Below, piece after piece: positions 1 to 40,311 of a stretch of 40,311 bases of DNA. Every line of letters starts with the position of its first letter. Within the stretch, counting starts at the first letter, position 1. The notes beneath the pieces were generated by a model. The model was not told the DNA's origin and did no database searches. It saw only the letters and a list, made by a program, of their open reading frames with translations. The stretch is from Thermoanaerobaculales bacterium. GTDB taxonomy: Bacteria; Acidobacteriota; Thermoanaerobaculia; Thermoanaerobaculales; Sulfomarinibacteraceae. Both the position numbers and the translations under genes were made by a program. Where the stretch lies: the NCBI GenBank assembly GCA_029287235.1, contig JARFRM010000090.1, forward strand, positions 1-40,311, in the 5' to 3' direction.

Positions 1-1
1 G

Positions 2-166
2 CTCTCCATGTGGGTCGGGGTGGTCAGCTGGACCTACGGAATCGATTTCATCTTCCTCTTCACCGGGCGGGTCGGTCACATCGCCGCGTGGGTCCTCACC
101 GGCGTCCTGCTGGTGTCGGCGGCCGTCGGCCGGCCGCGCCCGATCAAGAAGACCGACACAAACTGA
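2..166 (+). CDS. C-terminal end of a membrane protein (partial)
   Basis: The window opens inside a gene read in the second frame and ending at TGA 164-166. About 54 residues are visible: one hydrophobic stretch (WVGVVSWTYGIDFIFLF), a short Gly/Arg turn, a second hydrophobic stretch (AAWVLTGVLLVSAAV) and a basic polar tail ending KKTDTN. This is the pattern of the last two membrane segments of an inner-membrane protein. Too little is present to name a family. It converges on the minus-strand gene that ends at 208. The different reading frame that starts at position 10 is Arg/Pro/His-rich and looks like a shadow. Confidence 0.55.
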   Translation, partial: LSMWVGVVSWTYGIDFIFLFTGRVGHIAAWVLTGVLLVSAAVGRPRPIKKTDTN

Positions 167-207
167 GAAGTGGCGCCGGCATCGCCGGACGGTCGAGTAC
201 CGACGTT

Positions 208-681
208 CTAGCCGGGGTTTCGATCGTCCCAGGACTCCCGTGCCACGTCGACCAGCCCCCACGCACCCCACGCGAAGATTACCGTCAGAACGCTCCAGTA
301 GGGGACCTCGCTGCCGATACTCCAACCCGCCGCGTCACGTGCGTCGACCACGGCCGCAAGGCAGACCACCGGCCAATAGACCGTGATGCCGAGCGCCGCG
401 ACCAAGGTCACGCGGCCCCATTGCCTCCCTCGGAGGTGGCCGATCAACCCCACCGTCAGGAGCGGGATGTAGATCACCAGATCCGCAAAGGCGAAGCCGT
501 ACCAGAATGCCTTACCGACCTCGGTGATCGCCTCGGCAGGCTCCTGGGTGCCCATGGCGACACCCAGCTTGTAACTCACAGCCGAGAGCCCCTGGGCGAT
601 GATCAGATATATCAGCAGAAGCCACCCCGGTCCCTGCAACGCAAGGAACCTCAATCCGCAATGTGGCGATGAGTTCTTCAT
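208..681 (-). CDS. small multi-pass membrane protein of unknown function
   Basis: I do not recognise this gene. It encodes about 157 residues with four hydrophobic segments: roughly 13-32 (ALQGPGWLLLIYLIIAQGLS), 57-80 (FWYGFAFADLVIYIPLLTVGL), 90-112 (VTLVAALGITVYWPVVCLAAVV) and 128-147 (WSVLTVIFAWGAWGLVDVA). I chose the ATG at 681 over an upstream TTG at 687. No strong ribosome binding site is visible. The arrangement suggests an integral inner-membrane protein; no catalytic motif is visible. It is convergent with the partial gene at the window start and divergent from the oxidoreductase that begins at 810. Confidence 0.6.
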   Translation of the reverse strand: MKNSSPHCGLRFLALQGPGWLLLIYLIIAQGLSAVSYKLGVAMGTQEPAEAITEVGKAFWYGFAFADLVIYIPLLTVGLIGHLRGRQWGRVTLVAALGITVYWPVVCLAAVVDARDAAGWSIGSEVPYWSVLTVIFAWGAWGLVDVARESWDDRNPG

Positions 682-809
682 GACCAACAGCTTCGCACAC
701 CCGGCGGGTCCGAGTGGTCGCTGATCACGGCCCAGGGCAATGGCCCCGGGGCGCCGGTCGAAATGCGCGACGTCGTCGCAGAGTTTCCCTGTAAGACTGT
801 GAGGACTTC

Positions 810-1421
810 ATGAACGTGCTCGTCCTGTTCGCCCACCCCAGGATCGATCGGTCCGAAGTCAACGTCGTGTTGGCGCGAACGGCAACAGCCATCGACGGCG
901 TGACGCTTGTCGATCTCTACGCCGAATATCCGACCTTCGAGATCGATGTGGAGCGCGAGCAGCATCGTCTTGCCGACTACGATGTCATCGTCTTCCAGCA
1001 CCCGGTCTACTGGTACTCGTGTCCCGCGTTGCTCAAGGAGTGGATGGATCTGGTCCTCGAGCACGGATTCGCCTATGGCGAGGGTGGCACCGCCCTTGAA
1101 GGCAAAGTGATGTTCAACGCGGTGACCGCCGGCGCCCGCCGCGAGGTCTACTCGCACGACGGCGGCTACAGCTATGAACTCAAGGACTTCTTTGTTCCCT
1201 TCGAGCAGAGCGCGCGTCTGTGCCGGATGCGCTATCTGCCGCCCTTCGCTCTTTACGCCGCCGGCCACGCGAGGGATGAGGATCGGCTGGATGATCACGT
1301 GAATGCATACACGGCGCTCCTGAGTGCGCTCGTCGAGGATCGGTTCGATATCGATCAGGCGGAATCGGGGGGCGGCGTGTCCGGCGGGCTCGACGAGCTG
1401 ATTGTCGCGGAGGTCGAGTGA
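810..1421 (+). CDS. KefF-like NAD(P)H-dependent oxidoreductase, flavodoxin-like quinone reductase family
   Basis: The 203-residue product opens with a flavodoxin-type beta strand (MNVLVLFAHPRIDRS) and carries the family segment FQHPVYWYSCPALLKEW near residues 62-77, followed by a Gly-rich turn before GKVMFNAVTAGA. These are marks of the NQO/KefF family, which binds FMN or FAD in the cytoplasm and reduces quinones or electrophiles with NAD(P)H. In enteric bacteria KefF or KefG is the cytoplasmic subunit that activates a Kef potassium efflux channel. Its TGA overlaps the ATG of the Kef-like antiporter by one base (TGATG), which supports the same partnership here. The C-terminal 20 residues are acidic and Gly-rich. 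The role is inferred from family and context. Confidence 0.85.
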   Translation: MNVLVLFAHPRIDRSEVNVVLARTATAIDGVTLVDLYAEYPTFEIDVEREQHRLADYDVIVFQHPVYWYSCPALLKEWMDLVLEHGFAYGEGGTALEGKVMFNAVTAGARREVYSHDGGYSYELKDFFVPFEQSARLCRMRYLPPFALYAAGHARDEDRLDDHVNAYTALLSALVEDRFDIDQAESGGGVSGGLDELIVAEVE

Positions 1422-3322
1422 TGGCGCTGTTGCAGGGCGCGTTTGTCTATCTCGTCGCCATGGTCGTAGCGGTGCCGCTGGCCAAACGTCTCGGTCGGGG
1501 GTCGGTCCTCGGCTATCTCCTCGCCGGCATCGTCATCGGCCCGGCGCTGGGCATCGTCGGGGCCGAGACCGAGGAGGTCAAGCACTTCGCCGAGTTCGGC
1601 GTGGTCATGATGCTCTTTCTCATCGGGCTCGAGCTCCAGCCGGCCATGCTCTGGCGGATGCGCTCGCGCCTGCTCGGGCTCGGCGGCCTTCAGGTGGCGG
1701 GCACCACCGCCGCGGTCTTCGCCATCTCCCTCGCGCTGGGACTCGCCTGGCAGAGCGCGCTGGCCGTCGGCATGATCCTCGCTCTCTCGTCCACCGCCAT
1801 CGTCCTCCAGACCCTCGAAGAGAAGGGGTGGATGAAGACCACCCCCGGGCAGTCCACCTTCTCGGTGCTGCTCTTTCAGGACATCGCCGTGATCCCCATG
1901 CTGGCGCTGCTGCCGCTGCTCGCGGTCCACGCGGGGGGACACGGTGGCGAGACGCACCACGGTGGAGGTCTCGAACACCTCCCCGGCTGGCTCCAGGGGC
2001 TGGTCATCCTCGGGGTCATCGCTGTCATCATCCTCATCGGGCGCTATCTCTCACGCCCAGTCTTCCGTTTCATCGCGGCCGCGCGGCTACGTGAGATCTT
2101 CTCCGCGGCCGCACTCCTGTTGGTGATCGGAATCGCCCTCGCCATGGACCGGATCGGGTTGTCACCGGCGCTGGGAACCTTCCTCGCCGGCGTCGTCCTT
2201 TCGGGCAGCGAGTTCCGGCACGAGCTGGAGAGCGATATCGCCCCCTTCAAGGGTCTGCTGCTCGGGGTCTTCTTCATCTCGGTGGGAGCCGGGATCGATT
2301 TCGAGCTCCTCTTTGGTCGACCCGGGGCGATTGTCGGGCTGGCGATCGGGCTCATGGCGGTCAAGCTGATGGTGCTGCTGATTCTGGGCCGGGTCTTCGG
2401 CCTCCGGCGGGCGGATCTCTGGCTCTTCGGCCTCGGTCTCGCCCAGGCCGGTGAGTTCGGTTTCGTCCTCTTCGGTTTCGCCGGTGGTGCCGGGGTCCTC
2501 CCCGGCGAGCTCATCCGAATCGCCACCCTCGTGGTGGCGATCACCATGCTCCTGACGCCGCTCGGTTTCATCTGCTACGAAAAGCTCATCGCTCCTCGAT
2601 TCGGTCGCCGTGACGCGGGCGGGGCGGACTCGATCGACACACCCGGCACGACGATCATCGCCGGGGTCGGCCGCTACGGTCAGGTAGTCAACCGGATGCT
2701 CACCACCAACGGCCATACGACGGTGGTCCTCGACTACGACGCCGACACCATCGAGTTGGTCCGGCGGTTCGGCGTGAGGTCCTACTACGGCGATGCCACC
2801 CGTCCCGATCTTCTCGAGGCTGCGGGGGCCGAAAACGCCACCCTCCTGATCGCAGCCCTCGACGACCGCGAGAAACAGAACCAGCTGGTGGAACACATGG
2901 CGAACCACCATCCCCACTGTCGGATCATCGCCCGGGCCCTCGACCGCCACCATGTCTACGAGTTGCTCGAAGCCGGCGCCCACCACGTCGAGCGCGAGCT
3001 CTTCGAGTCCTCTCTCGCCGCAGGTCGGCGGGCTCTGATCGAGCTCGGCGCCCACCCATTCAAGGCCGAGCGCCAGGCGCGGGCCTTCCGCACCCACGAC
3101 AGACAGACCCTGGCGGACCTGCACCAGAACTGGCTCGACGGTGGAATGGACTCGAGCTATGTCGCCGCCGCCCGCGGCCGCACCGATGAGCTCGATCAGA
3201 TCATGCGCACCGATCGAGCGGCGGACCGACACGACCCGACCGAACGCGGCTGGGTGCCGCCGCCCAAGGAGGATGCGGTGAAGTTAGTCCGGACTAACCC
3301 GCCTGACCCCGAACCCTCTTGA
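1421..3322 (+). CDS. Kef-type monovalent cation:proton antiporter (CPA2) with C-terminal RCK/TrkA-N domain
   Basis: About 633 residues. The first 390 contain 11-13 hydrophobic helices of the Na+/H+ exchanger fold, including GLELQPAMLWRMR, LALSSTAIVLQTLEEKG and FFISVGAGIDFELL, all typical of CPA2/Kef proteins. A linker leads to an RCK N domain near residue 410 with Rossmann motif GVGRYGQVV, then YYGDATRPDLLEAAGAENA as in KefB/KefC. The protein should exchange K+ or Na+ for H+ at the inner membrane under nucleotide and redox control, probably with the upstream oxidoreductase. The loop near residues 170-188 is His/Gly-rich (HAGGHGGETHHGG), an unusual possible metal- or pH-sensing insert. ATG 1421 was preferred over GTG 1418. 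The last 29 bases overlap the convergent lipoprotein gene. Confidence 0.9.
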   Translation: MALLQGAFVYLVAMVVAVPLAKRLGRGSVLGYLLAGIVIGPALGIVGAETEEVKHFAEFGVVMMLFLIGLELQPAMLWRMRSRLLGLGGLQVAGTTAAVFAISLALGLAWQSALAVGMILALSSTAIVLQTLEEKGWMKTTPGQSTFSVLLFQDIAVIPMLALLPLLAVHAGGHGGETHHGGGLEHLPGWLQGLVILGVIAVIILIGRYLSRPVFRFIAAARLREIFSAAALLLVIGIALAMDRIGLSPALGTFLAGVVLSGSEFRHELESDIAPFKGLLLGVFFISVGAGIDFELLFGRPGAIVGLAIGLMAVKLMVLLILGRVFGLRRADLWLFGLGLAQAGEFGFVLFGFAGGAGVLPGELIRIATLVVAITMLLTPLGFICYEKLIAPRFGRRDAGGADSIDTPGTTIIAGVGRYGQVVNRMLTTNGHTTVVLDYDADTIELVRRFGVRSYYGDATRPDLLEAAGAENATLLIAALDDREKQNQLVEHMANHHPHCRIIARALDRHHVYELLEAGAHHVERELFESSLAAGRRALIELGAHPFKAERQARAFRTHDRQTLADLHQNWLDGGMDSSYVAAARGRTDELDQIMRTDRAADRHDPTERGWVPPPKEDAVKLVRTNPPDPEPS

Positions 3323-3980
3323 GCTCCTGGCAGAGATCCGAGACCGCGACCTCGGCCCATCCGGCGGCGCTCGACCAGGACCCCAGGTTGACATCGATCG
3401 AGTCATCGCCCTTGGGGGGCCGGCACTTCCTCCGCTCGCCCACACGAGCCTGGATGACCCCGGTCTCGCCGTCGATGAGGTCGAAGACGATGGTTCCCTG
3501 CGACAGGACCGGGGCGGGCTCTCCGTCGGCTGTCCTGATCTTCGAGGTCTTGTCAAAAACCACGTCGGTCACGGCCGCCCGCAGCACCAGGGTCTCGGGG
3601 TCTGAATCGTGCACGAGCTCCAGGTCCGAGTTACAACTCAGCTCGGTGACGATGGTCTCGTTGATGACCTCTTTGAGTTCGACGAGCTCCTCGTACTCGG
3701 GCATCACACCGCCCCGGTTCCGCGATCCGATGAGGGAACCGGTTTCATTTTCCGTGGTCTGAGGACCCGGATCGCGGACCACGAGCATGACCTTTCGGGG
3801 GTGGAGCTTGGTGTAGCGTGAAAAATCCGCATCGGGACGGACCAGCGTCGTCTTGAACACGCCCTTCTGTTTGGCAAGCTCATCGAGCCCCTCGGGCTCA
3901 TAACCGGTATCGAGGTTCTTCGCCACACCCATCGCCGCACAACAGGACATGAGCAGAATCATCAGACAGGTCTTTTTCAT
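3294..3980 (-). CDS. DUF3313-like envelope protein, possible lipoprotein
   Basis: The start is set by GGAGG about 10 bases before the ATG at 3980; a longer open frame to 4025 has no support. The 228-residue product begins with a Sec signal (MKKTCLMILLMSCCAAMGVA) in which LMSC could serve as a loose lipobox. The mature part contains ADFSRYTKLHPRKVML and ends with a beta-rich domain (GTIVFDLIDGETGVIQARV). These resemble the putative lipoprotein family DUF3313 by my recollection. The function of that family is unknown. The 3' end overlaps the antiporter gene by 29 bases on the opposite strand, so the two transcripts could interfere. Confidence 0.7.
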   Translation of the reverse strand: MKKTCLMILLMSCCAAMGVAKNLDTGYEPEGLDELAKQKGVFKTTLVRPDADFSRYTKLHPRKVMLVVRDPGPQTTENETGSLIGSRNRGGVMPEYEELVELKEVINETIVTELSCNSDLELVHDSDPETLVLRAAVTDVVFDKTSKIRTADGEPAPVLSQGTIVFDLIDGETGVIQARVGERRKCRPPKGDDSIDVNLGSWSSAAGWAEVAVSDLCQELKRVRGQAG

Positions 3981-4040
3981 GATTGAGAATCCTCCAATGC
4001 CGGAGCCTCCGCAAACACTTCCCATTAAATTCTAAACGAC

Positions 4041-4061
4041 TGAAACGTTAAAAATGTTTCA
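4041..4061. promoter_or_regulatory. inverted repeat TGAAAC-N9-GTTTCA, possible operator
   Basis: A 21-base near-perfect inverted repeat has arms TGAAACGTT and AATGTTTCA (one mismatch) around AAA. It sits in an AT-rich stretch 60 bases upstream of the DUF3313-like gene and next to a TTGACA read on the minus strand at 4070-4065. The shape fits a dimeric TetR- or PsrA-like repressor site, but no such regulator is encoded nearby. Confidence 0.3.
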
Positions 4062-4115
4062 TGATGTCAAAGTGTGTGTTTTCTTTGATCTGTTGGAGAG
4101 ATCCGGAGACATGAG

Positions 4116-4229
4116 ATGAAGAAGGCCATCGTTCTTGCCGTCCTCTGTGTCAGTCTGTGGGCGCTGATTCCGGTGGTGGCCAAACTCGGCCAGGAATCGT
4201 CAGTATGCGATGGTGCGATGGCTCAATAA
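4116..4229 (+). pseudogene. truncated start of an EamA/DMT-family transporter
   Basis: A 37-codon frame starts at ATG 4116 behind CCGGAGAC and encodes MKKAIVLAVLCVSLWALIPV followed by VAKLGQESS. This matches the first transmembrane helix of drug/metabolite transporters (EamA fold), where an LW-x-x-x-P-V-x-A-K signature is common. After residue 30 the match stops and the sequence runs into a repeat-like tail (CDGAMAQ) and a TAA. Full-length members have ten helices and about 300 residues, so this is the 5' relic of a gene cut where the dispersed repeat begins. The alternative is a genuine small membrane peptide. Confidence 0.5.
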
Positions 4230-4230
4230 C

Positions 4231-4290
4231 GCGATGGCCTTTGCGCTGTTCTTGGCGCACTTAGCGATCTTTGCGGTGAAAATGCGACGG
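4231..4290 (+). repeat. dispersed 'TTTGCGGTG' repeat, copy 1
   Basis: The stretch shares its order and much of its sequence with 32336-32423: GCGATG-CCTTTGCG-TGTTCTT-GCG, then GCGATCTTTGCGGTG, then ATGCGA. A third copy lies inverted at 32108-32164. It carries no gene. The segment from about 4290 to 4372 that follows holds a short hairpin (CCGTCGC/GCGACGG) and a T-loop-like GGTTCGAATCC, but nothing else I can identify. Confidence 0.6.
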
Positions 4291-4372
4291 TGCGATGACT
4301 TCGTGATCGCTTCGCTTCTTTGCGCCGTCGCGTTTGCGACGGGTTCGAATCCCCGGGAATCACCCCTGCAAG

Positions 4373-4400
4373 AAAAACGGGGCGGGTTTGACCCCGCCCC
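4373..4400 (-). terminator. Rho-independent terminator of the BNR-repeat gene
   Basis: Read on the minus strand, an 8-bp perfect GC stem (GGGGCGGG/CCCGCCCC) with a 6-base loop is followed by GTTTTTCTT. It lies 28 bases past the stop of the minus-strand gene ending at 4428. Confidence 0.8.
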
Positions 4401-4427
4401 TTCGATGGTGTTCTTTTCTTCGGGGTC

Positions 4428-7400
4428 TCAGTTCCCTCGCGGCCACTCGGGGAATCGGCCCGGAGTCCACGGTGCCCCGGCCGCTTCGAGGGTGTCCTCG
4501 AGAGCGCCGAGTCTCGCGTCGAGTGACCGCAACGCCTCGAGCTGCTCGGTGAAGGCCGCGGCCGCCCAGGCATAGCCGTCGCGGTTGGTGGTTGTTGGCG
4601 CTTGAGTGGTGGACAGCTGGCCACCTACGACGCGGTTGATCCGGCCCAGGATCGATGGATCGGTGGGTTCGTTACGCCTGGCCTTGCTGCGATCACCTCG
4701 CAAGAGGACGAGAAGGTCATTGAGCTCGTCCTCGATGGCGGCAAGCTCGGCGACCTGTCCGGGTTGAGCAGCCGGGGTGTCGAGGATGGCTTGCCGGAGG
4801 TGTTTGATCCGATCCCCGACCTCGCCGGTGAACTCGAGAGCGCCGAGGACGGCACGCTGGAGATCGGCCGCCTGAAGCTGGAACTCGAGCGCCGCCTCAG
4901 GGTCTTCCACCGGCAGGGTGCCGCCGCCGAGGTCGGTGACCTTGAATTCCTGCGGGCCGGCAAGCTGTGTGACGACGCCGTCGATCTCGGATTCGAGGGT
5001 CACCGAGTACGCGCCCGGCAGCGCCAGCGGGCCCACCGGCGGCGAGTCCCACGGCGCCTGCGGCCCGGGGTCAGGATCGGTGGGAAGCGAGGACGGGTAA
5101 CGCAGGTTCCAGGCGACCCGGTGGATGCCTTTGCCGCGGGGACCCGTCACCCGCTGGACCACGTTGCCGCCGGCGTCGCGCACGGTCAGGATGATGCTCG
5201 GATCGTTCTCCTCGTCCTCGGCGCGGAGATCGTCTTGGCTGGGATAGGGCAGGATCTTCTTGTCCTCGTCGGCCTCTTTCTCGGCCTCGTGGCGACGCTC
5301 CTGCCGAGTCTTGAGTCCATCCTCGAGGTGATAGGTGAAGACGGCGCCGAAGGACGGGTTCGGTGCTGTGTAGTACGTGTCACCCTGGAAGGCCTTTTCC
5401 ACCGTGGGCAGCCCGAGCCGGCTGGTCTCGATGTAGCGAAGGGTGTCCTTGACCGGGAAGAGGGTCGCGTCCTCGGCAAGGGTTTGTGCAGTGAGACCGC
5501 GCAGCGGCGTGTAGTCGTCGAGAATGTAGAAGCCGCGGCCGAAGGTGGCCAGGGCGAGATCATTCTCGCGCCGCTGGATCTCGAGCTCGCGCACGGCAAT
5601 GGTGGGCAGTCCGGCCTTCAGGGCGACCCAGTGCTCGCCCTCGTCAACCGTGACGAAGAGCCCGAACTCGGTGCCGAGGAAAAGCAGCTCTTCCTCGACA
5701 TGGTCCTGGGCGATGGTCCAGGCGATCTCGCCATCGGGCAGATCGCCGCGGATGGATGTCCAGCTCCTGCCCCGATCGGCGCTCTTGAGCAGATAGGGGT
5801 CGAAGTCGCCCTGTTTGTGGTTGTCGAAGGTGGCGTAGACCGTGTCGGCATCGTGCTGCGAGGCCTCGAGCTCGGCGACATAGGTGTTGGCGGGCACGCC
5901 GGGGAAGCTGCCCTCGACATGCCAGGTCTCGCCACCATCGGCGGTGATGTGGATCTGACCGTCATCGGTGCCGACGAAGATCAGCCCCTCGACGAGCGGC
6001 GACTCACTGAGCGCCACCGCATTGCCGTAGATGGAGGTCGAGCCGCTCTTGTGGACCGCGTCCGGGCCCCAGACCCTGCCCATGACCTCGAGGGCGTTGC
6101 GATCGATGCCTCGGGCGAGATCGCCGGAGACGGCGCGCCAGGTGTTGCCGCGATCGTCGGAGCGGAAGAGCTTCTGGGCGGCGAAGTAGAGACGGGTGTG
6201 GGAGTGGGGGCTGATGATGACGGGTGCGTCCCAGTTCCAGCGGTACGGGTCCTCGCCCGGCGCCGGCTGGGGCTGGATGTCGACGATCTCGCCGGTGGCT
6301 CGGTCGTGGCGCACGAGACCACCGTACTGCCACTGGCTGTAGACGAGATTGGGTTCCTCGGGATCGACCACGGTCTTGAAGCCATCACCGAAGACCGTGA
6401 TGAACCAGTCCTCGTTGGTGATGCCGCCGGGGTTGCGGCTCCGGGTCGGCCCGCCGAGGGTGGCGTTGTCCTGAGTGCCGCCGTAGATATAGTAGAAGGG
6501 CTTCGAGTTGTCGACGGTCACCCGGTAGAACTGCATGACGGGGAGATTCTCGAAGTAGACCCAGGTGGCGCCGCGGTCAAAGGTCTCATAGACCCCGCCG
6601 TCGCAACCGGCCCGGAGGTGGCGGGGGTCATCCGGGTTGATCCACAGGGCGTGGTTGTCCACGTGTTTGAAGTTCTCCCCAACATGGACGAAGGTCTCGC
6701 CGCCGTCGTTGGTGACCTGCATCCAGGTGTCCATGGAGTAAACCCGGTCGACGTTGTCGGGATCGCAGATGAACTCGTTGTAGTAGTCGCCACCGGGGGC
6801 GTGGTCCGAACGCTTCTCCCAGGTTTCCCCGCGGTTGGTGGAGCGGAAGGTCCCACCCTCATCACGGGCGGCGTCGAGGACGCCGTAGACCACATCGGGG
6901 TCGGCGGGCGAGAAGCACAGACCCATGCGTCCCTTGTCGACGTCCGGCAAACCGGCCGTGATCTCACGCCAGGTCGTACCGCCATCGGTGGATTTGTGGA
7001 GCCCGGACTCGGGTCCGCCGTTGATCAGGGTCCAGGTGTGGCGGCGGCGCTGGTAGGCGGTGGCGAGGATCGTGTCGGGGTCCTCGGGGTGGAGCTTGAC
7101 CTCGGCAATGCCGGTGTCGTCCGAAATGTGGAGCACCCTCTCCCAGGTCGCGCCGCCATCGGTGGTGCGGTAGAGACCGCGGTCCCCGCCCGATCGCCAC
7201 AACGGACCCTGCGCCGCGACCCACACAACATTCGCGTCTCTGGGGTCGACAACAATATTGCCGATGTGCTCGCTCTCTTTGAGCCCCATGTTCTTCCATG
7301 TCGAACCACCGTCGAGGCTCTTGTAGACCCCGTCGCCGTAGGAGACCGAACGCTGGGAGTTGTTCTCACCGGTGCCGATCCAGACCACGTTGGAATCGTG

Positions 7401-7706
7401 CGGATCGATGGTGACGCAACCGATGGAGTAGGAACCCTCGCCGTCGAAGACCGGCTCCCAGGTCGTACCGGCGTTGGTCGTCCGCCACACGCCTCCCGAG
7501 GCGACGGTGACGAAATAGCGCGAGTGGTCTTCTGGGTCCACCGCGATGTCGGAGATCCGGCCTGACGAGAGCGCAGGCCCGATGCCGCGCAGCTCGAGGC
7601 CCGAGAGAGTATCGGCGGTCAGCCAGTGGGCGTCATCATCGGCGGCGGTGGTCAGGGCAGCCGGGATCATGATCGCGGCGATCAGGGCGAAGCGGGTGAA
7701 TTTCAT
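4428..7706 (-). CDS. large secreted sortilin/BNR-repeat (VPS10-like beta-propeller) protein
   Basis: The start at 7706 is fixed by AGGAGG six bases upstream; an extension to 7802 is Arg-rich and unlikely to be real. The 1092-residue product has a Sec signal (MKFTRFALIAAIMIPAALTT) and then repeated BNR/Asp-box units (S-x-D-x-G-x-T-W), for example SLDGGSTW, TTDGGATW, STDGGTTW, SADRGRSW and TVDEGEHW. These fill about residues 40-700, and residues 820-950 contain an Ig-like region ending VAWNLRYPS and LPGAYSVTLE. The last 150 residues are helical and may coil. Such proteins are abundant in Acidobacteriota, Bacteroidota and Gemmatimonadota and are often annotated as glycosyl hydrolases, although no sialidase catalytic set is evident. 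The substrate is unknown. A minus-strand terminator follows. Confidence 0.88.
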   Translation of the reverse strand: MKFTRFALIAAIMIPAALTTAADDDAHWLTADTLSGLELRGIGPALSSGRISDIAVDPEDHSRYFVTVASGGVWRTTNAGTTWEPVFDGEGSYSIGCVTIDPHDSNVVWIGTGENNSQRSVSYGDGVYKSLDGGSTWKNMGLKESEHIGNIVVDPRDANVVWVAAQGPLWRSGGDRGLYRTTDGGATWERVLHISDDTGIAEVKLHPEDPDTILATAYQRRRHTWTLINGGPESGLHKSTDGGTTWREITAGLPDVDKGRMGLCFSPADPDVVYGVLDAARDEGGTFRSTNRGETWEKRSDHAPGGDYYNEFICDPDNVDRVYSMDTWMQVTNDGGETFVHVGENFKHVDNHALWINPDDPRHLRAGCDGGVYETFDRGATWVYFENLPVMQFYRVTVDNSKPFYYIYGGTQDNATLGGPTRSRNPGGITNEDWFITVFGDGFKTVVDPEEPNLVYSQWQYGGLVRHDRATGEIVDIQPQPAPGEDPYRWNWDAPVIISPHSHTRLYFAAQKLFRSDDRGNTWRAVSGDLARGIDRNALEVMGRVWGPDAVHKSGSTSIYGNAVALSESPLVEGLIFVGTDDGQIHITADGGETWHVEGSFPGVPANTYVAELEASQHDADTVYATFDNHKQGDFDPYLLKSADRGRSWTSIRGDLPDGEIAWTIAQDHVEEELLFLGTEFGLFVTVDEGEHWVALKAGLPTIAVRELEIQRRENDLALATFGRGFYILDDYTPLRGLTAQTLAEDATLFPVKDTLRYIETSRLGLPTVEKAFQGDTYYTAPNPSFGAVFTYHLEDGLKTRQERRHEAEKEADEDKKILPYPSQDDLRAEDEENDPSIILTVRDAGGNVVQRVTGPRGKGIHRVAWNLRYPSSLPTDPDPGPQAPWDSPPVGPLALPGAYSVTLESEIDGVVTQLAGPQEFKVTDLGGGTLPVEDPEAALEFQLQAADLQRAVLGALEFTGEVGDRIKHLRQAILDTPAAQPGQVAELAAIEDELNDLLVLLRGDRSKARRNEPTDPSILGRINRVVGGQLSTTQAPTTTNRDGYAWAAAAFTEQLEALRSLDARLGALEDTLEAAGAPWTPGRFPEWPRGN

Positions 7707-7941
7707 CGTCATCCTCCTGTCGCCGGACATGCTACCGGATCTTCTTCGACAACGGCCCTCGACTCGGCGCCGCGATCGGGAACGCACACTCGCCTCCGGC
7801 ATGGTTGATCATGACTGGCGACCTTGTGGCGTACTGCGGATGCTCATGTAAGGTGCGCTCGGCCTCGAACCCGCGAATACCGGCCGGTGGTGGGATACGG
7901 TCGGGAAGCGATGCAGGAGCGCTCATCGCCGAGCCTCATCC

Positions 7942-10233
7942 GTGTCTGCGCCAAACCTCACCGGTGGTGGTAGCGTAGAAAGGCTACGAAGAGCGGCGAA
8001 ATGGGGGATCGGCGGGTTGAGCGGCAACACGGTCGCGGGTGATCCAGCCCGCAAGTTCGGCACCTTCCTCGGGGTCTACACCCCGAGCGTGCTGACCATC
8101 CTCGGGCTCATCATGTACCTCCGCTTCGGCTGGGTGGTGGGCAACGTAGGCCTGCCCCTGACGATTTTCATCGTCCTGCTCGCGACTTCCATCACCGCCA
8201 TCACGGCGCTGAGCGCCTCTGCGGTGGCGACAAACATGCGGGTCGGGGTCGGCGGCGAGTACTACATGATCTCGCGCAGCCTCGGGCTCGAGCTCGGCGG
8301 CGCCATCGGGATCCCGCTCTTTTTGTGCCGGACGCTTTCCATCACGTTCTACAGCTTTGGTCTCGGCGAGTCGATTCTGGCTTTCTGGCCGGCATCGTGG
8401 GGGGCCATCCCACCGGCGACGACACAGCTGCTAACCGCCGGACTGATCGTCGTCATCGTCGGCATCTCCGGCCGCAGCGCCGAGGTCGCCCTCAAGCTCC
8501 AGATCCCGATCATGATCGCGGTCGGGCTGTCCATCCTCGCCCTCGCCGCCGGCGTCGCCATGGGCGGAATCGCCTCTCCCGAGATGGCCCCCACCTACCG
8601 GACGGCGCCGGCCGGCTTCTGGTACGTGTTCGCGGTCTTTTTCCCGGCCGTCACCGGTTTCACCGCCGGCATCGGGATGTCCGGCGATCTTCGCGACTCG
8701 CGCAAATCGATTCCCCGGGGAACCCTGCTGGCGGTCGTGACCGGCGCCCTGATCTATCTCACCATCCCGGTCCTGCTCGCCTTCACCGGCAAGGTAACGC
8801 CGGAAGAGCTCGCCGAACCCGGGATCATCTGGGTCAAGATCGCGGTGCTCGGCGCGTGGCTGGTCTTCCCCGGCGTCTGGGGCGCCATTCTCTCCTCCGC
8901 CTTCGGCAGCGCCCTCGGGGGTCCCCGCGTCCTTCAGTCACTCTCCCGGGACGGCCTCACCCCGGCCTTTTTGGCCCGCACTTCGGCGACCGGCCAACCA
9001 ACCATCGCGACCTGGGTCTCCGGCGCCATCGCCCTGGCCGCGGTCGCCCTCGGGGGTCTCAACGCCGTCGCCCAGTTCGTCACTATTCTCTTTCTCACCC
9101 TCTATGTCACGATCAATCTCGCCGCAGCCCTGGAAAACCTCGTCGGCGACCCCTCCTTCCGGCCCACCATCCGGGTGCCGTGGTGGGTGTCCCTGGCCGG
9201 CTCCATCGGCGCCATCGCGGTGATGTTTCTCATCAGTCCGCTCGCCTGCGTCGCCGCGGTGGTGCTGGAGTTCGGTCTCTACCTCTACCTCAGACGCCGG
9301 GTCCTGCGCCGCGAGTGGGGCGACGTCCGTGCCGGAATGTGGATCACGCTGGCGCGCTTCGCACTTCTCAAGCTTCGCGAGAACCGTACCGACCCGCGCA
9401 ACTGGCGGCCGCACATCCTGCTCCTGGCCGGCGACACCGGCAAGAGGATCAACCTTGTGCGGCTGGCGAGCTGGTTCAACCAGGATCGCGGCATCATCAC
9501 CGCCTGCCGGCTCGTCACCGGCGATCTCCAGGATGGGACCATCGAGATCGACCGGATCCAGGAGGAGATGGAGTCCGAGGTCGACGAGGCCGGTGTGACG
9601 GCTTTCTGTGAGGCGCACGTGGTCCCGGACTTCGAAACCGGGGTGCTCGACATCGCCCAGGCGACCGGAGTCGGCGAGCTGAGCGCCAACACCGTGATGT
9701 TCGGTTGGTCCAAGGAGCGCAAACGACTGGCTTCTCAGCTCCGCCTCATGCGCGCCCTGGCCAACGCCGGCAAGAGCACCATCATCAGCCGCATCAACTG
9801 GGCGCATGAGCCCGGTCAGGAGAAACGCATCGATCTGTGGTGGGGCGGTCTCCAGAACAACGGCGATCTCATGCTGCTCCTCGCCCATCTTCTGCGGCTC
9901 AATTCGGAGTGGTTGGATGCACGCCTGACCGTGCGCTCCATCGCCCGATCCGAGGCCGAGCGCGACAGCCAGCACACCGGGCTCGCAGAGCTGCTGGCCG
10001 AAACCCGCATCGAGGCCGACACCGAGGTCCTCTACGAGCCCGATCCCGACCGCGACGTGGCCGAGATCCTGCACGAGCGCAGCGCGAAAGCCGATGTGGT
10101 CTTCCTCGGTCTGATGATGCCGTCCTTCGGCGACGAGGTGCGCTACGCCGAGCGCCTCGAGCAGCTCGCCGAGGGTTTCAAGACCACCATCTTCGTCCGC
10201 AACGCCGGACGGTTCGCGGGCGATCTGCTCTGA
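7942..10233 (+). CDS. SLC12-like cation-chloride cotransporter (APC superfamily)
   Basis: The 763-residue product shows twelve hydrophobic helices in about residues 40-460, opening with FGTFLGVYTPSVLTILGLIM then YLRFGWVVGNVGL, the signature of the Na-K-Cl and K-Cl cotransporter family. The soluble C-terminal 290 residues carry ILLLAGDTGKRINLVRLASW, matching the cytosolic SLC12 domain, and end with a universal-stress-like fold (ADVVFLGLMMPSFGDE). It should move chloride or amino acids with cations across the inner membrane; the ions cannot be read from sequence. The GTG start at 7942 lacks a clear ribosome binding site; a TTG near 8017 is an alternative. The 235 bases upstream hold no gene I can support. 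The kinase gene follows after 21 bases. Confidence 0.85.
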   Translation: MSAPNLTGGGSVERLRRAAKWGIGGLSGNTVAGDPARKFGTFLGVYTPSVLTILGLIMYLRFGWVVGNVGLPLTIFIVLLATSITAITALSASAVATNMRVGVGGEYYMISRSLGLELGGAIGIPLFLCRTLSITFYSFGLGESILAFWPASWGAIPPATTQLLTAGLIVVIVGISGRSAEVALKLQIPIMIAVGLSILALAAGVAMGGIASPEMAPTYRTAPAGFWYVFAVFFPAVTGFTAGIGMSGDLRDSRKSIPRGTLLAVVTGALIYLTIPVLLAFTGKVTPEELAEPGIIWVKIAVLGAWLVFPGVWGAILSSAFGSALGGPRVLQSLSRDGLTPAFLARTSATGQPTIATWVSGAIALAAVALGGLNAVAQFVTILFLTLYVTINLAAALENLVGDPSFRPTIRVPWWVSLAGSIGAIAVMFLISPLACVAAVVLEFGLYLYLRRRVLRREWGDVRAGMWITLARFALLKLRENRTDPRNWRPHILLLAGDTGKRINLVRLASWFNQDRGIITACRLVTGDLQDGTIEIDRIQEEMESEVDEAGVTAFCEAHVVPDFETGVLDIAQATGVGELSANTVMFGWSKERKRLASQLRLMRALANAGKSTIISRINWAHEPGQEKRIDLWWGGLQNNGDLMLLLAHLLRLNSEWLDARLTVRSIARSEAERDSQHTGLAELLAETRIEADTEVLYEPDPDRDVAEILHERSAKADVVFLGLMMPSFGDEVRYAERLEQLAEGFKTTIFVRNAGRFAGDLL

Positions 10234-10254
10234 CATTCGCGGTAGACTTCATCC

Positions 10255-11477
10255 ATGATGCCGTTCGGTGAAGCATTCCGTTGGAAGATCGCACTGCCCC
10301 TGACCGCTGCTGCAGCAGCAGCGTTGATGATCGCCCTCGCAGCTCTCAGTCACCACGCCATGACCGAGCGTCACGAGCTCGTGCTCGAGGGGCGGTTGCT
10401 CGGTCTGGCCCATTCGGCCGAGACCTGGCTCCGCGACTCGGGCATCGGCGATGCCGATGGGATTCTCGCCGAACTGCTCGCCGAAGGTGGCCCTGTCGTG
10501 ACCGGCATCGCGCTCGCCGACAGCTCCGGAACTCCAGTGGCGTCGGCGGGAGAGCTCAAGACGACCGGCCGCGTGCGATCGGTCGATCTCTTTCTCGGCC
10601 GTCGCGCCGGTGGCAACCCTCCTTGGGTCCGACAGGGCGCCGATCAACCGGGTCCGCGTGGGGGTGGACGGGGACGCTTCGCGCTCCAGATGCACCTCGA
10701 CCCGGCGGCGAATACGCTCCCGCTCGCCGCACGTCTCCTGCTGCCCACGGTCATCCTGGCCGGCATCGCGCTGGTGTGGCTCGCCTACCTCGCCGGTCGG
10801 CACCTCGACCGACAGCGGCTCGAAATCCGAGAGGTTTCGCAGCGGCGGCGCCTCGAAGCCCTGGCTCGGGCCGGGGCCGGTCTCGCCCACCAGCTGCGAA
10901 CACCCCTGGCCACGATCAAGGGCACGAGCCAGCTCATGACCGAGCGCTGCGACAACGACGATCTCCGTCCTCGGATCGAGACCGTCGTCTCACAGGCCGA
11001 CCGGATGAACCGTCTGCTCGGCCGGCTCCTCGACTACGCCCGACCGCCGACCCCGGAGCCCCGACTCGTCCACGTCGCCGACATCGTCGGCGTCGCCGCC
11101 GCCCGGTATCCGGACATCGAGATCGAGGTGGGGGAGAGCGCCAATGCCTACGTCGACAGCGAGCACCTGGAAGAGATCGTCGACAATCTGTTGGCCAACG
11201 CCGTCTTCTTCAGTCCGGTGGGATCGGCGGTTGTCGTGAGCACGACCGTGGAGGATGGGGAGCTTCGGCTCTCCGTCTGCGACCGTGGCCCCGGCCCCGG
11301 GGACGACCCGGAGGTCCACTTCGAGCCCTACCAGACATCGCGGGCCGACGGGACCGGTCTCGGTCTACCTATCGCGAGAGCGCTCGCCGAGGCCAATCGG
11401 GGAACGCTGAGGCTCGAGAACCGGCCCGGGGGCGGCTGCAGGGCGCTTTTGACCCTGCCCGGCTCGGCGGTGAAGTC

Positions 11478-11481
<4 letters not shown>
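10255..11481 (+). CDS. membrane sensor histidine kinase (NtrB/ZraS-like)
   Basis: The 408-residue protein has a membrane helix at 11-31, a periplasmic region of about 125 residues with a Gly/Arg-rich patch, a second helix at 158-180, and a cytoplasmic kinase. The H-box is GLAHQLRTPLATIKG with phosphorylatable His212. The N-box is around DNLLANAVFFSP (310-321), the G1 box DRGPGPGDD (343-351) and the G2 box GTGLGLPIA (366-374). It should autophosphorylate on a periplasmic signal and pass phosphate to the response regulator whose ATG overlaps its TGA by four bases (ATGA). The architecture, an AAA+ sigma-54 partner and a small exported target nearby recall the ZraS/ZraR/ZraP arrangement, although the target here is a different family. 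Confidence 0.9.
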
Positions 11482-12800
<1,319 letters not shown>

Positions 12801-12883
12801 CAGAAAGCAGGTCTGAGTGCCGCGCATCGTTGTCGGCGGCCGAACCGCTGATGAGAAGTTCGGGCAAAGCCCGCGCTCCCGAG

Positions 12884-12933
12884 CTGCAGATTCTGCAGTC
12901 CCTGCATCTCCTGCAGGTTCACACCCTGCAGGG
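12884..12933. promoter_or_regulatory. phased CTGCAG repeats, candidate enhancer for the sigma-54 activator
   Basis: Four CTGCA units begin at 12884, 12893, 12902 and 12911, exactly nine bases apart. A fifth lies in the 10-bp palindrome CCCTGCAGGG at 12924-12933. The block lies 75-125 bases upstream of the -24 element at 13006, where NtrC-type activators usually bind. No gene is present here. Confidence 0.5.
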
Positions 12934-13005
12934 ATCATCGATTCGCATTCACCGAGAAACCAACCAAATGCGAGAGTAGAACAACTTAAAGGTCTTCTCG
13001 AGACT

Positions 13006-13021
13006 TGGCACACGAGTTGCT
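13006..13021 (+). promoter_or_regulatory. sigma-54 (-24/-12) promoter of the DUF2202 gene
   Basis: The sequence TTGGCACACGAGTTGCTA contains GG at 13007-13008 and GC at 13019-13020 with the required ten bases between them, close to the YTGGCACG-N4-TTGCW consensus. Transcription should start near 13032, giving a leader of about 40 bases before the GTG at 13072. Confidence 0.85.
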
Positions 13022-13071
13022 AATACGTGGGCAGAGTGCCGATGCAGCACCGATACAACAGGAGGTACATC

Positions 13072-13914
13072 GTGAAACGACTCATCATTCCCGCCCTGGT
13101 TCTGGTCCTGGCCATGACGACCTTCAACACTGTCGCGCTCGCCCAGGCACGAGGCAATGGCAACGGCAACGGCAACGGTGGCAATGGGAACGGCGGCGGC
13201 GGCGCGTGCTGCGGTCTCCTGATCGAACAGCTCGGGTCCCTGCCCATCGAGGCTCTATCCCAGGAGGAAATGGAAGCCGTCACTTTCCTCCGCGAGGAGG
13301 AGAAGCTCGCCCGCGACGTCTACGCCACCCTCGCTCTGAGCTGGAACATCCCGGTCTTTTCGAATATCGCTCGCGCCGAGCAGCGCCACATGGACCATGT
13401 CGCCCTGTTGCTGGAGCGCAATGGAGTGCCTGACCCCGTCAGCGATGACACCATCGGCGTCTTCAGCAACCCCGAACTGCAGAGCCTCTACACCAGCCTG
13501 GTGAGCACGGGTGAGTCCTCCCTCGAAGAGGCGCTCCGGGTCGGCGCCACCATTGAGGACCTCGACATCGCCGACATCAACGAGATGCTCGCCGAGAGCG
13601 ACAACCTCGACATCGCTCTCATCGGCCACAACCTGAACAAGGGCTCACGAAATCACTTGAGAGCGTTCTCAAGAGCCCTCGAGATGAATGGGTTCGAACC
13701 GTACGAGGCTCAGTACCTGACGCAGGGGGAAGTGGACACCATCATCTCGTCGGATCACGAGCGGGGCGCTATCTACGACGAGTACGGCGATGTCCTGGCC
13801 AACTGCGGCGGTGGCAATGGCAAGGGTCCGGGCAACGGCCGCGGAAGTGGCCGAGGCCGAGGACACGGCCCAGGACGCGGCCCGGGAAACGGCAGCTGCA
13901 AAGCCACCATTTGA
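13072..13914 (+). CDS. exported DUF2202 ferritin-like protein with Gly-rich ends
   Basis: The GTG at 13072 follows CAGGAGGTACATC and begins a Sec signal peptide (MKRLIIPALVLVLAMTTFNT then VALAQA). The 280-residue product has an Asn/Gly repeat (NGNGNGNGGNGNGGGG, about 29-44), then a DUF2202 domain at 50-225 and a Gly/Arg/His-rich tail. DUF2202 belongs to the ferritin-like helical bundles. Candidate diiron ligands visible in order are Glu77 (EEEKLARDVY), Glu103 and His106 (AEQRHM), Glu162 and His195 (RNHLRAF). A role in periplasmic metal or peroxide handling is inferred, not shown. It is the immediate downstream neighbour of the two-component pair and carries a sigma-54 promoter, so it is probably that system's output. 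Confidence 0.88.
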   Translation: MKRLIIPALVLVLAMTTFNTVALAQARGNGNGNGNGGNGNGGGGACCGLLIEQLGSLPIEALSQEEMEAVTFLREEEKLARDVYATLALSWNIPVFSNIARAEQRHMDHVALLLERNGVPDPVSDDTIGVFSNPELQSLYTSLVSTGESSLEEALRVGATIEDLDIADINEMLAESDNLDIALIGHNLNKGSRNHLRAFSRALEMNGFEPYEAQYLTQGEVDTIISSDHERGAIYDEYGDVLANCGGGNGKGPGNGRGSGRGRGHGPGRGPGNGSCKATI

Positions 13915-13948
13915 TCTCGGTCGGACACCCGGCAGAATCAGCAGATCG

Positions 13949-13980
13949 GCGATCCGGCCCCGGCGGCCGGATCGCTCTTT
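13949..13980 (+). terminator. Rho-independent terminator of the DUF2202 gene
   Basis: An 11-bp perfect stem (GCGATCCGGCC/GGCCGGATCGC) with a 5-base loop is followed by TCTTT. It starts 35 bases after the DUF2202 stop and ends at the stop of the convergent phosphatase gene. Confidence 0.8.
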
Positions 13981-14627
13981 CATGAGCCGAGGTGCGAGAG
14001 ATCAAAGTCTTCCAGAGACCCGAGCTTGACATCGGCAACCGCAAGACCGGGGTCATCGAAGTCCGCGACCGCCGGGACCGCGATCACATGGAGCCCGGCC
14101 GCGTGCGCCGCCTGCACCCCCGCCACCGAATCTTCGAACGCCGCACCGTCGGAGCTTTCGATACCGAGACGGCTGATGGTTGTGAGGTAGACGGCGGGAT
14201 CCGGTTTGCCACGCGCCTCGTCAGCGCCGCTGCACGCAACCTCGAAGACGCCGTCCAGACCCAAGGTGGCCAGCACCACACCGATGAGATCGTGAGATGA
14301 CGACGACGCGAGACCGAGGCGCACACCGGCGCCACTCAGGAGATCGAGGGCCCGGTGAACCCCGGGCAGAGCTCGGCCGTTGGTGGCGATGAGATGGGCA
14401 ACCCGAGACTCGAGATCTCTGACCAGATCCTCCCGACTGACTCCGGACCACGGGTGCCGGGTGAACCAGTAGCCCACGACCTCGTCCGAGCGCAGCCCCG
14501 TGGTCCGCCGGCAGTCGTCGTCGCTGAGCTCGAGACCCACCCGGGCAAAGGCGGCCCGCTCGGCGAGCCGCCACAGCGGCTCCGAGTCGATGATGAGCCC
14601 GTCCATGTCGAAGATCGCCGCTTTCAT
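13980..14627 (-). CDS. hxpB: HAD-superfamily sugar-phosphate phosphatase, HxpB (YniC)-like
   Basis: The 215-residue protein has all HAD motifs: nucleophile Asp7 and acid Asp9 in AIFDMDGLIIDSEPLW, motif II LGLASSSSHD, the Lys of GKPDPAVY and the acidic EDSVAG. The conserved RRTTGLRSDEVV and WFTRHPW segments and the C-terminal VADVKLGSLEDF resemble E. coli YniC/HxpB, a hexitol- and 2-deoxyglucose-6-phosphate phosphatase. It should be cytoplasmic and Mg2+-dependent. The exact sugar phosphate cannot be assigned from sequence, and beta-phosphoglucomutase-like relatives share most motifs. It converges on the DUF2202 gene. The 215 bases upstream hold only a minus-strand terminator and low-complexity DNA. 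Confidence 0.8.
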   Translation of the reverse strand: MKAAIFDMDGLIIDSEPLWRLAERAAFARVGLELSDDDCRRTTGLRSDEVVGYWFTRHPWSGVSREDLVRDLESRVAHLIATNGRALPGVHRALDLLSGAGVRLGLASSSSHDLIGVVLATLGLDGVFEVACSGADEARGKPDPAVYLTTISRLGIESSDGAAFEDSVAGVQAAHAAGLHVIAVPAVADFDDPGLAVADVKLGSLEDFDLSHLGS

Positions 14628-14785
14628 CGTGGTCAGGGTAACGCAGGCCCCCTCCAGCGTCCGCGCCCGATCCCGATCCCGATGAGAGCATCTGTGCTTT
14701 GTGTCCCGGTCCCTGCCACTGCCCCTGCCCCTGACGCTTCCCCTGGCGTCGTCGCTGACTCGGTTCCGGACGCGGACGAGGAGGA

Positions 14786-14824
14786 AACGAAAACGCCCGC
14801 CGGTCCCGTGGATCCGGCGGGCGT
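14786..14824 (-). terminator. Rho-independent terminator of sppA
   Basis: An 11-bp perfect stem (ACGCCCGCCGG/CCGGCGGGCGT) with a 10-base loop is followed on the minus strand by TTTCGTTT. It lies 20 bases past the sppA stop. Confidence 0.8.
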
Positions 14825-14843
14825 CGAGTCGAGGTTGTCGAGA

Positions 14844-16691
14844 TCAGTCGGTCTCGATGTTCGACAACGCGTAGGCGTGGTTGGGATCGTTGAGTGCCGC
14901 GAAGTCCGCCGCCGCGCGCTCGATCCGGATGAGCATCTCGTCGAAGGGTGACGCCTCTGGAAGATCCTGACCGGCGACATGCATCGCCTCGGCGAGCATC
15001 TCGCGAATCATCTTGTCCTTGAACTCCTCTTCCTTTTCGATGAAGCTGACGGCGTAGTCGTCACCGAGCTCCGCGAGTTCGGCCGCTGCCGCGACGGCAT
15101 CGTCGAGATCACCGAGATGATCGACGAGACCGAGCTCGTGGGCGTCAACACCGCTCCACACCCGGCCCTGGGCGATTTGGTCCACTTCCTCGGTCGTCAT
15201 CCCACGCGAGTCCGCGACCCGCTGGAGAAATTCACGGTAACCATGCTCGATGATCCCCTGGATCACGTCACCGACCTCGGGAGGCAGCTCCCGATCCACC
15301 CGAACACCCGCCAGGGGTGCGGTGCTGATGCCGTCGACATGGATGCCGAGATGCTCGGCGAGGGGTCGCTGGTAGGTTGGGATCATCCCGAAGATGCCGA
15401 TGGAACCGGTAATGGTGCTCGGATGGGCCCAGATCTGATCCGTCGAGGTGCTGATCCAGAATCCTCCCGAAGCGGCGACGCTGCCCATGGAGGCGATGAC
15501 CGGCTTGCCGTCGGCACGAGCGGCTTCGCACTCGCGGCGGATGACCTCGGAGGCGAAGGCGCTGCCGCCGCCGGAGTCGACGCGAAGCACGATGGCCTTG
15601 ACGTCGTCGTCGTTGCGCGCCTGGCGGATGAGCGCCGCGGTCGACTCGCCTCCGATCGTGCCCGCCGGTTGGGTGCCGTCGAGAATGGTCCCACGAGCGA
15701 CGACGATCCCAACCCGGTCGCCCTTGGCCTCGCGGCCGAACCGATCGTCGTCGATCGTCTTCAGATAGTCGGTGAAGGCGATCTGGTTGTACGAGTGAGC
15801 TTCTTCGTCCTCGCCGACGAGCTCGATGAGGTGCTCCCTCGTCTCGACCCGGGTCAGGGCCTGATCGGCGAGACCGAAGTCGAGGGCGGCCTTTGTGGTG
15901 TCGCCGTTGGCCTCGGCCATGAAACGGGGAAAGTTCTGTGCGTAGTCGTCGAGATTCTCGGCCGGAATCCCCCGAGCCGCGGCCACGTCGTCGAGGTAGA
16001 TCCGCCAGAGATCTCCGAGCCACTCCCTGTTGGCCTCCTTCGCGTAATCCGACATGCCGTCGAGGAGGAAGGGCTCCACCGCGGACTTGTAGGTGCCGAC
16101 CTTGAAGATGTGGACATCGAGCCCGAGCTTGTCGATGCCCTCCTTGAAGTACATCCGGTAGCGACCATAGCCCTCGAGCATGACGGCGCCCATCGTGTGG
16201 GTGAGAATCTCATCGGCGTGGGCCGCGAGATAGTAGGCGTCCTGGCCGTACATATCCGCTGTGGCGATGACCTTCTTGCCGCTGGTCTTGAAGTCGATGA
16301 TGGCCTCGCCCAAGTCCTGCAGCTTGGTCAGCCTCGCACCGCTGAAGGAGGAGAGATCCAGCAGCAGAACTTGAACTCGATCGTCGTCCTTCGCGGCTTT
16401 GATGGCGTCGATGACGTCCTTGAGAAGAGTCTCCGGCGTCGCCGCGCCGCGCGCCTCGTCGATCATCTGCTCGATGGACTTGGCGGTAAGTTGCTCCACC
16501 AGCTGGCCCTTCGGCGCGACGACCAGGGCCGTCGTGTCGGCGATCTCCGGTTCGTCGCTGCTGAAGACGAAAACCAGGAGCACGATGACGATTGCCAGGA
16601 AGAGCAGGTTCACCGCCACCTTCCGAGACGAGTCGATGGCGCGCCAGGTTCCGCCGAGAAGGCGCATCAGGGGATTTTTTCGTTCGTACAT
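14844..16691 (-). CDS. sppA: signal peptide peptidase SppA, 67K type (protease IV)
   Basis: GAAGGAG precedes the ATG at 16691; the open frame continues to 16793 without a plausible start. The 615-residue length equals that of the long, duplicated form in E. coli. A membrane anchor lies at about 25-43 (VAVNLLFLAIVIVLLVFVFS), followed by two ClpP-fold halves. The catalytic pair is Lys202 in FKVGTYKSAVEP and Ser408 in SMGSVAASGGFWIS, aligned with E. coli Lys209 and Ser409. It should act as a tetramer facing the periplasm and degrade cleaved signal peptides. It is transcribed divergently from znuA across a 183-base gap, with no functional link evident. Confidence 0.95.
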   Translation of the reverse strand: MYERKNPLMRLLGGTWRAIDSSRKVAVNLLFLAIVIVLLVFVFSSDEPEIADTTALVVAPKGQLVEQLTAKSIEQMIDEARGAATPETLLKDVIDAIKAAKDDDRVQVLLLDLSSFSGARLTKLQDLGEAIIDFKTSGKKVIATADMYGQDAYYLAAHADEILTHTMGAVMLEGYGRYRMYFKEGIDKLGLDVHIFKVGTYKSAVEPFLLDGMSDYAKEANREWLGDLWRIYLDDVAAARGIPAENLDDYAQNFPRFMAEANGDTTKAALDFGLADQALTRVETREHLIELVGEDEEAHSYNQIAFTDYLKTIDDDRFGREAKGDRVGIVVARGTILDGTQPAGTIGGESTAALIRQARNDDDVKAIVLRVDSGGGSAFASEVIRRECEAARADGKPVIASMGSVAASGGFWISTSTDQIWAHPSTITGSIGIFGMIPTYQRPLAEHLGIHVDGISTAPLAGVRVDRELPPEVGDVIQGIIEHGYREFLQRVADSRGMTTEEVDQIAQGRVWSGVDAHELGLVDHLGDLDDAVAAAAELAELGDDYAVSFIEKEEEFKDKMIREMLAEAMHVAGQDLPEASPFDEMLIRIERAAADFAALNDPNHAYALSNIETD

Positions 16692-16758
16692 GGTGAGCAA
16701 CTCCTTCGGTCTCGGTGGTTTTTCAACAATCCGGACCACTCGATTTTCTGACTGCGGG

Positions 16759-16773
16759 AGAGTATCATTCTCA
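16759..16773. promoter_or_regulatory. possible Fur/Zur-family box between sppA and znuA
   Basis: Read on the minus strand, TGAGAATGATACTCT agrees with the 7-1-7 Fur-family palindrome at about 10 of 14 positions. It lies 102 bases before the znuA start, so zinc-dependent repression by a Zur protein is plausible. The match is imperfect. Confidence 0.35.
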
Positions 16774-16874
16774 GACGAGCTGAGCACGAGCACAACCCTT
16801 CGGCTCGAGCCTCCTCTTATCTCAACGAAAATCCCAATGATTGGTTATCACGTGACCTCTCCGCTTGACCTTGG

Positions 16875-17774
16875 GTGAGAACCGATTATCGTCTGAGTGT
16901 GCGCCTGCTTGGACTTCTTCTCGTCATCTCGATCGGCCACGCCTGCGGGGTGGCCGATCCCGGACCGGCGCCATCCATTCTCACCGTCGCCACCAGCATC
17001 GCGCCGCACACCTGGCTCGTGGAGCGGATCGCCGGCGATCAGGTGGTGGTTCACACTCTGTTGCGGCCGGGTGAGAGCCCGACGACCCACCAACCGAGCG
17101 ACGCCCAGGTCAGCCGGGTGCTCTCCAGTCGGGTCTTCTTTCGCTGCGGCGTCCCATTCGAGTCGGGGGCCTGGTTTCGCGCTTTGGAGGGGAAGCTCCG
17201 GATCGTCGATCTGCGGGACGGCGTGGCCACCCGAACCATGGAGGCCCATGGGCACGACAGCGAGAGCACAGATCATTCCGTTGCCGCAGTGGATCCCCAC
17301 ACGTGGCTGAGCCCGCGGCGGCTCATTATCCAGGCCACGCTGGTGGCCGAGACCCTCCAGCAAACGGATCCGGACCACGCATCCGACTACGCCACGCGGC
17401 TGACTGGGGTCCTCGCCGAGCTTGCCGAACTCGATGGGTGGATCGGGCGCACCCTCGCCCCCTACCAGGGGCGGGCCTTCGTGGTCTTCCACCCCTCGTG
17501 GGGCTACTTCGCCGACGACTACGGTCTCCGTCAGATCGCCGTCGAGATCGAGGGCAAGGAGCCCTCCGACGCCGAACTCACCCGACTTCAAGAACGGACC
17601 CGCGTGCTCGACCTCTCGGTCGTCTTTGTCCAACCGCAGATTGCGGGGCAGTCGGCACGGGCTGCCGCCGGCGCCATGGGCGCCCGCCTCGAGACCCTCG
17701 ATCCCCTGGCACCCGATCTCGTGACCAATCTTCGCCACGCCACCAACTCCATCGCGGGCAGTTTTCATGACTGA
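16875..17774 (+). CDS. znuA: zinc ABC transporter, periplasmic binding protein ZnuA
   Basis: The 299-residue protein has an N-terminal signal (about 1-24, RLLGLLLVISIGHAC, possibly a non-canonical lipoprotein site) and the cluster A-1 metal-binding fold. Candidate zinc ligands are His72 (SPTTHQPSD), His141 (DPHTWLSP), His205 (VFHPSWGYFADDYGL) and an Asp near the C-terminus. A short His/Asp-rich loop (EAHGHDSESTDHS, 122-134) lies just before the second ligand, typical of zinc rather than manganese receptors. It delivers Zn2+ to the ZnuBC importer. GTG 16875 is the longest start, and GTG 16899 is possible because neither has a clear ribosome binding site. The gene overlaps znuC by eight bases. 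Confidence 0.88.
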   Translation: MRTDYRLSVRLLGLLLVISIGHACGVADPGPAPSILTVATSIAPHTWLVERIAGDQVVVHTLLRPGESPTTHQPSDAQVSRVLSSRVFFRCGVPFESGAWFRALEGKLRIVDLRDGVATRTMEAHGHDSESTDHSVAAVDPHTWLSPRRLIIQATLVAETLQQTDPDHASDYATRLTGVLAELAELDGWIGRTLAPYQGRAFVVFHPSWGYFADDYGLRQIAVEIEGKEPSDAELTRLQERTRVLDLSVVFVQPQIAGQSARAAAGAMGARLETLDPLAPDLVTNLRHATNSIAGSFHD

Positions 17775-18486
17775 CGCCACCGTCGTCCGTGTGGCGGATC
17801 TCGGATTCCGCTACCCGCGACAACGGGACGACGCCCTGCACGAGGTGAGTTGTTCGGTCGGCTCCACCGAGTGGGTCGGTCTTCTGGGACCCAACGGCGG
17901 CGGCAAGACAACCCTGCTCCGGCTGCTTCTCGGTCAGCTCGTGCCGGACACCGGAAGCATCGAGATCCTCGGCGGCCCACCGACGAAGAAGCGGCAGAGG
18001 ATCGGATATGTCCCCCAGCACACGGGCATCGACCCCAGTGTTCCCGCATCGGTGCTCGATGTAGTCCTCCTCGGCCGTCTCTCGGGCTCGACCTGGGGAC
18101 CACGCTACTCACAGCGGGACCGCGGGCTGGCCATGGCGGCCCTCGAGGAGACCCACACCGCCGATCTCGCAGATCGCGCCTGGCGGACGCTCTCGGGCGG
18201 CCAGCGTCAGCGGGTCCTCATCGCCCGAGCGCTCGCGTCGCGGGCCGATCTCCTGCTCCTCGACGAACCCACCACCGGCATCGACATCCATCGCGAGAAG
18301 GAGCTGCTGCGGCTCCTGGAACACCTCAACGAGCGCCTTCCCATCGTCATGGTGAGCCACGACATCGCGTTGGTCAGCCATCACATGGATCGCGCCCTCT
18401 GGGTCGACCGTACCGTGCGCGAGATCGACGCCCGTCATCTCGATTCGGACTCCCTCGAGCATTTCTTCCACGAGGAGCGTGTGTGA
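17767..18486 (+). CDS. znuC: zinc ABC transporter, ATPase ZnuC
   Basis: The 239-residue protein carries Walker A GPNGGGKTT at about 41-49, the Q-loop in GYVPQHTGID, the ABC signature LSGGQRQRV, Walker B LLLLDEPTTGID and the switch His in VMVSHDIALVSHH. It is the cytoplasmic motor of the zinc importer. It starts inside the last codons of znuA, and its own stop overlaps the start of znuB, so the three proteins are translationally coupled. The C-terminal residues 215-239 are acidic and His-containing (DSDSLEHFFHEERV). Confidence 0.93.
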   Translation: MTDATVVRVADLGFRYPRQRDDALHEVSCSVGSTEWVGLLGPNGGGKTTLLRLLLGQLVPDTGSIEILGGPPTKKRQRIGYVPQHTGIDPSVPASVLDVVLLGRLSGSTWGPRYSQRDRGLAMAALEETHTADLADRAWRTLSGGQRQRVLIARALASRADLLLLDEPTTGIDIHREKELLRLLEHLNERLPIVMVSHDIALVSHHMDRALWVDRTVREIDARHLDSDSLEHFFHEERV

Positions 18487-19328
18487 GTCAGTTCTTCGTC
18501 GATGCCGCGGTCAATCCCTTTCTCTGGTCGGGACTGGTTGCCGGAGGGCTCGCCAGCGTCAGCTGCGGCATCGTCGGACCCTATGTGGTGAGCCGGCGGC
18601 TGCTCTTCCTCGCCGGCGCCCTGGCGCACATCGCCATCGGTGGGGTCGGCGCCGCCATCTATCTTTCGACGGTCCATCCGACGGTCTTCGGCTGGCTCGA
18701 ACCCATCCACGGCGGACTCGTCGCCGCGCTGGTTTCGGCGCCGCTCCTGGCCGTCTTGAAGCATCGGGTGAAGGAGAGGCTCGACACCATGGTTGGCGCT
18801 CTCTGGGCGGTGGGGATGTCGGTGGGCATCCTGCTCATCAAGATCACCCCGGGCTATCACACCGAGCTCATGAGCTATCTCTTCGGCAACATCAGCTTCG
18901 TCACCCGGCGAGACCTCATCTTCCTCGCGGTTCTGAGCGCGGTGGTGATCGTCACCGCCACCCTCTTTCACCGCCGTTTTCTCGCCCTCTGCCTCGACCC
19001 GGAGCAGGCCGAGCTGCGCGGGATACCCGTTCTCACGACAGACATTGTTCTCTTTCTCCTCATCGCCGCGACGGTGATCGTGCTCACCCAGATCGTCGGT
19101 CTGATTCTGGTCATCGCCCTGCTCAGCCTGCCGGCCGCCATCGGCACCCGCCTGACGACTCGTCTCGGCCCCTCCATGGCCGTGACCTTCATCGTCTCGG
19201 CCCTGGTCACGACGCTTCCCCGGATCGCCGTCTACGGCACCCCGGTGAGCCCCGAGACGGCCATCGTCCTCGCCACCGCCGGCCTCTATCTCCTGATCGT
19301 GCTCCGACAGCGCCCGAGAGCCCGCTGA
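18483..19328 (+). CDS. znuB: zinc ABC transporter, permease ZnuB
   Basis: The GTG at 18483 lies within GTGTGA, overlapping the znuC stop by four bases. The 281-residue product has eight or nine hydrophobic helices and the ABC-3 family coupling segment near DPEQAELRGIPV, followed by TQIVGLILVIALLSLPAAIG, a family hallmark. It forms the inner-membrane channel. A much longer open frame in the same phase begins at 17850 inside znuC, but that part is Arg/Pro/His-rich and not a real extension. Confidence 0.92.
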   Translation: MSQFFVDAAVNPFLWSGLVAGGLASVSCGIVGPYVVSRRLLFLAGALAHIAIGGVGAAIYLSTVHPTVFGWLEPIHGGLVAALVSAPLLAVLKHRVKERLDTMVGALWAVGMSVGILLIKITPGYHTELMSYLFGNISFVTRRDLIFLAVLSAVVIVTATLFHRRFLALCLDPEQAELRGIPVLTTDIVLFLLIAATVIVLTQIVGLILVIALLSLPAAIGTRLTTRLGPSMAVTFIVSALVTTLPRIAVYGTPVSPETAIVLATAGLYLLIVLRQRPRAR

Positions 19329-19335
19329 TTGGGGG

Positions 19336-19362
19336 GTCCGGGTCGCCAGGAGCGACCCGGAC
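19336..19362 (+). terminator. hairpin after znuB without a T-run
   Basis: An 11-bp perfect stem (GTCCGGGTCGC/GCGACCCGGAC) with loop CAGGA lies seven bases after the znuB stop. No T-tract follows on either strand, so it may stabilise the 3' end of the transcript rather than terminate by itself. Confidence 0.5.
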
Positions 19363-19408
19363 GGCCGGAGATGAGGGTCGCCTCTGGGCGGCACGGCGGC
19401 AAGGCAGG

Positions 19409-19426
19409 TTTGAATAAAGTTTCACT
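19409..19426. promoter_or_regulatory. ARG box 1 (ArgR operator)
   Basis: TTTGAATAAAGTTTCACT matches the ARG-box consensus TNTGAATWWWWATTCANW at 16 of 18 positions. A weaker second half-match (about 13 of 18) follows at 19432-19449, so this may be a paired site. It lies upstream of argG in an island of AT-rich DNA. Confidence 0.65.
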
Positions 19427-19487
19427 CTTGATATCATTTAGAGTTCAAAAACCACTAAAATCGACCAAAAACGACGATAAATACCGG

Positions 19488-19519
19488 TTGACATTCACCC
19501 TGAAATGAATAAATATACA
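19488..19519 (+). promoter_or_regulatory. promoter of the arginine operon
   Basis: TTGACA at 19488-19493 is a perfect -35 element. The -10 element is ambiguous: AAATAT after a 17-base spacer or TATACA after 20. Both lie inside ARG box 3, so bound ArgR would block RNA polymerase. The leader to the argG start is about 30 bases. Confidence 0.6.
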
Positions 19520-19521
19520 AT
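19504..19521. promoter_or_regulatory. ARG box 3 (ArgR operator over the -10 region)
   Basis: AATGAATAAATATACAAT matches the ARG-box consensus at 16 of 18 positions and covers the presumed -10 element of the argG promoter. The cognate repressor is encoded as the ninth gene of the same operon. Confidence 0.7.
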
Positions 19522-19554
19522 CTTCACCCGGTCGCACCGGGCCAAGGAGGATGC

Positions 19555-20748
19555 ATGCGGATCGTGCTCGCCTACTCAGGAGGACTGGATACCACCTACT
19601 GCGTCGCGTGGTTGACCCGGGAGAAGGGCGCCGAGGTCGTGACAGTGACGGTCGACACCGGTGGGATGGACTCGGCGGAGTCCGAACGCATCGCGGCTCG
19701 CGCCCTCTCGGCCGGCGCCGCCGAACACCACCGCACCGATGCGCGGCAGAAGGTTTGGGACAACTTCATCGCGACCCTGGTGCGCGGCAACGTCCTGCGC
19801 GGTGCGGTCTACCCGGTCTCGGTGGCCGCCGAACGAACCCAACAGGCGGTGGAGGTCGCGAGGGTGGCGACCGACATCGGCGCCGATGCCATCGCTCACG
19901 GCGCCACCGGCGCCGGCAACGACCAGGTCCGCTTCGACATCGCCTGGAAGGTGATGGCGCCCTCGATCCCGATCCTCGCCCCCGTGCGTGAGCACGGCGT
20001 CGAACGGGAGACCTCCATCGCCTACCTCGAGGAGCACGGCCTCGAAATCCCTCCCGGCTCGGGGCGATACTCGGTCAACCGCGGCCTCTGGGGCATGACC
20101 CTCGGCGGCGGTTGGACCCACGACCCGTGGAAGGGTCCGCCCGAAGACGCCTGGTCCGAGGACACGGCGCCGTCTCCCGACCCCTCCGACCTGGTCATCT
20201 CCTGGGAAGCCGGCCTGCCGGTGAGCCTCGACGGCGAGGCGCTGGCGGGACCGGAGCTCGTGGAGGCCCTCGAAGTGAAGCTGGCGCCCTACGGCATCGG
20301 CCGCGGCATCCACCTCGGCGAGACCGTCCTCGGGATCAAGGGCCGGATCGGCTTCGAGGCCGGGGCTGCACAGGTGCTCGTGGCCTCCCACCGCGAGCTC
20401 GAGAAACTCGTCCTGACCAGGTGGCAGAGCTTCTGGAAGGACCATGTCGCCCAGTTCTGGGGCGATCGTCTGCACGAGGGACAGGCCTTCGACCCGGTGA
20501 TGCGGGACATCGAAGCGATGATCATGAGTTCGCAGCAGCGGGTGGTGGGTGACACCCGGGTCCGACTCGCCGAGGGTCGGATCCTGGTCGACGGTGTGCG
20601 CAGCCCGAACAGTCTCATGGACCCATCGGTGGCCTCGTATGGTGAGAGCCACCGACTGTGGACCGGCGACGAGGCGCAGGCCTTCGCCTCCATCGCCGGG
20701 ATTCCATCACAGCTCGCGGCCGCGGCCGGCGAGGTGCCCCCATGGTGA
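19555..20748 (+). CDS. argG: argininosuccinate synthase
   Basis: AAGGAGG precedes the ATG at 19555 (an out-of-frame ATG at 19551 is too close). The 397-residue enzyme begins with the PP-loop MRIVLAYSGGLDTT, which binds ATP, and contains AHGATGAGNDQVRFD, the citrulline/aspartate-binding segment. It condenses citrulline with aspartate, the penultimate step to arginine, in the cytoplasm. Length fits the family. It is the first gene of the nine-gene operon, under the ARG boxes. Some segments depart from the enterobacterial form and recall Bacteroidota versions, in line with the rest of the operon. Its last seven bases overlap the next gene. Confidence 0.92.
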   Translation: MRIVLAYSGGLDTTYCVAWLTREKGAEVVTVTVDTGGMDSAESERIAARALSAGAAEHHRTDARQKVWDNFIATLVRGNVLRGAVYPVSVAAERTQQAVEVARVATDIGADAIAHGATGAGNDQVRFDIAWKVMAPSIPILAPVREHGVERETSIAYLEEHGLEIPPGSGRYSVNRGLWGMTLGGGWTHDPWKGPPEDAWSEDTAPSPDPSDLVISWEAGLPVSLDGEALAGPELVEALEVKLAPYGIGRGIHLGETVLGIKGRIGFEAGAAQVLVASHRELEKLVLTRWQSFWKDHVAQFWGDRLHEGQAFDPVMRDIEAMIMSSQQRVVGDTRVRLAEGRILVDGVRSPNSLMDPSVASYGESHRLWTGDEAQAFASIAGIPSQLAAAAGEVPPW

Positions 20749-21788
20749 CCTCCAAGGTCAGGCTCGACCGGATCGCCTCATCTACCCGCAACGCGAATCT
20801 GGGATCGGAGGTGCTCATCGGCCCCGAGATCGCCTGCGAGGAGGGACGAATCCTCGCGGTCCGCATCGGCAGCGACAAGGCGGTCTACAACCAGGTCGAG
20901 GACCCCACGGGGCGCCTCATCCGCCTGCGGTCGGGCGATGTGCTGGCCGGAGTTCTCGGCGCCCGCCGGGCGTTGCGCGGATACGAGGGAGAGGTTCCGG
21001 AGACGCTCGCCGCCGGCGACAGCATCGAGGTCCTCAACCTCGGCGGCGTCCTCGGCCGCTGCACCGCCGGCAACCCCGATCTCGGCCCGCCATTCACCGC
21101 CGAGGTTCTCGGGGCCGTCCTGAGCTTCCCGAAGACGGGTGATCGCGTCGGCCGGCCGGCGTCGATTCGCCAGGGCGCAGTTCCGGCCGCAGAAGGCCTC
21201 CTCGACGGCCCGCCCATCGTCGCGGTGGTGGGGACCTGCATGGACTCCGGCAAGACGGTGGCCGCCGGAGAGGTCATCCGCGGGCTCTTCCGCGCCGGCC
21301 TCAAGGTGGCCGGGGTCAAGCTCACCGGGGTGTCGCTCCGAAGAGACGCCCTCGCCATGCTCGACGCCGGCGCCGTCGAGGCGCTCACCTTCACCGACGC
21401 CGGCGTCGTCTCCACAGATGACGAGGCCGCCCTGCCCACCGCTTTCGGTCTGCTCAATGAGCTCGCGCGGAGCACGAAGCCCGATGTCGTGGTCGCCGAG
21501 TTCGGCGATGGGATCCTCGGCGAGTACGGCGTCGCTCGGCTGCTCGAAAACCCCGCCCTCGTCGCCCGGATCGGCTCTATGGTCTGCTGCGCCCCCGACC
21601 AGGTCGGCGCCTGGGGTGCGGTCGAGATCCTCAAATCCACCTTTGGCCTGACACCGACGGCGATCTCCGGACCCGCCACCGACAACGAGGTCGGCTGCCG
21701 CTTTATCCGGGATCGCCTCGGTCTGCCGGCGGCCAACGCCCGCGCCGGCGACGGTGCCCTCGCCGGCATCGTCCGGGAGGCACTGTGA
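20742..21788 (+). CDS. P-loop protein of unknown function in the arginine operon
   Basis: I do not recognise this 348-residue protein. The N-terminal 155 residues look beta-rich (VLIGPEIACEEGRILAVRIG; VLNLGGVLGRCTAG). The second half has a P-loop at 164-172 (GTCMDSGKT) and a Walker-B-like stretch near 249-264 (VVVAEFGDGILGEYGV). The layout recalls MobB/dethiobiotin-synthetase or DUF1611 P-loop domains, without a firm assignment. It starts inside the last codons of argG and ends in the GTG of argC, so it is translated with the pathway enzymes. The operon lacks a recognisable N-acylglutamate synthase, and this is the only unassigned member. Alternatives are an ATP-dependent amidoligase-like step, a regulator or an assembly factor. 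Confidence 0.75.
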   Translation: MVTSKVRLDRIASSTRNANLGSEVLIGPEIACEEGRILAVRIGSDKAVYNQVEDPTGRLIRLRSGDVLAGVLGARRALRGYEGEVPETLAAGDSIEVLNLGGVLGRCTAGNPDLGPPFTAEVLGAVLSFPKTGDRVGRPASIRQGAVPAAEGLLDGPPIVAVVGTCMDSGKTVAAGEVIRGLFRAGLKVAGVKLTGVSLRRDALAMLDAGAVEALTFTDAGVVSTDDEAALPTAFGLLNELARSTKPDVVVAEFGDGILGEYGVARLLENPALVARIGSMVCCAPDQVGAWGAVEILKSTFGLTPTAISGPATDNEVGCRFIRDRLGLPAANARAGDGALAGIVREAL

Positions 21789-22837
21789 ATCCAACTGACA
21801 CCGGACTCAAGGCCGCGGTCGCCGGGGCCACGGGCTATGTCGGCGGTGAGCTCCTCCGTCTGCTCTCGGACCACCCTCGGATCGCCGATGTCCGCGGCTT
21901 CTCCACAACCGCCGCCGGCCGGCCGTGGTCGGAGATCCACCCGAATTTTCTCAACCGACCCGATCAACCGGTCTTTGACGCCTTCGACGCCGGTCGGGTG
22001 GGAGAGTGGGCCGACATCGTCTTTCTGGCTCTGCCCCACGGCGAGTCACAACTCATCATCGAGGCCATCGAGGAGGGTTCGCCCGAACTCGTCGTCGACA
22101 CCGCCGCGGATTTCCGCCTCAACGATCTCGACCTCGCAGAAGGCGCCTACGGAGAGCACCAGAAGCCCGAGCTGCTGGGAAGCTTTGCCAACGGCCTCGC
22201 CGACATCGAGGCCGATGCCCTCGCCGGCGCGACACGGATCGCCATTCCCGGGTGCTTCGCCACCGCGACCATGCTCTCCCTGTGGCCTCTCGCGTCCGTC
22301 CTGAGCGCCGAGTCGCACCCCGTGTGCTGGGCGGCAACGGGATCTTCCGGTTCGGGCGCCAACGCAAAGACCACCACCCACCATCCCTTCCGCGCCCACA
22401 ACTTCTACGGCTACTCTCTGGGCGGACACCGCCACGAGGCCGAGCTCGAAGAGAGACTCTCCGAGTGGTGCGGTCCCTCGGCGCCCTCATGCTCTCTGCT
22501 GACCCATTCGGCGCCGATGATCCGCGGCATCCACGCCACCCTTCGGGTGCGCCTCGCCGATCCCGTGGACGAACCCATGGAACTTCTCTACGCAGCCTAT
22601 TCCGACCGTCCCTTTGTTCACGCCCTGGACCAGCCGCCACGACTGGCCTCTGTGGTCGGCACCAATCACGCACACATCCACGCCGTGGCTCGCGACGACG
22701 GCCATGAGGTCCTGGTCCTGACCGTAATCGACAACCTCATCAAGGGCGCCGCCGGCCAGGCGGTGCAGGCCATGAATCTCTCCTTCGGCTTCACCGAAAC
22801 AGCCGGTCTCGAACAGATGGGAATCGCGCCATGCTGA
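21785..22837 (+). CDS. argC: N-acyl-gamma-glutamyl-phosphate reductase
   Basis: The 350-residue enzyme starts at a GTG overlapping the previous stop. A Rossmann motif lies near residues 11-21 (AVAGATGYVGG), and the catalytic Cys157 lies in AIPGCFATATM. The canonical motif is PGCYPT; the CFAT form here resembles Bacteroidota ArgC. The dehydrogenase domain continues with TGSSGSGANAK and HRHEAELE. It reduces N-acylglutamyl phosphate to the semialdehyde with NADPH. Whether the acyl group is acetyl or succinyl depends on the pathway variant indicated by argF'. It overlaps argD by seven bases. Confidence 0.9.
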   Translation: MNPTDTGLKAAVAGATGYVGGELLRLLSDHPRIADVRGFSTTAAGRPWSEIHPNFLNRPDQPVFDAFDAGRVGEWADIVFLALPHGESQLIIEAIEEGSPELVVDTAADFRLNDLDLAEGAYGEHQKPELLGSFANGLADIEADALAGATRIAIPGCFATATMLSLWPLASVLSAESHPVCWAATGSSGSGANAKTTTHHPFRAHNFYGYSLGGHRHEAELEERLSEWCGPSAPSCSLLTHSAPMIRGIHATLRVRLADPVDEPMELLYAAYSDRPFVHALDQPPRLASVVGTNHAHIHAVARDDGHEVLVLTVIDNLIKGAAGQAVQAMNLSFGFTETAGLEQMGIAPC

Positions 22838-23994
22838 CCACCACCCACCCCGCCGAGGTCCCGGTCTACGGCCGGCTCCAGCTGCAACCCGAACGCGGCG
22901 CCGGTTCCACCGTCGTCGGCGCCGACGGCCGGCGCTTCCTCGATCTCTATGGCGGCCACGCGGTGGCCGTCAGCGGCCACTGCCACCCCCGGGTGGTCGC
23001 CGCCATCCGCGAGCAGGCCGAACGGCTGCTCTTTTATTCCAACGCCGTGCCGCTGGAAAGCCGCGATCGGCTCTTCGGGCTGCTCGCCGAGATGGCGCCC
23101 GCGCCCCTCGATCAGGCATTCCTCGTCAACTCCGGGGCCGAGACCAACGATGTCGCCCTCCAGCTCACCCGCCGGGTCACCGGACGACGCCGTGTCATTA
23201 CCTTTGAAGGCGGGTTCCACGGACGTACCCTGGCCACCCTCGCCGTGTCCGGGATTCAGCGCTATCGCGATCTCGCCGAGGCCAGCGGAGGTCAATCGAT
23301 CCTCGATCTCACCGTGATTGCTCCCTGGGGACGGCCGGAGGTTCTTCCGGCCCTGGTCGACGAGACCATCGCGGCGGTCATCGTCGAACCGATCCAGGGT
23401 CTGGCCGGCGCGAGGGAGGTCGGCGCCGATATTCTTCGAACCCTTCGAAGAGCATGTGACGACGCCGGCGCGGTGCTCGTTTTCGACGAGGTCCAGTGCG
23501 GCTGTGGTCGCACCGGTGCCTTTACCGCGGCCCAGAGCTATGGCGTCACCCCGGACATCCTCACCCTGGCCAAGGGCATCGCTGCCGGCCTGCCCATGGG
23601 CGCGGTCCTGCTTTCTCCGCGAATCGCCAAGCATGTGTCGCAGGGAGACCTGGGCACCACCTTCGGCGGTGGGCCCATTCCCTGTGCCGCGGCTGCCGCC
23701 AACCTCGAAGTCATCCGCGATCAGAACCTCGCCGATCGGGCGTTGCATCTGGAGCGGCGGCTGCGACAGGGGCTTGCCGATCTGCCCGCCGTCACCGAGA
23801 TCACCGGTCGCGGTCTCCTTCTCGGGCTTCGCCTCGACCGCCCCGCCCGACCGGTCCAGCTGAGACTCTTCGAGCGGGACATCCTGGTCGGTTCCGCCAC
23901 CGACCCCTCGGTCATCCGTCTTCTGCCCCCATTGGTTCTCACCGAAGACGAGGTCGACACTTTCGTTCGCAGATTGCACGAGGCGCTGTCATGA
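22831..23994 (+). CDS. argD: N-acylornithine aminotransferase
   Basis: The 387-residue PLP enzyme is of class III. Visible marks are NSGAETNDVALQLTRRVTG, FEGGFHGRTLATLAVSG, the Asp of VFDEVQCGCGRTG and Schiff-base Lys248 in TLAKGIAAGLPMGA. It transfers an amino group from glutamate to N-acylglutamate semialdehyde, giving N-acylornithine. ArgD enzymes often accept both acetyl and succinyl substrates, so it does not settle the acyl group. It starts inside the end of argC and its TGA overlaps the ATG of argF'. Confidence 0.92.
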   Translation: MLTTTHPAEVPVYGRLQLQPERGAGSTVVGADGRRFLDLYGGHAVAVSGHCHPRVVAAIREQAERLLFYSNAVPLESRDRLFGLLAEMAPAPLDQAFLVNSGAETNDVALQLTRRVTGRRRVITFEGGFHGRTLATLAVSGIQRYRDLAEASGGQSILDLTVIAPWGRPEVLPALVDETIAAVIVEPIQGLAGAREVGADILRTLRRACDDAGAVLVFDEVQCGCGRTGAFTAAQSYGVTPDILTLAKGIAAGLPMGAVLLSPRIAKHVSQGDLGTTFGGGPIPCAAAAANLEVIRDQNLADRALHLERRLRQGLADLPAVTEITGRGLLLGLRLDRPARPVQLRLFERDILVGSATDPSVIRLLPPLVLTEDEVDTFVRRLHEALS

Positions 23995-25013
23995 CGAGGA
24001 AACATCTCATCGGAACGGACGAGTGGTCAGATGACGAGATCCGCTCCATCCTCGCCCGCGCCTCCGAGCTCAAGGCGGGCGCCGCCGGCGACAGCTTCAC
24101 CGGCAAGGCGCTGGTCATGGTCTTCTTCAACCCCTCGCTGCGAACGCGCACCTCCTTCGAAGTGGCCATGGCGCGCCACGGCGGCCACGCGGTGATCCTC
24201 GAACCCGGCCGCGGCGCCTGGACCATCGAGACCCGGTCCGGGGTTGTGATGGATGGAGAAGCGGTGGAGCACATCGTCGAGGCCGCCCGGGTTCTCGGCC
24301 GCTATGGCGAGGCGGTGGCCGTGCGCGCCTTTCCCAGCACCGACACCTGGGCCGAAGCACGAAGGGACGAGGTGGTCCGCGGCTTTGCTCGCCACGCCGG
24401 CGTCCCCACCATCAACATGGAGTCGGCCCGACGCCACCCGTGCCAGGGTCTGGCCGATGCCCTGACCCTGCAGGAGAACCTCGGCGAGCGGCCTCAGAGC
24501 CGTCGCTTCGTTCTCGCCTGGAGCTGGCACCCGCGAGCCCTGCCCACCGCTGTGCCGGCGTCGGCGGCCCTGGCCGCGGCGCGGCTCGGGATGGAGGTCG
24601 TCGTGGCCAGACCGCCGGGCTACGATCTGGACGCCGACGACATGGCGTCCATCGGGGCGGTGGCGAGACGCAACGGCGGTTCGGTGAGCGTCACCGACGA
24701 CCTCGACTCGGCGGTGTCCGGCGCCGACGCCGTCTACGCCAAGAGTTGGGGCTGTCTCGACGATTTCGGCGACTTTGAAGAGGAGGCCGTCCGGCGGGCG
24801 CCATACCGGGACTGGATCATCAACGAAGACCGGATGTCGTCGACCCGCGACGGCGCCGGGATCTTCCTCCACTGCCTGCCGGTACGGCGCAACGTGGTGG
24901 TGACCGACGGAGTTCTCGACGGCCCGTGGTCAAGGGTCACTCAGGAAGCGGAAAACAGGCTGCACGCACAACGAGCCGTGCTCGAAACCATGATCGCAGG
25001 GAGAAAGATATGA
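23991..25013 (+). CDS. argF': N-acylornithine carbamoyltransferase, predicted N-succinylornithine type
   Basis: The 340-residue enzyme aligns along its length with Xanthomonas AOTCase and Bacteroides SOTCase, not with ordinary OTCase. The carbamoyl-phosphate loop is FFNPSLRTRTSFE at about 45-57. The N-acyl-type segments GAWTIET, VMDGEAVEH, INMESARRHPCQ, YAKSWG and HCLPVRRNV follow in order. Residue 92, Glu in the acetyl enzyme and Pro in the succinyl enzyme, is Val here. Residue 185, Asn in the acetyl enzyme, is Pro here (HPRALPTAVP) as in the Bacteroides enzyme. Published substitution of Glu92 by Val, Ala, Ser or Pro switches the acetyl enzyme to succinylornithine, so I predict N-succinylcitrulline as the product. 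The open frame extends upstream to 23496 inside argD but starts at ATG 23991. Confidence 0.88.
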   Translation: MTRKHLIGTDEWSDDEIRSILARASELKAGAAGDSFTGKALVMVFFNPSLRTRTSFEVAMARHGGHAVILEPGRGAWTIETRSGVVMDGEAVEHIVEAARVLGRYGEAVAVRAFPSTDTWAEARRDEVVRGFARHAGVPTINMESARRHPCQGLADALTLQENLGERPQSRRFVLAWSWHPRALPTAVPASAALAAARLGMEVVVARPPGYDLDADDMASIGAVARRNGGSVSVTDDLDSAVSGADAVYAKSWGCLDDFGDFEEEAVRRAPYRDWIINEDRMSSTRDGAGIFLHCLPVRRNVVVTDGVLDGPWSRVTQEAENRLHAQRAVLETMIAGRKI

Positions 25014-25927
25014 CCGACCTCGTCAACGGACTCAAGGATGCGCTGGAGTACACCCGGCTCTACAGGGAGCAGATCTTCGTACTCAAGCTCGGTGGCGAGG
25101 TTCTGTCGTCTCCGGAGGCGCTGGACAACGTCGCGGTGCAGGTGGCGTTGCTGGAGTCACTCTCGATCCGGGTGTTGGTGGTGCACGGGGGAGGGCCTCA
25201 GGCGAGCGCGTTGTCGCGACGGATGGGTCTCGAACCCGAGATGGTGGCCGGCCGGCGAGTGACCTCGCCCGACGTGCTCGAGATTGCGAAGATGGTCTAC
25301 GGTGGACAGATCAACGTCGATGTCGTCGCCGCCCTACGCGGCCACGGCGTTTCGTCGGTGGGTCTGACCGGGATCGACGCCGGTCTCGTCACCGTCCACC
25401 GCCGCCCGCCGGTGGAGATCACCGATGACGACGGCGTCACCCGGACCGTCGACTTCGGCGAGGTCGGCGATGTCGACGCGGTGGACACCAAGCTCCTCGA
25501 CATCCTGCTGCCCCGCGGTAATGTGCCGGTGGTGGCTTCCCTGGCCGCCGACACCGAAGGCCGGATCATGAACGTCAACGCCGACACTCTCGCCGCGGTC
25601 CTCGCGAGCGCCCTCGGCGCCCAGAAACTGGTCTACATGACCGGCGCGCCCGGTCTGCTGCGCGACGCCGAGGATCCCTCCTCGCTGGTGGCCTTCGCCG
25701 CGCCCGAGGACCTCCAGGCGCTGCTCGCCAACAAGAGCGTCAAGGGCGGGATGCGGCCCAAGGTCGAGGCCTGCCTGCAGGCCGTCAAGGACGGCGTCCG
25801 CCGCACCCACATCATCGACGGCCGCACGCCGGATGCCCTCTTGCTCGAGCTCTTCACCGGTCACGGCAGCGGAACGATGATCGTCGGTGAGCGGGAGAAG
25901 CGCACCTACGAGACCGCCGGACGATGA
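25010..25927 (+). CDS. argB: N-acylglutamate kinase
   Basis: The 305-residue amino-acid-kinase-fold enzyme has FVLKLGGEVLSS near the start, VHGGGPQASALSRRMG, GLTGIDAGLV and the C-terminal nucleotide segment VKGGMRPKVEACLQAVKDGV. These match ArgB, which phosphorylates N-acetylglutamate. In this operon the natural substrate may be N-succinylglutamate. It is longer than the arginine-insensitive E. coli type. The N-terminal 15-20 residues (LVNGLKDALEYTRLYREQ) form a helix as in arginine-inhibited hexameric kinases, so feedback inhibition is plausible. Start and stop both overlap neighbours by four bases. Confidence 0.9.
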   Translation: MTDLVNGLKDALEYTRLYREQIFVLKLGGEVLSSPEALDNVAVQVALLESLSIRVLVVHGGGPQASALSRRMGLEPEMVAGRRVTSPDVLEIAKMVYGGQINVDVVAALRGHGVSSVGLTGIDAGLVTVHRRPPVEITDDDGVTRTVDFGEVGDVDAVDTKLLDILLPRGNVPVVASLAADTEGRIMNVNADTLAAVLASALGAQKLVYMTGAPGLLRDAEDPSSLVAFAAPEDLQALLANKSVKGGMRPKVEACLQAVKDGVRRTHIIDGRTPDALLLELFTGHGSGTMIVGEREKRTYETAGR

Positions 25928-27000
25928 CCAACGCGGACGCCACCGAGCTGCTGCTGAGCCTGGTCCGGACTCCGAGCCCCTCCGGCGACGAGGCCGCGGC
26001 GGCCGCAGTGCTCGCCGAATGGTCAACAGCTCATGGTCTGGAACCCGAGGTCGACGACACCGCGGTACGTATCGTCATCGAGGGCGAACGACCCGGACCA
26101 ACCCTGCTCATGGCGTCCCACCTCGACACGGTTCCGTCCGGCGACGGCTGGTCGGTTCCGCCCACCGCCGGGGTGGTGAAGGACGGTCGCCTCACGGCTC
26201 GCGGCGCGGTAGACGCCAAGGCTTCGGTCAGCGCCATGGCCGCCGCCGCGGCCGAGCTCGCGGCCGCCGGCGGGCCGGCAGCCGGGCGTTTGGTGGTTCT
26301 CGCCACCTACTCCGAGGAAACCCGCGACACCTCCATGCCGATGGCGCTCGACCGCCTCGGCGACCCACCCGATGCGGCGGTGGTGGGCGAACCCACCTCG
26401 CTCCAGCCGTGCATCGCCCAACGCGGCCAGCTCCTGCTCGAGCTCCACTGGTCCGGCGACCAGGTCCACGCGGGTTGGGCCGCCGGACGGCAACCACCTC
26501 CGGTCAACGCCATCAACCGCGCGGCGCAGGACCTCACGGCCCTCGAGGCCCTGGTCTTCGAACGCAGCCATCCGCTCCTCGGCTCGGTGGCGGTGACGCC
26601 GACTCAGCTCGAAGCCGGGGTCGCCCGTAACGTCACCCCACCGTCGTGTTGGGCCATGCTCGACATCCGGACCACCCCCTCCTACGAGCACGACGAGGTC
26701 GTGGCCATGATCCGGGACCGGGTCTCGGCGAGGATCGAGGTCTACTCCGACCGGCTGGTGCCGGCCGAGACACCGGCCGGCTCGAAACTTCTTCCGGCGG
26801 TGATGGCCGCCCGGCCGGCGGGGACCCCATTCGCGTCACCGACCTGCTCCGACTGGGTCTTTCTCCGCCATGTCGACGCGATCAAGCTCGGACCGGGCGA
26901 CTCTCGGCAGTCGCACACCATCGACGAGTGGATCGAGCTTGCCGAGGTCCGCAATGCCACTCAGATCTACACCGGGATCGCCAGGGAGTACCTGAAATGA
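25924..27000 (+). CDS. argE: M20 deacylase, probable N-acylcitrulline/N-acylornithine deacylase (ArgE-like)
   Basis: The 358-residue metallopeptidase has the M20 dizinc set: His66 and Asp68 (SHLDTVPSGDGW), bridging Asp97 (GAVDAKAS), catalytic Glu131-Glu132 (SEETRDTS), Glu156 (GEPTSL) and His331 (QSHTIDEW). A dimerisation insert lies near 165-265. In bacteria with an N-acylornithine carbamoyltransferase the deacylase acts after carbamoylation, releasing citrulline from N-acylcitrulline. Its place between argB and argH fits this. LysK and DapE share the fold, but operon context favours arginine synthesis. It overlaps both neighbours by four bases. Confidence 0.85.
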   Translation: MTNADATELLLSLVRTPSPSGDEAAAAAVLAEWSTAHGLEPEVDDTAVRIVIEGERPGPTLLMASHLDTVPSGDGWSVPPTAGVVKDGRLTARGAVDAKASVSAMAAAAAELAAAGGPAAGRLVVLATYSEETRDTSMPMALDRLGDPPDAAVVGEPTSLQPCIAQRGQLLLELHWSGDQVHAGWAAGRQPPPVNAINRAAQDLTALEALVFERSHPLLGSVAVTPTQLEAGVARNVTPPSCWAMLDIRTTPSYEHDEVVAMIRDRVSARIEVYSDRLVPAETPAGSKLLPAVMAARPAGTPFASPTCSDWVFLRHVDAIKLGPGDSRQSHTIDEWIELAEVRNATQIYTGIAREYLK

Positions 27001-28367
27001 AACGCAGTCTTTGGGGCGACGGCAGCGGCCTCGACTCGGGCGTGGCCGCCTACACGACGGGCGACGACCGACGCTGGGACCAGCGTCTGCTGCGGTGGGA
27101 CATCATCGCCACCTCGGGCCATATCGGGGGCCTCACCGAGGCGGGCCTCCTGACTACGGAGGAGCACGCCACCCTCACCGGCGAGCTCGGTCGGGCGCTC
27201 GATGCCGCCGATAGCGGTCTCTTCAGGGTCGCCGAAGACGACGAGGACGCCCACTCCGCCCTCGAGCACCGGCTGGTGGACCATCTCGGCGAGCTCGGCG
27301 AGAAGGTGCACACCGGCCGATCTCGCAACGATCAGGTCATGGCTGCCCTGCGCCTCTATCTCAAGTCGGCACTGCTCGAGATCGAGGCGGCGGTCATCAC
27401 CACCGCGCGGTCGTTGATCGCCTTCGGCAACAGCCACCAGCGGGTGGTCATGCCCGGCTTCACCCATATTCGGCGCGCCATGCCTTCCTCGGTGGGACTG
27501 TGGGCGGCGGGCTATGCGGAGGTGCTGCTCGACAATCTGGGTCTCCTCGACGCAGCCTACGATCTGGCGGACCGCGGGCCTCTGGGGAGCGCCGCGGGCT
27601 ATGGGGCGCCGTTGCCTCTCAACCGACGAGCGGTCTCCGACACCCTCGGTTTCGCCTCGCCCCAGCTCGCCGTCACCGCGGCCCAGCTGTCGCGCGGCAA
27701 GCTCGAGGCCACGGTGCTATCGGCGCTGTGGGCCGTGGCGCGGGACCTCGCGGCCCTGGCCTGGGACGTGGTGCTCTTTTCGGCCGACGAGTACGGCTAC
27801 TTCATCCTGCCGACGGAGCTCGCAACCGGTTCTTCGATCATGCCCCAGAAGCGAAACCCCGACGTTTTCGAGCTCACCCGCGGCCGGGCGGGCGTGATTG
27901 CCGGTCTGGCGACCCAGGCCATGGCGGTGGCCGGTTCGCTGCCCGGTGGGTACCACCGGGATCTTCAGCTCACCAAGGGCCCGATGATGGAGGGGATCGA
28001 CACGGTGAACGCCATGTTGGCAATGATCGCCGGCGCGATGCCTCGGCTCGGAGTCGATGCCGGGCGATGCGCCGCCGGGGCCGGAGGCGATCTTCTCGCC
28101 ACCGACGAGGTCTACCGCCGGGTCCGCGAAGGAGTGCCGTTTCGCGCGGCCTACCGGCAGGTCGCGGCCGAGATCAAGGCTGGAGGGGAGATCCCCGCCC
28201 TGGATGCCGAGGCGATCCTCGACGCGAGACGCCATCTCGGCGGCGCCGGGGCGCCCGCCCTCGACCTGATCGAGGCGATCGCCGAGCGGGCGAATGAGCG
28301 GATCACCGATCGGGCCGACAATCTCAACGATGTCATCGCCCGACTCATGGGGACCGGCGGACCGTGA
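26997..28367 (+). CDS. argH: argininosuccinate lyase
   Basis: The 456-residue fumarase/aspartase-superfamily enzyme starts at an ATG overlapping the argE stop; an upstream continuation of the frame is shadow. It has HSALEHRLVDHLGE, KVHTGRSRNDQV and the signature loop GSSIMPQKRNPD with its catalytic Ser. The usual GYTHLQxAQP segment reads GFTHIRRAMPSSVGLW: the His is kept while both Gln are changed, a form I associate with Bacteroidota ArgH. No C-terminal acetyltransferase domain is fused, so it does not supply the missing N-acylglutamate synthase. It produces arginine and fumarate. Confidence 0.93.
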   Translation: MKRSLWGDGSGLDSGVAAYTTGDDRRWDQRLLRWDIIATSGHIGGLTEAGLLTTEEHATLTGELGRALDAADSGLFRVAEDDEDAHSALEHRLVDHLGELGEKVHTGRSRNDQVMAALRLYLKSALLEIEAAVITTARSLIAFGNSHQRVVMPGFTHIRRAMPSSVGLWAAGYAEVLLDNLGLLDAAYDLADRGPLGSAAGYGAPLPLNRRAVSDTLGFASPQLAVTAAQLSRGKLEATVLSALWAVARDLAALAWDVVLFSADEYGYFILPTELATGSSIMPQKRNPDVFELTRGRAGVIAGLATQAMAVAGSLPGGYHRDLQLTKGPMMEGIDTVNAMLAMIAGAMPRLGVDAGRCAAGAGGDLLATDEVYRRVREGVPFRAAYRQVAAEIKAGGEIPALDAEAILDARRHLGGAGAPALDLIEAIAERANERITDRADNLNDVIARLMGTGGP

Positions 28368-28822
28368 GCTCCCTCGAAGACCGTCGCCGGGTGATCCTCG
28401 AGGAAATCGCCAACCGCAGGATCGAAACCCAGGAGCAGCTGGTGACTGCGCTTCGAGAGCGGGGAATCGAGGCCAGCCAGGCCTCGGTCTCCCGTGACAT
28501 CACGGCCCTGCGGCTGGTCAAGGCCGACGGGCGGTGGACGGCGCCGACCCGGGGTCTGCCCACCACCAACCGATTCGAGGAACGGATCACCGGCCGCCTG
28601 CTGTCGGTCGATGCCGCGGGTGACCATCTACTGGTGCTGAGAACGCCACCGGGAGAAGCCCAGGGCGTTGCCCTCGCCCTCGACGATCTCTCACCCGAAG
28701 GCGTCGTCGGCACCATTGCCGGCGACGACACCATCTTCGTCGCCGTGATTGAGGCCGCTGCCGGTCTCGAGGTGGCCGGGTGGCTGAGGTCGCTGATTCC
28801 GGGGTCAGGAGTCAGGGGGTGA
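28364..28822 (+). CDS. argR: arginine repressor ArgR
   Basis: The 152-residue regulator has a winged helix-turn-helix in residues 1-70 (ETQEQLVTALRERGIEASQA then SVSRDITALRLVK) and a C-terminal oligomerisation and arginine-binding domain with VVGTIAGDDTIFVAV. It starts at GTG 28364, overlapping the argH stop by four bases. As the last gene of the operon it should bind the ARG boxes at 19409-19521 when arginine is abundant, repressing its own synthesis with the pathway. The last six residues (GSGVRG) come from GGTCAGGA-type DNA related to the tandem array downstream, suggesting the array has grown into the gene end. Confidence 0.92.
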   Translation: MSSLEDRRRVILEEIANRRIETQEQLVTALRERGIEASQASVSRDITALRLVKADGRWTAPTRGLPTTNRFEERITGRLLSVDAAGDHLLVLRTPPGEAQGVALALDDLSPEGVVGTIAGDDTIFVAVIEAAAGLEVAGWLRSLIPGSGVRG

Positions 28823-28842
28823 GATGGTGGAACCTACACACC

Positions 28843-28955
28843 CTCTAACCCCCTGACCTTCTAACCTTCTAACTTTCTGACCTTCTAACTTTCTGACCTT
28901 CTAACCTCCTGACCTTCTAACCTCCTGACCTTCCAACTTCCTGACTTTTCTAACC
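28843..28955. repeat. tandem array of an 8-bp unit TTCT(A/G)ACC, 14 copies
   Basis: Fourteen consecutive 8-base units such as TTCTAACC, TTCTGACC and TCCTGACC run between argR and the convergent hydrolase gene, the last with one extra T. No CRISPR-like spacers are present. Inverted units (GGTCAGGA) occur in the end of argR at 28803-28810, so transcripts could fold back. No gene is supported. Confidence 0.85.
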
Positions 28956-28966
28956 TCTCGGGGGGG

Positions 28967-29893
28967 TCAGGATGCGTCGTAGAGACGCTTGATGCAATAG
29001 ATCCACCACCGCGGTACGGTGTCTTCGTCGGGCCAGTAGCCGTCAGGGAGATCCGGATGGGAGGCCATCTCTTCCATGGAGACTCCCTCGCTCTTGAGCC
29101 TGGTCGCCGCCGCGGCTGTCTCTTCGAACCAGAGGCGCATCTCGCCAAGCTCGGCAAGCTCGATCACCGGTCCGTGACCGGGACAGACCGCACTCACCTC
29201 GAGTTCTTCCCAGTGCTGCAGGGTATCGATCCATGCCGAGAAATCGGTGTCCGGCTCACCGAAATACGGTCGGCGCCGGGCCTGGACGAGATCACCCGCG
29301 ATCACGACCCGCTCCGCGCCGACCACCACCGAGGAAGAATCGACGGAGTGGCCGCCAGTGCGCTGAACGGTCAATTGGCCATCCCCGGCGCCGAGGACGA
29401 GCTCGTCGTCGTACCAGTCCGTGGGCAGTCGCAGCCGCGCCGACGGGATCTCCTCCGGAAGCGAGGGAAATACCGAGGCATAGGCGGCGATGGTGCGCTC
29501 GTCCCACTCGATGGCAACGAAGTGTTCCCACCGCGTCCGACCTGACACCGCGGCATGGACCGGCACATCGTCGAAGGCCGCCATGCCCAAGAGGTGATCC
29601 AGGTGGGCGTGGGTCAGGACAAGGGCCATGGCCGGGCTCTCGAACCGCGCCTCCATCTCCCGCCGGAATCGGCTCGCGGTGCGGGTGCTCAGGCCCGTGT
29701 CAAAGAACACCAGTCCCTCGTCGAGGGCGACACACGAGAGGTTCGAGCCGTTGTTGTGGAGTGCCATGACCACCGTCGGCGACACCTCGACGAGCTCGTA
29801 CGGACTCTCTTCCGTTTCCGTGGCCGGGATCGCACCCGCAACGGCCAGGACCAGAACACATATCAGGCCGGTGGTTCTTTCTCGGGTTCTCAT
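28967..29893 (-). CDS. exported metallo-beta-lactamase-fold hydrolase
   Basis: The ATG at 29893 follows GAGGAGGAAGCCGAGG. The 308-residue protein has a signal peptide (TTGLICVLVLAVAGAIPA, about 7-24) and the MBL metal motif THAHLDHLLG with His95, His97, Asp99 and His100. Further ligands appear in TGGHSVDSS, VIAGDLVQ and CPGHGPVIE. It is probably a periplasmic or outer-membrane-attached dizinc hydrolase. Beta-lactamase activity is possible (subclass B3 enzymes share this layout) but not implied. Lactonase, phosphodiesterase or quinoprotein-associated SoxH-like roles are equally open. It is convergent with argR across the 8-bp array. Confidence 0.82.
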   Translation of the reverse strand: MRTRERTTGLICVLVLAVAGAIPATETEESPYELVEVSPTVVMALHNNGSNLSCVALDEGLVFFDTGLSTRTASRFRREMEARFESPAMALVLTHAHLDHLLGMAAFDDVPVHAAVSGRTRWEHFVAIEWDERTIAAYASVFPSLPEEIPSARLRLPTDWYDDELVLGAGDGQLTVQRTGGHSVDSSSVVVGAERVVIAGDLVQARRRPYFGEPDTDFSAWIDTLQHWEELEVSAVCPGHGPVIELAELGEMRLWFEETAAAATRLKSEGVSMEEMASHPDLPDGYWPDEDTVPRWWIYCIKRLYDAS

Positions 29894-30032
29894 CCTCGGC
29901 TTCCTCCTCTGACGATGGTGTGCGGGAGCCCGGTTCGAGGTACGGTCTCGTGGCCCTCGGGTTCTGGAAGATCCCGCTGCCTCCGGGAATCGCCGTGAAT
30001 GAAAAAGGCTCAGAATTCCAGGGGTCTCGGCT

Positions 30033-30149
30033 TCAGAACGTCAACACCTGGGTGTCGGGATCCTTGAGCGCCTCGGTGAGCGGCACCCCCATCCCCTTGA
30101 CATCGACACCGAAGGGCTCCTCCCGTTGTTTCTCTTCCTGCAGGGTAGA
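30033..30149 (-). pseudogene. possible remnant of a gene C-terminus
   Basis: On the minus strand a 38-codon frame without an ATG reads EEPFGVDVKGMGVPLTEALK then DPDTQVLTF and a stop. Its composition looks like real protein, unlike the Arg/Pro-rich shadows elsewhere, but it is closed upstream by TAG at 30150-30152 and merges into the zinc-ribbon gene start. It may be a relic or coincidence. The rest of the gap 29894-30159 shows nothing else. Confidence 0.2.
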
Positions 30150-30159
30150 CTATGACACC

Positions 30160-31053
30160 ATGACCGTCGCCCCACTCGAGCTGTCATGCCGCTCCTGCGG
30201 CGCCAAGCTGGTGGTGGAACCCACCCACCGCACCACCCGCTGCCCCTACTGTGACACACCCTCGGTCATCGATCGTCCGGCCACCGCCGACCGCCCCGAT
30301 CCGGTCTTCGCCATCTGTTTCACCATCGACGGGGATCAGGCCCGAAGCTTCCTGCGCAGCTATCTGAGCCGCCGGCACTGGGCGCCGAAGGCGCTCCGTC
30401 AGGCCACCGCCGAACGGGTCGAGGGCGTCTACCTTCCCGCCTATCTCTACAGCGCAGTCGCCCACAGCCGCTACCGGGCCTCCATCGGCGAGAACTACAC
30501 GACCACCGAGTTCGACGCCAAGCGCAAGTCCATGCGACGGGTCTCCAAGACCGAGTTCCGCACTCTCGAGGGGTCCCACCGGTGCTATGTCGACGATCTC
30601 GTGGTCACGGCATCCGAGGGCATACCCAATATCGAGCTCGAGGCCATCGAGCCGTTCGACCTCACCGGTCTGCGCCGGTTCGCACCGGCCATGGTCTCCG
30701 GTTGGACCTCCGAGGAACCGTCGCTGAGCCGCAACGCCTCTCTCGAGTTCGCACGGCAGGAGACTCGAGCCGACGTGGCGCGACGCCTCCGGGCCTTCAT
30801 GCCCGGAGATTCCCACCACGGCCTGCAGAGCTCCACCACTCTCACCGATGAGGCCATGGACCTGGTGCTGCTGCCGGTCTGGGTGTGCGCCGTGCGCTGG
30901 GGTGAGGGAAATGAGCCGATCCGACTGCTCGTCAGCGGCCAGTCCGGCCGGGTCGCCGGTGAGGTCCCGATCTCGTGGGCCAAGATCGCCGCAGTGGTCG
31001 GCGCCGGCTTGGCGCTCATCGGACTCGCCGTCATCCTCGGAGCGCTGCTGTGA
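30160..31053 (+). CDS. zinc-ribbon protein with a C-terminal membrane anchor (first of a tandem pair)
   Basis: The ATG at 30160 gives 297 residues; the frame is open to 29920 but without coding character. A four-Cys zinc ribbon is formed by Cys10, Cys13, Cys28 and Cys31 (CRSCGAK, CPYCDTP). A mixed alpha/beta region of about 220 residues follows, with FLRSYLSRRHWAPKAL, YLPAYLYSAVAHSRYRA and LLPVWVCAVRW. The last 25 residues form a hydrophobic anchor (IAAVVGAGLALIGLAVILG). I do not know its function. The next gene encodes a paralogue and overlaps by four bases, so the two probably act together at the membrane with cytoplasmic ribbons. Confidence 0.75.
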   Translation: MTVAPLELSCRSCGAKLVVEPTHRTTRCPYCDTPSVIDRPATADRPDPVFAICFTIDGDQARSFLRSYLSRRHWAPKALRQATAERVEGVYLPAYLYSAVAHSRYRASIGENYTTTEFDAKRKSMRRVSKTEFRTLEGSHRCYVDDLVVTASEGIPNIELEAIEPFDLTGLRRFAPAMVSGWTSEEPSLSRNASLEFARQETRADVARRLRAFMPGDSHHGLQSSTTLTDEAMDLVLLPVWVCAVRWGEGNEPIRLLVSGQSGRVAGEVPISWAKIAAVVGAGLALIGLAVILGALL

Positions 31054-32024
31054 GAGACACCGTTCTCCGCTGCGATCGTTGTGACAGCGCCATTACGGTC
31101 GACGATCTGCGCTGCCCGATCTGCAATCTCACCAGCTCGGTCGCACTCGGTGAGGACCGACCCGAGACCGCCGTGGAGATCCTGCGCTGTTCCGGGTGCG
31201 GCGCCGCCATGACCTACGACGTCGGCAGGCGCGCTGCGTCCTGCGCCTTCTGTGGTTCGGTCCTCGAGCTCGAACAAACAAAGGACCCCCCGGAGGAGGC
31301 TCGGCTCCTGCTGCCCTTCACCGTTGACCGGGATCGGGCAAGCACCGCCCTGGGAAACTGGCTCGGCTCCCTCGGCTGGTTTCGTCCCGGTGATCTGACC
31401 TCGGGCGCCCGCCTGGAGACCATGCAGCCCCTGCGCTGGGTCGGCTGGGTCTTCGACGCCCGGGCGACGGTGAGCTGGGCGGCCGACACCGATCAGGACA
31501 GCCACAGATCGGACTGGGCTCCCCACGCCGGTCAGACCGAGCTCGACTACGACGACGTCGTGGTGCCGGCGACCCGCGGTCTGACCCGGGAGGAGATCGC
31601 CCACCTTCTGCCGAGCTATGACCTGGGCTCGGCCGCCGCCGTCGCCGATCTCGTCGACCTCGTTGACCACGCCACTTTGGAACGGTTCGACGTTCCGCGA
31701 TCGACGGCCAGAGCTCGACTCGTCAAGGCCGTGGAGCTGGTCGCCCGTCGGCGGCTCGAAGAGCGACACCTCCCCGGCCGCAGATCACGCAACCTCAAGA
31801 CAGCCACGGTGCTGCGTCGCCTCGAGGCACGCCGCTTCGCGTTCCCGGTCTGGGTGCTGGCGTACCGCTACAAGAACCGCCTCTACCGCACGGTGCTGTC
31901 AGGCCAGGACGAGAGCTGCCTCAAGGGCGAGGCGCCGTACTCCGCCTTCCGGATCGCGGCCGTCCTGGCTGGGGGGGCCGCAGGGTTGATAATCCTGCTC
32001 GTCCTCCTCGGGCTCCTCCTCTGA
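31050..32024 (+). CDS. double zinc-ribbon protein with a C-terminal membrane anchor (second of a tandem pair)
   Basis: GTG 31050 overlaps the previous TGA. The 324-residue protein has two zinc ribbons: Cys8, Cys11, Cys22, Cys25 and Cys47, Cys50, Cys65, Cys68. Its later part parallels the upstream gene: LLPFTVDRDRASTALGNWL corresponds to the first protein's ICFTIDGDQARSFLRSYL, and FPVWVLAYRYKNRLYRTVLS to its LLPVWVCAVRW segment. A C-terminal helix (AAVLAGGAAGLIILLVLLGL) ends the chain. The pair looks like an old duplication with an extra ribbon gained or lost. Function is unknown. Families with this layout are sometimes labelled TFIIB-type zinc-ribbon proteins. Confidence 0.75.
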   Translation: MRDTVLRCDRCDSAITVDDLRCPICNLTSSVALGEDRPETAVEILRCSGCGAAMTYDVGRRAASCAFCGSVLELEQTKDPPEEARLLLPFTVDRDRASTALGNWLGSLGWFRPGDLTSGARLETMQPLRWVGWVFDARATVSWAADTDQDSHRSDWAPHAGQTELDYDDVVVPATRGLTREEIAHLLPSYDLGSAAAVADLVDLVDHATLERFDVPRSTARARLVKAVELVARRRLEERHLPGRRSRNLKTATVLRRLEARRFAFPVWVLAYRYKNRLYRTVLSGQDESCLKGEAPYSAFRIAAVLAGGAAGLIILLVLLGLLL

Positions 32025-32107
32025 GACGGGTCCGTTGGCCATCTGCGCTACAGCGATCCCGGCCGTTCGGCTCATCGATCGTTGGTCCTCGAACGCGCGA
32101 CAGGTTG

Positions 32108-32164
32108 AAATGCAAAGAATGCAAAGTTCATCCACCGCAAGGGACGCAAAGCCATCGCAATTGA
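32108..32164 (-). repeat. dispersed 'TTTGCGGTG' repeat, copy 2 (inverted)
   Basis: Read on the minus strand the segment gives CAATTGCGATGGCTTTGCG, then TCCCTTGCGGTGGATGAAC, then TTTGCATTCTTTGCATTTC. It shares the GCGATGGCTTTGCG and TTGCGGTG blocks with the copies at 4231 and 32336. Confidence 0.55.
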
Positions 32165-32335
32165 GAGTTTGGTCTCGTTGCTTGGATGGTCCGCCGGTGC
32201 CGGCAGCGAACCCCACCCCAAATGGTGATATTCACAACCCAAAGCACATGGCTCAACAGATGACTATGACCGCCGAAGGGCGCATTGCGGCCCGGTGATC
32301 CACCAATCTCCACGAACGTGAGGCCCACTCAATCA

Positions 32336-32423
32336 ATGCGATGCCCTTTGCGATGTTCTTCGCGGTCTTGGCGATCTTTGCGGTGCAATTGCGATGTGGT
32401 CTTGGCGTTCTTTGCGTTTCAAT
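32336..32423 (+). repeat. dispersed 'TTTGCGGTG' repeat, copy 3
   Basis: ATGCGATGCCCTTTGCGATG, then TTCTTCGCGGTCTTGGCGATC, then TTTGCGGTGCAATTGCGATG follows the order of copy 1 at 4231-4290. It adds a further GGCGTTCTTTGCGTTTCAA module. Confidence 0.6.
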
Positions 32424-32513
32424 CCACCGTCCGGGCCCCGTGGGTCGATGAGCCGAAGGCCACGAGACCCTCAACGAACTGAGGCCCCTCTGCAAACCTC
32501 GCGCGTCTGCAGC

Positions 32514-32951
32514 TCATCGTTTGACTGCGATGGCCTGAAGCTCGAAGCGCGCGTCGAAGAGCAGGGTGCCGGCGCCGACAAAGGCCCGCGCCGGAAACTC
32601 CTTCTTGAAATAGCCGCGGTAGATCTCGTTGAAATCGGCGTAATGGACAACATCGGAGCAGTAGACCGTGACGGTGACCAGATCGTCCATGGTGTAACCG
32701 GCATCTTTCAGGGTGGCCTGAATGCCGTCTAAAAGAAGCTTGGCCTCGGCCTTTGCGGTGGCGGGTACCTTTTGGTTCTCATCGAGTCCGATGTCGCCCG
32801 ACAGATAGAGCGTGTCACCGACCCTGACCGCACCGGAGAACGGCGGGCCGTCACCGCCAGGGAGACTCGGCCGGACATAGCTGCGGTCGCCGGCCCCCGC
32901 CGACATCACAGAAGAAGCTAGCATCAGAACGGTGATGGCGAGACGTTTCAT
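32514..32951 (-). CDS. exported RidA (YjgF/YER057c/UK114)-family protein
   Basis: The 145-residue product begins with a signal peptide (MKRLAITVLMLASSVMSAGA), which standard cytoplasmic RidA lacks. The domain follows: PFSGAVRVGDTLYLSGDIG, then ATLKDAGYTMDDLVTVTVY and the C-terminal EFPARAFVGAGTL. The active-site Arg of the PAR motif and the Glu of FELQAIAV are kept, so imine/enamine deaminase chemistry is possible. The family forms trimers. The substrate in the periplasm is unknown. It is divergent from the thioredoxin gene across a 196-base gap containing an operator-like palindrome. Confidence 0.85.
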   Translation of the reverse strand: MKRLAITVLMLASSVMSAGAGDRSYVRPSLPGGDGPPFSGAVRVGDTLYLSGDIGLDENQKVPATAKAEAKLLLDGIQATLKDAGYTMDDLVTVTVYCSDVVHYADFNEIYRGYFKKEFPARAFVGAGTLLFDARFELQAIAVKR

Positions 32952-33045
32952 CGATGATCCTCCTCATAGTCGGCAGTCATTGTAGTCACTTCCCCGACGT
33001 TCATCACCGACCCGCTCGAAACACTCGATCATCGGGCCGGACAGG

Positions 33046-33059
33046 GATTGTATACAATC
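33046..33059. promoter_or_regulatory. 14-bp palindrome GATTGTATACAATC, possible GntR-type operator
   Basis: The perfect palindrome has the TTGT-N2-ACAA core found at FadR/FCD-type GntR operators. It lies 89 bases before the thioredoxin ATG and just upstream of an AT-rich TATAAT at 33074-33079, so it could control the redox cluster, the RidA gene or both. No GntR gene is in the window. Confidence 0.4.
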
Positions 33060-33147
33060 ATCGGAGATTTATATATAATCCCGCGGTCATAACAGAAAAA
33101 GCCCCGGCCGGCAGCCGTGACCCGGGGTTCGAAACCCGGGGTGAATC

Positions 33148-33702
33148 ATGATCGGAAGAATCGAATCCAAACAACCGAAGACGCGTTCGATCCTCCTGCT
33201 CCTGACGGCGATCCTGATCCTGTCGTGGGCCAACGCCTCGGCCGGACCACCACCGGACTTCCGGCTCCAGGACCTCGACGGTAACTGGTTCACCCTCTCG
33301 GAACACCTCGGCGACGATGTCGTTTATGTGACCTTCTGGGCCACCTGGTGTGTTCCCTGCCGACGCGAGATGCCCCACCTGGAGAAGCTCCAACAGGAGT
33401 TCGCCGACAAGGGCCTGACCATCATCGGCGTCAACACGGATCCGCCGGGGACGACGAGCAAGATCAAGCCTTTCGTCAACCGCTACAAGCTCACCTACAC
33501 CCAGGTGCTCGACCCCACCAACAACGTCCTCGACAAATACAACCCGACCCGCGAGCTGCCCTACGCGGTCCTCATCGACCGATCAGGCAACGTCCACGAG
33601 ATCTTCCCCGGCTACCGCAAGGGCGACGAGATCCTTTTGCGGGAGAAGGTGGAGGCGCTGCTCGCGGCCGACGGGGGAGCCAATACCGGTGACACCGAGT
33701 AA
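33148..33702 (+). CDS. TlpA/ResA-like thiol-disulfide oxidoreductase, exported
   Basis: The 184-residue protein has a signal or membrane anchor (RSILLLLTAILILSWANASA, about 13-32) and a thioredoxin fold of the AhpC/TSA-related TlpA type. The motif is FWATWCVPCRREMPHLEKL with Cys68 and Cys71, followed by IIGVNTDPPG and cis-Pro segment ELPYAVLID. It acts outside the inner membrane, usually reducing disulfides for cytochrome c or metal-site assembly. GGGGTG precedes the ATG. The barrel gene begins 14 bases before its stop, and the candidate selenoprotein follows, so it may be a redox partner. Confidence 0.9.
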   Translation: MIGRIESKQPKTRSILLLLTAILILSWANASAGPPPDFRLQDLDGNWFTLSEHLGDDVVYVTFWATWCVPCRREMPHLEKLQQEFADKGLTIIGVNTDPPGTTSKIKPFVNRYKLTYTQVLDPTNNVLDKYNPTRELPYAVLIDRSGNVHEIFPGYRKGDEILLREKVEALLAADGGANTGDTE

Positions 33703-35203
33703 AGTCCTCCCCACCGCCATCGCCGCTCTGATGCTGGCGGCACCCATACCGGTCGCCGCCCAGGAGGACACCCCGGCGGAAGGCAAGAGCTACCGGATCT
33801 TCGGCCAGCTGACGACGATCTTCGAACGCAACCAGACCGGACCCGAGCCCATCCAGCCTGCGCGTCTCGAGTACACGAAGCTCAAACAGCTAGCGAGCTT
33901 CAATATCGAGTGGAAGAGAATCACGGTCGGCGCCCAGGCCGAGTACCTCTACTGGTCCGTACCGGAGGAGAACCGGGACCGTCTCGATCTCGACCGGCTC
34001 CGCGAGGGCTTCGAGCTTCGCCGCTACTTCCTCGACTATCAGTCGGATCTCTTCTCCGGCCGGCTCGGCACCTACTTCGCCTCCTTCGGCCGCGGTCTGA
34101 CCCTCTATGTTCAGAAGAACGAGGTCCTCCAGTTCGACGAACCCATCCACGGCGCCACCGCCAGAGTCAGCCTGAAGCACTTCGACATCTCGGCGCTCTG
34201 GGGTAACGTCACCGAGCCCGTCCAACAGGCGCAGTATGGGCGCGAGTTCGAGGACGAGGTCATGGGCGGACGGATCCGGGCCCGGCTCCCCCTCGATCTC
34301 TACATCGGCGGATCGGCGGTGCGCGCCGATCTCGACCGGTTCTTCCCCGCCGGCACGGACACGGTGGAGGTTTGGGCCGCCGAGGCCGGCGGCACGAGCC
34401 TGTGGGGAGTGCTCGATCTGGCCGGCGAGTTCTCCGAGATCAAGACCATTGAACCCAACCGGGTCAAAGAGGGCCACGGGCGATACCTCTCGGCCGCGGC
34501 CTACGTCGGGCCGCTGTCGATCCTCGCCGAGTACAAGGACTACTACAACTTCGCCTACCGCTACAACCTGCCGCCCAGCGCCGGGAGGGCCGACGAGTCG
34601 TACGAGCACAACGACGTCAAGGGCCCCCGCCTGCTGGTGTCGGCCGACTTCTGGTCCATCGGTTCACTCTTCCACGCCAGCTACGCTCAGTTCAACAGCC
34701 ACAAGACTGCCAACTCGCCAGGCGGTACGTTGGGCGATCGTCAGATCGAGTGGTACGCCGGGATCGAGCAGACCATCGGGCGATTCTATGTCCTGGCGAG
34801 CTACTTCGATCGCAACTTCGTCGATCGCGAGATCAAGGAGAGGCACACCCTCGCTGACTTCCATCTCACCGTCGGTAAGAGGGGCGAGCTGATCCTCGGG
34901 CTCGACCAGCGGCTCGAGGAGTCGCAATACGCCAGCCTCGACATCACCCGGACCTTCCTCGCCTACTCGATTTCGCCATGGGGGACGGTCTCGCTCCGCT
35001 ACTCGTACGAGGACAGCATCAGTTCCGCCAAAGACGAGATCGTCGACTACTGGGGTGTCGAGCTCCAGTACCTGCCCAAGCCCACAATCATCATCACCCT
35101 CTTCGGCGGCGGCGATCCGGGCGGACTGGTCTGCGCCGGCGGCCAGTGCCGACAGGAGCCCCGCTTCGAGGGCTTCAGGGCCAACTTCACATGGAGATTC
35201 TGA
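33689..35203 (+). CDS. predicted outer-membrane beta-barrel protein (DUF6029-like)
   Basis: The GTG at 33689, inside the end of the thioredoxin gene and behind GGGGGAG, opens a 504-residue product with a Sec signal (ending PIPVAAQ, about 1-25). The mature part is made of alternating short strands rich in Tyr, Phe and Arg (SYRIFGQLTTIFERNQTG, RYLSAAAYVGPLSILAEYKD, GTVSLRYSYEDS) and ends FEGFRANFTWRF, with the terminal Phe typical of barrels inserted by BAM. It resembles barrels labelled DUF6029 in Bacteroidota. Two Cys lie in a late loop (LVCAGGQCRQ), a possible disulfide next to redox genes. Cargo is unknown. Confidence 0.75.
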   Translation: MTPSKVLPTAIAALMLAAPIPVAAQEDTPAEGKSYRIFGQLTTIFERNQTGPEPIQPARLEYTKLKQLASFNIEWKRITVGAQAEYLYWSVPEENRDRLDLDRLREGFELRRYFLDYQSDLFSGRLGTYFASFGRGLTLYVQKNEVLQFDEPIHGATARVSLKHFDISALWGNVTEPVQQAQYGREFEDEVMGGRIRARLPLDLYIGGSAVRADLDRFFPAGTDTVEVWAAEAGGTSLWGVLDLAGEFSEIKTIEPNRVKEGHGRYLSAAAYVGPLSILAEYKDYYNFAYRYNLPPSAGRADESYEHNDVKGPRLLVSADFWSIGSLFHASYAQFNSHKTANSPGGTLGDRQIEWYAGIEQTIGRFYVLASYFDRNFVDREIKERHTLADFHLTVGKRGELILGLDQRLEESQYASLDITRTFLAYSISPWGTVSLRYSYEDSISSAKDEIVDYWGVELQYLPKPTIIITLFGGGDPGGLVCAGGQCRQEPRFEGFRANFTWRF

Positions 35204-35258
35204 TACCTTCCAGAGCAACAATGAAAGCGCGCCCGACAACCGCGCGCGAGGAGACGAC

Positions 35259-36872
35259 ATGACCGTACGACAACCACACACCGAAACCCGACGGTGGGCC
35301 GCACCCGCGCTCCTCGCGGTGGTCCTCGTCATGTTGACCGTGTCCGTCGTGGGCGCCGCCGAGCGGGTGGTGCTGGGTGAGTACTTCACCAACCTCTTTT
35401 GAACGTCGTGTGCGACCACGGGGCCCGTGGTCGAGCAACTTGCGGCGGACTACCCCGACCGCTTCGCGCCCGTCACCATGCATGTTAACGATGATGGGTA
35501 TGACCTTCCCTGGGGCCAGAGCCGACTCGACGTTTTCTACGGGATCCCCGGCGTGGTCCCGACCTTCATGGTCGACGCCCTGTGGAACTGCCAGTCGGCG
35601 GACTACCGCTATTACGTCGAGCAACAGCTCAACCAGCCCACCGATGTCACCCTCGAGCTCTCCGCCAATCCGGTCGGGGGCAGCACCTGGGATGTGACGG
35701 CGAGGGTCTGCCTCGTCGGCGGGTCGGCGAGACCGATCCGGGTCTTCATCGCGGCCACCCTCGACAATCATCCCAGTCTGCCGCGACACACGACCAACGT
35801 TCTGATGCAGAACGTGATGGAGTCCAACATCAATCCCTCGGCCAACGGCTGCGAAAACGTCACCAGCCGAATCACCTTCGACTCTCTGAGCATGTCTCAG
35901 ACATCGGACATCGTCGTCATCGCCTGGGCCCAGATGCCGACCACGAGTGCGCCGACCACGGTCTACCAGGCCGGCATCATGCGTTGGCCGTTCCCGGCCG
36001 GTTCTCAGTTGACCACCATCGACGTCGCACCCGCCAATGCAACCGTGGCCATCGGCGAACAGATCGTCTACACCGCCATCGGAAAGGACCAGTTCGACCA
36101 GCCCTATCCACTGGAGAATCCGATATGGAGTCTCGGCGACGTGGGGTCCGGCAGCGGGACCTTTGATCCCGGAGTCGGCAGCGCCACCACCACCTTCACT
36201 GCCACCACCGCGGGTTCCAGGCAGGTCTTCTGCAATGAAGACGGAGTCACCGGCGGCGCCATCGTGACCATCACCGAAGCCCCGCGTCTGGCCTCTATCG
36301 AAATCGATCCGAACGCGGTCACGGTGGGCGTCGACGGTCAGGTCGCCTTGCTGGCCACGGGAAAAGACCAGTTCGGCGCCGACTTCCCCCTCACCGATCC
36401 GGAGTGGAGTGTCAGCGGCTCGGGTGACGGCACCTTCTCACCCGCCACCGGCACGACCACCACCTTCACAGCGTCCTACCCGGGCACCGCCGTCGTGACC
36501 TGCGCGCAGGGCGATGTCTCGGGGATCGCCGAGGTCGAGATCACCGGCGACGATCCTCATCTCGCGACCATCGAGCTGAGCCCCGCAACGGCCCACACCC
36601 GGGTCGGAGATGAGCTCGATTTCGCTGCCGCCGGCAGCGACCAGTACGGCCGGGTCTTCGAGCTCGTCGACCCCACCTGGCGCATCGAGGGCGATGGCGA
36701 CGGCCACTTCGACCCCCTCAGCGGCAGCCCGGCGACGACCTTTACGGCGACCACAGCGGGAACAGCGCAGGTCATCTGCTCCGACAACGGCATCGAGGGG
36801 GCCGCCACCATCGAGATCGCTCGCCGCGGTCTGCCTGCCCCGAGGAAGGCACAGGGTCGGGTGGCGCCGTGA
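35259..36872 (+). CDS. candidate selenoprotein: secreted Omp28/thioredoxin-like protein with UxxC motif and three Ig-like repeats
   Basis: Read through a single in-frame TGA at 35400-35402, the gene encodes 537 residues. AGGAG precedes the ATG. A signal peptide (about 13-33) leads to GEYFTNLF-U48-TSCATTG, where the TGA occupies the first position of a thioredoxin CxxC motif. The paralogue at 37015 has EDATATWCTYC in register. GIPGVVPTFMVDA follows, resembling the cis-Pro strand. Residues from about 248 to 525 are three Ig-like (BIG2-type) repeats of about 90 residues, each with GKDQF or GSDQYG and TTTFTA. Reading stays open for 490 codons after the TGA. A SECIS-like hairpin follows the TGA. 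The alternative is a nonsense mutation or sequencing error, giving a pseudogene. The thioredoxin part should act in the periplasm or outside the cell. Confidence 0.75.
35413..35433 (+). promoter_or_regulatory. bacterial SECIS-like hairpin behind the TGA
   Basis: A 9-bp perfect stem (CGACCACGG/CCGTGGTCG) closes a GGC loop. The loop begins 20 bases after the TGA, inside the 16-37 base window known for bacterial SECIS elements, and its first base is G as required. Outer pairs (TG with CA) could extend it past a two-base bulge. It lies within the coding region, as SelB-dependent decoding needs. Confidence 0.65.
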
Positions 36873-37014
36873 TCCACGAGTCTTGTTTTCCAGCGCCATG
36901 CTTCGCAGAGGCCGGCGCCCGGATTGACGGACCGCATTCCGAACGCCGGCGGCCGGAACAATCGGGGCTTCGATCCACGTCGTTCAACGACACTTTCACA
37001 ATGGAGGAAGATCG

Positions 37015-38763
37015 ATGAAACAAGTGATGCTTCTCATCTGTGTGTTGCTCTCGGCAACCACTCTTCTGGCGCTCGACGCCTACCCAAAGACCAGTATCGC
37101 CGAGGACGCCACCGCAACGTGGTGTACGTATTGCCCTAACGCCTATGCCGGACTGGAAATTGTCCACGGCGAGTATGACTTCAGCCAGTTCGTCAGCGTG
37201 CGTTACTACGAGACCTCAGGCCTCTACGGAACGACGGAAACCGACGCCCGAAATGACTTCTACGTGGTCACCGGTTACCCAACCGTCATCCTCGACGGGC
37301 TCACCCACTTCGTCGGCGCGGGCGACACGACGGCGACCACCGGAGAACCCTATTTGACCGCGGTCGCGTCCGCAACTCTCGCGCCGGCGCCGATCCGGGT
37401 GGAGATCGACTCACTCGACACGACGACCGGCGCCGTCAGCGCCACCGTCACCATGCACTCCACGACCGCTGCCCTCAACAGTGACACCCTGCTTTTCGTA
37501 CTCCTTGAAGACGAATTGACCGCGAGTCACACCCACGTCGCCCGCGACCTCGTCTACGAGACCGTCTCCTTGACCGGGGCCGGCAACACAACCACCGTGA
37601 CCACCAGCTTCACCATCGACCCCTCGTGGAACGCGGCGAGCCTGTATGCGGTGGCAATTGTCCAGCGCGTGGCCGACAAGGAGGTTCTTCAGGCAGCCTC
37701 GACCTTCCCGCAGCCGACCCACAGCCTCCGCGCCATGGCGCCGATTGATCGCCTGGTGTTCGGTCCCTCGGCGGGGACCTACACCACCGGCGATATCACC
37801 GTGATGAACGTCGGATCGTCCGACAGCTACACCGTTGATGTGGTTGTCGACGCCGGCCCTCCGGGCACCCAGGTGAGCTTCACGGACGAGTTCGGTGCAA
37901 CCCATACCACTCCCCAGCCCCTGAGTCTCGCTTCCGATGAGCAGACCTACTACAACGTCAACCTCATGCCCGGAGGCCCCGGACAGATCGAGTACCACCT
38001 CGAGATCACATCCACGAACCTGGCTTCGCCTCTGATGGTGCCGTTGACCTACTTTACCGATGATCTCGACGTCATGTTGATCGACGACGACGGCGGCGAC
38101 CCCTACGAGGTCTACTTCACCGATGCGCTCGATGCCGCCGGCAAGAGCTATGGTGTGTGGGATCGCGGCATGAGCACCCTCCCCGCCGAGATCGCCCTGT
38201 ACTACAACACCTTGATCTGGAACGTGGGTTGGGCATTCCCATCCCTCGACGCCGACGACAAGCTCTTCCTCACCGGCTACCTCGGCGACGGCAAGAACCT
38301 CTTCCTCAGCGGCCAGGACATCGGCTGGGATCTCAACGACCCCCAAGGATCGCCCGATCCCGTGTGGTACCAGAACACCCTGCACGCCAGCTATGTCCGT
38401 GACGACACCAACATCATGGATCTCGACGGCGTCGCCGGCGACCCGATCACCGACGGGCTGGCCCTGCACATCGCGGGCGGCACCGGCGCCAACAACCAGC
38501 AGTACCCCGACGAGATCGATGCGGCCGACGCCGACGCCACCGTGATCCTGAACTACCAGGGTGACGGCGGCGGCGCGATCCGCTCCGAGGACAGCGTTTC
38601 GGGCGCGAAGCTGGTCTACCTCGGCTTCGGTTTCGAGGGCATCAGCGAAGCCCAGGCTCGGAACGACCTGCTGATTCTGTCGCTGGACTGGCTCGAAGGC
38701 CTGGTCTTCCGCGACGGTTTCGAGTCGAGCGACACCTCGGCCTGGAGCGTTTCGTCACCCTGA
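37015..38763 (+). CDS. secreted Omp28/thioredoxin-like protein with CxxC motif
   Basis: GGAGGAAGATCG precedes the ATG. The 582-residue product has a signal peptide (MKQVMLLICVLLSATTLLAL) and a thioredoxin-like domain with EDATATWCTYCPNAYAG (Cys37 and Cys40) and cis-Pro strand VVTGYPTVILDG. A long beta-rich middle follows with possible Ig-like parts (VEIDSLDTTTGAVSATVTMH). After it comes a Rossmann-like segment (VMLIDDDGGDPYEVYFTDAL to FLSGQDIGWDLND). The C-terminus is VFRDGFESSDTSAWSVSSP, a tail I have seen repeated on exported proteins of some GC-rich phyla. It is the Cys-containing paralogue of the upstream candidate selenoprotein and probably shares its role in envelope thiol chemistry or adhesion. 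The 142 bases between them hold no other gene. Confidence 0.82.
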   Translation: MKQVMLLICVLLSATTLLALDAYPKTSIAEDATATWCTYCPNAYAGLEIVHGEYDFSQFVSVRYYETSGLYGTTETDARNDFYVVTGYPTVILDGLTHFVGAGDTTATTGEPYLTAVASATLAPAPIRVEIDSLDTTTGAVSATVTMHSTTAALNSDTLLFVLLEDELTASHTHVARDLVYETVSLTGAGNTTTVTTSFTIDPSWNAASLYAVAIVQRVADKEVLQAASTFPQPTHSLRAMAPIDRLVFGPSAGTYTTGDITVMNVGSSDSYTVDVVVDAGPPGTQVSFTDEFGATHTTPQPLSLASDEQTYYNVNLMPGGPGQIEYHLEITSTNLASPLMVPLTYFTDDLDVMLIDDDGGDPYEVYFTDALDAAGKSYGVWDRGMSTLPAEIALYYNTLIWNVGWAFPSLDADDKLFLTGYLGDGKNLFLSGQDIGWDLNDPQGSPDPVWYQNTLHASYVRDDTNIMDLDGVAGDPITDGLALHIAGGTGANNQQYPDEIDAADADATVILNYQGDGGGAIRSEDSVSGAKLVYLGFGFEGISEAQARNDLLILSLDWLEGLVFRDGFESSDTSAWSVSSP

Positions 38764-38786
38764 TTCCGGACAGATCTTCGAACCTG

Positions 38787-38813
38787 CGCCCCCGCCCTCG
38801 CGGGGGCGTTTTT
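38787..38813 (+). terminator. Rho-independent terminator of the redox cluster
   Basis: A 9-bp perfect stem (CGCCCCCGC/GCGGGGGCG) with loop CCTC is followed by TTTTT. It lies 23 bases past the stop of the Omp28-like gene and just before the end of the convergent reductase gene. Confidence 0.9.
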
Positions 38814-38827
38814 CTGGGGATCGGTCC

Positions 38828-39808
38828 TCAGCCCAGATCGACCTCGACCCCCAGACCGAGCTCCGCGGCACGCTCGAAGGCGAGCGCCGCGGCAGCGATA
38901 TCCTGAGCCGCGAGACCCACCGATTTGAAGAAGCTGATCCGATGATCGGAGCGCCGTCCTGACCGAGAGCTTTCAACGACCTCGCCGAGCTCGGTCCATT
39001 CCTCCGGATCGGTGAGTCCACTCTCGGTCGCTCGGATCAGCTCACCCGCCTCTCTGAGCGCCGCCTCGCGCGAGTCGACAAAGATCGCCGCCCGCCGGAT
39101 GGTGTCGTCGTCCACCTCGCACATGGCGGGGGTGAAACTGCCGACCCCGTTGATGTGGGCTCCGACCGCGACGCCGACACCCGGGAAGACCGGTGTGGTC
39201 GAGGTGGTCGCGGTGCAGATGACGTCGGCGTTGTCGATGGCCTCCTCGGGGCTCGATGTCGGCACGAGACGAGCCCGCAGAATCTCCGTCATCTCTGCCG
39301 CCACGCCCTCCATCTTCGCTGCGTCGGTGTCGAAGAGACGGATCTCCTCGAGCTCGCGAACCGCGTCGATGCCCACAGCCTGGGTGCGGCCCTGCACCCC
39401 GCAACCGATGATTGCACCGACCTTCGCGTCGGCCCTGGCCAGGAGATCGGTGGCGGCGCCGCTGGCGGCTCCCGTGCGCAATGCGGTGAGAAGACCGCCG
39501 TCGCACAGACCCATGGGCTCTCCGGTGGTTTCATCGAGCAGAACCACCAGACCGGAGATCATCGGCCGACCCTTTTGGACGTTGGCTGGAAAGACCGAAA
39601 CGAGCTTGGCGCCGAGACCCTTGCCGGGCAGCAGGGCGGGCTTGACCAGAAGCAGTCCATCGTCGGGCGGCACCGCCACAGCGAGCCTTTGCGGCACCGT
39701 GGCCACACCGGAGGAAAAGGCCGCAAAGGCGTGTTTCATGGCCTCGACGGCGTCGGTCATGGGCAGGGACCGACGAAGCTCGTCAGCGCTGAGGACTCGG
39801 AGTTTCAT
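38828..39808 (-). CDS. ornithine cyclodeaminase-family enzyme, probable delta1-pyrroline-2-carboxylate reductase
   Basis: The 326-residue protein of the OCD/mu-crystallin family has the substrate region VKPALLPGKGLGAKLVSVFP with Lys68, a Rossmann motif GCGVQGR at 135-141, and GAHINGVGSFTPAMCEV. GAGGTGAT precedes the ATG at 39808. Family members include ornithine cyclodeaminase, alanine dehydrogenase and NAD(P)H-dependent ketimine reductases. The gene eight bases upstream encodes a proline-racemase-family protein with a Thr active-site signature, whose known product, delta1-pyrroline-2-carboxylate, is the substrate of LhpI-type reductases of this family, giving L-proline. That context drives the call. 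The enzyme is cytoplasmic. Confidence 0.8.
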   Translation of the reverse strand: MKLRVLSADELRRSLPMTDAVEAMKHAFAAFSSGVATVPQRLAVAVPPDDGLLLVKPALLPGKGLGAKLVSVFPANVQKGRPMISGLVVLLDETTGEPMGLCDGGLLTALRTGAASGAATDLLARADAKVGAIIGCGVQGRTQAVGIDAVRELEEIRLFDTDAAKMEGVAAEMTEILRARLVPTSSPEEAIDNADVICTATTSTTPVFPGVGVAVGAHINGVGSFTPAMCEVDDDTIRRAAIFVDSREAALREAGELIRATESGLTDPEEWTELGEVVESSRSGRRSDHRISFFKSVGLAAQDIAAAALAFERAAELGLGVEVDLG

Positions 39809-39816
39809 GGATCACC

Positions 39817-40311
39817 TCACCGCAGAATGAAACCGTGACGGAGCTCATCCGCCGGATCGAGGACAAACTCGTGCCGGCCGGTGATGTGGGCGCGGCCCTG
39901 AACCTCCGGGATCACCGCCCGATGCGAGCCGAACCCCGTGTCCCGGACGACCCGCCCCGAAAACCGACTGCCGATCAGACTCTCGATGACGATCTCTTCA
40001 TCGACGCCGATCTCGCCCCTGGCGCGGTGGATGGCGAGCCGTGCGCTGACACCGGTTCCGGTGGGCGAACGGTCGACCTCGCCATCGGCGAAGACACAGA
40101 CGTTACGGCTGTGGACCCCGCCGACCTCGGACGGCTCGACAAAGACGACGCCGTAGAGAAAGCTCAGGTCCTCCTCGAACGGGTGTTCGCTCTCGCGTTC
40201 GGCCGCGATCGCCCGTTTGATGGAGATGCCGCGGTCGATGAGCTGTCGGAAATAACCCGGCTCGCAGCGAAGACCGACCCGGTCGGCCCTGACAAAGGCG
40301 TAGAACGCACC
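39817..40311 (-). CDS. proline-racemase-family enzyme, probable trans-3-hydroxy-L-proline dehydratase (partial, C-terminal part)
   Basis: The visible 164 residues are the C-terminal part; the gene continues past the window end. The family's second catalytic motif reads GEVDRSPTGTGVSARLA. Proline racemases and 4-hydroxyproline 2-epimerases have Cys in the position of this Thr; Cys/Thr pairs mark trans-3-hydroxy-L-proline dehydratases. The segment GSRFSGRVVRDTGFGSHRAV (SRFSGRV plus a Gly-rich turn) and the end FVLDPADELRHGF fit the family. The first catalytic Cys lies outside the window, so the class rests on the Thr alone. It sits eight bases upstream of the reductase gene, in one operon. Confidence 0.85.
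   Translation of the reverse strand, partial: GAFYAFVRADRVGLRCEPGYFRQLIDRGISIKRAIAAERESEHPFEEDLSFLYGVVFVEPSEVGGVHSRNVCVFADGEVDRSPTGTGVSARLAIHRARGEIGVDEEIVIESLIGSRFSGRVVRDTGFGSHRAVIPEVQGRAHITGRHEFVLDPADELRHGFILR

What the first reader, a model, noticed from the sequence alone, without database searches (positions are those of the whole stretch)
35259..36872. Candidate new selenoprotein: in-frame TGA at the first position of a thioredoxin CxxC motif, with a SECIS-like hairpin
The gene has one internal stop, TGA at 35400-35402 (codon 48). It falls exactly where the next gene's paralogue has the first Cys of CTYC, giving U-T-S-C. The frame before it encodes a ribosome binding site, start and signal peptide, and the frame after it stays open for 490 codons of plausible protein. 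A perfect 9-bp hairpin with a G-first loop lies 20 bases past the TGA, as bacterial SelB-dependent SECIS elements require. Replacement of redox Cys by Sec is the classical selenoprotein pattern; I know of no Omp28-type protein with Ig-like repeats described as one.
Basis: partly seen in the sequence, partly recalled or inferred. Interest (0 to 1): 0.95.

Follow-up and report, generated by a model that had tools for sequence, protein, structure and literature searches.

The report
New exported selenocysteine thioredoxin-like protein family
A gene from an uncultured bacterium, likely an Acidobacteriota, has a stop codon in its middle that its relatives share, with a hairpin right behind it, and is likely read through as selenocysteine to give a predicted exported thioredoxin-like protein that scores far below the cut-off of the one catalogued selenoprotein family it resembles.

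Summary
TGA at 35400-35402 is the only internal stop. It falls at the first position of a thioredoxin motif (U-T-S-C). A 9-bp hairpin with a G-first loop starts at the 11th base after it. The genome carries tRNA-Sec(UCA), SelA, SelB and SelD.

The novelty claim must be trimmed: NCBI already has an 'Omp28-related selenoprotein' model (NF045500, GOS_C). This protein scores 13 bits against its cut-off of 200, so it is a distinct relative. It has three Ig-like repeats and, in Acidobacteriota, a conserved TlpA-DUF6029 locus. Selenium incorporation and function are untested. Four bearers lack a detectable tRNA-Sec or SelB, one of them both.

The parts
35248..35253 (+). GAGGAG, possible ribosome-binding site
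   Evidence: Read directly; no program tested it
35259..36872 (+). Selenoprotein gene, 537 residues with predicted Sec at codon 48, ending in TGA
   Evidence: dN/dS after the TGA 0.32-0.39 against four orthologues
35259..35357 (+). Likely signal peptide (codons 1 to about 33)
   Evidence: Sequence read by eye; not tested by a program
35400..35402 (+). In-frame TGA, predicted selenocysteine codon 48
   Evidence: TGA in 13 of 14 copies covering the site (own included), TGC in one; 7 more TGA genes in Planctomycetota
35409..35411 (+). TGT, Cys51, second Cys of the UxxC motif
   Evidence: Invariant in A1 (13 rows) and A4 (14 rows)
35413..35433 (+). Predicted SECIS hairpin: 9-bp stem, loop GGC
   Evidence: 91.7% of cells paired in 12 members, covariation score reached by 0 of 500 shuffles, constrained third codon positions; outermost pair absent in 8 of 12
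35340..36005 (+). Thioredoxin fold plus Omp28-like beta domain
36006..36869 (+). Three Ig-like (Big_2-type) repeats and short C-terminal tail
   Evidence: Model of the mature protein pLDDT 93.3, pTM 0.57; Foldseek to LigA and S-layer Ig domains; Pfam Big_2 14.7 bits, under its cut-off of 22.8
33148..33702 (+). TlpA/ResA-like thioredoxin, CVPC motif
   Evidence: AhpC-TSA 88.6 bits, Redoxin 80.9 bits; before the family gene in 6 of 6 Acidobacteriota genomes where the stretch is held
33689..35203 (+). DUF6029 protein (outer-membrane barrel by inference)
   Evidence: PF19494 54.3 bits, cut-off 27; Porin_4 18.6 bits, under its cut-off; before the family gene in the same 6 of 6 genomes
37015..38763 (+). 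Adjacent Omp28-type relative with Cys (C-T-Y-C)
   Evidence: NF045500 41.1 bits, cut-off 200; G001, G013 and two G016 copies have TGA at the same codon

Best explanation
The gene at 35259-36872 has one in-frame TGA at codon 48 and is predicted to be a SelB-dependent selenoprotein gene whose product is likely an exported thioredoxin-fold thiol oxidoreductase that would use Sec48 to attack and Cys51 to resolve. The likely course is as follows. SelB carrying Sec-tRNA(UCA) would bind the hairpin at 35413-35433 and insert Sec at the TGA. The predicted signal peptide would then export the protein. The U-T-S-C site, placed just before the first thioredoxin helix in the model, would exchange disulfides outside the cytoplasm. 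The TlpA-like neighbour would be a candidate electron partner. The DUF6029 protein and the Ig repeats would be a candidate outer-membrane partner and spacer. Shown here: conserved TGA, Cys replacement in homologues, hairpin conservation and covariation, Sec machinery, a locus conserved in Acidobacteriota, modelled fold. Inferred: selenium insertion, export, catalytic role, partners.
For: Machinery in the same genome: tRNA-Sec 75.2 bits with anticodon UCA, SelB 327.8 bits, 643 aa, SelA 496.4 bits, SelD 370.9 bits.

Conserved TGA: 13 of the 14 site-covering rows in 99 genomes (own included), the other being TGC in C-T-A-C. A pattern scan of one genome for each of 84,980 species gave 17 matches, 15 of them family members, 7 of those in Planctomycetota.

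Sec/Cys exchange: of 119 domain homologues looked at (159 found), 78 start after the site, 38 have Cys, 1 Ser, 1 Asp, 1 not aligned. Of 27 hits that cover the start of the Cys copy L022, 2 have C-T-A-C and 25 start after the site. The neighbour gene is Cys here and in G002, and TGA in G001, G013 and two G016 copies.

Coding after the TGA: aa identity 71/66/47/47% with dS 2.6-3.1 times dN. All 69 close database orthologues start after the site, 56 of them at residue 57.

Hairpin: covariation 0.263 against 0.134 shuffled, 0 of 500. Synonymous entropy 0.45 against 1.27 bits, permutation 0.0013.

Against: G104 (bearer of L071) has no SelB over cut-off and no tRNA-Sec. G101 has SelB but no tRNA-Sec. 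G008 and G018 have tRNA-Sec but no SelB over cut-off, at 88% and 79% completeness. The hairpin is broken in L026, L069 and L071. The outermost pair is absent in 8 of 12 members, and two weaker covariation measures were reached by 31 and 16 of 500 shuffles. Folded alone, six of seven Planctomycetota copies and three of twelve others (L026, L029, L031) prefer another structure. 88 of 99 genomes have SelB, so co-occurrence gives no support. The TlpA and DUF6029 neighbours were not seen beside any of the seven Planctomycetota copies or the short paralogues L028, L030, L032 and L034. The formate dehydrogenase check found no member over cut-off and no TGA in its matches, so no known selenoprotein of this genome was shown as a positive control. 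No protein or selenium data exist here.
Confidence: 0.87

Rival explanations
1. A pseudogene: Cys codon 48 mutated to TGA and the gene is decaying.
For: One internal stop in an otherwise open gene; database predictions hold only the part after it.
Against: The same TGA is in 13 of 14 copies covering the site, at 28-75% identity to this domain among those aligned, and in two phyla, with purifying selection after it. The five orthologues show no second internal stop.
Confidence: 0.03
2. The TGA is a true stop. The 489-codon rest is translated on its own from V57 (GTG), as gene callers predict, and the hairpin is a coincidence or serves something else.
For: 56 of 69 database orthologues are predicted to start at residue 57.
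Against: The part before the TGA is conserved as protein and holds the likely signal peptide and first thioredoxin strand. A start at 57 would cut the thioredoxin fold inside its first helix (helix 24-37 of the model is residues 51-64). Homologues with Cys read straight through. The conserved bases around GTG57 are explained by the hairpin stem.
Confidence: 0.05
3. The TGA is read through as Trp or another ordinary residue by leaky decoding or a changed code.
For: TGA read-through is known in some bacteria (recalled).
Against: This gene itself ends in TGA, and table 11 gives long open genes in the window. The exchange partner in homologues is Cys; Trp was seen in none of the 41 site-covering proteins. 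A tRNA-Sec and SelB are present.
Confidence: 0.03
4. It is an ordinary member of the already known Omp28-related selenoprotein family GOS_C (NF045500).
For: NF045500 is among the few models hit; all 14 members of A7 match it at E below 0.1, best 8.1e-7. By the alignment ends the Sec site falls at about profile position 51 both here and in L105.
Against: 13.1 bits against a curated cut-off of 200. None of 59 genomes, the five bearers of orthologues among them, has a match over the cut-off.
Confidence: 0.15

Closest known systems
Omp28-related selenoprotein NF045500 (hypothetical protein GOS_C, Zhang and Gladyshev 2008)
   Same: Trx-like fold, UxxC, Omp28 relation; predicted selenoprotein (passages and table seen, alignment figure not held)
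   Different: 13.1 bits against cut-off 200. Whether NF045500 members have Ig repeats or a TlpA-DUF6029 locus was not seen
HBP35 of Porphyromonas gingivalis (PDB 5y1a)
   Different: Cys not Sec; HBP35 binds hemin and its C-terminal domain directs it to the outer membrane; here three Ig-like repeats follow instead
Omp28 outer-membrane lipoprotein (PF11551, NF033782; PDB 2r2c)
   Different: NF033782 16.4 bits against cut-off 150; no PF11551 match for this protein
Catalogued UxxC thioredoxin-fold selenoproteins (DsbG-like, DsbA-like, Trx, SaoT and others)
   Same: Sec at first motif position (catalogue seen)
   Different: In the NCBIfam scan no selenoprotein model other than NF045500 was listed for the full protein at E up to 1

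Membership tests
SelB-dependent bacterial selenoprotein gene | In-frame TGA at a conserved redox position with Cys in homologues | tested here: met
   13 TGA and 1 TGC of 14 site-covering rows; 38 Cys, 1 Ser, 1 Asp, 1 unaligned of 41 site-covering proteins
SelB-dependent bacterial selenoprotein gene | SECIS hairpin after the TGA: loop 3-9 nt, G in first two positions, spacing 16-37 nt | tested here: met
   9-bp stem, loop GGC, spacing 19 nt; covariation. Broken in L026, L069, L071
SelB-dependent bacterial selenoprotein gene | tRNA-Sec, SelA, SelB, SelD in the genome | tested here: met
   for this genome; gaps in four other bearers
SelB-dependent bacterial selenoprotein gene | Selenium shown in the protein | not testable with these tools
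   Needs 75Se label or mass spectrometry
NF045500 Omp28-related selenoprotein | Curated score of 200 bits or more | tested here: not met
   13.1 bits; neighbour gene 41.1 bits
NF045500 Omp28-related selenoprotein | UxxC at the homologous column | tested here: inconclusive
   Alignment ends place U48 at about profile position 51; the model's own Sec column was not seen
Omp28 (PF11551 / NF033782) | Curated sequence cut-off | tested here: not met
   No PF11551 match; NF033782 16.4 bits against 150
Omp28 (PF11551 / NF033782) | Omp28 domain fold | tested here: met
HBP35-like thioredoxin | Two-domain fold | tested here: met
HBP35-like thioredoxin | Hemin binding and thioredoxin activity | not testable with these tools
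   Bench assays needed
Thioredoxin (PF00085) | Pfam gathering score | tested here: not met
   No match for the window protein; L031 22.7 bits against 23.5. A profile of 13 members hits thioredoxin chains at 9.3e-7

The most novel reading that the evidence does not exclude
An unrecognised clade of extracytoplasmic selenothioredoxins runs through Acidobacteriota and Planctomycetota. It holds up to four TGA genes in one genome. Sec is the prevailing state and Cys copies are the exception in its core subfamilies. Its Acidobacteriota members with Ig repeats form a fixed TlpA-DUF6029-selenoprotein locus that would carry electrons to the outer membrane. UGA would make output depend on selenium.
Probability: 0.43. 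Interest if true: 0.75.

Novelty: new variant of a known kind. Interest (0 to 1): 0.66.

Why it matters
If true, it adds a selenoprotein family to the 119 families and subfamilies listed in 2026. It would show that Omp28/HBP35-type proteins use Sec in at least two phyla. It would also explain why 69 database orthologues and 78 domain relatives begin after the active-site position: gene callers would stop at the TGA and restart behind it. The Sec and Cys versions of the same gene in sister species give a natural test of what Sec buys outside the cytoplasm.

Tried and rejected
Rfam scan of 35100-37200 gave no match over a gathering score. A covariation count on 19 members was repeated on 12 found by protein search, because seven had been fetched with a pattern that fixes part of the hairpin; L029 was left out for a 3-nt insertion. 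The synonymous test was likewise repeated on 11 members (after). Co-occurrence with SelB was rejected as evidence because 88 of 99 genomes have SelB. Formate dehydrogenase as a positive control was inconclusive. The whole-protein Foldseek search was dominated by Ig domains, so the domain was modelled alone. The search with the Cys copy L022 found 178 proteins, 120 listed, mostly through its C-terminal part; only the 27 whose alignment reaches the start were counted, and P0102 was left out. In one search, 119 of the 120 listed proteins were used (P0052 had been counted). One search lost its window row through my script error; the window hairpin is. Literature, listings only unless said: Omp28 with selenoprotein and bacteria 0 papers; Omp28 with selenocysteine 1, on Helicobacter; selenocysteine with Thermoanaerobacul 1; DUF6029 1; Omp28 with thioredoxin and outer membrane 8; selenoprotein with Planctomycet and in-frame UGA 0; selenoprotein with Acidobacteri and new selenoprotein 2, of which deep-Sep was seen in passages.

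Full report
What is there. The frame at 35259-36872 holds one internal TGA at codon 48 and then 489 open codons to a terminal TGA. The TGA stands where the thioredoxin motif of relatives has its first Cys, giving U-T-S-C. After ten spacer bases comes a perfect 9-bp hairpin with loop GGC. By itself the hairpin could be chance: 4 of 1059 TGA trinucleotides in the window have a stem of at least 9 bp in the right place.

Machinery. The window's genome (5.07 Mb, 336 contigs, 94% complete) has a tRNA-Sec with anticodon UCA, SelB, SelA and SelD, all over their cut-offs. Two genomes of its genus, G001 and G002, have contigs that agree in length and match positions with records titled Acidobacteria bacterium and Thermoanaerobaculales bacterium, so it is likely Thermoanaerobaculales.

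Conservation of the TGA. Searching 99 genomes (its own and 98 relatives) gave 18 matches in 9 genomes, of which 14 cover the site. Thirteen, the window's own among them, have TGA and one (L022) has TGC. The four other rows do not cover the site. Against the window gene the four other orthologues have 47-71% identity over the full length. After the TGA, dN is 0.21, 0.26, 0.52, 0.52 and dS 0.64, 0.71, 1.33, 1.48, so the part after the TGA is under selection as protein.

An independent scan. A pattern for TGA plus motif plus hairpin, run over one genome for each of 84,980 species, gave 17 matches in 15 stretches. Fifteen are family genes and two are chance. Eight are Acidobacteriota genes already found. 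Seven are in Phycisphaerae or other Planctomycetota, all with a UxTC motif.

Sec and Cys in wider relatives. All 69 close database orthologues start after the TGA position, 56 of them exactly at residue 57 and 13 further on. Of the 159 domain homologues found, 119 were examined: 78 start after the site, 38 have Cys, 1 Ser, 1 Asp and 1 could not be aligned. Among 27 hits that reach the start of the Cys copy L022, 2 have Cys and 25 start after the site. The DNA of these database entries was not seen, so a TGA there is inferred. The neighbour gene at 37015-38763 has Cys here and in G002, but TGA in G001, G013 and two G016 copies. Further distant TGA members exist in the phylum: L105, L117 and L118, the last two with an 8-pair hairpin (G-U allowed) at the same spacing but with different bases.

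The hairpin as RNA. In 12 members found by protein search, 91.7% of pair cells are standard pairs. Three pairs show changes on both sides (31 of 500 shuffles reach that), and the covariation score is 0.263 against 0.134 in shuffles, 0 of 500 reaching it; the outermost pair is absent in 8 of 12. Third positions of five conserved codons inside the hairpin carry 0.45 bits of variation against 1.27 in 22 elsewhere (permutation 0.0013). The Cys copy L022 and the Cys neighbour show no such hairpin. Against this, L026, L069 and L071 have a broken stem, and six of seven Planctomycetota copies and three of twelve others prefer another fold when folded alone. The Sec copies of the neighbour gene have only a weak 5-pair stem.

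Machinery in bearers. Of 14 other genomes bearing a family or neighbour-type TGA gene, 12 have a tRNA-Sec, confirmed by ARAGORN in 12 of 12; the best matches in the other two are tRNA-Ser. SelB over its cut-off is in 6 of 7 Planctomycetota bearers. G104 lacks both, G101 lacks tRNA-Sec, and G008 and G018 lack SelB. These may be incomplete genomes, but the gaps stand as counter-evidence.

How it likely works. Sec would be inserted by SelB at the hairpin. The signal peptide would export the protein. The Sec would attack disulfides outside the cytoplasm with Cys51 resolving. The TlpA-like protein may hand on electrons, and the DUF6029 protein and Ig repeats may place the domain at the outer membrane. 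Everything from insertion onward is inference.

Known or new. NCBIfam NF045500 is an Omp28-related selenoprotein, listed in 2026 as GOS_C of the 2008 ocean survey (PMC2398784 passages). The window protein scores 13.1 bits against its cut-off of 200, and no match in 59 genomes passes it. The 2026 review lists 119 families and subfamilies (PMC13188914, abstract, sections 5 and 9 and parts 1-2 of 3 of section 7); a word search of its main text finds neither Omp28 nor Acidobacteri. deep-Sep's nine new families (PMC12013277) and the 2022 review (PMC9312934) were seen as passages only. I therefore call it a new variant of a known kind.

Noticed in passing
window 37015-38763; L076, L077, L050: The next gene switches between Cys (window, G002) and TGA (G001, G013, G016 twice) at the same codon, so a second Sec family of the Omp28 type lies beside the first; its hairpin is weak.
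   Followed up: partly
L117, L118, L105: Distant TGA-bearing Omp28-like genes elsewhere in the phylum (UPSC, UGYC, UTYC), none over the NF045500 cut-off; L117 and L118 keep an 8-pair hairpin at the same spacing.
   Followed up: partly
G001 (L018, L027, L032, L076); G008 (L021, L028, L030, L034): Four TGA-bearing genes of this superfamily in one genome, twice.
   Followed up: no
L071 / G104: A TGA-bearing member in a genome without detectable SelB or tRNA-Sec and with a broken hairpin: recent loss or an incomplete assembly.
   Followed up: partly
window 29920-32024: Two adjacent, overlapping reading frames with zinc-ribbon-like CxxC pairs and a C-terminal hydrophobic stretch (my reading), without a Pfam match at E 0.001.
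   Followed up: no
window 19555-28822: By my reading of the ORF list, an arginine-biosynthesis-like run of genes; only the amino-acid kinase (24926-25927) was checked with Pfam.
   Followed up: no
P0197, P0315: Two Cys relatives bear signs of a GC-type dockerin domain (P0197 28.8 bits, cut-off 29; P0315 by its source name), hinting at another surface anchor.
   Followed up: no
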